Positions 1 through 64,000 of a DNA stretch of 64,000 bases are shown here, in pieces. Source of the DNA: an uncultured Fidelibacterota bacterium. Its GTDB lineage: Bacteria > Fidelibacterota > Marinisomatia > Marinisomatales > UBA1611. Each line of letters opens with the position of its first letter. Positions within the stretch are counted from its first letter, which is position 1. The notes below the pieces were generated by a model, which worked only from the letters and a program-made list of their open reading frames with translations, was not told the origin of the DNA and ran no database searches. The stretch covers positions 1 through 64,000 of the forward strand of contig CACEUX010000005.1 of assembly GCA_902562835.1 (NCBI GenBank), read 5' to 3'. The translations under genes and the position numbers were made by a program.

Positions 1-3060
<3,060 letters not shown>

Positions 3061-3086
3061 GATGTTCTTGATTAAAATATTCTAGA

Positions 3087-3923
3087 GTGAAGATATCAGT
3101 TATTATTCCCACCTATAATAGGAAGCATACATTACAAAGAGCTATCGATTCTGTTTTATCTCAAACATTTAAACCATATGAGATCATTATAGTAGATGAT
3201 GGGTCTAAAGATGGAACTAAGGAATGGTTACTACAAAACTATCCTTCAGTGCAATACATTCATCAACCAAACAATGGTGTAAGCTCAGCGAGGAATAAAG
3301 GTATTCAGATATCCCAAGGCTCTTGGATAGCATTATTGGATTCTGATGATGAGTGGATGCCTGAAAAATTAGAGTATCAAAGCAGGTTTATAGAAGTGAA
3401 TAAGGACTCTTCCTTTTGCCATACGAATGAGATCTGGATCAGAAATGGTGTTAGAGTAAATCAGATGAAAAAGCACAAAAAGTACGGAGGGGATATCTTT
3501 AAGCATTGTCTGGACATTTGTAGAATATCCCCATCATCCTCTATCATAAACAAAGATGTATTTGAAGAGGTAGGGGCTTTTGATGAATCTTTGACCGTTT
3601 GTGAGGATTATGAACTATGGCTTCGGGTAACAGCAAAATTTAATATACTATTTTTAGATGAGCCGTTGATCAAAAAATATGGTGGTCATTTAGACCAATT
3701 ATCTAGGGTTCCTGAAGGAATTGAGCAATACCGTATTCGATCATTAGAAAAAATATTATCAATGGGTTCACTAACGGAAACTCAATTTAGATCAGCCAAG
3801 GATATGTTGATACATAAGTTAAATATTTATGCTAAAGGATTGAAAAAAAGAGATAAATATGAGGAATTAACATCCACAGAAAAAAAGATTCAAGATTGGC
3901 TTATTATGTCAGACTTGAATTAG
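3087..3923 (+). CDS. Glycosyltransferase family 2 (GT-A fold)
   Basis: 278-residue glycosyltransferase that transfers a sugar from a nucleotide-sugar donor; the acceptor is unknown. The start is GTG at 3087. The N-terminus ISVIIPTYNR, the DDGS motif at residues 37-40 and the metal-binding DSDDEW at 85-90 define the GT-A fold. A later ED acid pair (CEDYELWLRV) fits the catalytic-base region. There is no membrane segment, so it acts in the cytoplasm or at the inner face of the membrane. It is probably cotranscribed with the beta-galactosidase gene, but the two need not share a pathway. Confidence 0.9.
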   Translation: MKISVIIPTYNRKHTLQRAIDSVLSQTFKPYEIIIVDDGSKDGTKEWLLQNYPSVQYIHQPNNGVSSARNKGIQISQGSWIALLDSDDEWMPEKLEYQSRFIEVNKDSSFCHTNEIWIRNGVRVNQMKKHKKYGGDIFKHCLDICRISPSSSIINKDVFEEVGAFDESLTVCEDYELWLRVTAKFNILFLDEPLIKKYGGHLDQLSRVPEGIEQYRIRSLEKILSMGSLTETQFRSAKDMLIHKLNIYAKGLKKRDKYEELTSTEKKIQDWLIMSDLN

Positions 3924-4019
3924 ATTTAACTGTGGTGTCATAAGATGTCTGATCGTATGAGTTTTATGTTCAGATAGAACGTATTACATATGTACCATAG
4001 TCTTGGGTAAATTATATAA

Positions 4020-7000
4020 ATGAAATTAGTTAAAAAGTTATTTATCATGACCCCTTGCCTACTGGCAGGCTTAACCGCTTCGGAATGGGTGGACCTGGGA
4101 GATGTACGCCCATCTCAACCTATATGGGATGTAAACTCTATTTCAGAGAGTAATATCGAGATAACTTTTGAACTTGGAGGTTACTACCAAGAACTACTTG
4201 ACAATGGAAAGACCCGTGTTTCATTTCCAGGAGGTGTTCCTATCCTTGAAAGAGGTGCCCCTGAAATGTATCGTATGGCGCGCTCTATAATTATTCCTGA
4301 CCTAGCGAATATGGAATTATCTGTCATTAGCACTGATTTTATCGATATCCCTTTGGATAATGTTGAACCATCAAAAGGTAATTTAACTCGTGATGTTGAC
4401 CCATCAACAGTTCCATACACGTTTGGCAAAGCCTATGAGACAAATGAATTTTATCCAAAAGATATAGTTTTCCTAAGAGACCCCTATATCCTGCGATCTC
4501 TGAGAGGACAAACAATTGTTTTTCAGCCTATACAATACAACCCGATCGAAAGGATGCTTCGTGTACATACTCACATAGAGATATCTATCCAAGAGAATGG
4601 TCAGAGTCAGATCAATGCTCTAACTAGACGACCATTTAACGGAGGTAGTAGAGAATTTGAAAATATGTACAAAGAGCATTTTCTTAATTACAACACTGAT
4701 GAAAGATATGATGTTCTTGGTGAACAAGGGCCTATGTTGGTGATCAGTTATGGTGCTTTTATGGATGAGATGCAAACATTTGTCGATTGGAAGAATTATA
4801 AAGGAATTCCAACCGAAATTGTTGACATAGCAGATGTTGGAGACGTCGATGATATGGCACAATTAATTGAGGATGAATATTACGAAAATGGTATAGCATT
4901 TGTATTGTTAGTTGGGGATATTGATCAGATAGAGACCATCCGCCGTTCGAATGGTGCGGGTTCTAATAGCCCATCTGATAATTCACTTACCTTTGTAGCT
5001 GGAAGTGATTTTTATCCTGATCTTATCATAGGCCGTTTCTCAGCAGAAACGGGCGACCATGTGCAAACAATGATCGATCGTACCATTGCATATGAAATGA
5101 ATCCTGACCCATCTGCTGATTGGTACAAGAAAGGTTGTGGGTTTGCCTCATCCCAAGGACCTGGTGATGATGGTGAGGATGATGATGAGCACCTTGATAA
5201 CATTCGTCAGCTTTTACTTGATTACACCTACAACGAAATAGATCAAATATATGACCCTAATGGAACCGTTGCGCAGGGTGAGGCAGCAATTAATGAAGGG
5301 AGATCTATTATTAACTATACAGGCCATGGCTCTAATGGTTCTTGGGGAAACGGTTGCCCAATGAATAATACAGATGTTAATGGGCTTGTGAACACAGGCA
5401 TGTATCCATTTATCTGGTCTGTCGCTTGTGTGAATGGAGAATTTGAACAGGGGACATGTTTTGCAGAGACCTGGATCCGTGCAACAGCTTCAGATGGAAC
5501 GCCTACCGGCGCTATTGCTACTTTAATGTCGACTGTTAACCAGGGTTGGAACCCTCCTATGGAAGGGCAAGATGAAATGAATGCGATCTTTGTTGAGTCA
5601 TATTCAGATAATATCAAACGTACATTTGGTGGGTTGTCTTTCAATGGTATGAACCAAATGAATGATAGCTATGGATCTCAAGGCTACAATGAGACCTATT
5701 ACTGGACAATATTTGGAGATCCTTCAGTTGTTGTACGCTCGGATACCCCAACCGAGATGGACATCAACCATAGTGGAGTTCTCATCATTGGTGCGACTGA
5801 CCTTTATGTTGAAACAGGTGTGAGTGGTGCACTTGTATCAGTTTCAAAAGATGGAGAGCTTTTATCATCAGTGTTCAGTGATCCTTCAGGAAATGCAGAT
5901 ATAGAGTTCGAGGATGCTTTAAGTATTCCCGGATCTGTAGATCTAGTAGTGACAGCATATAATAAGATACCTTATGAGGTATCTATTAGTGTGATCGCTC
6001 CTGACGGAGCTTACATGCTCATGGAAAATGTAATGGTCAGTAGCGGTACAGATGATGTTCTAGATTATGGTGAAGCGGGGCAACTTTATTTCACATTTGA
6101 GAACGTGGGTTCAGACCCTTCAGAAGAATTGACCTTTAGCCTTTCTCATGGTGGGTCAATGGTTGATATTCTTACTGAAAATATCATCCTGGAATCAGTT
6201 GCTGCTGGAGATGAGGTTACGGTTGGTCCTTTTGAAATCGAAGTTAGTTGGAATGTAGAAGATGGTGCTCATATAGACTTTACCGTTTTTGTAACCAATG
6301 GGTCAGACTCATGGGAATTTGATACAGATGTGATCGTAGAAGCTCCTGCATATCAATTACTGTCAACTGAATTATTAAATGACCTGAATGGGACACTTGA
6401 CCCAGGGGAGTCAGCTATTCTTCAAGTTGTGATGAAGAATGTTGGTCACGCTCCAGTTATTTATCCGGATTTCGAAGGCACAACAAGTGATCCTCATATT
6501 AGTATTGGTAATATTGTTAGTGATAACGACTATTTATGGAATATTGACACAGAGATAACATTGATCATTGAAGTTGAAGTTGAATCAGATGCTCCTGTTG
6601 GACATTCTGCACTTACCGCAATACTTGTTGGGTCTCTTGGTACGGACTATGAATATGTTTTTGCTCTACCTATCACCCTTGGCATAATGATCGAAGATTT
6701 TGAGACAGCTAGTTTTTCAGCGTTTGAGTGGTCTCATGGAGGTGATGCAGATTGGATAATTGATGCGGATGCATATTCCGGTAGCTTTTCTGCTAGGTCT
6801 GGTGAAATAAGTCATAGCCAAACATCAGAACTTTCTATTTTAATGAATATCCTCTATGAAGGTGAGATACAGTTTTGGTCAAAGGCCTCATCAGAACAAG
6901 GTGGGTCTGGAACGATCTATGACTATTTAGAATTTTACATTGATGATGAACCACAAGAATTAGTGATAGGTGGTGACACAGATTGGAATGAGTATACTGT

Positions 7001-7313
7001 TGACCTACCACTTGGTGAGCATTTGTTGAGATGGGTCTATGAGAAGGATGAGGCACAAAGTTCTGGAGAAGATTGTGCTTGGCTAGATATGATCCAGTTC
7101 CCAGCCGGAGCTGTGCCACCATTGAGTATTGATTTTGGTGATCTGAATTTCGATAGTATTGTAAATATTCTTGATGTCATAGTTACAGTGAATTATGTAG
7201 TTGGTCATATTGAATTAAACAATGAACAAGTCCAGAATGCTGATATGAATTTAGATGGCACAATTGATGTATTTGATATCCTCATGATCGTTGATCATGC
7301 ACTTTCCAATTAA
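4020..7313 (+). CDS. Secreted gingipain-like cysteine peptidase (C25) with dockerin-like C-terminus
   Basis: 1097-residue exported protease. A signal peptide (about residues 1-20, KLFIMTPCLLAGLTAS) precedes a propeptide-like region of about 200 residues. The peptidase C25 domain follows at about 235-580, with catalytic His436 in NYTGHGSNGSWG and Cys470 in WSVACVNGEFE, the spacing usual for gingipains. Beta-rich modules follow (about 580-1030). The last 55 residues hold two Asp/Asn-rich calcium-loop repeats (GDLNFDSIVNILD and ADMNLDGTIDVFD) like a type I dockerin. It has no YPNPFNP sorting domain, unlike two other secreted proteins in the window. It probably degrades external protein; the dockerin-like end may serve attachment or calcium-stabilised folding. 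A strong terminator follows. Confidence 0.9.
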   Translation: MKLVKKLFIMTPCLLAGLTASEWVDLGDVRPSQPIWDVNSISESNIEITFELGGYYQELLDNGKTRVSFPGGVPILERGAPEMYRMARSIIIPDLANMELSVISTDFIDIPLDNVEPSKGNLTRDVDPSTVPYTFGKAYETNEFYPKDIVFLRDPYILRSLRGQTIVFQPIQYNPIERMLRVHTHIEISIQENGQSQINALTRRPFNGGSREFENMYKEHFLNYNTDERYDVLGEQGPMLVISYGAFMDEMQTFVDWKNYKGIPTEIVDIADVGDVDDMAQLIEDEYYENGIAFVLLVGDIDQIETIRRSNGAGSNSPSDNSLTFVAGSDFYPDLIIGRFSAETGDHVQTMIDRTIAYEMNPDPSADWYKKGCGFASSQGPGDDGEDDDEHLDNIRQLLLDYTYNEIDQIYDPNGTVAQGEAAINEGRSIINYTGHGSNGSWGNGCPMNNTDVNGLVNTGMYPFIWSVACVNGEFEQGTCFAETWIRATASDGTPTGAIATLMSTVNQGWNPPMEGQDEMNAIFVESYSDNIKRTFGGLSFNGMNQMNDSYGSQGYNETYYWTIFGDPSVVVRSDTPTEMDINHSGVLIIGATDLYVETGVSGALVSVSKDGELLSSVFSDPSGNADIEFEDALSIPGSVDLVVTAYNKIPYEVSISVIAPDGAYMLMENVMVSSGTDDVLDYGEAGQLYFTFENVGSDPSEELTFSLSHGGSMVDILTENIILESVAAGDEVTVGPFEIEVSWNVEDGAHIDFTVFVTNGSDSWEFDTDVIVEAPAYQLLSTELLNDLNGTLDPGESAILQVVMKNVGHAPVIYPDFEGTTSDPHISIGNIVSDNDYLWNIDTEITLIIEVEVESDAPVGHSALTAILVGSLGTDYEYVFALPITLGIMIEDFETASFSAFEWSHGGDADWIIDADAYSGSFSARSGEISHSQTSELSILMNILYEGEIQFWSKASSEQGGSGTIYDYLEFYIDDEPQELVIGGDTDWNEYTVDLPLGEHLLRWVYEKDEAQSSGEDCAWLDMIQFPAGAVPPLSIDFGDLNFDSIVNILDVIVTVNYVVGHIELNNEQVQNADMNLDGTIDVFDILMIVDHALSN

Positions 7314-7344
7314 TCGAGGATACAGTTTGAGTAGCATATATCTC

Positions 7345-7372
7345 TAGCTCCTAAATAGGAGCTATTTTTTTT
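7345..7372 (+). terminator. Rho-independent terminator
   Basis: Perfect 8-bp stem TAGCTCCT/AGGAGCTA with an AAAT loop, followed by eight T residues. It lies 32 bp after the C25 peptidase stop codon and closes that transcript. The next gene begins only 6 bp after the T run, so that gene needs its own promoter, overlapping or upstream of the hairpin, or depends on readthrough. Confidence 0.9.
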
Positions 7373-7378
7373 GCCGAC

Positions 7379-9796
7379 ATGATAATAAAAAGAAACATTA
7401 CTACCCCTCTTTACATGATTCCTAAACTGATACTCACTCTGATGGTTTTACAAAATATAAGTTTTGGGCAATCAGTTTATTTGAAAAATTTTGAACCTGA
7501 TTCTTTACGCTTAAAGATTGTGGATGCTCAAAGATGTGAAAAGGCACCGGTCATTGATGGGTATTTAACTGATAGTTGTTGGCAAAAGACTAAGCCGGTT
7601 GATGAGTTTTTTCAAATTGAGCCTAAAGAGCTTTCAGCACCATCAGAAAAAACATCTGCGAGGGTTAGCTATGATGATGAAGCATTATATGTATTCATAG
7701 AGTCCTTTGATTCACAACCTGAAAAAATTAAAAAAACGATGGTCCGTAGAGATAGTTGGATGGATGGGTTTGCTAATAATTCTGATTGGGTTGGTGTTAC
7801 AATTGATTCAAAGGATGACGACTATAACGGCTATTTTTTTGCAGTAAATGCATCTGGAGTAATAATGGATGTTGCTCTATCTGGTGAATGGGACTATGAC
7901 CCTACATGGAATCCAGTTTGGGACGTGAGCATTTCATTTAATGAAAGTGGATGGCATGCTGAATTCAAACTACCACTCGCTGTCTTTCAGTTTGAGAATA
8001 AGCCAAATATGCAGTGGGGAATATCATTTGAGAGAGCTATTCATCGATTGCAAGAGCGTGTCGATTGGCCCGGACGTAGTAAGTCAGTGCGGGGGCTAAT
8101 ATTACCATTGGGAATTCTAAGTGGACTGACTAATATACCCACGCCTAACCAACTTGAGGTCATACCCTATGCGTTGGCAGGTTATAGTAATAAAACCCAT
8201 CAAGACATCGGGCTGGATATGCGATATGGCTTAACCTCAAACAGCGTAATGAAAATAACTTTTAATCCAGACTTTGGTCAAGTTGAGGCAGATCCATCGG
8301 TATTAAACCTAACTGCATTTGAGACATTTTATGAAGAAAAACGGCCATTCTTTTCTGAGGGTTCTGAATTTTTTAATCACCGGATATCACTATTTAATTC
8401 ACGTAGAATTGGTAGAAGACCAAGCTATTATATACCAGATAACGGCGAGCTAGAAAACCTAGCAGACTATACTACAATACTTGGGGCTAGCAGGGTCATG
8501 GGTAGTTTGGCATCTGGTATTAATTATGGTTTTATTGGTGCTTTAACCACAGAGGAAACTGCCATCCATATTGATAGTCTTGATTCAAGAGATATTGTGG
8601 TCGAGCCAAAATCTAACTATTCTATTGGGCGTGTTGAGATACCCATGATCAATAATATTTCAAGAGTTGGGATTATGGCAACAAATGTTACCAGAGCCAA
8701 TAACGCAGGGGCCACTGTAATTGGGACAGATTGGACACTTGGGTTTTATGATAACCGATTATTCACCAATGGGCAGATCATCCATTCCAATGTAGATAGC
8801 GAAAATGGCAGTGCCTACCGTTTTAATTTTGGATATTTAGATCCTGTATGGTGGAGCTTTCGATTTTGGTATGGTACCACCGATGATAAGTTTAATATAA
8901 ATGACCTAGGATATCTTAGAAGAAATGGCACCTCTTGGACCGGTATAAGATTAGAGTTGCGTAAGCAGGAACCTTGGGGAAATTTTATCAATAATAATTT
9001 AGAGCTTAAGGTTAGTCAAAATTGGAATCAGGATGGATTAGTTATAGAAAATGAAATCGATATTGAACAAGAAAACCTGTTTTCAAATTATTGGGGTATG
9101 GGTCTATTTGGTAAAATATTTTTACCAGCATACAATGATGAAGATATATTTAGGAATGATAATGCGTGGGCATATAAGACAGAACTTTGGGGTTATGCTG
9201 GTCCAAGATTCACTACCGATCGTCGTAAGAAAATCGTCTTTGAATCTAGTATTGGTATGGGATATGGGGAAAATAGGGGCCATGGTTATAGAGCCAACTT
9301 AGAATTTGAAATGAGGCCGATCGAGCCGCTTAATATTGAAATAGAAGCTATGCAGGATAAAAGTCCCAGCTATATGCAGTGGGTCGATATTTTAGAAAAT
9401 GTAGATGATACAGTTCGAGTTTATGGAAACTCCACTCTATTGACCCGTGATATAACATTGCGTTTAGACTGGACCTTCTCTCCTAAAATATCTCTACAAT
9501 GTTTTGTTCAGCCATTCTTTGCAGATATGAACTACGAAAGGTTTTATCGTTTAAGAGCTCCTAAAACAATGGACCTTCAAGAATATGATTACCTCCAGAA
9601 TTATGAAGACCCTGATTTTAAACTTTATAATACCGTTGGAACCTTTGTATTTCGTTGGGAATATCGTCCGGGCAGTACTTTTTTCTTAGTCTATAACCTT
9701 AACCAAAGTAGTTATTACTCACCATCTGAAAAAGACTGGTCCCACGAAGATTCAAATGCTTTATATTTAAAATTAAATTATTGGTTCAAAAATTAA
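7379..9796 (+). CDS. DUF5916 outer-membrane protein with N-terminal CBM9-like domain
   Basis: 805 residues. A signal sequence ends near SFGQS (residue 31). A carbohydrate-binding-module-9-like domain follows (PVIDGYLTDSCW, about 55-250). The rest is a DUF5916 beta-barrel region with the family hallmark FYEEKRPFFSEGSEFF and many alternating aromatic strands, ending in an aromatic residue one before the C-terminus (YWFKN). The family is widespread in FCB bacteria; the substrate is unknown. The ATG at 7379 is very close to the preceding terminator. An in-frame ATG at 7415 would still leave a full signal peptide and may be the real start; neither has a Shine-Dalgarno sequence. Confidence 0.85.
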   Translation: MIIKRNITTPLYMIPKLILTLMVLQNISFGQSVYLKNFEPDSLRLKIVDAQRCEKAPVIDGYLTDSCWQKTKPVDEFFQIEPKELSAPSEKTSARVSYDDEALYVFIESFDSQPEKIKKTMVRRDSWMDGFANNSDWVGVTIDSKDDDYNGYFFAVNASGVIMDVALSGEWDYDPTWNPVWDVSISFNESGWHAEFKLPLAVFQFENKPNMQWGISFERAIHRLQERVDWPGRSKSVRGLILPLGILSGLTNIPTPNQLEVIPYALAGYSNKTHQDIGLDMRYGLTSNSVMKITFNPDFGQVEADPSVLNLTAFETFYEEKRPFFSEGSEFFNHRISLFNSRRIGRRPSYYIPDNGELENLADYTTILGASRVMGSLASGINYGFIGALTTEETAIHIDSLDSRDIVVEPKSNYSIGRVEIPMINNISRVGIMATNVTRANNAGATVIGTDWTLGFYDNRLFTNGQIIHSNVDSENGSAYRFNFGYLDPVWWSFRFWYGTTDDKFNINDLGYLRRNGTSWTGIRLELRKQEPWGNFINNNLELKVSQNWNQDGLVIENEIDIEQENLFSNYWGMGLFGKIFLPAYNDEDIFRNDNAWAYKTELWGYAGPRFTTDRRKKIVFESSIGMGYGENRGHGYRANLEFEMRPIEPLNIEIEAMQDKSPSYMQWVDILENVDDTVRVYGNSTLLTRDITLRLDWTFSPKISLQCFVQPFFADMNYERFYRLRAPKTMDLQEYDYLQNYEDPDFKLYNTVGTFVFRWEYRPGSTFFLVYNLNQSSYYSPSEKDWSHEDSNALYLKLNYWFKN

Positions 9797-9815
9797 TTTA
9801 AAATGGCTCAATTAA

Positions 9816-10517
9816 ATGCTAAGTGATATTATTAATGTTGTGATCTCACTGCCAAGCCAACATTTGATCTATGGCATGATAAGTACTGTGCTTTGCATTG
9901 CAGCAGCTTGGGTTTATAGTAATAGTTCTGATAAAGTGAAACAGGTTATCCTCCAAACAATTGGATACCTTGTTGTTTTTAATGAGATTGTTTTTCAGGT
10001 CTACATGGTCTATTATGGTATCTGGTCTCTTAAAACTTCTTTGCCGATGGAGATGTGTTATTTATCAGCTTTATTAATTCCTATTTACAGTAAAAATCAA
10101 CATATAAGACTTTTAAAAACCTGGTTCTTTTTTGCGGGTTTTGGTGGTTCCTTATTTGCATTCATAAATACAAACCTTTCTGAAATGGAACACATTTACG
10201 TTTCTATCCATTACTTCTTTGCACATGGTCTTGTAATATTTGTAATGCTCAGTATCGTAGTAGATGGTTACAGGCCGAAATGGGAAGATTATTTTATTGC
10301 CATAAAATGGACAACGGTGCTTGTTATCTTTATCATTCTGACCAATTTAGTTCTGGATAGTAATTACATGTTTACATTTGAGAAGCCAGCAGGGGTCAAC
10401 TTCACACTGCTTATGCCTGATTGGCCATACTATTTTTTAATAATGCTTTGTATTGGTCTTAGTTTTTATACCTTGATGATGATAGTTTCGGTAATTTTCT
10501 TTAAGATGACAAAATAA
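9816..10517 (+). CDS. YwaF/TIGR02206-type integral membrane protein
   Basis: 233 residues with about six to seven hydrophobic helices (first at 15-35, last at 205-230). The segment SLPMEMCYLSALLIPIY matches the conserved LPLxLCxLSA-type signature of the TIGR02206/YwaF family, whose function is not established. It starts 19 bp after the DUF5916 gene on the same strand and ends exactly where the first 9-bp repeat operator begins (its TAA overlaps the repeat), so it lies just outside the repeat-controlled operon. The family assignment is from recognised motifs only. Confidence 0.7.
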   Translation: MLSDIINVVISLPSQHLIYGMISTVLCIAAAWVYSNSSDKVKQVILQTIGYLVVFNEIVFQVYMVYYGIWSLKTSLPMEMCYLSALLIPIYSKNQHIRLLKTWFFFAGFGGSLFAFINTNLSEMEHIYVSIHYFFAHGLVIFVMLSIVVDGYRPKWEDYFIAIKWTTVLVIFIILTNLVLDSNYMFTFEKPAGVNFTLLMPDWPYYFLIMLCIGLSFYTLMMIVSVIFFKMTK

Positions 10518-10568
10518 CGCTCATAACGCCTAATTTAAATTGTATTTGATTTATATTGGATATAATAT
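10516..10568 (+). promoter_or_regulatory. Tandem 9-bp repeat operator plus promoter 1 (lipid operon)
   Basis: The repeat pair AACGCTCAT AACGCCTAA occupies 10516-10533. After a 6-bp gap comes a -35-like TTGTAT at 10540-10545 and, 17 bp on, a -10-like TAATAT at 10563-10568 (TATAAT at 10561 would give 15 bp). The layout matches three other sites at 18919, 19973 and 24663. Transcription would begin near 10575 and read ten tightly packed genes to 18918. Repeats centred about 50 bp upstream of the start point suit activation better than simple blocking of polymerase. The binding protein is inferred, not shown. Confidence 0.7.
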
Positions 10569-10585
10569 TTAAGTAAGAGAACAAT

Positions 10586-11107
10586 ATGAAAACTATAGTA
10601 AATGTTTTAGGATTTAAGATAAGTTGGTGGGCATGCGTTTTAGGGGCTACAAGTGGCTCAGAATACCTTGGTCCTATAGCTATGGCAATATTTTTAGCTC
10701 TCCACTTCAACTTTAATGTGTCAAACAATTCAGAGATTAAACTTATTTTGATATTTGCGGTTTTAGGCACTATGATAGATACGTTAATGGCATCTACGAA
10801 GTTGATAGGTTATGTTGGTTTATATAGTGATGATATTATCATTGCTCCTTTGTGGATCACAGCTATGTGGTGCGGTTTCGCTGCCATGGTCAATCATTCA
10901 TTGGCATGGTTTAAAGATAAATGGTCTTCTTCATTCCTTTTTGGTTTTATAGGAGGTCCTCTGGCATATATTGGAGGGGAAAAAATTGGTGCTATATATT
11001 TTAATTCAGGACTCACAGAGGTCTCTGTCATGCTTGCTGTAGTTTGGGGAGGTAGTATCCCTATGATGTTTTGGGTCAATGACAGACTAGGTTTAGGAAA
11101 TAAATGA
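10586..11107 (+). CDS. DUF2878 family membrane protein
   Basis: 173 residues with about five hydrophobic helices. KISWWACVLGA near the N-terminus, API/PLWITAMWCGFA in the middle and GGPLAYIGGEKIGA near residue 130 are DUF2878 signatures. The family has no known enzymatic role. It usually lies beside DUF1365, FAD amine-oxidase and cyclopropane-fatty-acid-synthase genes, as here, which suggests an inner-membrane role in lipid modification. It is first gene of the operon driven by promoter 1, and its stop overlaps the next start (ATGA). Confidence 0.8.
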   Translation: MKTIVNVLGFKISWWACVLGATSGSEYLGPIAMAIFLALHFNFNVSNNSEIKLILIFAVLGTMIDTLMASTKLIGYVGLYSDDIIIAPLWITAMWCGFAAMVNHSLAWFKDKWSSSFLFGFIGGPLAYIGGEKIGAIYFNSGLTEVSVMLAVVWGGSIPMMFWVNDRLGLGNK

Positions 11108-11814
11108 GCGGGGTAATATCAAAAATAAATATTGCTACCCTCCTCTTTGTTCTTGGTCATGGATCGGCTGAGACCAAAGACTTAAGAACCGAGCAATTAT
11201 TTCAAGATCTTCACGATAATATAGGTTGGATTGTTGAGGATTCTAAAGATGGTATTTCTTTAAGTAGAAAACCGATCCAAGGCATGGGTCTCAAGGCAGT
11301 GATGGTTGCAAAAAAAACAATGATTCCTAGAGAAATAATCCAAAGTGTAATAATGGATGTGGGTAATTATGAAAATTTTTTAAAAAGTATAGGGCCTATT
11401 CGTTCTAAGGAAGTTCAAAGGTCAAGCGATTGGGTAGATGGGTACCAATTCATTCCCATTGACCTACCCTTGATTGGCGATCGTGAATACTTATTTCGAA
11501 TGTACTCTTACGGATACAACAGTGGGGATACCACATCTATTATCCATTGGCATTTGCTGGAAAAAAGAGACGACGTCCTGGTTGGGCTCAATAATCAAAA
11601 TAATAATCGAGTCTATTTAGACCATGGTGCAGGATTATGGATGGCTGAGGAAACTCTAAGTGATACTATAATCTTATCCTACAGGATTTATATGGATCCC
11701 GGAGGTGCATTACCAGAGTTTTTAGTTGATATGATGAATAAAGTCAGTGTGATGAATATATTTAAAGATGCAATAGCAGAAGCCAAACTTAGACAAGATA
11801 TAATTGTTCAGTAG
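11104..11814 (+). CDS. START/SRPBCC-type lipid-binding protein, secreted or periplasmic
   Basis: 236 residues. A hydrophobic N-terminus (INIATLLFVLGHGSAE) looks like a signal peptide. The rest resembles the START domain: WIVEDSKDGISLSRKPI, then SDWVDGYQFIPIDLPLIGDREYLFRMY and the final helix FLVDMMNKVSVMNIFKDAIAEA. START domains hold a hydrophobic ligand such as a lipid. It overlaps the DUF2878 gene by 4 bp and lies 12 bp before the lipocalin gene, so a role in moving or sensing modified lipid across the periplasm is plausible but inferred. Confidence 0.75.
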   Translation: MSGVISKINIATLLFVLGHGSAETKDLRTEQLFQDLHDNIGWIVEDSKDGISLSRKPIQGMGLKAVMVAKKTMIPREIIQSVIMDVGNYENFLKSIGPIRSKEVQRSSDWVDGYQFIPIDLPLIGDREYLFRMYSYGYNSGDTTSIIHWHLLEKRDDVLVGLNNQNNNRVYLDHGAGLWMAEETLSDTIILSYRIYMDPGGALPEFLVDMMNKVSVMNIFKDAIAEAKLRQDIIVQ

Positions 11815-11826
11815 TTACTTATTATT

Positions 11827-12372
11827 TTGAAATATATAATCTTAATTTTTGCTTTGCTTATTCCTTTTTTAGTGATTAATTGTAACGATAGTGCCTCCAG
11901 TGAATTACCTGAAATGAAGACAGTCGAATATGTAGATATAGAACGTTATATGGGAGACTGGTATGTGATCGCAAATATTCCCACTTTCATTGAGAAGAGG
12001 GCAACAAATGCGATCGAATCTTATCGACTCAGGGATGGAGGTATTATTGAAACAACTTTTTCCTTTTACGAGGATTCACCAGATGGCGAAAAAAAGATTT
12101 ACAAGCCCACTGGATATATTCATAACAAAGAGACAAATGCAGAGTGGAGGATGCAATTTGTATGGCCGTTTAAAATGCCTTTTCTTATTATTGCCCTTGA
12201 TGAAGATTATGAATATACTGTTATAGGTTACCCCTCAAGAAAGTACGTTTGGATAATGGCTCGAAAACCACAAATGTCAGATGAGGTATACAGTAGTATC
12301 ATTAGTGACCTCGACGAGATTGGGTATGATATTTCAAAGATTAACAAGGTTCCACAATTTTGGAAATTATAA
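11827..12372 (+). CDS. blc: Outer-membrane lipoprotein lipocalin (Blc-like)
   Basis: 181 residues from a TTG start. The lipobox FLVINC puts the acylated Cys at residue 19. The lipocalin hallmark GxWY is in ERYMGDWYVIANIP, and the C-terminal MARKPQMSDEVYSSIISDLDEIGYD matches bacterial Blc. Blc-type lipocalins bind fatty acids or lysophospholipids and are induced by envelope stress. Its place among fatty-acid-modifying genes fits storage or transport of altered acyl chains. Confidence 0.9.
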   Translation: MKYIILIFALLIPFLVINCNDSASSELPEMKTVEYVDIERYMGDWYVIANIPTFIEKRATNAIESYRLRDGGIIETTFSFYEDSPDGEKKIYKPTGYIHNKETNAEWRMQFVWPFKMPFLIIALDEDYEYTVIGYPSRKYVWIMARKPQMSDEVYSSIISDLDEIGYDISKINKVPQFWKL

Positions 12373-12378
12373 TCTAAA

Positions 12379-13629
12379 ATGAAGATTGCAATTATAGGCT
12401 CAGGAATTTCTGGCCTCACTACTGCTTATTTACTTAGCAGGAATCACGACATAATCATGTTTGAAAAGAATGACTATATAGGAGGTCACACCCATACCCA
12501 TGAGATAAATCATGAAGGAAAAAGTTTATCTGTAGATTCAGGCTTTATTGTTTACAATGAACGAACGTATCCAAACTTTATTAAACTTCTAGATCAACTT
12601 GGAGTTGAGCGCCAGTTAACAAGAATGGGGTTTAGTGTAAAATCTGAAAGAGATGATCTAGAATATGCTGGGCATTCTCTGAATGGACTTTTTGCACAAA
12701 GGTCAAATATCTTCAGACCATCTTTCATAAGGATGCTAGGGAGTATGAATCGTTTTAATCAAGAGTCTAGAAAAGATCTTCCTTCAATCGACTCTAAAAT
12801 GACATTGGGCGATTATTTATTAAAAAACAATTATTCAACAGAATTCATTCAGCATTTTATTATTCCTATCGGAGCCGCAATATGGTCTACTGTCCCCACT
12901 GATATGATGAATATTCCGGCTCTTTTCTTTATTAGATTCTTTGAAAATCACGGCCTACTTCAAATAATAAATAGACCAAATTGGTGGGTGATCAAAGGAG
13001 GGTCAAAAAGATATGTGGATAAGATCATTGCCAAATTCAAAGATAAAATAAGACTTTCAACACCTGTGAAAAATGTCAAGCGGGATAAAGATTTAGTTAC
13101 GATCAGCTTTGGAATAGATGGTGAAAATGAAGAAGACTTTGATGCAGTGGTATTTGCAACCCACAGTGACCAGTCGCTTGCGCTTTTGGAGCAGCCGACA
13201 ACAGACGAAGTAGAAATATTGGGTTCTATTATTTATCAGAATAATGATGCTATACTGCATTTTGATGATACTATTTTACCTAAAAGGAAAACAGCATGGT
13301 CCAGCTGGAATTATTTATTAGACCAAGATCAAAGTAAGCCTGTGGCATTAACTTACAACATGAACATTTTGCAGGGAATTGTTAGCACAAAAACCTTCTG
13401 TGTGACATTGAACACTAAAGAACTAATCGATCCTGAGAAGGTCATCAAATATCTCAATTATGAGCACCCGCTTTTTACCCTCTCTAGCCTAAGAGCACAA
13501 GAGCAAAAAAGCAAGATCAGTGGAAAAAATAACACCTATTATTGTGGAGCATATTGGCATAATGGTTTCCATGAAGATGGTGTGGTCAGTGCGTTAGACG
13601 TTTGTAGCCACTTTGGAGAAACATTGTGA
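12379..13629 (+). CDS. FAD-dependent amine-oxidase-like oxidoreductase (COG2907)
   Basis: 416 residues. The N-terminal dinucleotide-binding motif is IAIIGSGISGLTTAYLLS, followed by the FEKNDYIGGH ribose-binding Glu. FIVYNERTYPNF and the C-terminal YYCGAYWHNGFHEDGVVSA are typical of the COG2907 clade. The family is almost always next to DUF1365 and a cyclopropane-fatty-acid-synthase homologue, as here, and is thought to oxidise or desaturate membrane acyl chains; the exact reaction is not settled. Its last 4 bases overlap the DUF1365 gene (GTGA), implying translational coupling. FAD could come from the riboflavin operon about 20 kb away. Confidence 0.85.
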   Translation: MKIAIIGSGISGLTTAYLLSRNHDIIMFEKNDYIGGHTHTHEINHEGKSLSVDSGFIVYNERTYPNFIKLLDQLGVERQLTRMGFSVKSERDDLEYAGHSLNGLFAQRSNIFRPSFIRMLGSMNRFNQESRKDLPSIDSKMTLGDYLLKNNYSTEFIQHFIIPIGAAIWSTVPTDMMNIPALFFIRFFENHGLLQIINRPNWWVIKGGSKRYVDKIIAKFKDKIRLSTPVKNVKRDKDLVTISFGIDGENEEDFDAVVFATHSDQSLALLEQPTTDEVEILGSIIYQNNDAILHFDDTILPKRKTAWSSWNYLLDQDQSKPVALTYNMNILQGIVSTKTFCVTLNTKELIDPEKVIKYLNYEHPLFTLSSLRAQEQKSKISGKNNTYYCGAYWHNGFHEDGVVSALDVCSHFGETL

Positions 13630-14408
13630 GTATTTCTAACAAAAGTTTTATCTTTAGGGGTACCATTCGTCATAGGCGATTCACTCCCTTTAACCATTTT
13701 TTTACCTATCCTATTTTCATGATTTTTGTTGACCTTAATACCATTAAGAAAACTCTCAAACGCTCATGGCTATGGAATATTGATAAGCCAGCTATGATAT
13801 CTTTTAATCGAGATGATTATCATGGCGCAGGGGAAGGAGAGCTTGATTTGTCTGTTCGTAAAACAATTCGTGAACAAATTGGTTATGAGGTGAAAGGGCC
13901 TATAAGGTTGCTTACGCATTTAAGATATTTCGGGTATTGTTTTAACCCAGTGAGTTTTTACTATTGTTTTAATGAGGACGATTCTGAAGTTGATGTGATA
14001 ATGGCCGAGGTTACAAACACTCCTTGGGATGAGCGGCATTCTTATGTTATCCATCAGAAAGGTCAAAAAGGTAAAATAGATAATCTTACTGCTGATCTAA
14101 AAAAGAAATTGCACGTAAGTCCATTTTGGGGAATGGATCATGATTATGAATGGCTTTTTAGTCAACCTACAAAGAATCTAATGGTCAATATGATAAATTA
14201 TAAAGACGAAGAAAGGGTTTTTGATGCTACATTAAATATGAAAAGAATACCGTTTACTCTAGGGAATCTCCTTAGGCAAGTAGCCAGATTTCCATTTATT
14301 ACTATGCTGGTAGTGTTTCGTATCCATTGGCAGGCATTTAAACTATGGTTGAAAAAAGCACCCTACTTCATACATCCTGATAAAATCAATCTAATGAAAG
14401 GTAATTAA
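13626..14408 (+). CDS. DUF1365 family protein
   Basis: 260 residues starting at GTG (overlaps the previous stop). Conserved DUF1365 features are RGTIRHRRFTPFNHFFTYPIFM at the N-terminus, DRDDYHG-type NRDDYHGAGEG, LLTHLRYFGYCFNPVSFYYCF and a MAEVTNTPWDERHSYV segment. The function of the family is unknown; it is found with COG2907 flavoproteins and cyclopropane-fatty-acid synthases and has been linked by context to membrane fatty-acid modification. No signal peptide. Confidence 0.9.
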   Translation: MSISNKSFIFRGTIRHRRFTPFNHFFTYPIFMIFVDLNTIKKTLKRSWLWNIDKPAMISFNRDDYHGAGEGELDLSVRKTIREQIGYEVKGPIRLLTHLRYFGYCFNPVSFYYCFNEDDSEVDVIMAEVTNTPWDERHSYVIHQKGQKGKIDNLTADLKKKLHVSPFWGMDHDYEWLFSQPTKNLMVNMINYKDEERVFDATLNMKRIPFTLGNLLRQVARFPFITMLVVFRIHWQAFKLWLKKAPYFIHPDKINLMKGN

Positions 14409-14412
14409 TCAA

Positions 14413-15684
14413 ATGAGTACAACTTTCCAAGTTGATCATCTTGCAGATGCGGTCAAGACACCTAAGAAATCAACTTTTCTAACGTCTATCTTTAAAAGTG
14501 GGCTACAGAAAAAATTCAAAAATCTAAAAACGGGACACATTTCCATAAACGATGGTGATGAGACTTTCTCCTTTGGCGATGGTAGCTCAGATGAAAAAGT
14601 ATCTGTAGATATTCATTCACAGGAATTTTATGTCATGACAGGAAGTGGAGGTGCTCTTGGAATAGCAGAGGCTTATGTTGCTGGATATTGGTCCTCAGAT
14701 GATGTGGTAAAACTTTTTCAAATAATTTTAAGGAACAGGGATATCCTACTTTCTCTTGAAAAGGGTTTTGCTAAACTTGTCAAACCGATCAATAAAATGA
14801 TTCACCGTCGCCGGCAAAATACACTTAAAGGAAGTAAAGAGAATATTTTAGCACATTATGACCTTAGCAACGATTTTTACAAGTTATGGCTGGACCCTTC
14901 AATGACATATTCTTGTGCCTTTTTTAATAATGATTCTGTCACACTTGAAGAGGCTTCAATAGAAAAATTAGATCGCATATGTAGAAAGCTAGACCTGTCA
15001 GAGGATGATTCTGTGCTCGAGATAGGAACTGGCTGGGGTAGCTTTTCTATCCATGCTGCAAAGAATTATGGTTGTAAGGTTACCACAACCACTATTTCAG
15101 ATGCGCAGTTCGATTACGCAAGGTCGCGTATTAAAGATGAAGGGTTGGAATCAAAGATCACGCTCATAAATAAGGATTATCGTGATTTGGATGGGAAATA
15201 TGATAAGATTGTATCTATAGAAATGATAGAAGCAGTTGGGTATGAATACATACCTGATTATTTCTCAAAATTGTCATCCTTATTAAAAAATAATGGACTT
15301 GTTGCCTTGCAGGGCATTACATATAATGATCAAAACTTTGAGGTTTATAAGAATTCAGTAGATTTCATCAAAAAATATATTTTTCCAGGTTCTTGTTTAA
15401 TATCTATTGCACAGATAATTGATGTAATTAAAAAAGATACTGATCTGGCAATGGTCGATATGGAAGATATCACAAAGCACTATGCTGTAACATTAAATAG
15501 ATGGAGAAAGAATTTTATGGATGTGATTCCAAAGGTCAAAGAAATGGGATATTCTCAAGCGTTCATTAATATGTGGGAATTTTACTTTTTATACTGTGAG
15601 GCTGGTTTTTCAGAAAGAAATATTGGAGATGTCCAAATGATATTCGCAAAATCGGGTTCCAGAAACATTAACATTAGTTATTAA
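14413..15684 (+). CDS. cfa: Cyclopropane-fatty-acyl-phospholipid synthase family methyltransferase
   Basis: 423 residues, about the length of E. coli Cfa. An N-terminal lipid-binding domain (about 1-140) precedes NILAHYDLSNDFYKLWLDPSMTYS and the SAM-binding motif VLEIGTGWGSFSIHAA (about residue 203). EMIEAVGYEYIPDYF and the C-terminal FYFLYCEAGFSERNIGDVQ are Cfa signatures. It methylates or cyclopropanates unsaturated acyl chains in phospholipid. Relatives in this kind of cluster also make 11-methyl acyl chains that lead to furan fatty acids in Rhodobacter; sequence alone cannot tell which product is formed. Confidence 0.9.
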   Translation: MSTTFQVDHLADAVKTPKKSTFLTSIFKSGLQKKFKNLKTGHISINDGDETFSFGDGSSDEKVSVDIHSQEFYVMTGSGGALGIAEAYVAGYWSSDDVVKLFQIILRNRDILLSLEKGFAKLVKPINKMIHRRRQNTLKGSKENILAHYDLSNDFYKLWLDPSMTYSCAFFNNDSVTLEEASIEKLDRICRKLDLSEDDSVLEIGTGWGSFSIHAAKNYGCKVTTTTISDAQFDYARSRIKDEGLESKITLINKDYRDLDGKYDKIVSIEMIEAVGYEYIPDYFSKLSSLLKNNGLVALQGITYNDQNFEVYKNSVDFIKKYIFPGSCLISIAQIIDVIKKDTDLAMVDMEDITKHYAVTLNRWRKNFMDVIPKVKEMGYSQAFINMWEFYFLYCEAGFSERNIGDVQMIFAKSGSRNINISY

Positions 15685-15687
15685 AAC

Positions 15688-16722
15688 ATGATATCAAAAT
15701 TAATTCAACTAGCAGAGAATGGTTTATTACCTGATTTTATGGTCAGGGCAGGTATTGTTAGGAACTGCAAGGTTAGACTTCAAAATGAAAGTTCTTATTC
15801 TCTAGAGCAATTAAAGGAAAGAAAATTAAAATGGGTCGACCAGATGAAAGAAAGCCCCATCGCTCTTGTTCCTGAAAAAGCAAATCAGCAACATTATGAA
15901 GTACCGCCTTCCTTTTTTGACGAGGTTTTAGGATCGAACCTTAAATATAGTTCGGGCTTTTGGCCTCAAACAGTTACCACATTGGATGAATCTGAGTTAG
16001 CCATGCTAGAGCTAAGCTGCGAAAGAGCAGAATTAGAAAATGGCCAAAATATATTAGAATTGGGATGCGGTTGGGGCTCTCTAACTTGTTATATGGCTAG
16101 CCAATACCCAAAAAGTCAAATTACAGCAGTCAGTAATTCTAAGGACCAGAGAGAGTATATCTTAAAACGATGTAGCAAATCTGGTTTGAATAATGTGAAT
16201 GTGATCACTGCAGATATGAATGATTTTACCGTTGAACAAATGTATGACCGGGTTGTTTCAATAGAAATGTTTGAACATATGCGTAATTATAAAAAACTTT
16301 TATCCAAAATCTCGTGCTTATTGAAAGATGATGGTAAACTATTCATTCATATATTTACTCACAAAGACGTCGTCTACCCTTTTGAGAATAATGGAGAAGC
16401 AGATTGGATGGCGAGAGAATTTTTTTCTGGAGGGATGATGCCTTCTCACGACCTGTTTGAATATTTTCAAGATGATCTTAAAATAGAAGAGAGCTGGAGG
16501 ATGTCTGGAACTCATTATGAAAAAACATCTCTGGCCTGGTTAAAAAAAATGGATAAAAATAAAAGTAATGTTATGGAAATTTTTTCGCATACCTATGGCT
16601 CAGAGGAAGCAAAAAAGTGGTTCCAGAGGTGGCGCATATTCTTTATGTCCTGTGAAAAATTATTTGGATTTAAAAATGGAACAGAATGGGGTGTGTCTCA
16701 TTACCGTTTCACAAAAGGTTAA
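15688..16722 (+). CDS. Second Cfa-family SAM-dependent methyltransferase
   Basis: 344 residues, lacking the long N-terminal lipid-binding domain of the gene just upstream. QQHYEVPPSFFDEVLGSNLKYS, the SAM motif ILELGCGWGSLTCYMA (about residue 127), SIEMFEHMRNYKKLL and a C-terminal WRIFFMSCEKLFG identify a COG2230 methyltransferase of the short type (also similar to coclaurine N-methyltransferase-like proteins). It starts 3 bp after the first Cfa gene. Two non-identical Cfa-type enzymes in tandem suggest successive or different methylations, but this is inferred. Confidence 0.85.
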   Translation: MISKLIQLAENGLLPDFMVRAGIVRNCKVRLQNESSYSLEQLKERKLKWVDQMKESPIALVPEKANQQHYEVPPSFFDEVLGSNLKYSSGFWPQTVTTLDESELAMLELSCERAELENGQNILELGCGWGSLTCYMASQYPKSQITAVSNSKDQREYILKRCSKSGLNNVNVITADMNDFTVEQMYDRVVSIEMFEHMRNYKKLLSKISCLLKDDGKLFIHIFTHKDVVYPFENNGEADWMAREFFSGGMMPSHDLFEYFQDDLKIEESWRMSGTHYEKTSLAWLKKMDKNKSNVMEIFSHTYGSEEAKKWFQRWRIFFMSCEKLFGFKNGTEWGVSHYRFTKG

Positions 16723-16730
16723 TTTAAGCA

Positions 16731-17447
16731 ATGGTAATACTGATATTTATTTTCTTACACTGGTACCTCTCACTATTTTTTCAGACATTTTTTTTACATC
16801 GATATGCATCTCATAATATGTTCAAGATGAGCCCATTTTGGGAAAAAGTATTTTTCCTTCTAACATTCATTTTTCAAGGTTCCTCATTTTTGCATCCCGC
16901 GGCATATGCTGTAATGCATAGACGCCATCATTCATTTGCAGATACACCAAAAGATCCTCACTCACCAGTTCATCTAAAGAATATTATTTCTTTTAATCTA
17001 GCAACTGTGACAGAATACAGAAAGCTAGTTAAAGAATTCCTGAAAGGCGGAAGAACCATATCAGATGCACCCAGGTGGTATACTTTAGAATGGTTTGCAG
17101 AATCTGTATGGACCAGAGTTGCCTTTATTATTTTATATTTTCTATTCTATGTTCAATTTGCTACCTCAACATGGCAGTTCTTTTTATTTCCCCTGCACAT
17201 TTTTATGGGTTCCATGCATGGATTCATTGTCAACTGGTTTGGACATAAAACAGGTTATAGAAATTTTGACTCTGTACCTGACAACTCAAAAAATACCCTA
17301 CCTCTTGATTTTTTAATGATGGGTGAATTGTATCAGAACAATCATCATAGAAGTCCTAGAGAACCTAACTTTGCAGTGCGGTGGTTCGAATTGGATTTTG
17401 GTTATATTGCAACTCTGGCGCTTAAAAGACTTAGAATTATATATTAA
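16731..17447 (+). CDS. Membrane fatty-acid desaturase
   Basis: 238 residues with four hydrophobic segments. The three histidine boxes of acyl-lipid/acyl-CoA desaturases are present: HRYASH (23-28), HRRHH (63-67) and NNHHR near residue 204, the last followed by SPREPNFAVRWFELDFGY. Such di-iron enzymes use O2 to introduce a cis double bond. It is 8 bp downstream of the second methyltransferase. It may supply the unsaturated substrate for methylation or desaturate a methylated chain. Confidence 0.9.
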   Translation: MVILIFIFLHWYLSLFFQTFFLHRYASHNMFKMSPFWEKVFFLLTFIFQGSSFLHPAAYAVMHRRHHSFADTPKDPHSPVHLKNIISFNLATVTEYRKLVKEFLKGGRTISDAPRWYTLEWFAESVWTRVAFIILYFLFYVQFATSTWQFFLFPLHIFMGSMHGFIVNWFGHKTGYRNFDSVPDNSKNTLPLDFLMMGELYQNNHHRSPREPNFAVRWFELDFGYIATLALKRLRIIY

Positions 17448-17452
17448 AAAAT

Positions 17453-18334
17453 ATGTCAAAAAATATTAGAGACTATATCAGTGTAATTATAGCGTTTTTC
17501 ATAGGTGCATTGATCGCAATTGGAGGTTCTCAGAACGGGGCACAATATAATGGTTATCCTATTTTATTTATCTGCCTGATAATCAGTTTTGTCTTACACT
17601 GGATCGCTTTCATACCGGCATATTTAGCTAGGACAGAAAAGTTTTATGATATAGCAGGGACTGTTGCATATCTTTCAGTTTTAGCAACAGCATCTTATTT
17701 AACAGTGATCTCATCGAATAATAATTTACAGTTGAGATCTATTATAGTCATTATTCTTGTATTAATATGGGCATTAAGGTTAGGTCTATTTCTTTTCGTT
17801 CGCGTATTAAAGGCAGGAGAAGATCGAAGATTTCGTGAAGTAAAACAAAATTTCTCTAAGTTTCTTGTATGGTGGAGTGTATCAGCCTTGTGGGTCTTCC
17901 TAACCGCAGCAAACGCATTAACAATGATCATAAATAATGTGAGCTTTACCGATGACTTCTATTTCTATTTTGGTCTATCCCTTTGGTTGATAGGTTTTTC
18001 TTTTGAGGCCATAGCAGATGAACAAAAAAGAAGATTTAAATCTGATAAGAAAAACAAGGATGCATTTATTTCAACTGGTTTATGGGGTCTTTCTAGGCAT
18101 CCAAATTATTTTGGTGAAATACTTCTCTGGATAGGAATGGCAGTTATAGCTTTGCCCACTTTAGTTGGATGGCAATACGTAACATTGATATCACCAATAT
18201 TCATTTACTTTTTGCTCACAAGAGTTAGTGGTGTGAATCTCTTGGAAGATCGTGCAAACCAGAAATGGGGTGGCACTGAAGAATATGAATCATACGTAAA
18301 GAAAACTCCTGTGCTTATACCTTTAACAAAATAA
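17453..18334 (+). CDS. DUF1295 family membrane protein (steroid-reductase-like fold)
   Basis: 293 residues with six to seven hydrophobic helices. The C-terminal LSRHPNYFGEILLWIGMAVIALP is the hallmark of DUF1295 and of the isoprenylcysteine methyltransferase/steroid 5-alpha-reductase fold, which binds a nucleotide cofactor at this segment. GEDRRFREVKQNFSKFLVWW is also family-typical. An NADPH-dependent reduction or SAM-dependent methylation of a lipid is possible; no substrate is known. It is the ninth gene of the promoter 1 operon. Confidence 0.85.
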   Translation: MSKNIRDYISVIIAFFIGALIAIGGSQNGAQYNGYPILFICLIISFVLHWIAFIPAYLARTEKFYDIAGTVAYLSVLATASYLTVISSNNNLQLRSIIVIILVLIWALRLGLFLFVRVLKAGEDRRFREVKQNFSKFLVWWSVSALWVFLTAANALTMIINNVSFTDDFYFYFGLSLWLIGFSFEAIADEQKRRFKSDKKNKDAFISTGLWGLSRHPNYFGEILLWIGMAVIALPTLVGWQYVTLISPIFIYFLLTRVSGVNLLEDRANQKWGGTEEYESYVKKTPVLIPLTK

Positions 18335-18345
18335 GAGTTTTATGA

Positions 18346-18918
18346 ATGCTCCGTTTTACTATTATTATCGCTTCCTTCGTATTTTTTTTACATGATCCAA
18401 TTATGGCTATTGAGACACCGAATTTTCAATTATTAAAAAAAGAAGGCAAGTTTGAGATCCGTGAATATGAGCCAATGATCATTGCTGTGACAAAAGTAAA
18501 TAGTAATTACAGGGAGGCATCTTCAACAGGGTTTAGGAGGATAGCTAATTATATTTTTGGCGGTAATCAAAAAAAGATGGAAATTAAGATGACGGCACCT
18601 GTTATTTTAGGTGTCCCCAATTCGAACGATATATATGAGATACTTTTTGTAATGCCCTCCCAACATTCCCTTGAGGAATTACCAGCGCCTGATCAATCTA
18701 ATGTTGAGTTAAAGGTAAAAGAGATGGGGAAAACAGCTGTTATAAAGTTTGGTGGTTGGGCGACAGAGAGTAGGGCAACTTATTATAAAAAAAGGTTAGA
18801 AGACTTTGTTAAAAATAGTGGCTTTACATTAAATAGTGATTATATGGTCGCACAATACAACTCACCATGGGCGTTACCACCATTTCGAAAGAATGAAATA
18901 ATTGTGATGATAAAATAA
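18346..18918 (+). CDS. SOUL heme-binding-family protein, exported
   Basis: 190 residues with a signal peptide (about 1-21, ending PIMAIE). ETPNFQLLKKEGKFEIREYEPMIIAVT, KIEMTAPV-like MEIKMTAPVILG and the C-terminal YNSPWALPPFRKNEI are SOUL/HEBP signatures. Members bind heme or tetrapyrroles in some organisms. In a light-stress cluster it may bind a photosensitising tetrapyrrole in the periplasm, which is inference. It is last gene of the operon, and the second repeat operator begins directly after its stop. Confidence 0.85.
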   Translation: MLRFTIIIASFVFFLHDPIMAIETPNFQLLKKEGKFEIREYEPMIIAVTKVNSNYREASSTGFRRIANYIFGGNQKKMEIKMTAPVILGVPNSNDIYEILFVMPSQHSLEELPAPDQSNVELKVKEMGKTAVIKFGGWATESRATYYKKRLEDFVKNSGFTLNSDYMVAQYNSPWALPPFRKNEIIVMIK

Positions 18919-18972
18919 AACGCTCATAACGCTTATTTAGTGCTTGTTGCGTGTAAATTTAATTTTTAAGAT
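18919..18972 (+). promoter_or_regulatory. Tandem 9-bp repeat operator plus promoter 2
   Basis: AACGCTCAT AACGCTTAT at 18919-18936, then 7 bp, then TTGTTG at 18944-18949, 17 bp and TAAGAT at 18967-18972. This is the same geometry as the sites at 19973 and 24663. Transcription would start near 18979, so the in-frame TTG at 18973 would lie upstream of the mRNA start and cannot begin the next protein from this promoter. Confidence 0.7.
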
Positions 18973-18996
18973 TTGAAAGTGAACTTAGAGAATAGT

Positions 18997-19488
18997 ATGT
19001 TATTTGAGCAAAAAGTAATATTAAAAGGTATAGACCCTCTAGATGTAATAAGGTCCTTTCATGACCGTAGGTTTGTGGAGTTCCTCACTGCTTTGCAGCC
19101 TGTGAAGATACAAAGCTGGGTTGGAATCAATAATAACATGAAAGCATCGTTCTCGTTCTGGTTCTTAGGATGGAGGCAGATAGAGGTTGAGCACAAGAAT
19201 TATAAGGTTTCTAAGAATCATCTTCATTTCGAAGATAGAGGATTAGTTCTTCCATTTGGATTATCTAGTTGGAGACATCATCATATTATAGAGAAACATA
19301 ATAATGGAACTACTATTACAGATAAAGTTGAAATGGGCATTCAAAGTTTATGGTTAAGATATCTTATTTTTCCCATAATGTTATTTCCAATATTTATTAG
19401 GCGTTTAACATATAGATTCTGGTTTTACCTGATGGAGGGGAAGACCTGGATATCATCTAAAAGGTTTTTAACAAATGAAAAGATTTAG
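18997..19488 (+). CDS. SRPBCC-family ligand-binding protein (COG4276-like)
   Basis: About 163 residues from ATG 18997. The frame is open further up (GTG 18979, TTG 18973), but promoter 2 makes the TTG unusable, and related proteins begin close to the segment FEQKVILKGIDPLDVIRSFHDRRF. The body has the SRPBCC pattern: QPVKIQSWVGINNNMKASFSFWFLG, HLHFEDRGLVLPFGLSSWRHHHIIE and a C-terminal amphipathic helix FIRRLTYRFWFYLMEGK. Such folds bind hydrophobic ligands. It overlaps the next gene by 14 bp. Function unknown. Confidence 0.65.
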   Translation: MLFEQKVILKGIDPLDVIRSFHDRRFVEFLTALQPVKIQSWVGINNNMKASFSFWFLGWRQIEVEHKNYKVSKNHLHFEDRGLVLPFGLSSWRHHHIIEKHNNGTTITDKVEMGIQSLWLRYLIFPIMLFPIFIRRLTYRFWFYLMEGKTWISSKRFLTNEKI

Positions 19489-19954
19489 CCCCTTTCCCTT
19501 ATTATTGCTTCTGTCATGTGAGTCAGAAAATAATTCTGCACAACTCTTGGAAAGTCAAAAGTGGGTCTCAAAAGATAGATTTAGGACTGAGGTCTGGTTT
19601 CAAGACTGGTCCAGTTATACACGCCTATTTATCAAAACTTTCAAAGATACATCTGAAATCAGTCCAAGTCCTTATGTCACAAGAACAAAGAATAAACCAT
19701 ACCTATATCCTAAACCTTACATGGATTTTGAAATCGAACAATTGATTGGAAACCTAGAATGGGACGGGGATGTCTCGTGGAAAAATGGTCATGAAAACAC
19801 ATTTTTATGGGAAGTTGACAGAAGTAATCCTAAAAAACTGTTACCCATTAAATATAATGGTACCGCTACAATTGTTAATGGAAGGTTAAGTCTAAAAGTA
19901 AAAGAAAGTGATAGCCTAATATCTGACATTCTACTAGACCCAATCTCATATTAA
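19475..19954 (+). CDS. Putative lipoprotein, function unknown
   Basis: 159 residues. The short charged start MKRF, hydrophobic stretch PFPLLLLLS and Cys15 make a lipoprotein signal peptide (LLLSC). The mature part is rich in Trp, Tyr and beta-strand pattern (KWVSKDRFRTEVWFQDWSS) and resembles no family I recognise. It overlaps the SRPBCC gene by 14 bp and shares its promoter 2, so the two probably form a two-gene transcript. It may be an envelope partner of the SRPBCC protein. Confidence 0.6.
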   Translation: MKRFSPFPLLLLLSCESENNSAQLLESQKWVSKDRFRTEVWFQDWSSYTRLFIKTFKDTSEISPSPYVTRTKNKPYLYPKPYMDFEIEQLIGNLEWDGDVSWKNGHENTFLWEVDRSNPKKLLPIKYNGTATIVNGRLSLKVKESDSLISDILLDPISY

Positions 19955-19972
19955 AAAAATACTATTTAAAAA

Positions 19973-20026
19973 AACGTTCATAACGCTCAAATAATTCTTG
20001 ACTTGAATTATTCTAAGTTATAATTT
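19973..20026 (+). promoter_or_regulatory. Tandem 9-bp repeat operator plus promoter 3
   Basis: AACGTTCAT AACGCTCAA at 19973-19990, then 7 bp, TTGACT at 19998-20003, 17 bp and TAATTT at 20021-20026 (or TATAAT at 20019 with a 15-bp spacer). It reads into the small-protein, SDR and glutathione-peroxidase operon. A real Shine-Dalgarno sequence, GGAGG, stands at 20039-20043 just before the first start codon, which is unusual for this window. Confidence 0.7.
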
Positions 20027-20047
20027 CAGGTAATATTTGGAGGACTT

Positions 20048-20329
20048 ATGTCTATTTTAGATGCAGTTGTTAGAGGCGCGGACTTAAAACACTTTAATGA
20101 AAAAAAAGAAGTCAAAAATAATTTTGATGCACGAAAGGCAGACCAAGACCTTAGAGCCTGCCCAGTTTGTAAAGCTGTCTGGGAAATAATGGTCTTCAAC
20201 AAGACCATCGATTATAAGTATTATCATAATTTCCCGAGATATGGTAAAAAGAAGGCTGTCTGTCCCAGTTGCAAAATCAGAATTAGGAATAAATACTACC
20301 ATAACGCTGAAGTCCAAGACCCCGCATGA
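20048..20329 (+). CDS. Small zinc-ribbon-like protein
   Basis: 93 residues. Two Cys pairs, CPVC (about residue 38) and CPSC (about 73), are 35 residues apart and could hold one zinc ion. The N-terminus is helical and Lys/Asp-rich. GGAGG lies 5 bp before the ATG. It is the first gene under promoter 3 and overlaps the next start by 4 bp. I do not recognise a named family; a structural or DNA/RNA-binding zinc role is possible. Confidence 0.65.
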   Translation: MSILDAVVRGADLKHFNEKKEVKNNFDARKADQDLRACPVCKAVWEIMVFNKTIDYKYYHNFPRYGKKKAVCPSCKIRIRNKYYHNAEVQDPA

Positions 20330-20631
20330 GTCTCACTTATATTGATCATATTGCACTTGAATCGAAAGATATTAATAGTTCGGTCGAATGGTACAAGAAC
20401 CAATTTGACTGCGAGGTCAGATATCAAGACGACTCATGGGCGCTTCTGGGCTTTGAGAATATTTCATTGGCCTTGGTCACTCCTGGGGATCACCCTCCCC
20501 ATTTCGCAGTAGTTGACGAAGGAGTAAAGGAACTGGTTGACCATAAAATGCACAGGGATGGCATTGCTTACAAGTATGAGGCAGATCCGGACTCAAATGT
20601 GATTGAAAAGATAGATAGGCGATCTTCATGA
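20326..20631 (+). CDS. Glyoxalase/VOC-superfamily small protein
   Basis: 101 residues forming one VOC module: YIDHIALESKDINSSVEWYKNQF at the start, then a beta-strand FENISLALVTPGDHPPHFAVV. The His in DHIAL and in PPHFAVV are possible metal ligands, with a Glu expected at the end of the module not clearly seen. VOC proteins include glyoxalases, dioxygenases and resistance proteins. It is coupled to both neighbours by 4-bp ATGA overlaps. Confidence 0.75.
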   Translation: MSLTYIDHIALESKDINSSVEWYKNQFDCEVRYQDDSWALLGFENISLALVTPGDHPPHFAVVDEGVKELVDHKMHRDGIAYKYEADPDSNVIEKIDRRSS

Positions 20632-20807
20632 CCAGTGTCGATGTATACCTAAAAAGTGATTATTGTATCATATCGTCCTTTATTGAAGATGCGAATGAGC
20701 TGGTTATTAAGGTCCAAGAATTAACAAACGAGGGTTGGGTTGTTTCAGGTGGGATAGCGTCCTCAAGTAGCAAGCTATTCCAGGCAATGGTACGTCGCGA
20801 ACAGTGA
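20628..20807 (+). CDS. DUF1737-like small protein
   Basis: 59 residues, ATG at 20628 overlapping the previous stop (ATGA) and stop overlapping the next start (GTGA). The pattern YLKSDYCIISSFIEDANELVIKV-type helix, then LTNEGWVVSGGIA and a closing FQAMVRREQ matches DUF1737 (a WxxxGGxxxS turn followed by YYQAMV). DUF1737 is of unknown function and often accompanies stress genes. The double overlap shows that it is translated with its neighbours. Confidence 0.75.
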   Translation: MTSVDVYLKSDYCIISSFIEDANELVIKVQELTNEGWVVSGGIASSSSKLFQAMVRREQ

Positions 20808-21499
20808 ATATTTTAGTAATAGGCGCTGCCGGCGGTATTGGTTCTCAACTGGTTTCTGATTTAGCAGAGTTCCATAATCTCCTTCTGGGCTACAATCATA
20901 ACATGCCTGTAGCTCAATCTGCTAAGTTGGAGCCAGTTGATGCATGTAGTTTTGATTCGATTCATAACTTTGTTGAAAAAGGACTACAAGAATTCGGTTC
21001 TGTTGATTCAATTATTAATCTTCCTGGGAATTTGATTCTTAAGCCTGCGCATCTTTCATCGGAAGATGAGTTTTATAAAACCATAGATATAAATCTTAAA
21101 TCAGCCTTTGCCGTAATAAGAGCTGCAGGTTCACTTCTAACTGACTGCTCTATTATTTTAATGTCGACCGCTGCCGCAAGAATAGGTCTTGCAAACCACG
21201 AACTTATTGCTAGCGCAAAATCTGGTGTTGAAGGTCTTGCCAGGTCCGCTGCAAAAACATATGCAAAAAAAAATATACGTGTTAATACAGTTTCGCCAGG
21301 ACTCGTTGACACCCCTCTATCTGCAAAGATAGTTCAGAATTCAATAGCACTTAGTGCAAGCAAAAAAATGCATACATTGGGTGAGATAGGTAAACCAAAA
21401 CATATTAGTAATATGATCTCCTTTTTGACCGACCCTGAAAATAACTGGATCACAGGTCAAAACTTTGTAATTGATGGAGGTCTAAGTTCAACCAAATAG
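20804..21499 (+). CDS. Short-chain dehydrogenase/reductase-like protein, catalytic Tyr missing
   Basis: 231 residues from GTG. The Rossmann motif GAAGGIG (7-13) and the region RVNTVSPGLVDTPL are classic SDR. Ser121 of the triad is present (LMSTAAARIG) and Lys139 is present (IASAKSG), but the expected Tyr four residues before the Lys is Ile135 (NHELIASAK). Either it works differently or it binds NAD(P) without the usual chemistry. SDRs of this type recur in light- or singlet-oxygen-induced clusters of proteobacteria. It is 9 bp before a small unknown gene. Confidence 0.85.
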   Translation: MNILVIGAAGGIGSQLVSDLAEFHNLLLGYNHNMPVAQSAKLEPVDACSFDSIHNFVEKGLQEFGSVDSIINLPGNLILKPAHLSSEDEFYKTIDINLKSAFAVIRAAGSLLTDCSIILMSTAAARIGLANHELIASAKSGVEGLARSAAKTYAKKNIRVNTVSPGLVDTPLSAKIVQNSIALSASKKMHTLGEIGKPKHISNMISFLTDPENNWITGQNFVIDGGLSSTK

Positions 21500-21508
21500 G
21501 AGTTTAAA

Positions 21509-21832
21509 ATGAAGAAACCAGCACTAAGAGAGAGAAGATCAAGCCTAAAAGATTTTCAAGAAACAAAATGGACAAAGTCATCCAAGACCGTGGGTGAGTA
21601 CATTTTCAGGCGGTTATCTCTTGACCAGTCAGATAAAGAGCTTTCTAGGATAAGGCCAAGACATCATTTGAGTAAATTAATAATCTCTAGCAAGGAAATC
21701 GATATCTATGTGAAAGATTATTTAAGAATGATGGATAATAGAACTAAATCTACAGGAGAATATATGAGTGGGGTAAAGAGAGCCAAATCAAATTCCGGAG
21801 GTACCCAGCCTCATTATGTCATACATAGTTAA
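21509..21832 (+). CDS. Small basic protein, function unknown
   Basis: 107 residues, strongly basic (many Arg/Lys), without a signal peptide or membrane segment. Segments include SSKTVGEYIFRRLSLDQSD and RPRHHLSKLIISSKEIDIYVKDYLRMM, mainly predicted helix, and a disordered tail. I do not recognise it. A TAAATAG-GAG-like sequence (AGGAG at 21498-21502) precedes the ATG, so translation is well supported. Its place between the SDR and glutathione peroxidase genes ties it to the promoter 3 operon. Confidence 0.6.
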   Translation: MKKPALRERRSSLKDFQETKWTKSSKTVGEYIFRRLSLDQSDKELSRIRPRHHLSKLIISSKEIDIYVKDYLRMMDNRTKSTGEYMSGVKRAKSNSGGTQPHYVIHS

Positions 21833-21834
21833 TT

Positions 21835-22425
21835 ATGTTAAATACTCCCTGGAGGAAAATATTAATGGTCAGTTTCATTGTAACAGCAGTGTCTGGTTTC
21901 GCTTCAGTCTTGTTCAGTAAGAGCTCCATATCAGCCGAACCTGGAGTAAAATCCCATAGCTCATTTTATGATATCAAGTTATACAACATAGATGATGAGC
22001 AAATTCAGTTAGACCAATTCAAGGGTAAGAAAGTAATTATTGTAAATGTTGCTTCACGGTGTGGCTACACATCCCAATATAAAAAACTACAAGAGCTCTA
22101 TGAAAAACACGGTAACAAATTGGAGATAATTGCTGTCCCCTGTAACGACTTCGGATACCAAGAACCAGGCACAGCCAACCAGATAAAAGATTTCTGTGAG
22201 CTTAATTACGGTGTCACATTTTCAATCGCATCAAAACAAAAAATCAAATCATCACCCCAAAGTTACCTGTACAACTGGCTTTCCGATCCAAAATTGAATG
22301 GATGGAACGACCAGTTGCCCTCCTGGAATTTTTGTAAATATGTGGTTAGTGAAAAAGGAGAGTTGATGCATTTTTTCAGAAGTAGTGTTGATCCACTCAG
22401 TAAAGAATTCCTCAATACCTTATAG
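21835..22425 (+). CDS. Glutathione-peroxidase-family thiol peroxidase, membrane-anchored or exported
   Basis: 196 residues. A hydrophobic N-terminus (KILMVSFIVTAVSGFASVLF, 8-27) is a signal or anchor. The peroxidatic Cys76 lies in NVASRCGYTSQY, the second motif is VPCNDFGYQEPG (Gln109, Cys103) and the Trp/Asn motif is SWNFCKYVV. It reduces hydroperoxides, probably lipid hydroperoxides, at the membrane or in the periplasm; most bacterial members use thioredoxin rather than glutathione. Its presence with desaturase and photolyase genes fits repair of photo-oxidised lipids. Confidence 0.9.
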   Translation: MLNTPWRKILMVSFIVTAVSGFASVLFSKSSISAEPGVKSHSSFYDIKLYNIDDEQIQLDQFKGKKVIIVNVASRCGYTSQYKKLQELYEKHGNKLEIIAVPCNDFGYQEPGTANQIKDFCELNYGVTFSIASKQKIKSSPQSYLYNWLSDPKLNGWNDQLPSWNFCKYVVSEKGELMHFFRSSVDPLSKEFLNTL

Positions 22426-22530
22426 ATATTTACAAATTAAGCTGTAAACACACCTTTTGTTCACAAAGGACCAATTTAATCTCGGTATTCTATTGGGCAA
22501 TAAAGATAGCTACCCGTTCCGTTTAGAATA

Positions 22531-24015
22531 ATGAAGTCAGCATTCATATACCCAAACCAGCTTTTTGAGAATCATCCCTGCCTATCAAGGAATAGAAAAA
22601 TCCTATTAATTCAGGACCCCTTGTTCTTTGGTGACCAACAGTATCCGATGTTATTTCACAAACAAAAGATATTATTGCACTATCTCTCTATGGATAGCTT
22701 CAGGGATAATTTGATTAAAAGAGGATACGATGTTGAAATTGTTTTGTATGAAAATTTGATCTCAAAGGGCTACACACAAACAATCATTAAAAAATATCAG
22801 CTATCTGAGGTCCACATTGCAAATGTAGTTGACTATACCTTAGAAAAAAGAATTAAAGTGGCAGCCCAAGAGTTGGATGTTCGGATATATTGGTATGATT
22901 CCCCGGGCTTTCTGCTTAACCAAGATGAAGTAGAAAATGATTTTAGAAAAAAGAATTTTCACTTCATGTCTACATTTTATAAAAAACAAAGACGAAGATA
23001 CAATTTATTGATAGATGAAAAGGGTGAACCCGAAGGCGGAAAATGGAGCTTTGATCTAGAAAATAGGAAAAAATTACCAAAGGGTATTCAAATTCCAGAA
23101 ATAATCAATTTTGAATACGATAACAACAAAATTTTATCTGGTCATAGGTTTATTGATAAGTTTTTCCAAGAAAATATAGGGACATTGGAAAACTTTAATT
23201 ATCCAGTAGACCATACACAAAGTAAGAGTGCTTTCGATCACTTTTTAAAGGAAAAATTTGAATTATTTGGTGCTTATGAAGATGCAATTTCTAAAGATGA
23301 GCATACCTTATTCCACTCCATACTAACACCATACCTCAATATTGGTTTGATTACTCCAAAAGAAATAATTGAAAAAGTTATAGACTACACAAGAATAAAT
23401 AAAATTCCATTGAATTCTGTTGAAGGTTTCCTCAGACAAATAATAGGATGGAGAGAATTCATTAGAGGTGTATATACTACGGATGGAGTCAAGCAAAGGA
23501 CAAAGAATTATTGGGGTTTTAAAAAATATGTCTCCAAGACATTTTATGATGCATCCACAAATCTTACACCAGTGGATAATACTATTTCTCGATGCCTTAA
23601 ATATGGGTATTCACATCATATAGAGAGACTCATGATACTAGGAAACATTATGATTCTTTCTCGATTTGATCCAGATTCCGTATATAAATGGTTTATGGAG
23701 TTTTTCATTGATTCTTATGATTGGGTCATGGTGCCTAACATTTATGGTATGAGCCAATTTGCTGATGGCGGTTTAATGTCTACTAAGCCATATATAAGTG
23801 GAAGTAATTATATTTTAAAAATGAGTAATTATAAAAAGGGCGAATGGTCAGATATTTGGGATGCTCTTTATTGGGAGTTTATCAATTCAAATAGAGAATT
23901 TTTTCTGAAAAATCATAGAATGGCAATGATGGTATCGATGTACGATAAGAAGACTAAAGATGTTAGATTGAAATATTCAAAGATATTTAGAGATTATCAG
24001 TCAATTCTAAATTAA
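22531..24015 (+). CDS. Cryptochrome/(6-4) photolyase-related protein (COG3046), Fe-S ligands mostly absent
   Basis: 494 residues. The N-terminal half is a Rossmann antenna-type domain (residues 1-130). The C-terminal FAD domain has AHHIERLM-type SHHIERLMILGN and FIDSYDWVMVPNIYGMSQFADGGLMSTKPYISG, signatures of the FeS-BCP group that includes Agrobacterium PhrB, a (6-4) photolyase. Members hold a 4Fe-4S cluster on four Cys. Here Cys355 is kept, but the region of the other three reads MSNYKKGEWSDIW (431-443) and has no Cys. It lies 105 bp after the peroxidase gene and may be on the same transcript. Photolyase or blue-light receptor activity is possible. Confidence 0.85.
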   Translation: MKSAFIYPNQLFENHPCLSRNRKILLIQDPLFFGDQQYPMLFHKQKILLHYLSMDSFRDNLIKRGYDVEIVLYENLISKGYTQTIIKKYQLSEVHIANVVDYTLEKRIKVAAQELDVRIYWYDSPGFLLNQDEVENDFRKKNFHFMSTFYKKQRRRYNLLIDEKGEPEGGKWSFDLENRKKLPKGIQIPEIINFEYDNNKILSGHRFIDKFFQENIGTLENFNYPVDHTQSKSAFDHFLKEKFELFGAYEDAISKDEHTLFHSILTPYLNIGLITPKEIIEKVIDYTRINKIPLNSVEGFLRQIIGWREFIRGVYTTDGVKQRTKNYWGFKKYVSKTFYDASTNLTPVDNTISRCLKYGYSHHIERLMILGNIMILSRFDPDSVYKWFMEFFIDSYDWVMVPNIYGMSQFADGGLMSTKPYISGSNYILKMSNYKKGEWSDIWDALYWEFINSNREFFLKNHRMAMMVSMYDKKTKDVRLKYSKIFRDYQSILN

Positions 24016-24146
24016 AAAAATTCTCAAAAATCTATTTGATTTAAATATTTACATCAACTTATATTTAAGCGTTTTAAACGTTTTATAGAGGATAATTTAT
24101 CTTTTTAATTATATTTTAAGTTTACTTTATAACCTCACATATACAA

Positions 24147-24180
24147 GTCCCTGTGGCTAGGTGATGTAAGCCACAGGGAC
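24147..24180 (+). terminator. Perfect 12-bp inverted repeat; possible terminator
   Basis: GTCCCTGTGGCT and AGCCACAGGGAC flank a 10-base loop. It lies 131 bp after the cryptochrome gene and 45 bp before the next ATG. There is no T run on either side (TAAAATAG follows on this strand), so it is not a classical terminator. It could be a weak or Rho-assisted terminator, an mRNA stability hairpin, or a protein-binding palindrome. Confidence 0.5.
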
Positions 24181-24225
24181 TAAAATAGTCTAAAAAAACA
24201 TACAAGATTAAAACCTCAAAAAACT

Positions 24226-24609
24226 ATGTACAAACAGATATACTGGTATTTCTGTATCCTCACGTTTATTATTGGACAGCCGTTATTGTTCATAAACTTT
24301 AATGCAGGCGCATCCATTTTTTTTGGCATGTTAACACCAGCAATCATGAGTTATGTCAATATCCAAATAATTGAAAAACTAAGTAAAGAGAAAGGGAACC
24401 TCATGGCATTTGGATATAACATGATACAATTTATTGTTAAGACAATTTTTCTGTGTTCGTTGACATTCTTAGGTGTAAAGATCATTAACCTTGACTTTAG
24501 AATCTTTGTACCTCTCCTTTGTCTTACTTGGTTCACCTTCCACTTAGTTGAAGCCTTTTTTACGAATGACCTCATTAAGAGAAGCATATTAAATGATTCA
24601 AAGGGTTGA
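24226..24609 (+). CDS. Small integral membrane protein, function unknown
   Basis: 127 residues with four hydrophobic helices (about 5-25, 28-48, 63-83, 88-110) and a positively charged tail. The layout is like ATP synthase subunit I (AtpI) or other four-helix proteins, but I see no diagnostic motif. It stands alone between the cryptochrome gene and the regulator, 210 bp after the former, with a hairpin just upstream. Its own promoter is uncertain; a diverged 9-bp repeat lies at 24068-24085. Confidence 0.55.
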   Translation: MYKQIYWYFCILTFIIGQPLLFINFNAGASIFFGMLTPAIMSYVNIQIIEKLSKEKGNLMAFGYNMIQFIVKTIFLCSLTFLGVKIINLDFRIFVPLLCLTWFTFHLVEAFFTNDLIKRSILNDSKG

Positions 24610-24662
24610 GCAGAAGAAGTATGAACTAGATATGGCGCCTACTAGAAATAATTGATTAATAT

Positions 24663-24716
24663 AATGCTCATAACGCTCATTTTATGTTTCAATAATTAAA
24701 TAAACTTTGCTATATT
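24663..24716 (+). promoter_or_regulatory. Tandem 9-bp repeat operator plus promoter 4 (regulator and photolyase)
   Basis: AATGCTCAT AACGCTCAT at 24663-24680, 7 bp, TTCAAT at 24688-24693, 17 bp, TATATT at 24711-24716. The -10 box ends 5 bp before the ATG at 24722, so the mRNA would start at or next to that codon and be leaderless. The site lies before the MerR-type gene, which makes autoregulation and control of the other three repeat sites by this protein the simplest model. Confidence 0.75.
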
Positions 24717-24721
24717 TTGCT

Positions 24722-25606
24722 ATGAGATATTTAAGCTCTAACGACGTTGCAGAAATTCTTGGCATAAATATATCCACCCTAAAACGTTGGACTGACAGTG
24801 GTGTTATAGAGTGTTCCAGAACTGCTGGTGGCCATAGAAAGTTTACTATGCAACATGTCCGTGACTATTATAAAAACCAAAATGTCGCAAGGAAAAACAA
24901 TGATCTTGGTCTTGAACATTTAGAGCACAAAAGGATATATGACCTTATTAACAAGCAGGATTTCAGTGAACTTGCGAGAAAACTTGCAGATGCTAGCTTA
25001 GAATCAGATGAGCTAAGTGTAAGTACAATAATCAATGGTGCTTATATGAAAGGAATCAAAGTTGAGTACATCTGTGATGAAATAGTAGAGCCTGCAAGCA
25101 CCATGGTAGAGAATGCTCTTAGGCAAGGATATTTAAGTCATGTTGAAACATTCATAAGTAGAAAACTTATCACACGTATCGTAGAAGGCCTTAACCAAAA
25201 CAAACCTAACGGATTATTTAATGGTAAGACTGCACTCTGTGTAAACTTTGAAGATAATCTACCTGATCTTGGTGTGGTCATGTCAGAAATAGTGCTCAGG
25301 CATCATGGATATAATGTTTTAAATACTGGGTCTCATGCGGACCTTGGAAATCTCCAAGCGGTGATTGAAAAAAAGAAGGTTGACCTAGTACTTTTCTTTT
25401 TGTGTGATATGCAATGTTGTATGGCCACAGTCAAAGATAATCTAGAAAAAACAGAAAAGCAGACAAAACTTATTGCCGAGATGGCTCAAAAAGCGGGGGT
25501 TGAAGTAATCTTTGGCGGATCAGGATTGCAATTTTTACCCAGCGTCACTAGCTCAACCGATGCCACTTTCATAAAATATTCTGATCTTAAACAGATCATA
25601 GTCTAA
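24722..25606 (+). CDS. MerR-type regulator with degenerate cobalamin-binding domain (CarH/LitR-like)
   Basis: 294 residues from ATG 24722 (an upstream TTG at 24707 lies inside the predicted promoter). Residues 1-52 are a MerR winged helix (YLSSNDVAEILGINISTLKRW, then TAGGHRKFT). Residues 70-160 are a helical bundle and 165-294 a B12-domain-like Rossmann fold ending EVIFGGSGLQ. In CarH the light sensor is adenosylcobalamin, bound by a lower His (ExHxxG) with a Trp and a Glu-His pair in the bundle. By eye these are E177-D-N179, Ala132 and Glu142-Thr143 here, so cobalamin binding looks lost. Pseudomonas-type LitR proteins are known that do not bind B12 and depend on another light sensor. It is followed 28 bp later by a photolyase. 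Confidence 0.85.
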   Translation: MRYLSSNDVAEILGINISTLKRWTDSGVIECSRTAGGHRKFTMQHVRDYYKNQNVARKNNDLGLEHLEHKRIYDLINKQDFSELARKLADASLESDELSVSTIINGAYMKGIKVEYICDEIVEPASTMVENALRQGYLSHVETFISRKLITRIVEGLNQNKPNGLFNGKTALCVNFEDNLPDLGVVMSEIVLRHHGYNVLNTGSHADLGNLQAVIEKKKVDLVLFFLCDMQCCMATVKDNLEKTEKQTKLIAEMAQKAGVEVIFGGSGLQFLPSVTSSTDATFIKYSDLKQIIV

Positions 25607-25634
25607 CCCACTTAAATTCATATTTGAAACTCAA

Positions 25635-26984
25635 ATGATCGATCCAGGCAGGATTCGTTCTCTTAAAACTGGCTCTTTTTCTGGAAATGCTGTTCTCTAT
25701 TGGATGATAAGAGACAAAAGAGTTTCAGATAATTGGGCATTAATCTTGGCTCAGCAAACTGCTATAAATAATAAGGTACCTCTAATCGTCTGCTTTCAAT
25801 ATATTGGGAAATTTCCAGAATCCAATTTAAGACAAAATGGTTTTTTATTTAAGGGGCTAATTGAGACCCAAAAAAAATTAAAAGCATTGAATATTGAGTT
25901 TTTATTTTTGCAGGGTAAATCTGAAGAGATAATTACTGATACGGTTATTAAAAGATCTATCGGTACAATTATAGTTGATCATAACCCCCTAAAAGTATAT
26001 CGTAAAAGAATTAAAAGGGTAACTGAGAAAATAGATATTCCAGTTTACCAGGTTGACGCTCATAATATTGTCCCATGTTGGAAAGTGTCGGGGAAAAAAG
26101 AATATGCTGCATATACTTTAAGACCCAAGATTCATAATAATTTGAAGAGGTATTTAACAGATATACCTGAGATCATTCCTCATCCTTATGGTAAGGCAGA
26201 GACAAAAATCATATCTTTTGATGAAATTTTGAATGATGTTCATTTAGACAGGTCTATTTTAGAGGTGGATTGGTTAAAGCCCGGTGAATCAGCTGCAAAA
26301 GAAGCTTTAAAAGTTCTTAAAACAAAATTAGAGGGGTACAGCATTAACAGAAATGATCCGACAAAAAGTGCCTTAAGTGATCTTAGTCCTTATTTTCATT
26401 TTGGGCATATAGCTCCACAGAGAGTCGCTTGGGAGATAAATAATTCGAGTTTACTCAAAGAAGACAAAGAAGCATTTTTAGAAGAGATGATTGTTCGCCG
26501 GGAATTGTCTGATAATTTTTGCGAATATGAACCTAATTATGACTTTTTTGAGGGTTTTCATTCTTGGGCTCAAAAGACATTGAACGAACACAGGAATGAT
26601 GAAAGAGAATATATCTATCCCTTAGGTCAATTTGAAGCAGCTCAAACACATGATGAGCTATGGAACGCTGCCCAAAATGAAATGATGAACAGAGGTAAAA
26701 TGCATGGATATATGCGTATGTATTGGGCTAAAAAAATATTGGAGTGGACTCCTGCGCCCGAGGTTGCGTTACAAATTGCTATAGAACTGAATGATAAATA
26801 CGAATTGGATGGTAGAGATCCTAATGGATATGCAGGCATTGCTTGGAGTATCGGTGGTATACATGACAGGGCTTGGTTTGAAAGGCCCATATATGGTAAG
26901 ATAAGGTATATGAATTATAACGGATGTAAATCTAAGTTTGATGTTAATAAATACATCAAAATTCATAACACACCAAACGTTTAA
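25635..26984 (+). CDS. phrB: Class II CPD photolyase
   Basis: 449 residues, normal for class II. It splits cyclobutane pyrimidine dimers with light using FAD. The N-terminal antenna domain includes VLYWMIRDKRVSDNWALILAQ. The FAD domain carries RRELSDNFCEYEPNYD, KMHGYMRMYWAKKILEW and DGRDPNGYAGIAWSIGGIHDRAWFERP, which are class II signatures and include the Asn that contacts FAD N5. It is 28 bp after the regulator and probably cotranscribed with it, a pairing also seen in gammaproteobacterial LitR loci. Confidence 0.95.
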   Translation: MIDPGRIRSLKTGSFSGNAVLYWMIRDKRVSDNWALILAQQTAINNKVPLIVCFQYIGKFPESNLRQNGFLFKGLIETQKKLKALNIEFLFLQGKSEEIITDTVIKRSIGTIIVDHNPLKVYRKRIKRVTEKIDIPVYQVDAHNIVPCWKVSGKKEYAAYTLRPKIHNNLKRYLTDIPEIIPHPYGKAETKIISFDEILNDVHLDRSILEVDWLKPGESAAKEALKVLKTKLEGYSINRNDPTKSALSDLSPYFHFGHIAPQRVAWEINNSSLLKEDKEAFLEEMIVRRELSDNFCEYEPNYDFFEGFHSWAQKTLNEHRNDEREYIYPLGQFEAAQTHDELWNAAQNEMMNRGKMHGYMRMYWAKKILEWTPAPEVALQIAIELNDKYELDGRDPNGYAGIAWSIGGIHDRAWFERPIYGKIRYMNYNGCKSKFDVNKYIKIHNTPNV

Positions 26985-26999
26985 GTATTCAAATATCCA

Positions 27000-27608
27000 T
27001 TGAAAGCTGAAGATCGATCTAAATTTTGGGAAGATATATACATATCTAAAGATACTGGTTGGGATTTAAGTGGACCTACACCCGTATTTCATCATCTATC
27101 ATCAAAGTTAAATATTGGTGATCTTTGTATCATAGGTTGTGGTAGAGGATACGATGCGATCATGTTTGCAAAGAAAGGCTTCTCAGTTACTGCAGTAGAC
27201 TTTGCTCCATCGGCTATCCATGCACTTAAAAAAATGGCATCAGAATCAAAAGTTAAGGTCAATACCCTTGAATTAGATATATTCTCTTTAATGCCAAAGT
27301 ATCAACAGTCATTTGATTATGTAATTGAGCAAACTTGTTTTTGTGCAATACACCCAAGTCGCCGAAAAGAGTATGAGATCATGGTGCGAGGTATTTTAAA
27401 ACAAGATGGTAAACTGATTGGTCTATGGTTTCCTCTTGATAAGAGTATAGATGAGGGGGGGCCTCCGTATGGGACCAGTATAGATGAGGTTAAATCCATT
27501 TTCAATAATGGCTGGGAGATCCTAACAGAAGAATTTCCTAAGCATTCCGTGAAGCCAAGAAAAAACAGAGAGAAATTGATTATTTTTCAAAAGAAAAAAC
27601 TTTACTAG
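27000..27608 (+). CDS. TPMT-family SAM-dependent methyltransferase
   Basis: 202 residues from TTG. FWEDIYISKDTGWDLSGPTPVF and the SAM motif IIGCGRGYDAIMFAKKGFSVTAVDFAP are typical of the thiopurine S-methyltransferase-like group, as is QTCFCAIHPSRRKEYE. Bacterial members methylate thiols, selenium or tellurium compounds, or are uncharacterised. It follows the photolyase by 15 bp and completes the promoter 4 operon. Its link with photoprotection is unknown. Confidence 0.85.
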   Translation: MKAEDRSKFWEDIYISKDTGWDLSGPTPVFHHLSSKLNIGDLCIIGCGRGYDAIMFAKKGFSVTAVDFAPSAIHALKKMASESKVKVNTLELDIFSLMPKYQQSFDYVIEQTCFCAIHPSRRKEYEIMVRGILKQDGKLIGLWFPLDKSIDEGGPPYGTSIDEVKSIFNNGWEILTEEFPKHSVKPRKNREKLIIFQKKKLY

Positions 27609-27633
27609 ATAAGCCTATTTTTTATACAAAATA

Positions 27634-27750
27634 ATGAGATATTTATTAGCCACCATTATTGTGTCATTATCAATAGGATGTGAACATAAATCTAATCTAC
27701 CCAATATAGTTATGCAGGTAACCCGTGTTGGCTTTTTGCTGATGAGATAA
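27634..27750 (+). pseudogene. Possible remnant of a lipoprotein gene (sulfatase-like N-terminus)
   Basis: A 38-codon frame encodes a lipoprotein-like leader (MRYLLATIIVSLSIGC) followed by EHKSNLPNIVM, resembling the start of secreted sulfatases, in which a PNIxxIxxDD segment follows the signal peptide. It ends abruptly after 22 more codons and the downstream sequence shows no continued coding. It is either a decayed gene or a short orphan leader. It lies in a 212-bp gap in which I see nothing else except an AT-rich promoter region for the next gene. Confidence 0.3.
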
Positions 27751-27820
27751 TTATTAATTGATTATAAGTCTTAACCATAGGATCTTTAGACCCTTCAAAT
27801 TATAAGTTATCTTTGTTCCT

Positions 27821-28597
27821 ATGAATACAGAATTATCAATTGCAAAAGATGCTGCCATAGAAGCTGGTGGATTGATTCTTTCATATTACAAAGCAGAATA
27901 TGAAATCAAAGATAAAGGATATCATAATCCAGTAACTACTGCTGATCATGCTGCAGATGCTAGGCTCAAGGATATGCTCACAGGGTCTTACCCTGATTAC
28001 GGTTGGCTATCAGAAGAAACTGTGGATTCAAAAAAAAGACTTAACAAGGATAGGGTCTGGGTTGTTGATCCTCTTGATGGGACAAAAGAATTCATAGAGG
28101 GAGTGCCGCACTTTGTGGTAAGTGTTGCACTTGTTGAAAATGGAGAACCTATTTTAGGGGTCTTATATAATCCAGTTACAACAGAGACATTCACTGCTGT
28201 AAAAGGTCAAGGGGCAATGCTAGATGGGAAAAAAATCAAATGCTCTGCAAAAGAGAAGCCCAATGAAATGATCATATTCAATAGTCGTTCAGAGACAAGG
28301 AGTGGACTTTGGGACCCCTTTCAAGATACATTTAAAGAACTGAAAGCGATAGGATCTGTTGCATACAAGCTCGGTCTAACGGCAGCTGGAAGGGCAGATA
28401 TTTTTGCTTCTTTAAGGCCAAAGAATGAGTGGGATATATGTGCTGGAAATTGCATTATAAATGAAGCAGGAGGAAAGTTGGTAGACCTTTATGGGAACGT
28501 TAGACAATATAATAGTCCAGACACTCTCATTACTCCAGGCCTTATTGCGGGGCAGGTAGATGCGGTTGACAAAACATTCCTTCTATTAGGGAAATGA
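27821..28597 (+). CDS. cysQ: 3'(2'),5'-bisphosphate nucleotidase / inositol-monophosphatase family
   Basis: 258 residues. The lithium-sensitive phosphatase fold is shown by EAGGLILSYY, the metal site LSEETVD, VVDPLDGTKEFIEGVPHFVVSVALVE, and the C-terminal WDICAGNCIINEAGGKLVD. DGTKEF rather than DGTTNF favours the CysQ branch, which hydrolyses 3'-phosphoadenosine 5'-phosphate from sulfate assimilation; inositol monophosphatase activity cannot be excluded. Its stop overlaps the next start by 4 bp. Confidence 0.85.
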   Translation: MNTELSIAKDAAIEAGGLILSYYKAEYEIKDKGYHNPVTTADHAADARLKDMLTGSYPDYGWLSEETVDSKKRLNKDRVWVVDPLDGTKEFIEGVPHFVVSVALVENGEPILGVLYNPVTTETFTAVKGQGAMLDGKKIKCSAKEKPNEMIIFNSRSETRSGLWDPFQDTFKELKAIGSVAYKLGLTAAGRADIFASLRPKNEWDICAGNCIINEAGGKLVDLYGNVRQYNSPDTLITPGLIAGQVDAVDKTFLLLGK

Positions 28598-29235
28598 TGC
28601 AGATAGTCTCAAAAGAGATTGAAGAATATTGTAAAAAGTTTTCAATTGATGATACTGTGTTGTTATCTGAAGTAGCAAATTCAACCTGGGAAACAGAAGA
28701 TATGCCGCAGATGTTGTCAGGGGTCTTAGTTGGTGGATTATTGCAAATACTTATTAGGATATCCGGTGCAAAGCGTATACTTGAAGTAGGTACATTTACA
28801 GGATATAGTGCTCTCAAAATGGCTGAAGCGTTACCTGAGGACGGCACTATTGATTGTTGTGAATTAGTAGAAAAGCATATTCGAACAGCAAAAAGCTGGT
28901 TTAATAAAACAAGCTTAGGTAATAAGATAACCATCCATCAAGGCAAAGCCATTGATTCCATGGACAAGTTTAAAGAAGAGACATTTGATATTATATTTGT
29001 TGATGCGGATAAGAGTAATTATCCGTTATACCATAAAAGAGGACTAATGTTATTAAAAGTTGGTGGTATTGGTGTTTTTGATAATATGTTATGGGGCGGA
29101 ATGGTTCTAGAGCCCAGTGATGTCGAGTCCCATGCTTTAAGAGAAACTGCTGAACTGATAAAAAATAATCATAGATTAGAACCATTACTTATGCCAATTC
29201 GTGATGGAGTTATGGTCTATAGAAAAAATAATTAG
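28594..29235 (+). CDS. O-methyltransferase, caffeoyl-CoA/catechol type (family 3)
   Basis: 213 residues. RILEVGTFTGYSALKMAEALPEDG is the SAM site, FDIIFVDADKSNYPLYHKRGL the metal-binding Asp region, and GVFDNMLWGGMV the second metal motif. These class I O-methyltransferases need a divalent ion and methylate catechols or related hydroxyls; the bacterial substrate is generally unknown. It overlaps the CysQ-like gene by 4 bp and lies 9 bp before thyX. Confidence 0.9.
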   Translation: MMQIVSKEIEEYCKKFSIDDTVLLSEVANSTWETEDMPQMLSGVLVGGLLQILIRISGAKRILEVGTFTGYSALKMAEALPEDGTIDCCELVEKHIRTAKSWFNKTSLGNKITIHQGKAIDSMDKFKEETFDIIFVDADKSNYPLYHKRGLMLLKVGGIGVFDNMLWGGMVLEPSDVESHALRETAELIKNNHRLEPLLMPIRDGVMVYRKNN

Positions 29236-29244
29236 AGATTTACA

Positions 29245-30207
29245 ATGTCAAAAATTCCAGAAGATGCGATTCAATGTTTAGATAAAGGATTTGTTCGTCT
29301 AGTAGATTCAATGGGCGGCGATGAAGCAATTGTACAAGCAGCCCGAGTAAGCTATGGTAAAGGCACAACTAAGCTTTCTCAGGATCGAGGTTTGATCAGA
29401 TACCTAATGCGTCATCGGCATACCACCCCATTTGAAATGGTTGAATTTAAATTCCATTGTAAGATGCCCATATTCGTAGCACGCCAATGGGTGAGGCATC
29501 GAACAGCAAATATAAATGAATATTCGCTTCGGTATTCAGAGGCTAGGGATGAGTTTTATTATCCTGATCCAGAACATATTCAATTTCAATCTGCATTAAA
29601 TAAGCAGGGACGAATGGGGGATGTGTCTAATGAATTAAAGCAGAAGGTTAGAGAATATTTTAAAGAAATATCAGATAGAAGTTTTGAAATCTACTCTGAA
29701 TTGAATGATGCAGGTGTTGCCAGAGAATTAGCTAGAGCTATTCTTCCAGTAAACTTATATACAGAATGGTACTGGAAGAACGATTTACATAATCTGCTAC
29801 ATTTTGTTGGGCTAAGATCTGATAGCCATGCTCAATATGAGATACGTGTTTTTTCAGATGCTATGGCTGAATCTGTTAAGGCAGTGGCACCCTTTGCCTG
29901 GGAAGCATATCAAGATTACGTTATAAGTGGTTTACGGTTTTCTAGGATAGAGCAAAGTTTACTTGAACAAAATCTACCAGTGCGAGTAATAGATGACATA
30001 CTTGAAGATATCATATATCAGATTACAGCCACACTCCACCATAATAAACCACGCAAAGAAAATGAGCTATATTCACTCTATCAAAAACAGGGTGGTAATG
30101 ATGCTGAAGCAGATTTTAAGTTAAAATGGGACTCAGGTGAGATTGAAACGAGTAATGTCCGTGAGCTTCGCGAGTTCAAGGAAAAATTACTGACCATAAA
30201 AAAATAA
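29245..30207 (+). CDS. thyX: FAD-dependent thymidylate synthase
   Basis: 320 residues. The ThyX signature RHRTANINEYSLRY is at 84-97, and the FAD/dUMP contacts RYLMRHRHTTPFEM (52-65) and LARAILPVNLYTEWYW are intact. It makes dTMP from dUMP with methylenetetrahydrofolate and NADPH. It is longer than the 220-250-residue classical enzymes through C-terminal helices, as in several FCB relatives. No thyA is seen in the window. Confidence 0.95.
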   Translation: MSKIPEDAIQCLDKGFVRLVDSMGGDEAIVQAARVSYGKGTTKLSQDRGLIRYLMRHRHTTPFEMVEFKFHCKMPIFVARQWVRHRTANINEYSLRYSEARDEFYYPDPEHIQFQSALNKQGRMGDVSNELKQKVREYFKEISDRSFEIYSELNDAGVARELARAILPVNLYTEWYWKNDLHNLLHFVGLRSDSHAQYEIRVFSDAMAESVKAVAPFAWEAYQDYVISGLRFSRIEQSLLEQNLPVRVIDDILEDIIYQITATLHHNKPRKENELYSLYQKQGGNDAEADFKLKWDSGEIETSNVRELREFKEKLLTIKK

Positions 30208-30233
30208 TATGATTTCATCGAATTAATACGATC

Positions 30234-32447
30234 ATGTCTATTTTCAATAGGGCAGAGGTTATTGATCAAAATTTTACTCGGTGGGTAGTTTCAGGGGAAC
30301 TTCCTCAGTCTAAAACAACTTTATCCTTGTCTACATCCAATGTTAAAAAAACAGATCTAGTTTCTATATTTGAGTCACAGGTGCTTAATCGCCATATGGA
30401 TATAAAGGCTAGGTTACTAAAAGACGAAGGAAAATGTTTTTATACTATAGGGAGTTCTGGTCACGAAGGGAATGCAGTATTTGGTCATGTTTTTCCGTTT
30501 AATGACATAGCTTTCCTCCATTATAGAAGTGGGCCCTTTTTTTTAGAAAGATCTAAACAAATTTCCAATTCAACTCCTATATATGATATGGCATTATCTT
30601 TTATGGCATCGTCTGAAGATCCTATAAGTGGCGGGAGGCATAAAGTAATAGGAAGTGAGGTGCTCAATATACCTCCTCAGACCAGTACTATCGCTAGTCA
30701 TTTGCCAAAAGCTGTAGGGACTGCTTTTTCAATTGATCGAGCAAAAGATCTAGATATAGGAGAAAGAAAATTAAATAAGGACAGTATTGTTCTCTGTAGT
30801 TTTGGAGATGCAAGTGTGAATCATGCCACTGCTTTATCGGCATTTAATACAGCTAGGTGGATCTCTACCCAAGGAGGTCATGTACCAATCATATTTATTT
30901 GTGAAGATAATGGTACTGGAATTTCTGTGCCAACAGATATAAAATGGATTGAACAAAATTTTTCAAATTCCTATGGTATGGAATATATCCAGACCGATGG
31001 ATTACATATATTGGATCTAATAGAGAAAGCAAGAAGTGCAGAAAAAATTTGCCGATTAAATAGAGAACCTGTCTTTCTACATATGAGGACAGTTCGACTT
31101 ATGGGTCATGCCGGTTCTGATGTTGAAGTAGGATACAGAACAATTCAAGAAATTGAGGAATCAGAACGAAATGACCCATTGGTACACTCTGCACGTATTT
31201 TAATTGAAAATAATTGTTTATCTAAGGATGATATAATTGAATATTATGAATCTGTACGTAGACAAGTATCTCATGTATTTGATACCGTAGTATCGAAGCC
31301 TAAACTGCAACTTGCATCTGAGATTATGGAGACCATCATCGCTAGCAACCTTGATCGTGGTGAGCTCAAATATCCTTCTGTTCAAAAAAGGAAGCACGTT
31401 TTTGGAAAAGAATATGAGCGGATGAAAAAGCCACAGCATATGGCAAAATTGATCAATTATGCTTTATCAGATATCCTTTTAAGATATTCAAATACAATAG
31501 TCTTCGGTGAGGATGTCGCTCAAAAAGGTGGAGTTTACCATGTAACTGCAGACTTGTATACTCATTTTGGTGGGCGTAGGGTTTTTAATAGCCCTTTAGA
31601 TGAAACATCAATTATTGGTTTTGGAATTGGTCTTGCTCACAATGGTTTTATTCCAATTCCAGAAATTCAATTTTTAGCATATTTTCATAATGCAGAAGAT
31701 CAACTGAGAGGAGAAGCAGCTACTCTTCCTTTTTTCTCTGAAGGACGTTTTACTAACCCAATGGTATTAAGGGTACCAGGGTTAGCATATCAAAAAGGTT
31801 TTGGTGGGCATTTTCATAATGATAACTCACTCACCATATTTAGAGATATCCCTGGTATAATATTAGCAGTCCCTTCTAATGGAGCTGATGCTGCTCGAAT
31901 GTTAAGAACCGCAGTGAAAGAAGCATACCATAATGGACGTGTTGTTGTTTTTATAGAACCAATAGCATTATATATGACCAAAGATCTTTACCATGAAAAA
32001 GATGGTAAGTGGGTCTTTGAATACCCAGATGTTGAAGAAGAATTGCCTCTTGGGGAATTCCAGACCTATGGGAATGGTAAATCACTTACTATTATCACAT
32101 ATGGTAATGGTTTGTACTTATCGTTACAGGCCAAAAAAGAGATCGAGAAAAAACTTAAGAAAAAAATTAAAGTGATCGACCTAAGATGGCTCTCCTCAAT
32201 AAATATAGAAGCAATTATAAGATCTATTGGTAATTGTAATAATGTTTTGATTGTAGATGAGTGCAGAAGGACTGGGTGCCATGGTGAGGGTATTTATTAT
32301 CAGCTTAAAAGCTTATCTGATAAAGAAAAGAATATAAAACTCCATGCCGCAGAAGATAGTTTTATCCCTTTGGGAGTCGCAGCAACAGCAACACTGCCAA
32401 GCAAAGAATCAATTATTAAAAATGCCTTAGATATGATCAATGAATAA
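30234..32447 (+). CDS. Fused alpha-beta 2-oxoacid dehydrogenase E1 component
   Basis: 737 residues joining E1-alpha (about 1-360) and E1-beta (about 395-737), which are separate proteins in most bacteria. The thiamine-diphosphate motif is SFGDASVNHATALSAF to CEDNGTGISVPT; the beta part has LRYSNTIVFGEDVAQKGGVYHVT and HNGFIPIPEIQFLAY. It decarboxylates a 2-oxoacid, most likely branched-chain (2-oxoisovalerate type), and feeds E2 lipoamide. No E2 or E3 gene is in the window. It overlaps the FabD-like gene by 8 bp, hinting at a link to acyl-chain initiation. Confidence 0.9.
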   Translation: MSIFNRAEVIDQNFTRWVVSGELPQSKTTLSLSTSNVKKTDLVSIFESQVLNRHMDIKARLLKDEGKCFYTIGSSGHEGNAVFGHVFPFNDIAFLHYRSGPFFLERSKQISNSTPIYDMALSFMASSEDPISGGRHKVIGSEVLNIPPQTSTIASHLPKAVGTAFSIDRAKDLDIGERKLNKDSIVLCSFGDASVNHATALSAFNTARWISTQGGHVPIIFICEDNGTGISVPTDIKWIEQNFSNSYGMEYIQTDGLHILDLIEKARSAEKICRLNREPVFLHMRTVRLMGHAGSDVEVGYRTIQEIEESERNDPLVHSARILIENNCLSKDDIIEYYESVRRQVSHVFDTVVSKPKLQLASEIMETIIASNLDRGELKYPSVQKRKHVFGKEYERMKKPQHMAKLINYALSDILLRYSNTIVFGEDVAQKGGVYHVTADLYTHFGGRRVFNSPLDETSIIGFGIGLAHNGFIPIPEIQFLAYFHNAEDQLRGEAATLPFFSEGRFTNPMVLRVPGLAYQKGFGGHFHNDNSLTIFRDIPGIILAVPSNGADAARMLRTAVKEAYHNGRVVVFIEPIALYMTKDLYHEKDGKWVFEYPDVEEELPLGEFQTYGNGKSLTIITYGNGLYLSLQAKKEIEKKLKKKIKVIDLRWLSSINIEAIIRSIGNCNNVLIVDECRRTGCHGEGIYYQLKSLSDKEKNIKLHAAEDSFIPLGVAATATLPSKESIIKNALDMINE

Positions 32448-33462
32448 ACAAAGAATAATAATTGTGTGCCCAGGGCGTGGCTCCTATACAAGAGATACAA
32501 AAGGATATCTGAAAAAATATGGAGGCACAGCTAAAGAATATATTGAATGGATGAACGAAAAACGATTAAATGATAATTATGAATCATTAACAAGACTTGA
32601 TTCTATGCCTTTTAGTTCAAAGATACATATGATCGGTGAAAATGCTTCTCCTTTGATATATGCATGTAGCCTATCTGACTTTCTATCTATTGACCAAGCT
32701 AAATACGACGTCGTCTCTATAGTTGGTAATTCGATGGGTTGGTATACTGCACTCGCGTTATCTGGATCTCTTTCTTTAAAAAATGGTTATGAATTGATAC
32801 AAACAATGGGTTCTATTATGCAAGATGAACTAATTGGTGGTCAGGTTATATATCCAATTGTAGATGAGAATTGGAGAATAGATAATAAGTTAGAAGAACT
32901 GATTTTAGATGAAATAATTAATGCTGGAGCTAATATATCAATAAGATTAGGTGGCTATTTGGTGATTGGAGGGACTAAGAGTTCTTTAGATATATTATTG
33001 AAAAAACTTCCAAAAAATGATTTATATCCATTCCAGATACCATTTCATGCAGCATTTCATACCCCATTACTAAAAGATATATCTGATAAAGCATTTCACC
33101 TTATAGATCAATTAATTTTTAGAAAACCTTTAATACCATTAATTGATGGAAAAGGGAGGGTCTGGTCTCCTTTAAGTACCGATACTTTAGAATTAATGCG
33201 ATATACCCTTGGGTCTCAGGTAACTGAAACATATGATTTTACATCATCTATCAACGTAGCGATAAAAGAGTTTTGCCCAGATAAACTCATTTTATTAGGT
33301 CCTGGAAATTCTTTAGGAGGGCCTATTGGCCAAATAATGGTTAAAAATAGTTGGCTTGGATTAAATTCAAAAAAGGATTTTAATAAACTTCAAATTTCTG
33401 ATGCCTATATGTTTTCGATGGGAATTGATGAGCAGAGAGTGGGTGTTTCCAAAAAATCTTAA
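32440..33462 (+). CDS. FabD-like acyl-carrier-protein acyltransferase
   Basis: 340 residues. The catalytic Ser is in VGNSMGWYTALALSG (GxSxG) and the catalytic His in FHAAFHTPLL; ICPGRGSY is the opening loop of this fold and GPGNSLGGPIGQ the closing one. The family transfers malonyl or other acyl groups from CoA to acyl-carrier protein. The usual Arg that fixes malonate, one helix after the Ser, is not evident, so the acyl specificity is open. It overlaps the E1 gene by 8 bp and runs convergently into ribH by 4 bp. Confidence 0.8.
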   Translation: MNKQRIIIVCPGRGSYTRDTKGYLKKYGGTAKEYIEWMNEKRLNDNYESLTRLDSMPFSSKIHMIGENASPLIYACSLSDFLSIDQAKYDVVSIVGNSMGWYTALALSGSLSLKNGYELIQTMGSIMQDELIGGQVIYPIVDENWRIDNKLEELILDEIINAGANISIRLGGYLVIGGTKSSLDILLKKLPKNDLYPFQIPFHAAFHTPLLKDISDKAFHLIDQLIFRKPLIPLIDGKGRVWSPLSTDTLELMRYTLGSQVTETYDFTSSINVAIKEFCPDKLILLGPGNSLGGPIGQIMVKNSWLGLNSKKDFNKLQISDAYMFSMGIDEQRVGVSKKS

Positions 33463-33875
33463 GGTTTAAGTATGGAAACAGCTGCTAGTCCAACTTCATA
33501 TCCTTTATTTTGATTTAGATCATCTCCAGACCTAGCTAAGGCTAACTCTTTGTTTTGACATGTCAAAACACCAAATAAAACATTAGGTAGTTTATCTTCT
33601 AATGTGATTGACATAATACCATCTGTTACGGCTTTTGAAATATAATGATAGTGATCTGTCTCACCCTTTATTACTGCACCCAGTGAGATGATACAATTAT
33701 ATTTAGATTGTGATGTACACCATTTTACAGTTGCGGGTATCTCAAATGCACCTGGAACGCGATGTATATCTACTTTATCATCACTATAGCCATCCTCATT
33801 CAAAGCTCTTAGGCATCCCTTAAGTAATCCATCAGTTACGTCATTATTAAATGTGCTTATTACGATTGCTATCAT
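33459..33875 (-). CDS. ribH: 6,7-dimethyl-8-ribityllumazine synthase
   Basis: 138 residues, slightly short of the usual 150-160 at the N-terminus. GAFEIPATVKW, SLGAVIKGETDHYHYIS and VLTCQNKELALARSG are the conserved substrate-binding segments. It condenses the ribityl-amino-uracil with 3,4-dihydroxy-2-butanone 4-phosphate. It is last gene in ribD-ribE-ribBA-ribH. Its product is also the antenna chromophore in FeS-BCP photolyases, a group represented at 22531. Confidence 0.95.
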   Translation of the reverse strand: MIAIVISTFNNDVTDGLLKGCLRALNEDGYSDDKVDIHRVPGAFEIPATVKWCTSQSKYNCIISLGAVIKGETDHYHYISKAVTDGIMSITLEDKLPNVLFGVLTCQNKELALARSGDDLNQNKGYEVGLAAVSILKP

Positions 33876-35071
33876 ACGTTAAATATATGCCCTAACTTTT
33901 TTTGTTTGGTATCAAGGTATTTTTCATTTTCTTTTCCGGCTTTTATGATGATTGGAGTCCTAGATACGATTTCTAATCCGTGGCCTTCTAGGCCAATAAG
34001 TTTTTTTGGATTATTTGTTAGAACAGTGAGTTTGTTTACACCAAGATCTTTTAAGATTTGTGCTCCAACTCCATAATCCCTTAGGTCAGGTTCAAATCCT
34101 AACTTTTCGTTTGCCTCGACAGTGTCAAGGCCTTGTTCTTGAAGTTTATATGCCTTGATCTTATGTTTCAAACCGATTCCTCTACCCTCTTGCCTTAGAT
34201 ATACAATAACACCCGATTCATTTTTACTTATTGCTTCAATTGCAGCATTCAATTGCTTTCCACAGTCGCACCTTAAAGATTTGAAAACATCTCCCGTTAA
34301 GCACTCTGAGTGTACTCTAACCAATACGGATTCTGAGTCCAGATAGTTTCCAGTTGTTAATGCCAGGTGTGTTTGATTATCAAAGAGCCCCTCATACAAA
34401 TGTAGTTCAAAATCTAATTCATCTGTTGGGAGTTTGATTGTTTCAATCTTCTTAACAAGGCTTCTTTCCTTTCTAAGATGGCGGATCAGTTCAGATATTG
34501 AGATGATCTTTAGGTTATGTTTTTCTGAAAACTTTTGAAGTTCATCACCTCTTGCCATAGTACCGTCATCTGCCATGATCTCGCATATGACCCCACTTGG
34601 TCTAAGACCTGCCATCATTGCAAGATCAATGCTAGCTTCTGTATGCCCCGCACGTCTTAATACACCGCCATCCTTACCAACAATTGGAAATATATGGCCT
34701 GGTCGAGCTAGATCACTTGACCGTGTATCATCATTTATAAGTGCAAGGATGGTCTTTGATCGATCAAAAGCTGAAATCCCTGTCGTGGTATTTTGTTTTG
34801 CATCAACACTAATGGTGAAATTTGTTTCATGCAAACTTGAATTACGTCTATCCATGGGTTCAAGGTCTAGTTCTTTTGAACGTTCACTTGTAATGGAAAC
34901 ACAAATAAGTCCACGGCCTTCTTTTGCCATAAAGTTAATCGTGTCTGGGGTGACTAACTCTGATGCGATGACCAGATCGCCCTCATTCTCGCGATCTTCG
35001 CTATCAATAACAATTATTGGTTTACCAATTTTTATATCATCAACGGCAGAATCAATTGAACTGAACTTCAA
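33872..35071 (-). CDS. ribBA: Bifunctional DHBP synthase / GTP cyclohydrolase II
   Basis: 399 residues. The N-terminal RibB domain (1-200) contains VIDSEDRENEGDLVIA and RRAGHTEASIDL; the C-terminal RibA domain (205-399) contains RVHSECLTGDVFKSLRCDCGKQL (three zinc-binding Cys) and YLRQEGRGIGLKHKI. It supplies both precursors of lumazine. It overlaps ribH by 4 bp and lies 1 bp after ribE. Confidence 0.97.
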   Translation of the reverse strand: MKFSSIDSAVDDIKIGKPIIVIDSEDRENEGDLVIASELVTPDTINFMAKEGRGLICVSITSERSKELDLEPMDRRNSSLHETNFTISVDAKQNTTTGISAFDRSKTILALINDDTRSSDLARPGHIFPIVGKDGGVLRRAGHTEASIDLAMMAGLRPSGVICEIMADDGTMARGDELQKFSEKHNLKIISISELIRHLRKERSLVKKIETIKLPTDELDFELHLYEGLFDNQTHLALTTGNYLDSESVLVRVHSECLTGDVFKSLRCDCGKQLNAAIEAISKNESGVIVYLRQEGRGIGLKHKIKAYKLQEQGLDTVEANEKLGFEPDLRDYGVGAQILKDLGVNKLTVLTNNPKKLIGLEGHGLEIVSRTPIIIKAGKENEKYLDTKQKKLGHIFNV

Positions 35072-35072
35072 A

Positions 35073-35660
35073 TCATACTCCTAATAAACTTTCCATATAC
35101 TTTGCCATAATATCTACCTCAACATTAATAAGTTCACCAACCTTCTTTTGTTTCCATGTGGTGACGGATAGTGTATGAGGTATAAGTGCAACAGAAAAAT
35201 ATTCTTTCTCTTTCAAGGCAATAGTTAGGCTAATGCCATCAAGGCATATCGAACCCTTTTCGACAATATACTTATCTATATCGGAGGTTTGGGCAAAATG
35301 CCATACTGCTGAGTCCTGACCAGGAATAATTTCTATTAATTTTATAACTCTGTCAACGTGGCCTTGTACAAAGTGTCCACCCATGCGAGAGGATGGGAGA
35401 AGAGAGCGTTCTAGATTTATTTTAGTCCCGACCTGCCAGGTCCTTGCTGTTGTTCTGCTCAGAGTTTCTTCAACAATCTGGACTTTAAAGTTGCTATCAT
35501 TTATGGATGTAACCGTTAGACAGATCCCTGAACACGAAATACTATCATTCACCTTTAGATCTTCCATAATAATATCGGCATTGATCTCAATCTCAATCCC
35601 ATCTTTGGTATTAATATGGTTGTTGATGATTCCAACCTCTTCTACTAAACCTGTAAACAT
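35073..35660 (-). CDS. ribE: Riboflavin synthase, alpha type
   Basis: 195 residues, normal length, with two lumazine-binding repeats. MFTGLVEEVG starts the first and the second contains MGGHFVQGHVDRV and SICLDGISLTIA. It dismutates two lumazines to riboflavin. Its start overlaps the ribD stop by 1 bp. Confidence 0.96.
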   Translation of the reverse strand: MFTGLVEEVGIINNHINTKDGIEIEINADIIMEDLKVNDSISCSGICLTVTSINDSNFKVQIVEETLSRTTARTWQVGTKINLERSLLPSSRMGGHFVQGHVDRVIKLIEIIPGQDSAVWHFAQTSDIDKYIVEKGSICLDGISLTIALKEKEYFSVALIPHTLSVTTWKQKKVGELINVEVDIMAKYMESLLGV

Positions 35661-36667
35661 TAATTTCGGTAATAAATTATCTTTATGTCATTTTTGAATC
35701 GCTGGATCTTGTGAAATTTCAGTTCAAGATCATCTACAAGCGAATTTCTGCCATGGTAAAGGGGTAACCCTGAACCAATCAGTTTTGGCGCATAGTATAC
35801 ATGTAATTCGTCAAAGAATTTACTATCTATAAAGTGTGAAAAGGTAATGCCACCTCCCTCAACCATAAGTGATTGAATATTATCTTGAAAGAGTGTGTCC
35901 AAGATATATTTAATGTTTACATGAGGATCATCTTTGAGTCTATCACCTGAAAATATGATTGGATGATTTTTAAATACACTGGCACTCTTTTTTATCCTAT
36001 TTTGTTTATCTATTATAATGATTTTTGGATCTTTACCCTTTCCATGGCTTGTGAGCGATGGATTATCCTTTTCTATAGTTTTGCGACCAACTAGAATAGC
36101 ATCGCAACTACTCCGTAGTTCATGCACAGAATCTCTTGAATCAACATTTGTGATCCATTTAGAGTGGCCATTATCTTCGGCAATGAAGCCATCCATAGTT
36201 GAAGCTATCTTCAGAATAATGTAGGGTCGTTTATTTTCATAAAATGTGAAGAACCTTCTATTGAGTTGACGAGCTTCATCCGCACAGACATCTATTTCTA
36301 CATCAATATTTTTTTGTTTTAATAATTCCAATCCTCCAGATGCTAATGGGTTAGGATCTCTTGAACCAATAACAACTCTATTAATGATCTTCGGGTCTAT
36401 CAAGTCTATGCATGGTCCTGTTTTCCCATGGTGGTTACAAGGCTCTAGAGTAACATAAAGAGTAGCATTGGAGATATTTTTGTCAATATTATATAAGGCA
36501 TTGAATTCAGCATGCGGACTGCCAAAAGTTTTATGGTAACCACTTGACACTACTTTCCCATCCGAGACTACAACTGCTCCTACTCTTGGATTTGGGTAAA
36601 CGGCTATTCCACCCTTAGAGGCTTCTTGAAGTGCTAGCTTCATAAAAAACTTGTCTTTAGAGGTCAT
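35660..36667 (-). CDS. ribD: Bifunctional diaminohydroxyphosphoribosylaminopyrimidine deaminase/reductase
   Basis: 335 residues. The deaminase domain has HAEFNAL and TLEPCNHHGKTGPC (zinc His/Cys), and the reductase domain has IVGRKTIEKDNPSLTSH and MVEGGGITFSHFID. It carries out steps two and three of riboflavin synthesis. It is first gene of the operon. The 96-bp gap upstream, shared with the divergent acyl-CoA dehydrogenase, shows a small hairpin (CCATC/GATGG near 36709) but no FMN riboswitch consensus that I can recognise. Confidence 0.96.
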   Translation of the reverse strand: MTSKDKFFMKLALQEASKGGIAVYPNPRVGAVVVSDGKVVSSGYHKTFGSPHAEFNALYNIDKNISNATLYVTLEPCNHHGKTGPCIDLIDPKIINRVVIGSRDPNPLASGGLELLKQKNIDVEIDVCADEARQLNRRFFTFYENKRPYIILKIASTMDGFIAEDNGHSKWITNVDSRDSVHELRSSCDAILVGRKTIEKDNPSLTSHGKGKDPKIIIIDKQNRIKKSASVFKNHPIIFSGDRLKDDPHVNIKYILDTLFQDNIQSLMVEGGGITFSHFIDSKFFDELHVYYAPKLIGSGLPLYHGRNSLVDDLELKFHKIQRFKNDIKIIYYRN

Positions 36668-36763
36668 TAATATATGATTATTATAAAAATTAATATTTAG
36701 AACTAAACCATCCGTATTCAGATGGATTTATGCCTTAATTTCAGGGTGTAAATTAGGTATAAC

Positions 36764-37936
36764 ATGAAATTATTTGGACCTGACTTTTTTAATATAACTG
36801 AATTATTAACAGAAGAAGAGCTTATGATTCAGCGCACAGCCTATGATTTTGTACAGGCTGAATTTATGCCTCTTATTCATGAACATTATGAGAAGGGCAC
36901 TTTCCCCATCGAGATAGCTACCAAGCTAGGTGAACTAGGTTTTATGGGATCATCTTTGCCAGAAAAGTCTGGTGGTTCTGGTGTAAGTAATGTAGCCTAT
37001 GGTCTTATTCTTCATGAACTTGAAAGAGGGGACTCTGGTCTAAGATCACTTGCAAGTGTGCAGGGAGCTCTTGTAATGTATCCTATACATGCTTACGGAT
37101 CAGAGGAACAAAAATCAAGGTGGCTACCTGGCCTTGGTGCTGGTACTAAAATAGGATGCTTTGGACTGACTGAACCTAATTTTGGTTCTAATCCAGGAGG
37201 CATGGCAACACGCTGTAAAAGAGATGGTGATGATTGGATCTTAAATGGTAATAAAATGTGGATCACTAATGGCTCTCTAGCAGATGTTTCTGTTGTATGG
37301 GCAAGGGATGATGAAGGAATAATAAGAGGTTTCTTACTTGAAAAAGGGATGGAAGGTTTTACTTCAAGCGATATTCATGGAAAATTAAGCTTAAGAGCAT
37401 CAATTACATCAGAGCTTTCCATGTCCGATGTTCGTGTTCCAGATTCATCTAGGTTGCCAAATATTAAAGGTTTAAAAGGGCCTCTTGGATGTTTAACTCA
37501 GGCCCGGTATGGCATTGCCTGGGGCATGATAGGAGCAGCAGTCGATTGTTATAATACAGCCTTAGATTATTCAAAAGAACGTAAACAATTTTCTAAGCCT
37601 ATTGCTGGTTATCAATTAACCCAAGCAAAGTTTGCTGAAATGATAACACGTATTACCGAAGCCCAACTTATGGTCTATCGATTGGGACGTTTAAAAGATG
37701 AGGGGACAATGAATTTCCAACAGGTCTCAATGGCAAAAAGAAATAATTGTGCGATGGCAAGGGACATTGCAAAGATGGCCAGAGAAATATTAGGCGCGAA
37801 TGGTGTCACGGAAGATTATTCACCTATTAGACATATGGCAAACATTGAATCTGTATTTACTTATGAAGGCACACATGAAATGCACACGTTGATATTAGGT
37901 CAAGATGTAACAGGAATTGCAGCATTTGATTCTTAG
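36764..37936 (+). CDS. gcdH: Acyl-CoA dehydrogenase, glutaryl-CoA dehydrogenase-like
   Basis: 390 residues. GCFGLTEPNFGSNPGGMATRC is the FAD/substrate motif, KMWITNGSLADVSVVWARD follows, and the catalytic base Glu is in FTYEGTHEMHTLILG. The last motif and the EPNFGSNP sequence are closer to glutaryl-CoA dehydrogenase than to short-chain enzymes. It would oxidise glutaryl-CoA, a lysine or aromatic breakdown product, and pass electrons to ETF, whose genes lie at 58239. It is divergent from ribD. Confidence 0.85.
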   Translation: MKLFGPDFFNITELLTEEELMIQRTAYDFVQAEFMPLIHEHYEKGTFPIEIATKLGELGFMGSSLPEKSGGSGVSNVAYGLILHELERGDSGLRSLASVQGALVMYPIHAYGSEEQKSRWLPGLGAGTKIGCFGLTEPNFGSNPGGMATRCKRDGDDWILNGNKMWITNGSLADVSVVWARDDEGIIRGFLLEKGMEGFTSSDIHGKLSLRASITSELSMSDVRVPDSSRLPNIKGLKGPLGCLTQARYGIAWGMIGAAVDCYNTALDYSKERKQFSKPIAGYQLTQAKFAEMITRITEAQLMVYRLGRLKDEGTMNFQQVSMAKRNNCAMARDIAKMAREILGANGVTEDYSPIRHMANIESVFTYEGTHEMHTLILGQDVTGIAAFDS

Positions 37937-37969
37937 ATCTATTTTTTAATATAAAGTAATCTTTTATAA

Positions 37970-39133
37970 ATGTTTTTTTTAGTAGCCTTAATTATCTTAT
38001 GGATTATGCATGGTTATGTTGCATGGCGGGTAATTCCCACGCTTGGCTTGAATACTTCTTATTCCCTATTGGCTTATATCACCATCTTTTTCCTAAGTCT
38101 TCTACCATTAATTCCTATTTTACTTAGAGTCATCGGAAATGAAGCAAAGTTCATTGACAAACTTTCTCTTCTTGGATATACAAGTTTGGGCTTTTTCACA
38201 CTTTCCTTTCTTATTTTTGTAGCTAAAGATATTTTCATACAGTTTATATCGATTATTGATAGCTTAATAAATACGCAGGAGGTGATGGATAACTCAAAAA
38301 GAGATTTCTTGAAAAAGTCCTTAGCCGTAAGCACTCTGGGCATTACCGGGACTGCGAGTGCATATGGATTTTACTCGGCTAGAAATGGTCCTAGAATTCT
38401 GAAACAGGACATATTTTTAGAATCCTTACCAGATGAATATGAAAATTTTACCATTGCTCAGATCTCAGACCTGCATGTAGGGCCCACAATAAAAAGGCCT
38501 TATGTTGAAGGAGTGCTAAACAAGATTAGCCAAATAAATCCAGATCTTATTGCTGTAACAGGCGATCTTGTAGATGGCTCTGTTGAGCATCTTCAATCGG
38601 ACCTTGAACCACTCAAAGATATGATCGCTGATCATGGTACATATTTTGTGACAGGAAACCACGAATACTATAGTGGCGTTGATCGGTGGCTTAATGAGAC
38701 CGATAGACTGGGTATGATCAACCTGATCAATGACAATAAGATCATTTCTAAGCAAGGTCAGAAAATTGCCATTGCAGGTATCACAGATTATAAGGCGCAC
38801 CATATAAAACCTGCCCATAGATCAAATCCAAAAAAAGCACTTGAATCAGTTCCAAATAATATGACGAAGATCATGTTGGCTCATCAACCGAATAGTATTC
38901 ATGGTGTACATGATGCTGGTGTAGATCTTCAGATATCTGGCCATACTCATGGTGGCCAATTTTGGCCACTTACCTACCCAACTAAGCTTGCGAATGCCTA
39001 CCTTGCGGGGCATTACGACCATTTTGGTACACAGATATATGTTAATCGCGGTACAGGGTATTGGGGACCGCCATTACGTCTAGGCGTGCCATCTGAGATC
39101 ACTCTTTTTCGTCTCAAGAAGAAAGTGCTTTAA
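37970..39133 (+). CDS. Membrane-anchored metallophosphoesterase (YkuE-like)
   Basis: 387 residues. Three or four N-terminal membrane helices (1-95) precede a Tat-like stretch NSKRDFLKKSLAVSTLGITG (about 109-128) and then the phosphoesterase domain (about 150-387). Metal motifs are QISDLHVG, TGDLVDG, GNHEYY and SGHTHGGQ. The active domain probably faces the periplasm. Substrates of such enzymes include UDP-sugars, phospholipids or phosphodiesters; none is indicated here. Confidence 0.88.
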   Translation: MFFLVALIILWIMHGYVAWRVIPTLGLNTSYSLLAYITIFFLSLLPLIPILLRVIGNEAKFIDKLSLLGYTSLGFFTLSFLIFVAKDIFIQFISIIDSLINTQEVMDNSKRDFLKKSLAVSTLGITGTASAYGFYSARNGPRILKQDIFLESLPDEYENFTIAQISDLHVGPTIKRPYVEGVLNKISQINPDLIAVTGDLVDGSVEHLQSDLEPLKDMIADHGTYFVTGNHEYYSGVDRWLNETDRLGMINLINDNKIISKQGQKIAIAGITDYKAHHIKPAHRSNPKKALESVPNNMTKIMLAHQPNSIHGVHDAGVDLQISGHTHGGQFWPLTYPTKLANAYLAGHYDHFGTQIYVNRGTGYWGPPLRLGVPSEITLFRLKKKVL

Positions 39134-39225
39134 TAATATTATAGATAAAACATGCATATAATCATTCCAATAGAAACTCATTTCTAATACTATCCATTTA
39201 AAATAATTTTCTAGATAGGTAACAA

Positions 39226-39294
39226 ATTAAAAGACGTAAATTTTTAATGGCAGGACTTGCTGGTACTGGATCTACTAAGGTATTTGCAAAATAA
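39226..39294 (+). pseudogene. Detached twin-arginine signal peptide of the glycosylasparaginase
   Basis: In the same frame as the next gene, codons 39229-39291 encode KRRKFLMAGLAGTGSTKVFA-like sequence, a textbook Tat signal with AxA-type end. It has no ATG before the Arg pair (an ATT at 39226 is the only near-start, and an in-frame TAA precedes it at 39220) and is cut from the enzyme by a TAA at 39292. The enzyme frame then restarts at ATG 39298. This looks like decay of an export signal, or a sequence error. Confidence 0.6.
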
Positions 39295-39297
39295 AAA

Positions 39298-40176
39298 ATG
39301 CTAAGAAAAAACAAAAATAATCCCATAATACTTTCCACTTGGAATTTTGGATTACCTGCAAATGAAGTTGCCATTAAAGCTCTGTCAGACGGTGGCAATG
39401 CAATGGATGCTGCAGAAGCAGGGGCTAGGCATGCTGAATCAGATGAGGAAAATAATTCGGTTGGCTATGGAGGACTTCCAGACGAAAATGGTAATGTCAC
39501 TCTGGATGCTTGCGTAATGGATTCAAATGGAAATTCAGGCTCTGTTGCTTTTATTCAAAATATAAAGCATCCCGTATCTGTTGCGAGAAAGGTAATGGAA
39601 GAAACAAAGCATGTTATGCTTGTTGGGGAAGGAGCGAGAAAATTTGCTGTATCAAAAGGTTTTAAAGAAATTGACCTTCTAACCGCCAAATCAAAAAAAG
39701 AGTGGAAGAAATGGTTAAAAGAACGCAGAGAAATGACTCCGCATGAAACACATGACACAATATCTGTTTTAGTTCAAGACAAAAATGGTGATCTCGCTGG
39801 AGCCTGCACAACAAGTGGCTGGGCCTATAAAATGCATGGAAGAGTTGGCGATAGCCCGATTATTGGTGCAGGTTTATTTGTAGATAATGAAGTTGGTAGC
39901 GCTGCGGCCACTGGTCTCGGCGAGGAAGTTATAAAGACAACAGGAAGTTTTCTTGTGGTTGAATTAATGCGTCAAGGTTATAGTCCAAATGAAGCTTGCT
40001 CTGAGGCATTGAATAGAGTTATCAAAGCACATAATGGTAATCCAGACTTTCAGATTGGATATATTGCGCTTAGAAAAGATGGGAAAGCTGGAGCTGCTTG
40101 TCTAAAATGGTCTTTTGACTATGCTCTTGCCAAAAATGGTGTAAATAAGCTTCACAATGTAAATGGGATGTTATAA
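39298..40176 (+). CDS. N4-(beta-N-acetylglucosaminyl)-L-asparaginase (Ntn hydrolase)
   Basis: 292 residues. The precursor cleaves itself before Thr154 in THETHDTISVLVQ-like PHETHDTISV, freeing the nucleophile Thr. Downstream GACTTSGWAYKMHGRVGDSPIIGAGLF and AAATGLGEEVIKT form the substrate site. It releases asparagine-linked GlcNAc from glycoproteins. Family members are usually exported by Tat; here the signal is separated by a stop codon, so the product from ATG 39298 would stay in the cytoplasm. Confidence 0.9.
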   Translation: MLRKNKNNPIILSTWNFGLPANEVAIKALSDGGNAMDAAEAGARHAESDEENNSVGYGGLPDENGNVTLDACVMDSNGNSGSVAFIQNIKHPVSVARKVMEETKHVMLVGEGARKFAVSKGFKEIDLLTAKSKKEWKKWLKERREMTPHETHDTISVLVQDKNGDLAGACTTSGWAYKMHGRVGDSPIIGAGLFVDNEVGSAAATGLGEEVIKTTGSFLVVELMRQGYSPNEACSEALNRVIKAHNGNPDFQIGYIALRKDGKAGAACLKWSFDYALAKNGVNKLHNVNGML

Positions 40177-40196
40177 AATCTAGGATTAGTTCAAAT

Positions 40197-41030
40197 CTAG
40201 TCCATCAATGCTAGATTATTTTGTGGAATCATATTTTTTTGATTTATCAAATCAACTATAGTATCCCATAGTTCTATCCTATGTTGGATACATTCCTTTG
40301 CAACGATCAATGCCTCATCCCACTTTTTAATATCTTTTCCACATAATTCATCCATCATTTGTAAGGCTAGAGGACCGTGAAGGTCTCCATCAATTTCAAT
40401 ATGTCTTTTTAGATAATATTTTAACTTATTAAAGTGAATTGCTTTTGGATCTATTTCATCTAACATCTTAATGAACATATCAGGTATGATATCTTCACGA
40501 CCAAAAGTGAATGCAGAGCCAATAGAGTGTGATTTTTTTGAATTAATAATACTAAATGTAAATTGTACAAAGTTTTTAACTCTTTCATCAATATTGATCT
40601 CACTTAGGGTATGATCAATATTTTTCCCATTTTGTATCATATCTAAAAGTCTATATATATGTTTTCTATCAGCACCTATCTGTTCCATCGCATCCAAATA
40701 CATTTCAAAATGACTTTTTGGTTCTCCTAGTTCATTGATATCACTTTCTTCTCCATAGACTATCTCATTAATAAAGCGAGCAATTAAAGGGCTATCATTG
40801 GGGGTCCAGGGTATAGTTATATTTGTTAATTGGATCTGTAATGATTTTAATATTGACATGAAGTCCCAAACAGCAAAGACGTGAACTTCCATAAAAGTCT
40901 GCACATCATTTATTGATTTTAGTGTTTGATAAACTTTGTGGGAGTTTAAATTTTCTTTATAAACACTCAATTCACTATCAATATCAATATACGATGTGGT
41001 ATGTTTATCTAGCTTTTTAATAGGATGCAT
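40197..41030 (-). CDS. DUF3050 family protein
   Basis: 277 residues, mostly helical. QTFMEVHVFAVWDFMSILKSLQ, WTPNDSPLIARFINEIVYGEES and the His-rich KYYLKRHIEIDGDLHGPLAL match DUF3050, a heme-oxygenase-like helical fold in which the His and Glu residues could bind metal. Function is unknown. It is convergent with the glycosylasparaginase gene (20 bp apart). Confidence 0.85.
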   Translation of the reverse strand: MHPIKKLDKHTTSYIDIDSELSVYKENLNSHKVYQTLKSINDVQTFMEVHVFAVWDFMSILKSLQIQLTNITIPWTPNDSPLIARFINEIVYGEESDINELGEPKSHFEMYLDAMEQIGADRKHIYRLLDMIQNGKNIDHTLSEINIDERVKNFVQFTFSIINSKKSHSIGSAFTFGREDIIPDMFIKMLDEIDPKAIHFNKLKYYLKRHIEIDGDLHGPLALQMMDELCGKDIKKWDEALIVAKECIQHRIELWDTIVDLINQKNMIPQNNLALMD

Positions 41031-41086
41031 ATGCTAATTCTGTAATTGTATTTATTTTGTAATTTAATTTAAAGATAAGAACAATT

Positions 41087-42463
41087 TTACCAGTCCAAAA
41101 TTAAATTTGATAATAATAGTAAGTCAAAAACATCAATATGTGTATCAAGATTAATATCAGCCCTATCAAGTTGGCCATTATCTAAGATCTCATTACTTAA
41201 TATATAATCTAAGATCTCTAACATATCATATATTGAAAGGACGCCATCTTGATCTACATCACCAGGGAGACTCCGGTATTCATCTACAACTTTTATAACT
41301 TCTCTTAGTGTGATTGCTACAGCTTGCTGAGCAGTATCCCAATCAATTAGGCCTCCAACATGCACATGCCCTGCAACTATACATGGTATGTTTGCAGAGT
41401 CCATTTTTGCCTTATGCCAAACTCCATGATATCCCATGAACTCAGATAAATATGCCCCAGCGCCCTGTGTATAATCAATGTATGGAGTAAGCCCTAATCC
41501 TGAAGATGCTATTTGTGAAACAATGCTATCCATCGGGAGGCTAGAATATCTTCTAGTGTTTATTGGTAAAGAGGAGTCAGGAGGTGCTGGAGTAGGATAA
41601 AATGGCTCTGTAAAGTCAGCCGTCCAATAGAAATAGTTAAAATATTGCCACTCTAACTCCCAGCTATAATCAATATATCCTCTACTGAATGTGATAATCG
41701 CAATAGGGTTTATACTATCAATAATATTCCACCAATCTTCTGATGTATCTTGGTAATCGACCTCAAGATCTCCGTATCCTTGACCGCAGGATTCGCAATC
41801 AGGGTCAGTAAAAATTGGGAAATATGATACAATATCATAACCTCTATTTTCCCAGTTGCCCCCGATCCAACCATTAGGATTTAGTAAATGATTTTGACTA
41901 AATGACCTTATTCCTTCATTTGATGGGGGCCAGTAACCAGTCAACAATATTTTATTATTTGGCTCTCTATTAATACTTTTCTGTTTACTCATTGAATTGG
42001 ATGAACTCATTTTCTTTGGATGAATAATATAGCCCAAAGGATTCTTTGGTTTGATATTCTTTGAAATAGATAATTCCACAACAATATTTTTTGTTTTCAT
42101 TCGTCCAGTTAAAATAAAATCATTGTTAGAAAAACTATCTTTAGTGTATGGGCCAACCCATCCATTATTTTGAATATCAATGAAATAAAGTGTTGAACTC
42201 TTGTGAAAAGTGGAATCAAATATTTTAAAATGAATAGGGTCATCTTTTTCAAGTATGATTTCAAAGTAGTATAAGTGCTGATTGCCTTCTATGATAGGGT
42301 TGATCTCATCAAAAAAATGATTCTTTAAACCTTCTTGTATTCGAATGGCTGATCTTTTAATGGGTTGATTTACTTCTATTTCAAAATAACGAGGCATACC
42401 ATAGGGTAATTCTTGAGCTTTTATTATGCCTAATAAATAAAGAATAAAAATATTTCGTCTCAT
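41087..42463 (-). CDS. Secreted pyroglutamyl-peptidase-like protein with dockerin-like C-terminus
   Basis: 458 residues. A signal peptide (1-16) leads to a beta-rich N-domain (20-135). The region 170-390 resembles peptidase C15: ILLTGYWPPSNEG matches the LTGFGPF opening, TQGAGAYLSEFMGYHGVWH the Cys motif and AGHVHVG the His motif. The nucleophile position is Ser340 rather than Cys; His368 is kept. The C-terminal 58 residues (GDVDQDGVLSIYD, ADINLDTHIDVFD) form a dockerin-like calcium pair as in the C25 peptidase at 4020. Peptidase activity is uncertain. Confidence 0.75.
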   Translation of the reverse strand: MRRNIFILYLLGIIKAQELPYGMPRYFEIEVNQPIKRSAIRIQEGLKNHFFDEINPIIEGNQHLYYFEIILEKDDPIHFKIFDSTFHKSSTLYFIDIQNNGWVGPYTKDSFSNNDFILTGRMKTKNIVVELSISKNIKPKNPLGYIIHPKKMSSSNSMSKQKSINREPNNKILLTGYWPPSNEGIRSFSQNHLLNPNGWIGGNWENRGYDIVSYFPIFTDPDCESCGQGYGDLEVDYQDTSEDWWNIIDSINPIAIITFSRGYIDYSWELEWQYFNYFYWTADFTEPFYPTPAPPDSSLPINTRRYSSLPMDSIVSQIASSGLGLTPYIDYTQGAGAYLSEFMGYHGVWHKAKMDSANIPCIVAGHVHVGGLIDWDTAQQAVAITLREVIKVVDEYRSLPGDVDQDGVLSIYDMLEILDYILSNEILDNGQLDRADINLDTHIDVFDLLLLSNLILDW

Positions 42464-42471
42464 AAATAAAC

Positions 42472-43230
42472 TTATTTTAATATGATTGATTGAAATGATC
42501 GAGTTTCATTTTCAATATCTATTAATGCATGACCTTTCTCGTTTAGTCCCTTAAATATACCAGTATGATCGGCGTCATTATGTTTGAAGGTCACTTTGTT
42601 ACCTAAATGTGAGCAATAATTTTCCCATGCTGGGATACTAGAGTTTAGATCTTCGAATAAATTTTCGAGGAATGTTGTTATAATAGCACAGACCAATTCT
42701 CTTTGGTTAGAGTGCCCTGCTTCAATAGATAGGGACGTAGAAGAACTCATGATCTCTTCTGGAAAATCATTTCTTTTTTCATTGATATTAATGCCGATAC
42801 CTATTACCATTTTTTGCACAATACTCTTTGACACCTTACTTTCACAAAGGATGCCTCCACATTTTTTACCATCAATTAAAATATCATTAGGCCATTTCAA
42901 TTGTGGAACAACACCTCTATTTTCAAGTGCTCTAGCAACAGCAACACCTGTAGCAATTGGTATCAGTTCAGCGTCTTCGATTGATATAGGTTCAGTAATC
43001 AGTAACGACATAGCTAACCCCTTGCTAGGGCTCATAAACCATGAATTATTGCCTCTACCTTTTCCTTTATATTGGTTATCAGTTATAACGATCGTACCAT
43101 TACTAGCGTAATCCTCTTCGATCAGTTCCCAGGATTCTAAATTAGTTGATTCTAATTGTTGATAGTATTCAATCTGTTTTCCAAATTGATTCGTCCTAAG
43201 GTTTGTTTGAATAAGATTTGTAAATATCAT
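42472..43230 (-). CDS. birA: Biotin--[acetyl-CoA-carboxylase] ligase
   Basis: 252 residues, the group I form without a DNA-binding domain. QLESTNLESWELIEE, the biotinyl-AMP loop NQYKGKGRGNNSW, LKWPNDILIDGKKCGGILCES and VIGIGININ are the catalytic motifs, and a small SH3-like domain closes the protein. It biotinylates acyl-CoA carboxylases. It is 2 bp after the PAP2-like gene. Confidence 0.92.
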   Translation of the reverse strand: MIFTNLIQTNLRTNQFGKQIEYYQQLESTNLESWELIEEDYASNGTIVITDNQYKGKGRGNNSWFMSPSKGLAMSLLITEPISIEDAELIPIATGVAVARALENRGVVPQLKWPNDILIDGKKCGGILCESKVSKSIVQKMVIGIGININEKRNDFPEEIMSSSTSLSIEAGHSNQRELVCAIITTFLENLFEDLNSSIPAWENYCSHLGNKVTFKHNDADHTGIFKGLNEKGHALIDIENETRSFQSIILK

Positions 43231-43232
43231 GT

Positions 43233-43838
43233 TTAGAGGAAAAGTAATTTTAATTCAATATAAGCCAGTCCCATAGCAAGTACTGTACCTGTTATTACCT
43301 GAGCTGGTGTATGAGCTCTTAGTAAAATCCGTGCTAAACCAACTAGAATTACTATAGCTCCCATTAAAATAGGATATTGAAAACCTGAGAACCAAAGTGC
43401 GATAATTGGACCACCAATACCTACCATATGGATTGATATTTTCCAGTATCTGGTAATGCGCCATACAACAGCAGTATTAATTGCATAACAGAACATGAGT
43501 CCTTTTACAATTAGTGATGCTCCAAGATATTCTAAAAAGATAAAACCAACCGCATTATACATTGCAGCGATAACAAGGAGTTCTATTCTTTGCTCGCGTA
43601 ATGGTGCATCAAATGCAGATAGTTTTCCTATTTTTCTATAGTATAATATGGTTAATAGAGGAAGAATATTTGTGAATAAAATGGAAACAGAAAAAATTAA
43701 ATTTTTTGAAATAAGCGTTTGATCATTATATATAATTAAGCCGAAGGTGAAGGGTGCTACGACCAAAGGATTAATGACCAGAGATATAATTTTGGATAAT
43801 TTTCTCAAAGTGTAGTAATTAGATTTAGTGGTATTCAC
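43233..43838 (-). CDS. PAP2-superfamily-like membrane protein
   Basis: About 201 residues from GTG 43838. The frame is open to ATG 43874, but that start would overlap the mutase gene by 50 bp; the GTG overlaps it by 14 bp. Five or six helices. The segments SIHMVGIGGP and GLARILLRAHTPAQVITG correspond to the PSGH and SRxxxxxHxxxD motifs of PAP2 phosphatases in divergent form, so lipid-phosphate hydrolysis is possible but the first motif of that site is not clear. Confidence 0.7.
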   Translation of the reverse strand: MNTTKSNYYTLRKLSKIISLVINPLVVAPFTFGLIIYNDQTLISKNLIFSVSILFTNILPLLTILYYRKIGKLSAFDAPLREQRIELLVIAAMYNAVGFIFLEYLGASLIVKGLMFCYAINTAVVWRITRYWKISIHMVGIGGPIIALWFSGFQYPILMGAIVILVGLARILLRAHTPAQVITGTVLAMGLAYIELKLLFL

Positions 43839-45312
43839 CAAAAACTTTCCGGAATGTATCTGCAATTTCACCAAGTGTACATTTATTTTTTATGCAATCG
43901 ATCACGAAAGGCATAATATTATCATCATTATTTGAAGCAGAGGCTAAGTCGTTTAGTGAACTTCCAACCTTATTATTATCCCGCTCAGACTTTCGTTTTT
44001 TTAGATCATTTATTTGCTTATTTACTTTTTTCAGATCGATATCAAGCAGATTTTGTTTTGTTTTCTCATGAGTCGCATGAAAATTTACACCTACTATAAA
44101 TCTCTTATTATTTTCAATCTCTTTCTGATATTGGTATGCGCTATTAGTTATTTCATTATCCACAAATCCATTCTCAATAGCTGAAATCGCTCCTCCCATC
44201 GAGTCGACCTTTTCTATTAAAAATGATGCCTCATCAACAAAGTCTTCTGTCATTTTCTCTATAACATAACTTCCACCAAATGGATCAGGGTATTCAGATA
44301 TTCCAGTTTCAGCAAAAATGATCTGTTGGGTCCTTAAGGCTACTTGCGCTGCTTCATCAGATGGTAACGCTAAGGCTTCATCTTTGCTATTCGTATGTAA
44401 TGATTGAGTGCCACCAAGGACAGCAGAAAGGGCTTGGACGGTGGTTCGTACTACATTGTTGTCAATCTGATGGGCAGTAAGAGTGGAACCACCTGTTTGA
44501 GTATGGAACCTACAATACAACGCTTTTTCATTCGTTACTTTAAAGCGTTCTTTCATTATTTTTGCCCATAGTTTCCTTGCGGCTCTGAATTTTGCTATTT
44601 CTTCAAGGAATCCATTATGGGAGTTGAAGAAAAAAGAGAGCCTCGGCCCAAACTTGTTCGGATCAAGACCTTTACTTATAGCTGCCTCTACGTAAGCGAT
44701 AGCATTTGAAAAAGTGAATCCAAGTTCTTGCACGGCAGTGCTACCAGCTTCTCTAATATGATAACCTGAAATTGAAATTGTATTCCAATTTGGAATATTA
44801 TGTTCACAAAATTCCATGACATCTGTAACCAGTCTCATTGATGGCCCAGGTGGATATATGTATGTGCCCCGTGCAGAATACTCTTTCAAAATGTCATTCT
44901 GAACAGTTCCACTTAATTTATTTATTGCAATGCCTTGGTTTTCTGCCGCAACAATATACAAGGCTAATAAAATTGGAGCAGTAGAGTTAATCGTCATAGA
45001 AGTAGATACTTTATCGAGCGGTATTTTATTGAACAGTATTTCCATATCGTCAAGAATAGAAATAGGAACACCAACTTTGCCAACCTCTCCAGAAGACATT
45101 AGATGGTCAGAGTCATATCCTATCTGCGTCGGTAGATCGAAGGCGACGGAAAGCCCAGTAACTCCTTGTTCAATAAGGTCAAGAAATCGCTTATTTGATT
45201 CTTTTGCAGATGTAAACCCAGCATACTGCCGCATTGTCCATGTCTTATTTCTATACATATCTTTGTATAGCCCACGGGTGAAAGGATATTCTCCAGGCAT
45301 CTCTTTTTTCAC
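43825..45312 (-). CDS. Methylmalonyl-CoA mutase-type acyl-CoA mutase, catalytic subunit
   Basis: 495 residues. The TIM-barrel half of a B12-dependent mutase without its cobalamin domain. GEYPFTRGLY, WTMRQYAGFTSAKESN (Tyr that wedges the substrate), SARGTYIYPPGPSMR (Arg where methylmalonyl enzymes bind the carboxylate), SISGYHIREAGSTAVQEL and FHTQTGGSTLTAHQ are conserved. Arg and Tyr favour a carboxylated substrate such as methylmalonyl-CoA over isobutyryl-CoA. The B12-binding small subunit must be elsewhere in the genome. Confidence 0.88.
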   Translation of the reverse strand: MKKEMPGEYPFTRGLYKDMYRNKTWTMRQYAGFTSAKESNKRFLDLIEQGVTGLSVAFDLPTQIGYDSDHLMSSGEVGKVGVPISILDDMEILFNKIPLDKVSTSMTINSTAPILLALYIVAAENQGIAINKLSGTVQNDILKEYSARGTYIYPPGPSMRLVTDVMEFCEHNIPNWNTISISGYHIREAGSTAVQELGFTFSNAIAYVEAAISKGLDPNKFGPRLSFFFNSHNGFLEEIAKFRAARKLWAKIMKERFKVTNEKALYCRFHTQTGGSTLTAHQIDNNVVRTTVQALSAVLGGTQSLHTNSKDEALALPSDEAAQVALRTQQIIFAETGISEYPDPFGGSYVIEKMTEDFVDEASFLIEKVDSMGGAISAIENGFVDNEITNSAYQYQKEIENNKRFIVGVNFHATHEKTKQNLLDIDLKKVNKQINDLKKRKSERDNNKVGSSLNDLASASNNDDNIMPFVIDCIKNKCTLGEIADTFRKVFGEYH

Positions 45313-46028
45313 GATATTTGACGATCCTTTTTTATTTGTTGATATGCATCATTGACAGCTTTGAATTTTTCTTCAGCAAGATTTTGCATTTCTTTTCCTA
45401 AATGGGAAACTTTATCAGGGTGATACTTATTCGCCATTTTTCTAAAAGCACGTTTCAGCTCAGTATCTGATGCTGACTTTGATATCTCAAGGATCCTGTA
45501 AGAGGCCTCTTCGTCTCTGGCAAACATCGCTTTGATCGACTCATAATCATTATTGTTGATATTTAGATAATTTGCTATTGTTTGGATAATATGAACCTCA
45601 TCAGGGTGGACATGACCATCTGAGGCGGAAAGGCCGTATAATATATGTATTAATTCTAATCGGCTCGGATGATCCATGGATCGTTGAATTTGCCTGCAAA
45701 CATCTTTTAAGGGATATTCCTGACTAAGTATATCCTTAAAAACAACCATTAGCTCTTTCGTTTGTTGGACGCCAAATTGTTGTCTTAAAAACTTTTTAAC
45801 GTAATCTAATTCAGACTTTAGTAATTGTCCATCAGCTTTCATTACCTTTGCAAAAAGGACCAATACAGAGATAACAAAATCTCCGTGTCTAGTTTGAGAT
45901 CGTGGTTGACTCCACTGAGAAGATTGATTTTTACTCATAGATGCATAGGTATATCCTAGAATAGCACCTATCGGCCCTGCAAAAACCCATCCTAATCCAC
46001 CCCAGAGAAGCTTTTTATTAAATGACAT
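45309..46028 (-). CDS. DjlA-like co-chaperone (TerB + C-terminal J domain)
   Basis: 239 residues. A glycine-rich hydrophobic N-terminus (LLWGGLGWVFAGPIGAILGY) can anchor it in the membrane. A TerB-like helical domain follows (about 50-165) and the J domain is at the C-terminus (about 172-239) with the HPD tripeptide in NKYHPDKVSHLG. The same order is found in E. coli DjlA. It would recruit DnaK to the membrane. It overlaps the mutase gene by 4 bp. Confidence 0.88.
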   Translation of the reverse strand: MSFNKKLLWGGLGWVFAGPIGAILGYTYASMSKNQSSQWSQPRSQTRHGDFVISVLVLFAKVMKADGQLLKSELDYVKKFLRQQFGVQQTKELMVVFKDILSQEYPLKDVCRQIQRSMDHPSRLELIHILYGLSASDGHVHPDEVHIIQTIANYLNINNNDYESIKAMFARDEEASYRILEISKSASDTELKRAFRKMANKYHPDKVSHLGKEMQNLAEEKFKAVNDAYQQIKKDRQIS

Positions 46029-46133
46029 TAAAAACTGTTACCTTTATAATTATCTAAAATTTATACATGAATTCTTATAAGATTACTATCTACTGATAGT
46101 TTTAGTAGGGGCAACCTTTCCTTATATTCTGAT

Positions 46134-46679
46134 ATGAAAATCCCATTGCGAATAAGGGCGCTATTGATATGGAACAAGATCTTTTATTCAAAGCCTAAGG
46201 CTGATTCTTTAGTAAAGATTAGCAGTGGAGGTAAAGGAGTAAAGAGTGTTCTATTCTTACTACCTTCTGAAAAAAAACTTGCACAGGTTGTCTCGCACTT
46301 CATTAAAAAGAGTCTAAATCAAGATACAATTGATGTAAAATTTATTGTTCATGAAAATGCTTTGTATCATTACCATGCAATTTTAAAAAGTGATACCATT
46401 ACATTTTCAGATACTGATCTAAATTGGTTTGGTATGTTAGATTTTGATAAGATTATTAAAAAGTTCAGTGATTTCAACTATAATGCCTTGGTCGATCTCA
46501 ATCGATCTATTGAACAGCCCCTTTCATTATTATGCATGAGATTAGATATACCTATTAAAGTCGGCTTTTCATCGCCTATTTCAAATTACCTGTATACTGT
46601 GGTAATAGATTTTTCAGAAAATAGTTTTTTAGAGGATAATTATATAACAATTGAGAAAATATTAGGTTTAGACCAATAA
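46134..46679 (+). CDS. Hypothetical protein, half-glycosyltransferase-9-like
   Basis: 181 residues, no signal peptide. SVLFLLPSEKKLAQVVSHFIKK, NYNALVDLNRSIEQPLSLLCMRLDIPIKVGFSSP give a Rossmann-like pattern similar to the N-terminal half of heptosyltransferase-type (GT9) proteins and to small FCB proteins of unknown role (DUF6913-like). The second, donor-binding half is missing, so catalysis is unlikely. It is divergent from the DjlA-like gene. Confidence 0.6.
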   Translation: MKIPLRIRALLIWNKIFYSKPKADSLVKISSGGKGVKSVLFLLPSEKKLAQVVSHFIKKSLNQDTIDVKFIVHENALYHYHAILKSDTITFSDTDLNWFGMLDFDKIIKKFSDFNYNALVDLNRSIEQPLSLLCMRLDIPIKVGFSSPISNYLYTVVIDFSENSFLEDNYITIEKILGLDQ

Positions 46680-46767
46680 CTAATAATATTTTTTTATAGT
46701 TTGTAAAAGTATTGCCACCGCAAATACGGGCAATTATATTATCCGCCAGTTTTAGAGAGAAAAACAT

Positions 46768-47172
46768 ATGCTTGAAGGCTTAATCTGCCCTGTTTGCGAA
46801 AACACTATTGAAGAAATTGATCTTAGGGAATCCCTTAAATGTCCCCATTGCGCAGCTGATCTTAAGAATAGAAAATATCTTGATTTTTTAGAGTTCTTAA
46901 TGGCCAATGGAATAGTTGACAACTTAGACTTTTTTGACCAAGAGGTTTATAGCGATGATGTTGACGACCTTGATCAGACGAAAGAGGAGGAGGGCGACCC
47001 AAGTGAATATGAAAAGAGAAAAGATCTCTTTAATATTTACGAGAATGAATTACATCCAAAGAATGTTGAAGAAGATGAGGGTATAAAGGATTATACACAA
47101 TTTGATGGTATCAATGATGACTGGGAAGAGTTCAATGAAAGAGACTTTAGTGCTAATAAGGGGGGCAAATAA
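46768..47172 (+). CDS. Small zinc-ribbon protein with acidic tail
   Basis: 134 residues. CPVC (about 8-11) and CPHC (about 29-32) form a zinc ribbon; the rest is strongly acidic and low complexity. The two Cys pairs are 20 residues apart, typical of a rubredoxin-like knuckle. It is 2 bp before a DUF3467 gene with the same strand, and the pair may work together. Function is unknown. Confidence 0.7.
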   Translation: MLEGLICPVCENTIEEIDLRESLKCPHCAADLKNRKYLDFLEFLMANGIVDNLDFFDQEVYSDDVDDLDQTKEEEGDPSEYEKRKDLFNIYENELHPKNVEEDEGIKDYTQFDGINDDWEEFNERDFSANKGGK

Positions 47173-47174
47173 GA

Positions 47175-47501
47175 ATGAGTAAAGAAAAAAAGAATGTCCA
47201 ACAAATAAATATTGAATTGGATGAAAAAGTTAGTTCTGGAGAATACGCTAATTTTGTTGTTGTGACCCATTCTCCTGCTGAATTTGTCATGGATTTCACC
47301 AGGATACTTCCAGGTGTACCTAAGGCAAAAGTTCACTCAAGAATTATCATGGCTCCACAGCATGCAAAAGCCTATCTAGCTGCCCTAAATGATAATATTA
47401 AAAAATTTGAAGCTAAAAATGGTGAGATCAAAATGCCTAACAGAGATGAAGGTTTCTCAGGTTTTGGTGTTAAACCTTCTGAGGATGTACTCCCAAATTA
47501 G
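47175..47501 (+). CDS. DUF3467 domain protein
   Basis: 108 residues. The core INIELDEKVSSGEYANFVVVTHSP, then FVMDFTRILPGVPKAKVHSRIIMAPQHAKAYLAAL, matches DUF3467, a small family widespread in bacteria and without a known role. It starts 2 bp after the zinc-ribbon gene and its end overlaps the convergent PAP2 gene by 4 bp. Confidence 0.88.
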   Translation: MSKEKKNVQQINIELDEKVSSGEYANFVVVTHSPAEFVMDFTRILPGVPKAKVHSRIIMAPQHAKAYLAALNDNIKKFEAKNGEIKMPNRDEGFSGFGVKPSEDVLPN

Positions 47502-48097
47502 TCTTTAAAAATCGGAGGGGTATCCTCATACCAAACCCAAGACTGTCTTCTCTTTAATTCCCTCATTTTTAAAATAACCCATAGGGTAAGTACTAGCCAA
47601 GCTAACGCATACCCAAATATTGACCCAGTTATTACATCACTTGGGTAATGAACTCCAACGTACACACGAGAAAATGAGATTAGAAATGCTAGAATAAATA
47701 ATGGCCTTTTATATCTTTCATAGAAATAAGATAAAATAACTGCAAATGAAAAAATATTAGCAGCATGATTTGATGGCATACTCCATTTACCACCTTTAGA
47801 AACCAGTAGATTTAAGCCATCAAGACCTATATGTGAAGGTCTAATTCTTTCAAAGAATGGTTTCAATAGTTGTGCACATATGCTATCTGTTAATGCAAGA
47901 GCAAAGATCAATAACACTAAAGTGATCTTACCTCTTTTACCACATTTTATACCAAGATATAATATTAGAGCTAAGATCGGTAAGACCCAATTATCAGCAT
48001 CAGTTATAATTGGCATTAAATAATCCAGGATATAATTATGGTTATTATGAATCCATACAATTACAGTTTTATCTACTGTGTCGATAGTTTGAAGCAT
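47498..48097 (-). CDS. PAP2-family phosphatase (undecaprenyl-diphosphatase or lipid phosphatase)
   Basis: 199 residues with about six helices. All three PAP2 motifs are present: KPFFERIRP, MPSNHAAN and SRVYVGVHYPSDVITG. They fit an inner-membrane enzyme hydrolysing lipid pyrophosphates such as undecaprenyl diphosphate or lipid A phosphate; the substrate cannot be chosen from sequence alone. Confidence 0.9.
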   Translation of the reverse strand: MLQTIDTVDKTVIVWIHNNHNYILDYLMPIITDADNWVLPILALILYLGIKCGKRGKITLVLLIFALALTDSICAQLLKPFFERIRPSHIGLDGLNLLVSKGGKWSMPSNHAANIFSFAVILSYFYERYKRPLFILAFLISFSRVYVGVHYPSDVITGSIFGYALAWLVLTLWVILKMRELKRRQSWVWYEDTPPIFKD

Positions 48098-48116
48098 ATT
48101 TTAGTTTATGTATTGA

Positions 48117-49106
48117 TTATAATTGGAGTAATACTCGACCAGTCTGCTCTCCTTTAAGGATTTTTTTAATCTCAGGAATGACTCCATCAAGATCAACAGT
48201 ATTACATATTTTATCTAATTCATTTAATTTCCAATTTGTGGCAAAATGATTCCAGACATTTTCCCTATCCTCTAAATTACGTTTAGCAGAATCAATGCCA
48301 ATCAAACTATTGCCCCTTAGAATAAATGGGAAAACTGATGTTTCAAATTTTGGACTTCTTACATTACCACATATTGTAATTATCCCATTATAGTGCATAC
48401 TTGCGATTATAGAGGATAATATATTCCCGCCAACTACATCAATTGCCGCATCGTACATCCCTTTGCTTAAAGGGAGTCGGGTATTATCAATAAAGTCATT
48501 TCTATCAATGATCTCTAATGCACCAAGTTCCTTTAAAAAATCTGTTTCTTCTACTTTCCCGGTAATTGCAGTGACCTTGGCTCCAAGTTGAGAGCATAGT
48601 TTAACTCCTATGCTGCCCACACCACCTGTAGCACCGCTCACAATTATTTTTGCATTTTCAATTATTAGATCTTCAACGATTGATAAAGTGGACAGACCAG
48701 CAGTTAGACCAGCTGTCCCTATCATCATTGCTTCCTTAGTTGTGAGATTATCAGGGCACTTTATTGCCCATTCACTTGGCACACGAATGTATTCTGAAAA
48801 TCCTCCACTGGTATTCATACCAAGATCAAAACCTGTTACTATTACAGAGGCCCCAGGAGGGAAGGCAATATTGTTCGATTCTTCCACAACACCCGCTGCA
48901 TCTATGCCAGGTGTGTGAGGATATTTATTTGTTATACCTTTTACGCCTGAAGCAGCAAGAGCATCTTTATAATTCAAGGATGAGTATTCTACCCTAATTA
49001 ATAAATCACCCTCTGGTAGTTCTTTTGTAGTTTTTTGTTCAATAATATTTTCAAACGCACCATCTTTATTTTGTTTTGTAACTAATGCTCTAAAATTTTT
49101 TATCAA
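48117..49106 (-). CDS. acuI: YhdH/AcuI-type NADPH quinone/acrylyl-CoA reductase
   Basis: 329 residues of the medium-chain dehydrogenase fold without zinc ligands. YSSLNYKDALAASGV, PHTPGIDAAGVV, IVSGATGGVGSIGVKLCSQLGAKVTAITGK (NADPH motif) and LSSIIASMHYNGIITICGN are AcuI-like. Acrylyl-CoA reductases use NADPH to remove toxic acrylyl-CoA, for example from DMSP breakdown, which fits a marine bacterium, but other enoyl substrates are possible. It is 2 bp after an enoyl-CoA hydratase. Confidence 0.88.
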   Translation of the reverse strand: MIKNFRALVTKQNKDGAFENIIEQKTTKELPEGDLLIRVEYSSLNYKDALAASGVKGITNKYPHTPGIDAAGVVEESNNIAFPPGASVIVTGFDLGMNTSGGFSEYIRVPSEWAIKCPDNLTTKEAMMIGTAGLTAGLSTLSIVEDLIIENAKIIVSGATGGVGSIGVKLCSQLGAKVTAITGKVEETDFLKELGALEIIDRNDFIDNTRLPLSKGMYDAAIDVVGGNILSSIIASMHYNGIITICGNVRSPKFETSVFPFILRGNSLIGIDSAKRNLEDRENVWNHFATNWKLNELDKICNTVDLDGVIPEIKKILKGEQTGRVLLQL

Positions 49107-49108
49107 AC

Positions 49109-49900
49109 CTAACTCCAGTACGGTTTCCTTTTTTCAAAAAAGGAGGCGAAGCCTTCACGGCCCTCTTTATGGGTAACGCAATCAGCAAAAAGTTCTGCTG
49201 CTTTTTGAGGATCAACAGAATGATTTTGAGCAATAATTCTTTTTGTTATTGAAATGGCATTTGGAGCACATTTTCTAACGTCAGATTTTACCTTACCAAT
49301 AAGCTCTTTAAGTTGGCCTTCGTCATAAGCAATGTGGTCTGCCATACCCATTTTGAATGCTTCATTCCCATCGAATAGACTCCCAAAAAGCATGAGTCTT
49401 TTAGCTTGGGCAAAGCCAAGCCTATTTAATACATAAGGGGCTATTTGTGCCGGCGTTAAACCAATTTTTGTTTCAGTTAGTGCATAACTCGCATCTGACA
49501 TTGTGATAAGTAGATCGGTTGCACAGGCAATACCAAAAGCACCAGCCATACTAGATCCTTCAACCACTGAGACTGTGATCTGTGGTGATTTATTGATGAC
49601 CTCGAAAGTTGAACCTGCAGTCATACTCATATTAATGGCAAGATCCCGTGCATTTTTACCTGAAGAGGCTATTTTTTTTATCCCATCCAGATCAGCACCA
49701 GAACAAAAATTTCCTCCTTTCCCTCGAAATATTATACCTCTTATTGATCTGTCATTATTTACAGATTCGACTGTATCTTTAATATCATTCAGCAAAGTAT
49801 CGGATAAGGCGTTTCTTTTTTCAGGTCGATTAAACCATATTGTTAACCAGCCATTATCAAGTTCTAAAATGCAACTTTTGGTCTCTGGAAGTTTTTTCAT
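49109..49900 (-). CDS. Enoyl-CoA hydratase/isomerase family protein
   Basis: 263 residues. FNRPEKRNALSDTLL, IIFRGKGGNFCSGADLDGI (oxyanion hole) and VVEGSSMAGAFGIACATDLLI are crotonase motifs. The usual GGG/GxE second catalytic position reads SSMAGAFGIA, so the Glu of hydratases is not obvious and the reaction may be an isomerisation or a hydrolysis. It shares a transcript with the AcuI-like gene. Confidence 0.85.
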   Translation of the reverse strand: MKKLPETKSCILELDNGWLTIWFNRPEKRNALSDTLLNDIKDTVESVNNDRSIRGIIFRGKGGNFCSGADLDGIKKIASSGKNARDLAINMSMTAGSTFEVINKSPQITVSVVEGSSMAGAFGIACATDLLITMSDASYALTETKIGLTPAQIAPYVLNRLGFAQAKRLMLFGSLFDGNEAFKMGMADHIAYDEGQLKELIGKVKSDVRKCAPNAISITKRIIAQNHSVDPQKAAELFADCVTHKEGREGFASFFEKRKPYWS

Positions 49901-49975
49901 ATAATTATTCCTGGTTTACATCATTTTTGATTTTTGTTTATCCTGCTCAATCTTAGGGATTTAAATAGTTTATAA

Positions 49976-51787
49976 TTAGTTTAGCTTGCTAGCAATCTCA
50001 TCTGAAATAGGGATTTGAAAATCAAGAAGTTGTTGTGCATAGGATTTTCCCTGTGGATCAATATTCAAGCTTGCCATACCACCTCCACCAAGAGAGTTTT
50101 TTAATAAAAAATTAATTCCATTAATACCTGGGACATCCCAGCTTAGAACATCACCTTTGACGACGTGTCCAAAGTATTTTAATACAGTATCTGATGTAAG
50201 GGCACTTTGAATAAATGGTAGAAACTCTGGTTGCCTTGCTATGACACCAATATTTGCATGGTCACCTTTATCACCACTTCTAGCATACGCAAGTTTTATT
50301 AATGGTACTAAAATTTTCATTTCTTCATTTGAATCATGTTGCATCGACCGTTCATTACCTGGCGCAGCGACATAGCCATTGCTGGATGGGACATCAACCG
50401 TGGTGAAGTTATCATTTAGGTCTACCATTATAGATAGCTGATCTTTAGGGAAAAGAAAAGAAAATAAATGTATCGAAGAAGAGACAGGAGGACGTCCTCC
50501 AAGATAATTCATCACACCAGAAGCCATACCTGTCACTGCTTGGGCCATTTCTTTAGATAAGATAATAAGAGCATCTTTTTCAGAGTGAGTTGCCACCAAT
50601 CTTAGTACTACCTCTTTAGAATTTTCCTTAGCTTTCTTTGGTCCATATATGGAATCCGTGCCTATAAGATCATACGATGTGCTATTAAATGGTTCAAAGC
50701 CTTCATCTAAAAGAATACGTTCACATTTTTTTATGATTGCATTGGCAATCAAGTCACCTTTTTCTTTTGCAGAATCGCCTCCGATCACGAGAGTTCCTGC
50801 TACACGGTAACCATCCATATAAGTTGCTGAGACCTTATACTGGTCAGTAGGCGCTGAACCAATAGCTCCCTTCACCAGCACACGATCATCACCAAGGTCA
50901 TCTATGGTCACCTTAGTAAAGTTACAGATGACATCAGGGAGAAAATATTCTGAAGGGTTTCCTATTTCATATAAAAATTGTTCTGCAACTGTGCCAAAAG
51001 TAACCATTCCACCAGTATTTTCAGGTTTAGTAACAATGAAATCACCATTAGGCCTAACCTCAATAATAGGAAATCCCATATCATCAAAGCCATCAACTAT
51101 TTTCCAATCTGTAAAATTTCCACCAGTGCATTGAGCACCACATTCAATAATGTGCCCAGCTAGACTTCCAGCTGATAGTAGGTCATAATCTTCCACAGAC
51201 CAGTCAAATTCATACATAAGAGGTGCCAGTACCATGGCACTATCAACGCATCTACCTGTAATCACAATATCAGCTCCTTGTTCAAGGGCCGTTACTATTC
51301 CAGGAGCACCAAGGTATGCATTGATACTTAAACAAGAATCAGGAAGTGGCTCGCTAGTCTCAGTTTCTTTAATTCCAAGCTCTATTAGTTTTGGCAATTT
51401 TTTCATTAGGTCATCGCCAGTAACAATTGCAATCTTTAGATCAATTTTTGCTTTTTCAGCCTCATTCACTAATGCATTTCGACAGTCATTCAGATTTATT
51501 CCGCCTGCATTAGAGATCACTTTTATATTTTTTTTCTTGACCTGGTCTAAAAGTGGAGCTAGTTGCTTTACAAAATCAGTAGCATAGCCCATATCCTTAT
51601 TTTTGTTTTTTGCTCCGGCTAATATGGACATGGTGACCTCTGCGAGGAAATCGAATACAAGATAATTTATATCACCTTTTTCAACAAGTTGTTTTGCGGC
51701 AGTAGTTGTATCACCCCAAAACGCAGATGCACACCCGATCTTTACTTTCTTATCATTGTCCATTGTTTTAAAACTGTGTTGGTTCAT
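49976..51787 (-). CDS. AtuA-family (DUF1446) acyclic terpene utilisation protein
   Basis: 603 residues, the usual length for AtuA plus its C-terminal AtuA-like domain. GCASAFWGDTTTAAKQLVEKGDINYLVFDFLAEVTM, VISNAGGINLNDCRNAL, GADIVITGRCVDSAMVLAPL and the C-terminal LAYARSGDKGDHANIGVIARQPEFLP are typical. AtuA is required for citronellol and geraniol catabolism in Pseudomonas, with no known chemistry. Here it stands with enoyl-CoA hydratase and AcuI-like genes, in keeping with branched acyl-CoA breakdown. The 75 bp to the hydratase shows nothing notable. Confidence 0.9.
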   Translation of the reverse strand: MNQHSFKTMDNDKKVKIGCASAFWGDTTTAAKQLVEKGDINYLVFDFLAEVTMSILAGAKNKNKDMGYATDFVKQLAPLLDQVKKKNIKVISNAGGINLNDCRNALVNEAEKAKIDLKIAIVTGDDLMKKLPKLIELGIKETETSEPLPDSCLSINAYLGAPGIVTALEQGADIVITGRCVDSAMVLAPLMYEFDWSVEDYDLLSAGSLAGHIIECGAQCTGGNFTDWKIVDGFDDMGFPIIEVRPNGDFIVTKPENTGGMVTFGTVAEQFLYEIGNPSEYFLPDVICNFTKVTIDDLGDDRVLVKGAIGSAPTDQYKVSATYMDGYRVAGTLVIGGDSAKEKGDLIANAIIKKCERILLDEGFEPFNSTSYDLIGTDSIYGPKKAKENSKEVVLRLVATHSEKDALIILSKEMAQAVTGMASGVMNYLGGRPPVSSSIHLFSFLFPKDQLSIMVDLNDNFTTVDVPSSNGYVAAPGNERSMQHDSNEEMKILVPLIKLAYARSGDKGDHANIGVIARQPEFLPFIQSALTSDTVLKYFGHVVKGDVLSWDVPGINGINFLLKNSLGGGGMASLNIDPQGKSYAQQLLDFQIPISDEIASKLN

Positions 51788-51935
51788 TCCTTTTATTCAA
51801 TCATCTTCCTAGGCGTCACACCATAATTATTCATGAATTAAATATCGAATAGATAAGTTCAATTCTCAAAATACCACGTGGAATTTCTCATCCAATATTT
51901 TATTCCAGATGAGAAAATTGATAATAGGATTAAAC

Positions 51936-54900
51936 TTAAAATGTAGTTTGCATTCTTAAAAGTAAAACTCTTCCAAGCGAAGGACCACCAATTATTTCTG
52001 TATGATAATGATTGAGTAGATTAGTTATAGTGAAGTTTGCTTTAAGATAATCATTAAACTTGTAGCCAAAGTGAACATCAAAAAGGGTGTAGGGTTTGAT
52101 CTCTCCAAAGTATATACCGGAAGACCAATTAAAACCATCAACATATCTTGCATTTAAGGAACCTGTAATTGGCATTTTTCTAGAATTATATTGAAGTTTC
52201 ATACCCATCTTATGTCGCGGTGCATTGATAGGATCCATAGCATTTGTAATGGGATTTAAAAATTCATTCATACCAAGATAGGAGTAATTTGCATCAATTG
52301 ACCACTCTAGATTTAATAGCGCGGTAAGGCTTGCGTCTAGACCCCACATATCAACTTCACCATAATTAATATAACCAACCACAACGGGGGGTGTGTATCC
52401 TGGAATAGTATCCATCGCCGTAACACCTTTTATCGCTCCACGCCAGTGATTAAAGGATTCATCATAATCTTCCTGATCAGGAATCTCATTATCAGTTATA
52501 TCCTCAATTGTATTTAATACACCATCACCATTATAGTCTGTTTCCAAAATAGATTTCTCGATAACAATAGGAGTTATGAAAGTAACAGGACTTACAAAAC
52601 TACTGTAACTACTGGCATATATATCCAAAGTACCGAATAATAAATTATTTAACCTGCCTTTATAACCAAACTCAAGGGTGTTAACGACCTCTGGTTGGAT
52701 CTCAGGTAGGTCATTCACCTGTTTACCATAGAATCCATCGATCTTTGGATCAGTAGAAGGATAGAAATATATTGAATTACTGGTGTCTACTACGTCATAA
52801 ACCCCTTCATAAGGTTTATAGTAATACGGATTTCCAATAGAATCTCTAGGGAATACGTACCCTCCGTCAGCTCCCTGAGCATATACTTTAAATACAGAAA
52901 CGCGTGTCACAAAGATATCAAGAAAAAGAGCTTGATTGGTTGGGGTGTTAAAAGCTCTTGCCCAGGTTAATCTAAAATTTTGATTTTCTTTCGGTCGATG
53001 TACAAGACCAACTTTTGGAGATATCTGCAGTCTCCCAAAAAAATTATTAAAATTAAATTTCCAGTCAAATGGACTATAGCCCATCCCATAGCCTTGATTA
53101 TTAAATTGTATCACGTCTGTTAACCGATCATGTGCATCAAGCCTTGTAGCCTGTATCAGTTCCCACTTTTTATTGATCTTCCAATTTATCTGATAATATG
53201 CGCCTAATTCATTAACAGTATATCTATTATCCTCTGAGGCCTCATCTATACCCTCATCTATGTTTTCATCTATTTTCCCATCACCATCATTATCTAAACC
53301 ATCAGCGTAAACATAGAAATTTTGCCCGCCTAGCCATCGAACGCCGGGCTCGATGGTCTCACCTATATCATACTCACCATTACGATTAGAATCTGTATAA
53401 TCTGGGATTCCATTTTGATTTAAGTCTGTAAAATCATCACTGTCTCTGTCATTATCCAACCCATCTGAAATTGCTCCAAAGACAACATCAGAGTCTGTAG
53501 AATCAGTAAGCGAGGAAAATTGTGAGAGATCATCAGTCGCCCATCTGGTAAATCTTTCTCCATCATCATACCATGTATCATCATTCTTGTCATCAAAAAC
53601 ATAAGGTGAACCTGCTTCACCATTTCCATTATTATCGCGCCTATCACTTAGGTCTTTATCTGAAAGTATGGTGCCTCTAGTATCGGGCATTGTTAAGAAA
53701 TAATCCATACCCCATACAAATCTTATATCCCCATCTTTCCATTCGTTTAGGTGCTGCAATTGAAAACTAAATTTTTTGGATCTGTCGTATATAATACTAC
53801 CTGTAGCTAGATTTCTTGTTGGATTTGATGGGTCTCCAGAATAGCTAGTATTCAAGTACGATTGTAGAAAAAGATTTTTCCATCGCAATCTGCTTTGGTA
53901 GTATCTGTAAATCCAACCATCTGCAAGGTATCTTGCAATCCCTGTAATATTAATATTTCTTGCCCAAGCAAAGCCATGAGATAAGCTTAATGAAAAATCA
54001 GAATTTGGTTCCCAATCAGTTCTTAGGTCATATCTATAATTACGGACATTGAAAACAGGGTAGTCTTCAATACCATCATCATTTGCGTCTTTATATACGT
54101 TACTATTATTACCATAATTCAGTGAGAAATCTCTCTCATCAAATTCATCAACACCGTTTTCACCAGGACTAGGAAGGCCATCGCCATTATTATCATTATT
54201 ATCAAAAATATCCCACTGATTGTTACCATTTAGATTTTCATAGGTCTCGCCATCCCAGACACCATTACCCTCTCCATAATCTGGAGGGGTATCTCCCTCA
54301 TCATCATAATCTCCATCTCCATTAGCATCATCTGCTGGGATACCATCGAGTCCAAAATCAAGTAGAACTAAGGTCCCTAAGATATCTGCATAACCTTCTC
54401 CAACATCACTATCATAAAGACCATTACCATTTAGATCTGTAAATGGTTCGTGAGGCACATCATAAGCATTACCAAGATCATCTTTATAAGGGCCCCAATC
54501 ACCATCGTCATCGATTCCATTTGTACCCCAATTATCATCATAAACACCATTATCGTTTGTATCGAACACGATTCTGCCATCAGAGTCATATGTGTAATCA
54601 CCAAAGCCAGATTTGTGAAGATCATCTACAACACTGAATGTACTATCTGGTCTAGAATAGACAGTAGTTGCTGCTTCCAAATTAGCAACATCAGTCTGAG
54701 AACCAAATCGATCTAACCATGCACTTCCTAATTCATCACTCTCATCTATGAGACCATCTCCATCATTATCGACTCCATCTACCCATGCCTCTTCTTCATC
54801 ATCGATGCCTATGTCGATCTGTTCATCAATCGCACCATCTCCATCATTATCTATACCATCTGCATATATCTTACCTAATCTGTCTTGTGTTACAAACCAC

Positions 54901-56072
54901 AGCACCATTCCATTTGGAAGGGTAAAACGATTGAATGGGTCCGATGAGGCTAATTCGATCATTTGTTGTGTAATGACGGGCGACCCATCTTCTCCTCCTG
55001 ACTCTGAAATGTAGTCCCCCCAATAATAACCGAGCCAGGATTCATCAGCTCCTTCAACAAAATCGATCATATCCTGATTAAAAATTGGATTATTATCGCT
55101 CGATGGAGCTAGGATACCACCTTTATCCAGCCGATCATGTTTAAGATTTGGCCTTCCAATAAATGCGGGATCGTGCCCTTCAATTTCATCTTGGTTAAAA
55201 TGTGTCCAGTCCTGACCAGCAAGAGCTACACCCGACAGTTTCAATCCAATATCTCCAAATTTATGGGCCGTTCTAAAAGTTAATTTTTTTAATAGTTCAG
55301 TATCCGTCTGGTTTAGTAAACCACCTTGGATGTTAATGGATGTGCCGGTTGATCTTAAAGGAGATGACGTGACTATGTTAAGAACACCACTGTGGGCATT
55401 GGGACCATAAAGTGCTGAGGATGGACCTAAAACGACCTCGATCTGTTCGACATCTTCAAAAGAAACAGGAATAACATTATAGGCTGTGAGTCTCAGTGAA
55501 GGTACGTTCGCCATTCGTCCATCTGTCAATGTTAAAAGACGCGAGCTAAAAGAAGAATTAAAACCTCGAGCTGTCATATTATAACTATCAATGCCTGACT
55601 GAGTAAAGTCGATTCCCTTTGTTCCCTTTAAATAATCACCGAGGTTTGTATTACTCTCTCTCCGTATCTCTCTTTTTGAGATAACAGAAATAGCTGCAGG
55701 TGCATCTTCTACTCGTTCTCTTCGCCTTGATGCTGTAACCACATATGTTTCCATTTCAATAGCTTCTGGCTTGAGGACAAGATTTTTCGATAGCTTTTGA
55801 CCACGATTCAAATTAATGGTTTCTTTGTAGCTCTGATAGCCAATGTAAGAGACCATGATCGTATAGGTACCAGGGTCTAATTGCTTGATGATATACTCCC
55901 CTCCAGCATCTGTGGCGGCTCCTAGATTTGTACCTTCAACCACCACATTCGCACCGATCAAGGCAGAGCCATTTAAGGAATCAGTTACCTTACCCTTGAT
56001 AACACTATCCTTTGCAAATAGAAAAGCATTAGCTATTATTATAAAATATATTAGCCTCAATATTAACCTCAA
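51936..56072 (-). CDS. Giant TonB-dependent receptor with Asp-rich calcium-loop insertions
   Basis: 1378 residues against about 700-1000 for most. A signal peptide (1-20) leads to a carboxypeptidase-like regulatory domain (25-105, KGKVTDSLNGSALIGANVVVEG), a plug domain (130-240, RVEDAPAAISVISKREI and VEVVLGPSSALYGPNAHSG-like) and a barrel ending MQTTF. Extracellular loops contain DGxDNDGDGxIDE repeats around residues 405-450 and 920-930 and similar D-N-D sequences in between, like thrombospondin type 3 calcium loops. The start is TTG at 56072 or 56060. It probably imports an unknown large ligand. It lies downstream of a sorted secreted protein. Confidence 0.9.
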   Translation of the reverse strand: MRLILRLIYFIIIANAFLFAKDSVIKGKVTDSLNGSALIGANVVVEGTNLGAATDAGGEYIIKQLDPGTYTIMVSYIGYQSYKETINLNRGQKLSKNLVLKPEAIEMETYVVTASRRRERVEDAPAAISVISKREIRRESNTNLGDYLKGTKGIDFTQSGIDSYNMTARGFNSSFSSRLLTLTDGRMANVPSLRLTAYNVIPVSFEDVEQIEVVLGPSSALYGPNAHSGVLNIVTSSPLRSTGTSINIQGGLLNQTDTELLKKLTFRTAHKFGDIGLKLSGVALAGQDWTHFNQDEIEGHDPAFIGRPNLKHDRLDKGGILAPSSDNNPIFNQDMIDFVEGADESWLGYYWGDYISESGGEDGSPVITQQMIELASSDPFNRFTLPNGMVLWFVTQDRLGKIYADGIDNDGDGAIDEQIDIGIDDEEEAWVDGVDNDGDGLIDESDELGSAWLDRFGSQTDVANLEAATTVYSRPDSTFSVVDDLHKSGFGDYTYDSDGRIVFDTNDNGVYDDNWGTNGIDDDGDWGPYKDDLGNAYDVPHEPFTDLNGNGLYDSDVGEGYADILGTLVLLDFGLDGIPADDANGDGDYDDEGDTPPDYGEGNGVWDGETYENLNGNNQWDIFDNNDNNGDGLPSPGENGVDEFDERDFSLNYGNNSNVYKDANDDGIEDYPVFNVRNYRYDLRTDWEPNSDFSLSLSHGFAWARNINITGIARYLADGWIYRYYQSRLRWKNLFLQSYLNTSYSGDPSNPTRNLATGSIIYDRSKKFSFQLQHLNEWKDGDIRFVWGMDYFLTMPDTRGTILSDKDLSDRRDNNGNGEAGSPYVFDDKNDDTWYDDGERFTRWATDDLSQFSSLTDSTDSDVVFGAISDGLDNDRDSDDFTDLNQNGIPDYTDSNRNGEYDIGETIEPGVRWLGGQNFYVYADGLDNDGDGKIDENIDEGIDEASEDNRYTVNELGAYYQINWKINKKWELIQATRLDAHDRLTDVIQFNNQGYGMGYSPFDWKFNFNNFFGRLQISPKVGLVHRPKENQNFRLTWARAFNTPTNQALFLDIFVTRVSVFKVYAQGADGGYVFPRDSIGNPYYYKPYEGVYDVVDTSNSIYFYPSTDPKIDGFYGKQVNDLPEIQPEVVNTLEFGYKGRLNNLLFGTLDIYASSYSSFVSPVTFITPIVIEKSILETDYNGDGVLNTIEDITDNEIPDQEDYDESFNHWRGAIKGVTAMDTIPGYTPPVVVGYINYGEVDMWGLDASLTALLNLEWSIDANYSYLGMNEFLNPITNAMDPINAPRHKMGMKLQYNSRKMPITGSLNARYVDGFNWSSGIYFGEIKPYTLFDVHFGYKFNDYLKANFTITNLLNHYHTEIIGGPSLGRVLLLRMQTTF

Positions 56073-56078
56073 GATACC

Positions 56079-56105
56079 AAACAGCCTCGTTTGACGAGGC
56101 TGTTT
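56079..56105 (-). terminator. Hairpin between two minus-strand genes
   Basis: Perfect 11-bp stem AAACAGCCTCG/CGAGGCTGTTT with a 5-base loop. It is 38 bp after the sorted-protein stop on the minus strand and only 6 bp before the TonB-receptor start. Without a long T run (CTGTTTGG) it is a weak terminator, and it lies so near the receptor start that it may instead limit or regulate its translation. Confidence 0.6.
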
Positions 56106-56143
56106 GAATTTAAAATGTGTCTGATATTTTCTAAGTTAAAATG

Positions 56144-57937
56144 CTATTTTAGGAGTAACATTTTTCCTTTTTGGATTCGGTTATCAGAGCGCACCTCGTA
56201 GAAATAAACTCCACTTGGAACTTTATTACCGTTATTATCTAAACCGTACCATGTAATATCATATGTTCCTGATGAAAGTTCACCATCATGTGCTGTTGCA
56301 ACTTTTTCACCCAATACTGAATAAATATTTACAGTTACATCAGAGAATTTCTCAGTTGCGAATCTGATCTTTGTACTTGGGTTGAATGGGTTTGGATAGT
56401 TACCATATAAAGTGAACTCTTCAGCAACTGGTGCATCCTCATCCACTTCTGTTGTGCCAGTATATACCCAAAAAGTATTCACCCTTTGAGTGGTATTATC
56501 AGGAACACAAGAGTTGTCTATTTCAAAGACCATTCTTCCTGTCTCATATTCCTCATCAAAATCCCAGCCTGAATCATCTACGCCACATTCATAATCACAA
56601 GCTGATTGAACAGCTAAAAGAGTTGCTGTTGGACCTTTCTCGAAAACAGCGGCACAAGCATCTGATGAACCACCTGCGCCTAAGCATGCAGCATATTCAT
56701 CATAAAGGGCTTGACCAACGCCTGCACCAATTGCAGCTGATGATTCTGCATCTAAATAAATAAATGCAACAGAGTCAGCAGCAGCAGTAAGAGACGTCTG
56801 TAAGTCACTGGTTGCTGCTAGAACGGCATCAAGAACACCAGCGAAAACACTGCTAGCTTCAAGAAAATTAAAAGTAAAAAAGTAACCAGTAGGTGCTAAG
56901 GCCTCATCACCACTGAATGGTATGCCATCTCCTCCACTCAATGCTCCAGTAGGATCGAATAGGTATCCTCTATTGGCTGTTATAATTCCTGCAGGAGTTG
57001 TGTCACCTGTAAAAGGATCAACTTCAAAAGTGGAATCATCACTAGGATCAATAGGGTGACCGGGTCCAGATAAAACTGGGAAGAAATCATCATCACTTCC
57101 AGTCCATCCTAGGTTCCACCATAAGCTTGTATCCTCATGAACATAAGCTAGATATGCTTCCATATTTGCAATGGTGACTGTATCAGCTGGAGCGACAGGT
57201 AGACCAACAAAGTCATTTTTGAGACCATCATCATTTACACCAAGACCAGATGATACACCATCATGCGCTTCCCAGAAAATTTCAAGTTCACTTGGAGTGG
57301 TATGCGCTTCATCATCATATGTAATAGTGACCATACCCCAATTTTCCATATCTGTTCCTACGCCGTAGTCAACACCATATTGGCCATTCACTAGATCTGC
57401 AGCGCCAAATTGCGCAAAAACATCTGAAAGTGAAATTCCCCACCCCATTGAATGAACATAAGGGTCATCTGGGTGGTCAAATCCAGGAGTGCTGGTCCAG
57501 GTTCCATTCTCAGAAACTGGAGGCACAGTTGAAAAGGTAGAGCAATTCTCTGCTTCGGTTGTAGGATAGGTACTACCTTCATTTATAGTAAAGGTACCAT
57601 CATCATTAAGATCTACATCCATTGCTACCCCAGCAAATGCTAAAAGCTCAGGGGTGACCAATGGAACCAATGCTGTTGTAACTGTATCTCCAATTTCAAA
57701 GGATGCCAGAACACGAGTATAGCCCATTCCAGCAGCGGCAGCAGCGGAACTGGGCCAAGACCCTGTTACCTGATAACCGACGCCGTTTGCAGAATCTTCA
57801 GGGCTTTCAATTGCTCTTGCAACGTAAGTGTATTCTACAACAGCACCTACGCAATTCACATTCCCCTGCAAACTCTGGGCGTATAATACTCCAGAGACCA
57901 ATGAGAATAGTAATAAAGATTTTATCATTTTAGTCAT
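56144..57937 (-). CDS. Secreted protein with C-terminal type IX-style sorting domain
   Basis: 597 residues. Signal peptide 1-20 (SLLLFSLVSGVLYAQ). The middle is low complexity and rich in Asp, Ala and Thr, with Cys scattered, and resembles no family I recognise. The C-terminal 90 residues (EFTLYGNYPNPFNPSTKIRFA to RIQKGKMLLLK) are a T9SS type A/FlgD-Ig-like sorting domain that exports and anchors the protein on the cell surface. It is encoded directly upstream of the TonB receptor and may capture that receptor's ligand. Confidence 0.85.
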   Translation of the reverse strand: MTKMIKSLLLFSLVSGVLYAQSLQGNVNCVGAVVEYTYVARAIESPEDSANGVGYQVTGSWPSSAAAAAGMGYTRVLASFEIGDTVTTALVPLVTPELLAFAGVAMDVDLNDDGTFTINEGSTYPTTEAENCSTFSTVPPVSENGTWTSTPGFDHPDDPYVHSMGWGISLSDVFAQFGAADLVNGQYGVDYGVGTDMENWGMVTITYDDEAHTTPSELEIFWEAHDGVSSGLGVNDDGLKNDFVGLPVAPADTVTIANMEAYLAYVHEDTSLWWNLGWTGSDDDFFPVLSGPGHPIDPSDDSTFEVDPFTGDTTPAGIITANRGYLFDPTGALSGGDGIPFSGDEALAPTGYFFTFNFLEASSVFAGVLDAVLAATSDLQTSLTAAADSVAFIYLDAESSAAIGAGVGQALYDEYAACLGAGGSSDACAAVFEKGPTATLLAVQSACDYECGVDDSGWDFDEEYETGRMVFEIDNSCVPDNTTQRVNTFWVYTGTTEVDEDAPVAEEFTLYGNYPNPFNPSTKIRFATEKFSDVTVNIYSVLGEKVATAHDGELSSGTYDITWYGLDNNGNKVPSGVYFYEVRSDNRIQKGKMLLLK

Positions 57938-58033
57938 ATTTGCTCCATTTATGATTATGTTGAACAGGATTCGGATTAAAGAATCTTCTGTGTACGAAAA
58001 TCTATCTAAGAATTTTGAATCCTCAAAGAATTT

Positions 58034-58189
58034 TCATTCTTCTGGTTTTTTTGAGTTTCTATAGCTGACTCTTGCCCAAAGAATGAAAAGACAATAAAGT
58101 GTAATAATGCTACCTAGAATAAAGAATGATTCTAAAATGATTCTTGTCCATAATTCTTCGATCATTGTTGGTGTAGCTCCATCTGCCAT
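58034..58189 (-). CDS. Small single-pass membrane protein
   Basis: 51 residues in a 301-bp gap between the sorted protein gene and etfB. MADGATPTMIEELWTRIILE is followed by one hydrophobic helix (FFILGSIITLYCLFILWA) and a basic tail (RVSYRNSKKPEE). The coding pattern is clean with ATG and TGA. It is transcribed away from etfB. The remaining 96 bp of the gap are AT-rich and hold the probable promoter of the sorted-protein gene. No family is recognised. Confidence 0.5.
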   Translation of the reverse strand: MADGATPTMIEELWTRIILESFFILGSIITLYCLFILWARVSYRNSKKPEE

Positions 58190-58238
58190 TTAAATTAGAG
58201 CCCTAAATTAACTCAAATATCCTTTTATAAATCTATAA

Positions 58239-59009
58239 ATGAAAATCGCTGTATTAGTTAAGCAGGTACCTGGACCAGAATCTGCTCTACCAATTAATGA
58301 TCATGGAACATGGGTAGATGAAGAATCTGTGACCTTTGTTATGAACCCTCCAGACAACTTTGCATTAGAGGAAGCATTATTGATAAAAGAGGGGAAAGGA
58401 GATGGAGAGGTTGTTGTTGTGAGTATGGGACCTGATCGGGTTCAGAAAGTGATAAGAGAAGGGCTTGCAAAGGGAGCAGACCGTGGCATTCATATTGAAG
58501 AGGTAGGGCCTATAGAAAAAGACCCACTACATATAGCAAAGCGATTTACAGCTGTTTTAAAAGATGAAAATTTTGACCTTGTTCTAACAGGACTCCAGTC
58601 TGATGACACAGGGATGGGGCAGACGGGTGTTTTGATCGGCGAAATGCTTGGTATTTCTACTGCGACACTAGCTGTCGAAACGGATATAAAAGATGGCCAC
58701 ATAAGACTTAAGAGAGAGCTAGAATCAGGTTGGTTCCAATGGGTTGAGTTCCCGCTCCCAGCCTCTATTAGCATACAATCGGGTCTAAACACACCAAGGT
58801 ATCCGTCCTTAAAGGGTATAATGGGTGCCAAGAAAAAAGAGATCAAGACCGTTTCGTGTACAGAACTTGATATTAGTAGTAACTGTCAATCGGTAGATAA
58901 GGTATTTGTTCCTCAAACATCCAAGCATTCAGAGGTCATAGATGGGGAAGTGGATGCAGCGGTCGAACGCATTGTTGAAATATTAAAATCAGAGATAAAG
59001 GTGATATAG
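58239..59009 (+). CDS. etfB: Electron transfer flavoprotein, beta subunit
   Basis: 256 residues. IAVLVKQVPGPES, NPPDNFALEEALLIKE, VVSMGPDRVQKVIREGLAKGADRGIHI and LTGLQSDDTGMGQTGVLIGEMLG are the AMP- and FAD-domain signatures. It accepts electrons from acyl-CoA dehydrogenases such as the one at 36764. It is first of the operon etfB-etfA-etfD with 3 and 7 bp gaps. Confidence 0.96.
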   Translation: MKIAVLVKQVPGPESALPINDHGTWVDEESVTFVMNPPDNFALEEALLIKEGKGDGEVVVVSMGPDRVQKVIREGLAKGADRGIHIEEVGPIEKDPLHIAKRFTAVLKDENFDLVLTGLQSDDTGMGQTGVLIGEMLGISTATLAVETDIKDGHIRLKRELESGWFQWVEFPLPASISIQSGLNTPRYPSLKGIMGAKKKEIKTVSCTELDISSNCQSVDKVFVPQTSKHSEVIDGEVDAAVERIVEILKSEIKVI

Positions 59010-59012
59010 TAC

Positions 59013-59957
59013 GTGGATGTTTTAGTTATTCTTGAAGAAAGTCAAGGTTCTCTACATCGTTTAAGTAGAGAGGCAATTGCAGGTGCCCAAAAATTAGGGT
59101 CTTCGGTCGCTGCATTAGCTATTGGTGAAAATGCAGATACCTTAGCCAGTGAATTATCTAGCTATGACCTGGAGGAGGTATTTACTGCAAAACATGAGCT
59201 TTTATCATCCTACAGTGCAGATGGTTATTTTGAAACTGTAATACAGCTTATTAGGGCGGAGTCGCCAGCTTTAGTAGTAGCAGGACATACTTATCAGACC
59301 AGAGACTTTATGCCCAGGGTCAGCGCTAAGTTGGATATCCCATTCATTCCAGATATTGTTTCGCTTTCTGATGAAGGATTTGTTAAGCAGGTCCTTAATG
59401 CAAAGCTCAATGCCTCATTATCATCAGCCTCAGATCAAATAATTCTTAGTTTTCAGTCTGCTGCTTTCAATGATGAAGAAATAAGGGGAGGCTCATGTTC
59501 TGCAAGAGCGTTTGATGTTGAACTAGATAGCTCTCAAGTTCGTTCTGTATCAGAAGAACCTTTCCAAGAGGCCACGGGTGATGTGGATCTGGAAAGCGCT
59601 GAAGTGCTTGTAAGTGTTGGCAGAGGCATAGAAAAAGAAGAGAATGTGCCTATTGCTTTTGAATTAGCAAAAGCAATAGGTGCTGAGGTTTGTGCAAGCC
59701 GTCCAGTGGTTGACTCTGGCTGGATAGATTCATTCAGACAGGTTGGAAGCTCAGGTCATAATGTTGCACCTAAACTTTATTTTTCTCTGGGAGTTTCAGG
59801 TGCTATCCAGCATGTGGTTGGTATGAAGGGTTCAAAGAATATCTTAGCGATCAATAAAGATGCTGATGCGCCTATTTTCGAACTTGCTGACTATGCAGTT
59901 GTAGGAAATGTTTTAGAGATCATTCCCAAATTAATTGAAGCTCTAAATAATAAATAA
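59013..59957 (+). CDS. etfA: Electron transfer flavoprotein, alpha subunit
   Basis: 314 residues from GTG. The C-terminal FAD domain is recognised by [83 protein letters not shown]. With EtfB it forms the soluble electron carrier. It lies between etfB and the membrane protein. Confidence 0.96.
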
Positions 59958-59964
59958 AGGGTCG

Positions 59965-61809
59965 ATGGACTCTATTACTTTTCTACCTGTTGAAAAATTT
60001 ATTCTTGCTGTACTAACTGCAGCAGCAGTTGGGTCATTTTCATTTGAGGTCTACCGCCGTTTAGCTATTGTGCTTAAGGGGACTGGGTCACTTCCATTTG
60101 ATAGATTCCCAGAACGTTTATTGCGAGTATTCAGAGAGGTAATACTTCATGAAAAAGTGATTCGAGAGCGACCATGGCCTGGGATAATGCATGCTCTGGT
60201 ATTCTGGGGTTTTCTAGTATTTGGTGTCATTACACTTGACCATTTTTTTATTGGTTTTTATAAACCATTATTATCTGAATCTGCTCATAAAGCATATTCA
60301 TATGTAGTCATTCCTTTTTCAATCCTAGTTATTTTTGGTATCCTTTCTCTGAGCTACAGGAGGTTTATAACTCAACCTAAAGCATTAGGAAAACTATCCC
60401 CAACTTCTGGCCTAGTTGCTTTTTTTATTGTTACTCTAATGGCAACATACTTACTAGGTGAAATGGACATATCCCAATACTTATGGAAAGTTAATTGGTG
60501 GATTCATTCTATTGTTATTTTGGCTTTTCTTTTTCTTATTCCAAGGAGTAAACACCTACACCTTGTACTTGGACCATTTAATATTTTCTTCAAGCCTTTT
60601 GATCAACCCGATCACACAGCAGTGCATATTGATCTGGAAGGAGATGAAGATGAATTAGATGAAATGCTTAATGATCTTACAAAGTTAACTCAGAACCAAG
60701 CATTGGATATTTTTTCATGTGTAGAATGTGGTCGTTGTACAGATGTTTGCCCTGCAAATAGAGGAGGAGGTATTTTAGATCCAAAAAATCATTTTATTTT
60801 AGATTTGAGGGAGCCTCTTTTACAAGATAAAGACGTAGCAGTTTTAGACAAGATCAATGTTGAGGCAGGGTGGGAATGTACCACATGCCAGGCATGTACT
60901 GAAGTATGCCCTGTTGGTAACCATGTCGAAAAGTCTGATGAAATAAGAAGGTTAGAAGTCCTTGTAGAAGGGAGAGTCCCCCAAGAATACCAAAAATTAT
61001 TTACTAATTTACAAGAGACAGGCAATACAGAAGGGGCATCTGGTAGTGCCTTAGCTGATTCTCTTCCTGTATTTACATCAGATAAAGAATATGTACTCTG
61101 GCTTGGTTGTTTTGCGAGGCACGGTCTAGATCCTGATTTCAACAGATCGGTTGAGAATTTCACAAAAATACTAGATACAGCTGGAGTCAGTTATGGAGTG
61201 TTAGAGCAAGAACACTGTTCTGGTGATCCAGTGAATCGCCTTGGTGATAAATTGACCTACACAATGCTAAGAGAGCATAATATGGAGCAGCTCGCTGAAA
61301 CAAAAAAAGTTGTAACATTATGTCCACATTGTGCGGTGAACCTAGGTAAAGAATATGAAAAATATGATAAAGTTAATTATACAGTTGAGCATCACACACA
61401 AGTAGTAGGGCGGTTGATAGAAGAAGGAAAGATAAAGGTCCAAATGGGTGATAATGGTAAAGTCACTTATCATGACCCCTGCAACCTATCACGTATCCTT
61501 GATATTGTAGATGAGCCTCGTACGGCTATCCAATCGGCTACCTCTGAATTCCAGGAGATGAAAGAAAGTGGCAGAGAAACACTATGTTGTGGTGCAGGTG
61601 GTGCACTCTGGTGGAAAAAGGAGACACAGGGGCGTACACACCTTGTACGCGCAGAACAGGTTATTGAATCAGAGGTCGATACTGTTGTAACAGGTTGTAA
61701 TTTTTGTTATGGCATGATGAAGCAAGGATTGGGTCCCATGACCCCCGAAGGCAGGGAAGAGGTTGTAGTAAAAGATGTTGCAGATATTGTAGCTGAAAAT
61801 CTTATTTAA
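59965..61809 (+). CDS. Membrane Fe-S oxidoreductase, ETF:(mena)quinone oxidoreductase-type (EtfD-like)
   Basis: 614 residues. A NarI-like membrane domain (residues 1-190, about five helices with His residues for heme b) precedes two 4Fe-4S motifs (CVECGRCTDVCPANRG and CTTCQACTEVCPVG, about 252-320). Two CCG domains follow (HCSGDPVNRLGD, LCPHCAVNLG, LCCGAGGALWWKKETQGR, GCNFCYGMM) as in heterodisulfide reductase B. The protein takes electrons from ETF to the quinone pool and so completes fatty-acid and amino-acid oxidation. The stop overlaps the convergent gene by 8 bp. Confidence 0.92.
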   Translation: MDSITFLPVEKFILAVLTAAAVGSFSFEVYRRLAIVLKGTGSLPFDRFPERLLRVFREVILHEKVIRERPWPGIMHALVFWGFLVFGVITLDHFFIGFYKPLLSESAHKAYSYVVIPFSILVIFGILSLSYRRFITQPKALGKLSPTSGLVAFFIVTLMATYLLGEMDISQYLWKVNWWIHSIVILAFLFLIPRSKHLHLVLGPFNIFFKPFDQPDHTAVHIDLEGDEDELDEMLNDLTKLTQNQALDIFSCVECGRCTDVCPANRGGGILDPKNHFILDLREPLLQDKDVAVLDKINVEAGWECTTCQACTEVCPVGNHVEKSDEIRRLEVLVEGRVPQEYQKLFTNLQETGNTEGASGSALADSLPVFTSDKEYVLWLGCFARHGLDPDFNRSVENFTKILDTAGVSYGVLEQEHCSGDPVNRLGDKLTYTMLREHNMEQLAETKKVVTLCPHCAVNLGKEYEKYDKVNYTVEHHTQVVGRLIEEGKIKVQMGDNGKVTYHDPCNLSRILDIVDEPRTAIQSATSEFQEMKESGRETLCCGAGGALWWKKETQGRTHLVRAEQVIESEVDTVVTGCNFCYGMMKQGLGPMTPEGREEVVVKDVADIVAENLI

Positions 61810-63643
61810 CTAAGATCATTTTTTTTACCTCAATGAACTTTTGCGCCTCTATTTTATAAAAATATACTCCCGCTGATAGTGGTTGCCCCTGGTGGTTGGT
61901 AGCTCTCCACTCAATTGTTTTATATCCAGCACTCTCTTTTTGGCTTACAAGATCACATACCATATTTCCTAGGATATCAAAAATAGTTATGTTCACATGG
62001 GAATTTTCTGGGAGTTCATAATTGATCTGTGTTGTAGGGTTAAATGGATTTGGATAGTTCTGATCTAATGAATAATTAATGGGTAATTGGTTGTGGTTTT
62101 TAAGGTCCATCCATTCCAAGGTTATTGAAAGCACTTCAGAGTATTCGCTCCATCCTCCTGCATAGTATGATACTCTATAAAAGTATTCTGTATCGAATTC
62201 TACTTGATGATCTTCATAGGAATTCGTTATCAGGTAATTTTCATGAACATTATTAATAAAATTTTCATCTGTAGATCGTTCTAATAGATAATATTCAAGA
62301 ACATCATCACCTACCGGAGACCAAAGTATTTCAACAAAAGAATCGTGCGGATGCAATTCAAAATTGGCAGGTGCGTAAAGTGTATCTTGATCTGTTTCTA
62401 TCTCTTCTTTTATGAAACTTCCCCAGTTGCATAATTGCCCTACTGTATAAATCCAGTAGTCTAAGTCATTTTCTATATCTTCTGGATAACCATTGCAAAC
62501 GCCAATGGACATCTCTGCAAGTACCCATTCGTTAGGGATAATATGCCAGTTCCATGGTTCATTGAATCCCGCATCACCATAGTCTAAATACCCATTTACA
62601 TGAAGACCCCTATCATCTTCTGGAAGTTCGAGCTGGGACCGGCATTGATCTATGAGATCATTATTATTTGTTGTGATAGTATAATTAGACCCGTCTTCTT
62701 CTCCATGAATACCGACTGTAAAAAAAACATAACTACTATCATATGTAGGACCACAGACACTTGTATCTGTTGGGAGATCAGTAACAAAATTTTGCCACAA
62801 TTCACCTACTGCTCTTGAGGGGAACCAGGATGATGAGTCAATATCGTCATTATAGCAATTCCAGGACCCAATTGTGTATGTGTTTTGATTACCAAACCAG
62901 CCAATTGAATCTGGAATGATATTTAATACGACAGGTTCAAAAACATTAAGTGAAGAAGGTAGTCTTAGGTCTGTAACTGTATTAAAAAAAGAATTAAGGA
63001 ATGTATAGTCAACCACTAAGGTGTGGGCCACATCTGGTTCCATAGCCAATATCCATTTCGCCCCTTGTGGACGATGGTCATAAAAAATTCCAGTTAGATT
63101 ATCAATACGATACTGAGCATCATTTTCAGCAATTACCATGAGTCCTGGTACCTCAATAGCTCCTCCGGCATCAGTAGTATCATGATACCCGCCTTTTTGA
63201 GTAATGAACCCTAAAACACGTTCGGGAATCCATTTTGTGAAATGATAACCAAACTGCCCACCCCAAGAGTATCCGTTGATAAAAAAAGGTATGAATGATA
63301 TTTCATCATGCCCAGTTTGAACGGCAAAAGAATCCATAGCAGCAAGAACAGCATCACCGATTCCAGTATTCATATGCATATTAAAAATATGTGCACCTAA
63401 TAAAGCAAAACCTTGGTTGTCCACTAAGCTCTGATAGGCACTATCAGTGACTATATCGCGAGAATCTCCATTATTTGGGTGCATGAACCAATAGATGCCT
63501 CTTAATGTATCTGTTGAATCATTGACCCATATCCTAAAGTCAGCATAATTATAGCTGGCTGTATCATTCTCCGGTATGGATATATCATAGATTTCTCCCT
63601 TGGCCACAGCAATTAGTAAGAAGCAAAAGAGATACTTTTTCAT
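61802..63643 (-). CDS. Secreted alpha/beta hydrolase with type IX-style sorting domain
   Basis: 613 residues. Signal peptide 1-16. A hydrolase domain (about 20-240) carries GYSWGG with Ser126 as the likely nucleophile; DVAHTL near residue 211 may supply the His. A fibronectin-type III-like region follows (about 430-510, APANFELHPHDSFVEILWSP). The last 85 residues (LDQNYPNPFNPTTQINYEL to VKKMILVK) are a sorting domain. It may cut esters or polymers outside the cell; the substrate is unknown. Confidence 0.85.
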   Translation of the reverse strand: MKKYLFCFLLIAVAKGEIYDISIPENDTASYNYADFRIWVNDSTDTLRGIYWFMHPNNGDSRDIVTDSAYQSLVDNQGFALLGAHIFNMHMNTGIGDAVLAAMDSFAVQTGHDEISFIPFFINGYSWGGQFGYHFTKWIPERVLGFITQKGGYHDTTDAGGAIEVPGLMVIAENDAQYRIDNLTGIFYDHRPQGAKWILAMEPDVAHTLVVDYTFLNSFFNTVTDLRLPSSLNVFEPVVLNIIPDSIGWFGNQNTYTIGSWNCYNDDIDSSSWFPSRAVGELWQNFVTDLPTDTSVCGPTYDSSYVFFTVGIHGEEDGSNYTITTNNNDLIDQCRSQLELPEDDRGLHVNGYLDYGDAGFNEPWNWHIIPNEWVLAEMSIGVCNGYPEDIENDLDYWIYTVGQLCNWGSFIKEEIETDQDTLYAPANFELHPHDSFVEILWSPVGDDVLEYYLLERSTDENFINNVHENYLITNSYEDHQVEFDTEYFYRVSYYAGGWSEYSEVLSITLEWMDLKNHNQLPINYSLDQNYPNPFNPTTQINYELPENSHVNITIFDILGNMVCDLVSQKESAGYKTIEWRATNHQGQPLSAGVYFYKIEAQKFIEVKKMILVK

Positions 63644-63647
63644 AATG

Positions 63648-64000
63648 CTATTCTTTTAGCCCGATCTCTCTGAGCCTTTCATCTAGATATTCTTTGGCAG
63701 TGTATTTTTTTGATAAGACCACCTCATCTCTAGGATGTAAGAAAAGAGGCATTGAAAATCGACTCTTATTATCTATCTGATCATCAGGATTAATTACCTG
63801 GTGTGTGGTAGAAGGGAAATAACCGTGTGAAGCTTCCTGAAGCATATCCCCGGCATTGATAGCTAAGCATCCTGGGTCACATGATATATCATGCCAATTC
63901 CCATTTGTGTCTTGTACTTGTAGTCCGGGTTGGGTTCCTGCGACAAGGAGTGTGATTAAATTTATATCTTCATGCGCTGATCCTCTGACCGCGCCATCCT
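63648..64000 (-). CDS. 2-oxoglutarate/Fe(II) oxygenase, isopenicillin-N-synthase family, cut by right edge
   Basis: The coding region continues past base 64000, so the N-terminus is missing. Visible residues include the metal pair in AHEDINLITLLVAGTQPG (HxD), the distal His in STTHQVINPD and the 2-oxoglutarate Arg in RFSMPLFLHP. NWHDISCDPGCLAINAGDMLQEASHGYFPSTTH is typical of the family, in which the enzyme hydroxylates or cyclises a small molecule. It is 4 bp upstream of the sorted hydrolase gene, so the two are probably cotranscribed. Confidence 0.9.
   Translation of the reverse strand, partial: DGAVRGSAHEDINLITLLVAGTQPGLQVQDTNGNWHDISCDPGCLAINAGDMLQEASHGYFPSTTHQVINPDDQIDNKSRFSMPLFLHPRDEVVLSKKYTAKEYLDERLREIGLKE

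Follow-up and report, generated by a model that had tools for sequence, protein, structure and literature searches.

The question posed by this locus is why five genes for proteins with hydrophobic-ligand-binding folds lie together on one strand, and whether they form a single trafficking route across the periplasm, as originally predicted, or a looser set of parts. The window analyzed here is 64,000 nucleotides of contig CACEUX010000005.1 (positions 1 to 64,000, assembly GCA_902562835.1) from an uncultured Fidelibacterota bacterium, and positions 9816-19954 within it hold 13 co-directional genes that are nowhere more than 78 bp apart. All five genes are where they were predicted to be, between 11104 and 19954 on the + strand, and each product fits a fold of this kind: START-like, Blc-type lipocalin, SOUL, helix-grip (SRPBCC) and a predicted lipocalin-like barrel. 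Interspersed with them are genes of UfaD, UfaO and UfaM type, together with those for a further methyltransferase, a desaturase and a DUF1295 protein. Separate searches of the host genome (1.83 Mb, 78% complete) found one copy of each of the five, and the chance of five single genes falling at random within 8.85 kb is about 3e-9, a post hoc figure that leaves general SRPBCC families uncounted. The stronger argument is conserved gene order, in that relatives, some of them from other families within the order, share the arrangement DUF2878-START-lipocalin-UfaD-UfaO-CMAS1-CMAS2.

With these interspersed enzymes, the run is a probable furan-fatty-acid cluster of one Ca. Marinimicrobia genome. In Rhodobacter sphaeroides three enzymes, the DUF1365 protein UfaO, the NAD/FAD-binding UfaD and the SAM methylase UfaM, suffice for furan fatty acid synthesis on phospholipids, so that carriers are not needed for synthesis in that organism (PMC7380195). 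In the same species, deleting three operon companions did not alter the fatty acid profile. The window's FAD amine-oxidase-type gene (12379-13629, +; PF01593, 1.4e-22) directly precedes the DUF1365 gene (13626-14408, +; PF07103, 3.4e-78) with a 4 bp overlap, as in the described ufaD-ufaO pair, and its UfaD assignment is at family level, made against the family profile and not the R. sphaeroides UfaD sequence itself. The UfaM candidate is a CFA-synthase-type methyltransferase (14413-15684, +; PF02353, 6.8e-85) whose best PDB match is CFA synthase (6.9e-63), a match that does not separate methylating from cyclopropane-forming enzymes. The second SAM methyltransferase (15688-16722, +) is a FufM candidate on the basis of its PDB matches, the best being coclaurine N-methyltransferase (7.9e-74) and CFA synthases reaching at best 7.6e-28; the plant protein AT4G33110 is presumably itself of the coclaurine N-methyltransferase kind. 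FufM has been reported to resemble AT4G33110 (PMC10940516). A fatty acid desaturase family protein (16731-17447, +; PF00487, 1.1e-13) and a DUF1295 membrane protein (17453-18334, +; PF06966, 3.5e-57) complete this group. The furan cluster itself is ordinary; the novelty is the DUF2878-START pair.

That pair comprises a DUF2878 membrane protein (10586-11107, +; PF11086, 4.6e-37), identified as the START partner by adjacency, and a START-like, probably exported lipid-binding protein (11104-11814, +), the genes overlapping by 4 bp. The START-like protein has no Pfam match of its own, and in an 11-member family alignment that includes it two members match PF01852 (best 3.6e-5); against the PDB the family profile finds first the STAR-related protein 3qsz, weakly (E 0.004), and also 1ln1 (0.0099). 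The Blc-type lipocalin (11827-12372, +, TTG start; PF08212, Lipocalin_2, 1.2e-38) has TIL1 and then Blc as best PDB matches and is a predicted lipoprotein with an atypical lipobox, VINC, a loose lipobox being present in 18 of 29 lipocalin ORFs of relatives, paralogues included. PDB profile searches with the SRPBCC and lipoprotein alignments gave no match at E<=1, and structure prediction was therefore used for both. The lipoprotein candidate (19475-19954, +; lipobox LLSC in the window, and a lipobox in two of seven orthologues) yields an AlphaFold model (pLDDT 77) resembling lipocalin/calycin barrels, with VIA Z of 11.4 to 5jk2 and about 9 to nitrophorins, Foldseek alone reaching a best E of 0.012. 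Its identification with the DUF3833 lipoprotein of proteobacterial furan clusters, plausible by eye, was rejected at an hhalign probability of 1, the two alignments compared being shallow (5 and 4 sequences). The SRPBCC protein (18997-19488, +) has no Pfam match over cut-off; its predicted structure (AlphaFold, pLDDT 84) has the helix-grip fold, and Foldseek matches it to 83 PDB chains at E<=0.001. Its likely start is ATG 18997 rather than TTG 18973. That most of the five carry export signals held for four of them, among which the START signal of the window is the least pronounced, its best 12-residue hydropathy being 1.78; the SRPBCC protein has no signal and is predicted to be cytosolic. Nine loci (L028-L034, L036, L037) repeat genomes fetched elsewhere and entered the export-signal count twice, and the motif and residue check covers loci other than L028-L037.

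Whether the five constitute one unit was addressed with searches of 199 genomes of the phylum, all run at identical settings and assumed to span one and the same genome set. UfaO is found in 17, of which 9 have a strong START match, 12 have SOUL, 13 lipocalin and 14 DUF2878; a START match is strong at 100 bits or more (20 of 38 matches, two partial genes at contig ends included), and SRPBCC was counted from the 12 strong matches among 26. START lies inside the cluster in only 7 of the 17 UfaO genomes, with an eighth (G168) split by a contig end, and at five UfaD loci uncut at that point (L041-L045) neither START nor lipocalin stands beside UfaD. These frequencies come from the 199-genome set because L012-L027 were fetched for holding START and give no unbiased estimate. 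Each of the five occurs with UfaO more often than expected, by Fisher values that ignore shared ancestry, so that co-occurrence across genomes is borne out in part. As a single unit, however, the five do not hold together: START with DUF2878, and in places the lipocalin, is separable, SOUL is linked more loosely than START is to DUF2878, and the SRPBCC and lipoprotein genes occur as a pair only within the family of the window. One alternative is that these are separate stress genes which are merely co-induced, their products loosely sharing a ligand class and never acting together. In its favor, SOUL occurs in 14 genomes and lipocalin in 59 without UfaO, relatives of the SRPBCC protein and the lipoprotein are found at other places, and in other phyla different ligand-binding folds accompany the same enzymes. 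The last point derives from 13 ufaD-ufaO plasmid regions, hand-picked from 98 records with DUF1365 (one of them via a DUF2878 search), among whose annotated genes, in an incomplete gene table, START and SOUL do not appear. A search for START on plasmids produced a single Pontibacter place, without annotated DUF1365 in the 16 kb shown, and was set aside. We regard co-induction alone as unlikely, since the START-DUF2878 pairing is too tight for it and is met in three different contexts.

Of the 23 genomes that have both START and DUF2878, 21 have them side by side, and not solely at furan genes; DUF2878 occurs without START in 26 of 49 genomes counted, two of 51 being left out (G044, a fragment with stops, and G122, under the cut-off). 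Besides the furan context, DUF2878-START-(DUF1295)-lipocalin is followed at five loci without furan genes by a FakA-FakB-like fusion and at a sixth by a partial homologue (Pfam was run on two of these), and at two further loci without furan genes DUF2878-START precedes a glutathione peroxidase. What these contexts have in common is a concern with fatty acyl chains and the oxidation of lipids. For the genome of the window itself (78% complete) a fatty-acid kinase was considered and rejected, as a DegV search there was empty, so that the kinase link is not seen in this organism. Scanning named genomes with one narrow peptide pattern from the START alignment, which says nothing on absence from other phyla, found 10 loci; Marinimicrobia or Neomarinimicrobiota stands in the title of eight, and the other two are called "bacterium TMED46" and "uncultured bacterium". 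A literature search for DUF2878 with "START domain" found no paper. It is possible, though we hold it doubtful, that DUF2878 and its START/helix-grip protein are a lipid-transfer pair of the bacterial envelope not described before, salvaging acyl chains that have been modified or oxidised and serving furan synthesis, FakA-FakB and an envelope glutathione peroxidase alike. If so, a membrane partner and a soluble periplasmic carrier would be plugged into different acyl-lipid pathways, and an uncharacterised membrane family would gain a concrete partner.

The nature of the ligand, predicted to be modified acyl chains or a tetrapyrrole, can be narrowed from the SOUL protein and from the genes around it. 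The SOUL-family protein, probably exported (18346-18918, +; PF04832, 6e-46), has HEBP2 as nearest solved structure (9.7e-13), and in the alignment to HEBP2 a glutamate occupies the place of the histidine that we take to be number 42. His42 is the heme ligand of mouse SOUL, in a family that includes heme binders (PMC6321638). Histidine is absent from this place in all 28 SOUL sequences compared, and the tetrapyrrole alternative is weakened accordingly. According to that alternative, the SOUL protein and the lipocalin would capture a photosensitiser, free porphyrin or heme, and clear it from the envelope, START and SRPBCC being incidental. E. coli Blc is reported to bind heme at low micromolar levels, with a different tetrapyrrole suggested as its possible main ligand (PMC8177097), one Ensifer plasmid carries ferrochelatase and lipocalin near DUF1365, and a Shewanella ferrochelatase paralogue is co-regulated with a periplasmic glutathione peroxidase (PMC4336711). 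Against this, START-lipocalin is accompanied by acyl-lipid genes and a gene resembling fatty-acid kinase, and a reading of those loci, made without a dedicated heme-gene search, brought no heme gene to notice. We consider tetrapyrrole handling unlikely and favour an acyl-lipid ligand; the five proteins do share an operon-like run with enzymes for modified acyl chains. Four papers were found on "furan fatty acid" with lipocalin, and by titles and abstract starts they concern diabetes, obesity, ewe follicular cysts and kidney disease.

The route originally proposed, a traffic of modified acyl chains on carriers that connect the lipid of the outer membrane with enzymes of the inner one, finds some encouragement in the START, SOUL and lipoprotein lipocalins, which look exported and are encoded next to membrane enzymes. 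Upstream lies a TMEM164-family integral membrane protein (9816-10517, +; PF14808, 5.7e-30; an acyltransferase family according to the literature), dropped as a cluster-specific partner because the family is too common to count, being present in 154 of the 199 genomes. A DUF5916 gene (7379-9796), of what we take to be a likely outer-membrane barrel family, lies 19 bp upstream of it, and the two are neighbors in eight family loci fetched (L012, L013, L015-L019, L024). In other families read, however, DUF5916 is never directly beside DUF2878-START, the nearest case being a DUF5916-like ORF two genes away (L048), the SRPBCC protein lacks export, and R. sphaeroides carries out furan chemistry on phospholipid chains without carriers (PMC7380195). 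We consider such a route very unlikely.

Photolyases and a glutathione peroxidase lie near the Ca. Marinimicrobia cluster. In the window these are a glutathione peroxidase (21835-22425, +; PF00255, 4.2e-32), likely envelope-facing given an N-terminal hydrophobic segment seen by eye, a photolyase-related protein (DPRP; 22531-24015, +; PF04244, 3.1e-48) and a DNA photolyase (25635-26984, +; PF00875, 2.6e-27). Between the last two is a MerR and B12-binding-domain regulator (24707-25606, +; PF13411 over and PF02310 under cut-off) with degenerate light-sensing residues; it was rejected as a CarH/LitR B12 photoreceptor, the equivalents of W131, E141-H142 and H177 (PMC11796333) being missing in it and in six close orthologues. 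The explanation that we prefer, at somewhat less than an even chance, is that a furan-fatty-acid cluster set among genes for light and oxidation stress has taken on accessory proteins of the envelope that bind acyl lipids. Gene content, folds (some of them only predicted), likely export, conserved linkage and modularity are observed; the ligands, the direction of movement and every biochemical step we infer. The UfaM-, UfaD- and UfaO-like enzymes, perhaps with the FufM-like methylase, would alter acyl chains of inner-membrane phospholipids. DUF2878 and the exported START-like protein, as a pair, would remove an acyl lipid, whether modified, oxidised or released, from the periplasmic leaflet or insert it there. 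The lipocalin and the lipocalin-like lipoprotein might buffer such lipids in the periplasm, close to the glutathione peroxidase, which could reduce lipid hydroperoxides. SOUL would bind some amphipathic ligand, and the cytosolic SRPBCC protein may serve at the inner side. Encoded beside enzymes that would turn membrane fatty acids into protective furan fatty acids, the five proteins look like auxiliary components for dealing, under light stress, with membrane lipids that are modified or damaged, and they are built as separable modules and not as one new transport route. With three different acyl-lipid partners, DUF2878-START gives the furan accessory genes a testable job, the proposed one being to handle acyl lipids, during photo-oxidative stress, on the side of the inner membrane that faces the periplasm.

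Several known systems are close. The R. sphaeroides RSP1091-1087 operon with UfaM shares the UfaD-type FAD enzyme, the DUF1365 UfaO and, as a candidate, the SAM acyl methylase with the window; it differs in that the available passages of its description mention no START, SOUL, SRPBCC or lipocalin, three enzymes being enough, and in being ChrR-linked, whereas the window cluster adjoins a MerR-type regulator (PMC7380195). The cluster on Acinetobacter haemolyticus plasmid p4 (L081) has nearly the same set of enzymes plus a lipocalin, with lipocalin, desaturase, FAD enzyme, DUF1365, CFA-type, DUF1295 and class I methyltransferase genes, but START, DUF2878, SOUL and SRPBCC are not among its annotated genes and chalcone-isomerase and NTF2-like genes are nearby instead. 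The Shewanella SO_3374-SO_3386 operon of the RpoE2-ChrR regulon, like the window, brings together a photolyase and a CFA-type gene, and the regulon likewise includes a periplasmic glutathione peroxidase, although under sigma factor control (PMC4336711). E. coli Blc belongs to the same family as the window lipocalin and is among its best solved relatives. In Burkholderia BcnA-LcoA, a periplasmic lipocalin tied genetically to a membrane protein guards envelope lipids from peroxidation, the partners there being a YceI-type lipocalin and a cytochrome b561, and in the window START and DUF2878 (PMC9113575).

The five genes from which a trafficking route had been proposed lie in a run of 13 (9816-19954), all on the plus strand and no more than 78 bp apart, several of them overlapping. 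In order, the run encodes a TMEM164-family protein (9816-10517), a DUF2878 protein, a START-like protein (11104-11814), a Lipocalin_2 protein, an FAD amine oxidase, a DUF1365 protein, two CMAS-type methyltransferases, a fatty acid desaturase, a DUF1295 protein, a SOUL protein, an SRPBCC protein (18997-19488) and a lipoprotein (19475-19954), all assigned by Pfam except the START-like, SRPBCC and lipoprotein genes, which have no match of their own over the cut-off. On the 3' side follow a weak glyoxalase-like gene, an SDR, a glutathione peroxidase, a DPRP photolyase-related gene, a regulator with MerR and B12-binding domains, and a DNA photolyase. The host genome is 1.83 Mb and 78% complete, and the named genomes nearest to the window are Ca. 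Marinimicrobia (Neomarinimicrobiota), the closest being 'bacterium TMED46' with 91% identity in START.

Upstream of the run is a Gingipain-like C25 peptidase with propeptide and dockerin domain (4020-7313), and relatives have an ORF some 1,100 residues long at the corresponding position. A DUF5916 protein with a CBM9 domain (7379-9796) ends 19 bp before the TMEM164 gene, an arrangement kept in eight loci of the window's family; we take this protein to be possibly an outer-membrane barrel, which, if true, would bear on a route across the envelope. The TMEM164-family protein, which adjoins DUF2878, is a possible lipid transacylase by analogy, since human TMEM164 and LhaT of Bacillus, which belong to its superfamily, are described as acyl transferases (PMC12345273).

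That five ligand-binding or lipoprotein genes cluster here is confirmed and slightly strengthened, as the fifth also looks lipocalin-like. The lipocalin and SOUL proteins are clear members of their families. The START-like call comes through the family, with PF01852 matching two of 11 alignment members and STAR-related 3qsz found at E 0.004, and the SRPBCC identity is supported by a predicted helix-grip fold. The predicted barrel of the lipoprotein scores Z 11.4 to Tp0751, 9.3 to APCDD1 and about 9 to nitrophorins; with Foldseek alone the best E is 0.012, so its lipocalin-like barrel should be read as a moderate model. In line with the original remark that most of the five have export signals, four of them look exported. 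A crude hydropathy test (cut-off 1.8, no signal-peptide predictor), run on the distinct full-length ORFs of relatives together with paralogues, detects a hydrophobic N-terminal stretch in 23 of 24 START, 29 of 29 lipocalin, 25 of 26 SOUL and 6 of 7 lipoprotein ORFs, but in none of 10 SRPBCC ORFs. The window START itself, at 1.78, falls just below the cut-off, and that of a locus from the same genus, with ambiguous residues, reaches 1.49 (L012). A lipobox is found in the window lipoprotein and in two of seven relatives, and is absent from those in L015, L016 and L019.

The order DUF2878-START-lipocalin-UfaD-UfaO-CMAS1-CMAS2, in which UfaO is the DUF1365 protein and CMAS1 and CMAS2 are the two methyltransferases, recurs, among loci fetched around START matches, both in the window's family and in other families of the order (L021, L022, L023), with DUF1295 interposed between START and lipocalin in L022. 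Among 199 genomes of the phylum, UfaO is found in 17, the START profile in 38 (20 at 100 bits or more), SOUL in 26, lipocalin in 72, TMEM164 in 154, the SRPBCC profile in 26 (12 strong), DUF2878 in 51 and the lipoprotein in six, every one in the window's family. The 17 UfaO genomes include nine with strong START, 12 with SOUL, 13 with lipocalin, 14 with DUF2878, six with SRPBCC and five with the lipoprotein (one-sided Fisher 5e-4 to 7e-9, values that ignore shared ancestry); by match coordinates, START lies near UfaO on the same contig in 7 of 17, lipocalin in 9 and SOUL in 8. Co-occurrence across the phylum is therefore real but partial, and the five proteins are a patchwork of modules, not one unit.

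The tightest link of all is that of START with DUF2878, and this pair is the part worth following. Of the 38 START genomes, 23 have DUF2878, and the two matches lie 33-105 bp apart in 21 of them, the exceptions being G010, where START sits at the end of a contig, and G170, with a weak match elsewhere; the 15 START genomes without DUF2878 comprise 13 with weak START matches and two with strong ones (G168, G142). A START match is missing from 26 of 49 DUF2878 genomes counted, and in 14 of these 26, all of family f15, the SRPBCC profile matches weakly, at about 20 bits, 39-117 bp away from DUF2878. In three of these loci (L092-L094), and in L098, which shares their genus, the neighbour of DUF2878 carries, as judged by eye, a hydrophobic anchor at its N-terminus; that of L092 has no Pfam match. 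We read the link as a unit of DUF2878 and a helix-grip protein, tentatively so in f15. In families f20 and f27 a DUF2878-START-(DUF1295)-lipocalin run stands away from the furan genes, and is followed by a Dak2-DegV fusion that resembles a one-chain FakA-FakB fatty acid kinase in five loci (L050-L053, L055) and by a partial homologue in L054; L097 has an ORF of matching length in that place. The run in L095 and L096 consists of an SRPBCC-like gene (by eye similar to that of L092; Pfam, run on L095 only, gave no match), an NAD epimerase, DUF2878, START and a glutathione peroxidase. An NAD epimerase-like gene lies directly 5' of DUF2878 in these two loci and in L099 and L100, and its surroundings include genes for an SRPBCC-like protein, START, glutathione peroxidase or YceI (YceI PF04264 at 4.3e-18 in L100).

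As to the ligand, the acyl enzymes, the fatty-acid-kinase-like neighbour, the peroxidase and the affinity of Blc for lysophospholipid, quoted as nanomolar in PMC8177097, favour an acyl lipid, which is probably the ligand class. A tetrapyrrole, the other cargo proposed, would fit the membership of SOUL in a heme-binding family, and Blc is reported in the same source to bind heme as well, at low micromolar levels; yet the place of His42, described as the ligand of mouse SOUL (PMC6321638), holds Glu in the window and no His in 28 aligned Marinimicrobia SOUL sequences (the site lies outside a partial 29th sequence), which weakens this alternative. The original interpretation is supported in part: acyl lipid is the probable ligand class, but the set consists of separable modules, and the proposed route from one membrane to the other is hypothetical.

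We infer light control of the cluster from the two photolyase-type genes in the neighbourhood; surface-water Marinimicrobia are reported to have acquired photolyases (PMC6143742). The MerR/B12-domain regulator (24707-25606) and six close orthologues (L040, L058, L072, L075, L076, L077) lack the tryptophan, the Glu-His pair and the His that ligates cobalt in CarH-type photoreceptors, the adenosylcobalamin light-sensing residues of TtCarH being given as W131, E141, H142 and H177 (PMC11796333). Because these residues are missing, direct B12 light sensing by the window regulator appears unlikely, and its signal may be a different one. In an alignment of 14 sequences, six homologues at greater distance, from other loci with furan or SOUL genes, retain the residues (L022, L023, L049, L060, L063, L071), and that of L057 retains Glu-His only.

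In Rhodobacter sphaeroides, UfaM, UfaD and UfaO are described as sufficient to turn phospholipid-bound cis-vaccenate into a monomethyl furan fatty acid, UfaO being a DUF1365 protein, and deletion of RSP1087, RSP1088 or RSP1089 as giving no detectable change (PMC7380195). All three families are represented in the window. The first methyltransferase is nearest to CFA synthases and the second to coclaurine N-methyltransferases (E 7.9e-74); since FufM, the dimethyl-furan methylase, is said to resemble plant AT4G33110 (PMC10940516), the second is a possible FufM candidate. The mobilizable plasmid p4 of Acinetobacter haemolyticus (L081) carries nearly the same furan enzymes with a lipocalin and a desaturase, flanked on both sides by transposase genes. 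Among 13 plasmid regions with DUF1365, chosen from 98 records and counted from an incomplete gene table without a control set, genes annotated nearby include lipocalin (5), DUF3833 (4), NTF2-like (5), chalcone isomerase (3), DUF2878 (5) and ChrR anti-sigma (6), START and SOUL being annotated in none; in eight regions one or more of the lipocalin, DUF3833, NTF2-like and chalcone isomerase genes are annotated. Ligand-binding companions therefore recur with furan enzymes, their folds differing between phyla. The probable furan cluster of the window is a further example of an already known cluster type.

Follow-up and report, generated by a model that had tools for sequence, protein, structure and literature searches.

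The window, by which we mean the whole 64,000-nucleotide stretch of DNA that was analysed, encodes a MerR regulator of the CarH/LitR type whose fold is intact, and alignment of the protein sequence confirmed the loss of its adenosylcobalamin (AdoCbl) site. Our best explanation, to which we assign a probability of about 0.5, is that this protein is a B12-independent regulator of photo-oxidative stress in which cysteines, through redox, metal or Fe-S chemistry, have taken over the sensing role of cobalamin.

The regulator gene was confirmed to extend from an ATG at 24722 to 25606, including the stop codon, on the + strand, and it encodes a 294-residue protein belonging to a variant clade without the AdoCbl site. 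The N-terminal MerR winged helix-turn-helix (HTH) domain (approximately residues 1–70; 24722..24931, + strand) was matched by PF12728 and PF13411, and has the KRWT and TAGGHRKF segments in common with canonical relatives. The match to the B12-binding Rossmann domain PF02310 was sub-threshold (27 bits against a cut-off of 32.1), and the score with the NCBIfam CarH equivalog NF052513 was likewise below its cut-off (33.6 versus 400 bits). The top structural matches of the AlphaFold2 model (mean pLDDT 85.3) were CtMerR (8jbs, E-value 6e-11) and full-length Thermus CarH (5c8f/5c8d, 8e-11), with AerR (7te2) also among the matches. The MerR HTH, helical bundle and Rossmann domain of the CarH layout were all present, and the domain and structural matches bore out the proposal of this layout in an earlier, sequence-only reading of the DNA. 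Its relatives place the window in a genome of Candidatus Neomarinimicrobiota (Marinimicrobia), and the closest named record was the MAG TMED46, at 94% identity.

Individual residues were read against Thermus thermophilus CarH (the pTT27 gene), aligned together with relatives, and the comparison set comprised 75 regulators (31 variants and 44 canonical relatives). Trp131, Glu141, His142 and the cobalt-ligating His177 of the Thermus protein were kept in all 44 canonical relatives, and Trp131 and His177 were both gone from all 31 variants. In the window regulator the place of Trp131 is taken by Leu133 (codon 25118..25120, + strand), such that the GxxW motif reads E130-x-x-L133, and the place of Glu141-His142 by Thr143-Phe144 (25148..25153, + strand). 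The ExHxxG motif aligned with N179-L-P181-D-L-G184, placing Pro181 (25262..25264, + strand) at the position of His177; this residue was Pro in 31/31 variants and His in 44/44 others. The GxxxP motif is broken by a change of Pro203 to Asp207, the SxT tail-binding motif is not kept, with a CxxQCC insertion at S222, and the GG motif is retained. No other His was placed at the cobalt-ligand position when the window regulator was aligned with Thermus CarH and relatives. The motifs GxxW, EH, GxxH and GxxxP have been described as the light signature (PMC11796333), and all four are broken here. The absence of the B12 residues proposed by the sequence-only reading therefore held, although its mapping was shifted relative to the Thermus CarH alignment. 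In the bundle it was off by one residue, giving the Trp as Ala132 and the Glu-His pair as Glu142-Thr143; ExHxxG it had given as E177-D-N179, a segment that begins two residues too soon and whose last residue falls at the position of Glu175. Its conclusion that the protein cannot sense light through B12 is well supported by the aligned residues, via positions other than those it had named.

The change was stepwise, based on a distant branch of the variants (f16) in which Glu-His is still present, yet Pro is already at the ligand position and the cysteine cluster described below is already there. Nor would a lack of B12 use account for the loss of the site, as the host genomes encode MetH-like (methionine synthase) and MCM-like (mutase) B12 proteins, named from their length and the position of the B12 domain. 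These enzymes, together with the B12-binding-like fold, are what would be expected if cobalamin were still bound, in some unusual way that does not need the His ligand. We regard such binding as very improbable, given that none of the four AdoCbl signature motifs is intact in the window regulator and that there is an insertion on the tail strand. In addition, HaAI-2E, a protein without this signature, bound OHCbl, whereas neither AdoCbl nor MeCbl was bound (PMC11796333).

At the strand that holds the B12 tail (SxT/SxL), the window regulator has gained the insertion Cys228-x-x-Gln231-Cys232-Cys233 (25403..25420, + strand). The insertion was identified in all 31 variants and was a gap in all 44 canonical relatives; with the replacement of His177 by Pro it co-segregated perfectly across the 75 sequences (one variant row has an X at C233 in both comparisons). 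Several other residues were invariant among the variants: Cys173 (26/44 in canonical relatives), Glu177 (2/44), Arg147 (0/44), and likewise Asn175, Pro181 and Asn201. In the far f16 branch C228, Q231, C232, C233, E177, N175 and P181 were invariant as well, and the persistence of the newly gained residues down to approximately 52% identity indicated purifying selection. The 231–240 loop had a pLDDT of 64 in the AlphaFold2 model. The sequence-only reading had numbered Cys228, Cys232 and Cys233 correctly, and its suggestion that they could sense oxidants is strengthened considerably by their invariance and by their having been gained in step with W131 and H177 being lost. The cysteine cluster is the one gain common to all variants and is our preferred candidate for the sensor, but it could instead serve structure or partner binding.

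The old B12 pocket might alternatively hold another chromophore or tetrapyrrole (heme, bilin or flavin), anchored by the cysteines, in which case the protein would still detect light directly or would act as a heme/redox sensor. The retained fold and GG motif, the new invariant residues at pocket positions in the alignment and the presence of AerR among the structural matches are all compatible with this proposal, and such a sensor would be comparable to SCHIC-type domains. We consider it doubtful, as no His was invariant in the sensor domain across the 31 variants and there was no positive sign of a cofactor.

The 31 variants formed a single branch in the tree, with an SH-aLRT value of 93 that falls below the starred support level of the tree tool. 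The clade was seen in Marinimicrobia only, among compared genomes that are incomplete MAGs. One contig with a variant was labelled Flavobacteriaceae (TMED121; locus L028), and its regulator was nested within the Marinimicrobia clade; this contig is probably misbinned. A sample of 395 Bacteroidota genomes gave no match at 1e-9, a negative that carries little weight as the search had no positive control, and the plasmid records searched gave distant MerR matches only. A literature search for LitR in Marinimicrobia returned nothing but matches seemingly unrelated by title.

A 9-bp direct repeat, ACGCTCAwAACGCTCA, was located 57–59 bp before the regulator start in 22/22 testable orthologues, and we consider it a candidate operator. 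The copy ahead of the window regulator, ATGCTCATA-ACGCTCA (24664..24679, + strand), precedes its ATG by 58 bp. Further candidate operators on the same strand are ACGTTCATAACGCTCA (19974..19989), followed after 8 bp by a TTGACT -35 box and ahead of the genes from 20048 through the SDR to the glutathione peroxidase; ACGCTCATAACGCTTA (18920..18935), ahead of the gene at 18973 (SRPBCC-like by eye); and ACGCTCATAACGCCTA (10517..10532), ahead of the DUF2878-CFA operon. There were six matches to the repeat in the window against 0.92 expected, and 27 sites in three congeners against two for a reversed control. Allowing one mismatch, the repeat was found in 19/19 variant genomes versus 4/22 genomes of the same family without a detected variant regulator (Fisher 5e-8), and the reversed control gave no matches in 54 genomes. 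The latter four genomes, with a repeat and no detected regulator, are likely explained by MAG incompleteness. Based on its position and this co-occurrence, which are what link the two, we infer that the regulator binds the repeat. A -35-like box was present 6–8 bp downstream of the repeat in 21 sites, compared to approximately 1.9 expected by shuffling. Since the repeat is directly upstream of the -35 box, activation and repression by a larger footprint are both possible. The loss of several key residues could also be taken to mean that the protein is a decaying, degenerate CarH without a specific sensor. That is hardly credible, as the residues now in their place do not vary among 31 sequences drawn from a broad spread of taxa, and the synteny and upstream repeat are conserved.

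The genes downstream of the repeats are predicted targets. The operon at 10586..18918 (+ strand) encodes DUF2878, START-like (by eye), lipocalin, amine oxidase and DUF1365 proteins, two cyclopropane-fatty-acid-synthase-like proteins, a desaturase, DUF1295 and SOUL. It is directly preceded, at 9816-10517, by a gene for a TMEM164-family membrane protein. Further predicted targets at 18973..22425 (+ strand) are the SRPBCC-like gene, 19475, 20048, a glyoxalase-like gene, the SDR (20804), 21509 and the glutathione peroxidase (21835). The next gene downstream of the regulator encodes a class II CPD photolyase (25635..26984, + strand; TIGR00591 above cut-off), which is probably on the same transcript as a TPMT-like methyltransferase (27000..27608, + strand). 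The repeat-linked genes are of kinds that belong to light responses in other systems (amine oxidase, DUF1365, cyclopropane/furan fatty-acid synthases, SOUL, SDR, glutathione peroxidase and two photolyase-family genes); the variant regulator probably still controls light-damage repair genes. Outside the window, a repeat (G000:C3:15875) was ahead of a gene for a protein with a photolyase FAD-binding domain (PF03441) and a C-terminal extension, in which no photolyase N-terminal domain was matched.

Three canonical Marinimicrobia regulators with intact B12 residues (L039, which is the same locus as L012; L044; and L075) adjoin the same DUF2878-lipocalin-amine oxidase-DUF1365-CFA operon, and in two genomes of sister families with canonical regulators (G042 and G045) the same repeat is ahead of the DUF2878-CFA operon. 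These findings indicated that the DNA site and the targets had been kept and the sensor changed. We tentatively propose that what was a CarH-family B12 photoreceptor became, in situ and with its operator and operon kept, a sensor of photo-oxidants that relies on cysteines (thiol, metal or Fe-S), and that one regulon is driven in related Marinimicrobia either by light via B12 or by oxidative damage via cysteine chemistry. In a single ancestral lineage the AdoCbl site (W131, the ligand H177 and the tail pocket, later also E141-H142) would have been swapped for a new site formed by Cys228-x-x-Gln-Cys232-Cys233 with Cys173 and the N-x-E-D-N-L-P181-D loop, the HTH, operator and target operon being retained during the swap. 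The cysteines, whether free or as ligands of a metal or an Fe-S cluster, would react with photo-oxidants (singlet oxygen, peroxides) or with the cellular redox state. This reaction would change the oligomer and thereby its binding to the 9-bp direct repeats that immediately precede the -35 box; such binding would control the regulator's own gene, the photolyases, the glutathione peroxidase and the membrane-lipid-modifying enzymes. If this proposal is correct, it would represent a natural sensor swap within one family, in which the fold, DNA site and targets are the same and the signal differs, and would reveal how bacteria of the ocean abandoned the sensing of light through B12 while continuing to use the vitamin. 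The lost B12 residues and the cysteine cluster beside the same repair genes would constitute a natural test of a sensor swap with fixed targets, and the candidate operator and regulon would make the question directly testable.

A different possibility is that the regulator is controlled by a photoreceptor protein, as is the class II LitR of Pseudomonas, with the cysteine cluster being structural or used for docking. The most plausible partner would be the DPRP-type (6-4) photolyase/cryptochrome-like protein at 22531..24015 (+ strand), which the sequence-only reading had put forward as a candidate sensor. The DPRP gene adjoins the regulator in most loci and was found in 17/22 genomes with the variant versus 1/22 without it (Fisher 1e-6). 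Cryptochrome functions have been reported for RsCryB, an Fe-S relative (PMC9178010), and there is a precedent for partner control in class II LitR (PmlR and PplR; PMC9758184). However, DPRP was missing beside the regulator at four loci (L027, L029, L031 and L034), and was not found in the matching genomes, which are incomplete MAGs (G115, 92% complete, and G120-G122). The DPRP genes are themselves predicted targets of the regulator, and no LOV partner was found. We therefore consider control by a partner unlikely, and DPRP more likely to be a regulated gene or helper than an obligate sensor. The four Fe-S cysteines are missing from the window DPRP, as read from a PDB alignment (a regular expression matched five relatives only), and this segment was likewise Fe-S-free in the relatives checked. 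An Fe-S-free DPRP subgroup is known from Prochlorococcus (PMC9178010).

The absence of a LOV protein, noted earlier for the window, extended to 27 genomes including its own, all incomplete MAGs, in which PAS_9 matches were without the flavin-Cys motif GxNCRF; a pattern search for this motif gave 0/11 genomes. The own-genome PAS_9 matches were rejected as LOV proteins, appearing by eye to be a PAS-prenyltransferase-like fusion and a GAF/PAS/cyclase-like protein. In the former (G000:C4:20403) the PAS domain is, by eye, fused to a UbiA/MenA-like prenyltransferase, and PAS open reading frames of similar length are present in most related genomes.

Comparison with known systems placed the window regulator closest in architecture to CarH and class I LitR (Thermus CarH; Chloracidobacterium CtMerR, 8jbs), which share its MerR HTH, helical bundle and Rossmann domain. 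A photolyase is nearby in both, with Thermus carH near phr. In contrast to this class, the window regulator is without Trp131, Glu-His, His177 and GxxxP, has the CxxQCC insertion at the tail strand, and has candidate 9-bp rather than 11-bp direct repeats as its operator. The class II LitR proteins of Pseudomonas (PplR/PmlR) are, like the window regulator, B12-independent by sequence. Their gene set is also alike (photolyase, SDR, the fatty-acid synthase UfaM, FAD oxidoreductase and a cryptochrome-like protein), and the repeat-linked genes are reminiscent of those in the PmlR1 region of Pseudomonas mendocina (PMC9758184). The likeness to Pseudomonas LitR that had been suggested thus holds for the target genes, but class II is described without a Rossmann domain, which the window regulator has, and pairs with a short LOV partner and a different operator. 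No pair of the PplR-type operator T(G/A)TACA-N12-TGTA(C/T)A was found in the window, with N10-14 allowed. The window regulator would add to the LitR classes (I-V) a B12-independent one that retains the Rossmann domain.

Myxococcus xanthus CarA retains a canonical B12 motif and has CarS as its antirepressor (PMC8156234), whereas this motif is absent from the window regulator. The two are alike in that CarA is B12-independent and uses the same operator as its B12-dependent paralogue CarH. A further comparison is with Vibrio cholerae VCA0056, which we take to be a class IV LitR. Class IV is described as having no B12-binding domain and acting with ChrR, and no ChrR cupin was found in 11 genomes here. 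VCA0056 is a MerR regulator beside phr that mediates a blue-light photo-oxidative response via ROS (PMC5241685), and is a precedent for control of a light response by a MerR protein through ROS.

Elsewhere in the window, a single open reading frame at 30234-32447 encodes an apparent fused alpha/beta 2-oxoacid dehydrogenase E1, and the gene at 4020-7313 encodes a large secreted protein with the look of a gingipain-type (C25) peptidase and a dockerin-like end.
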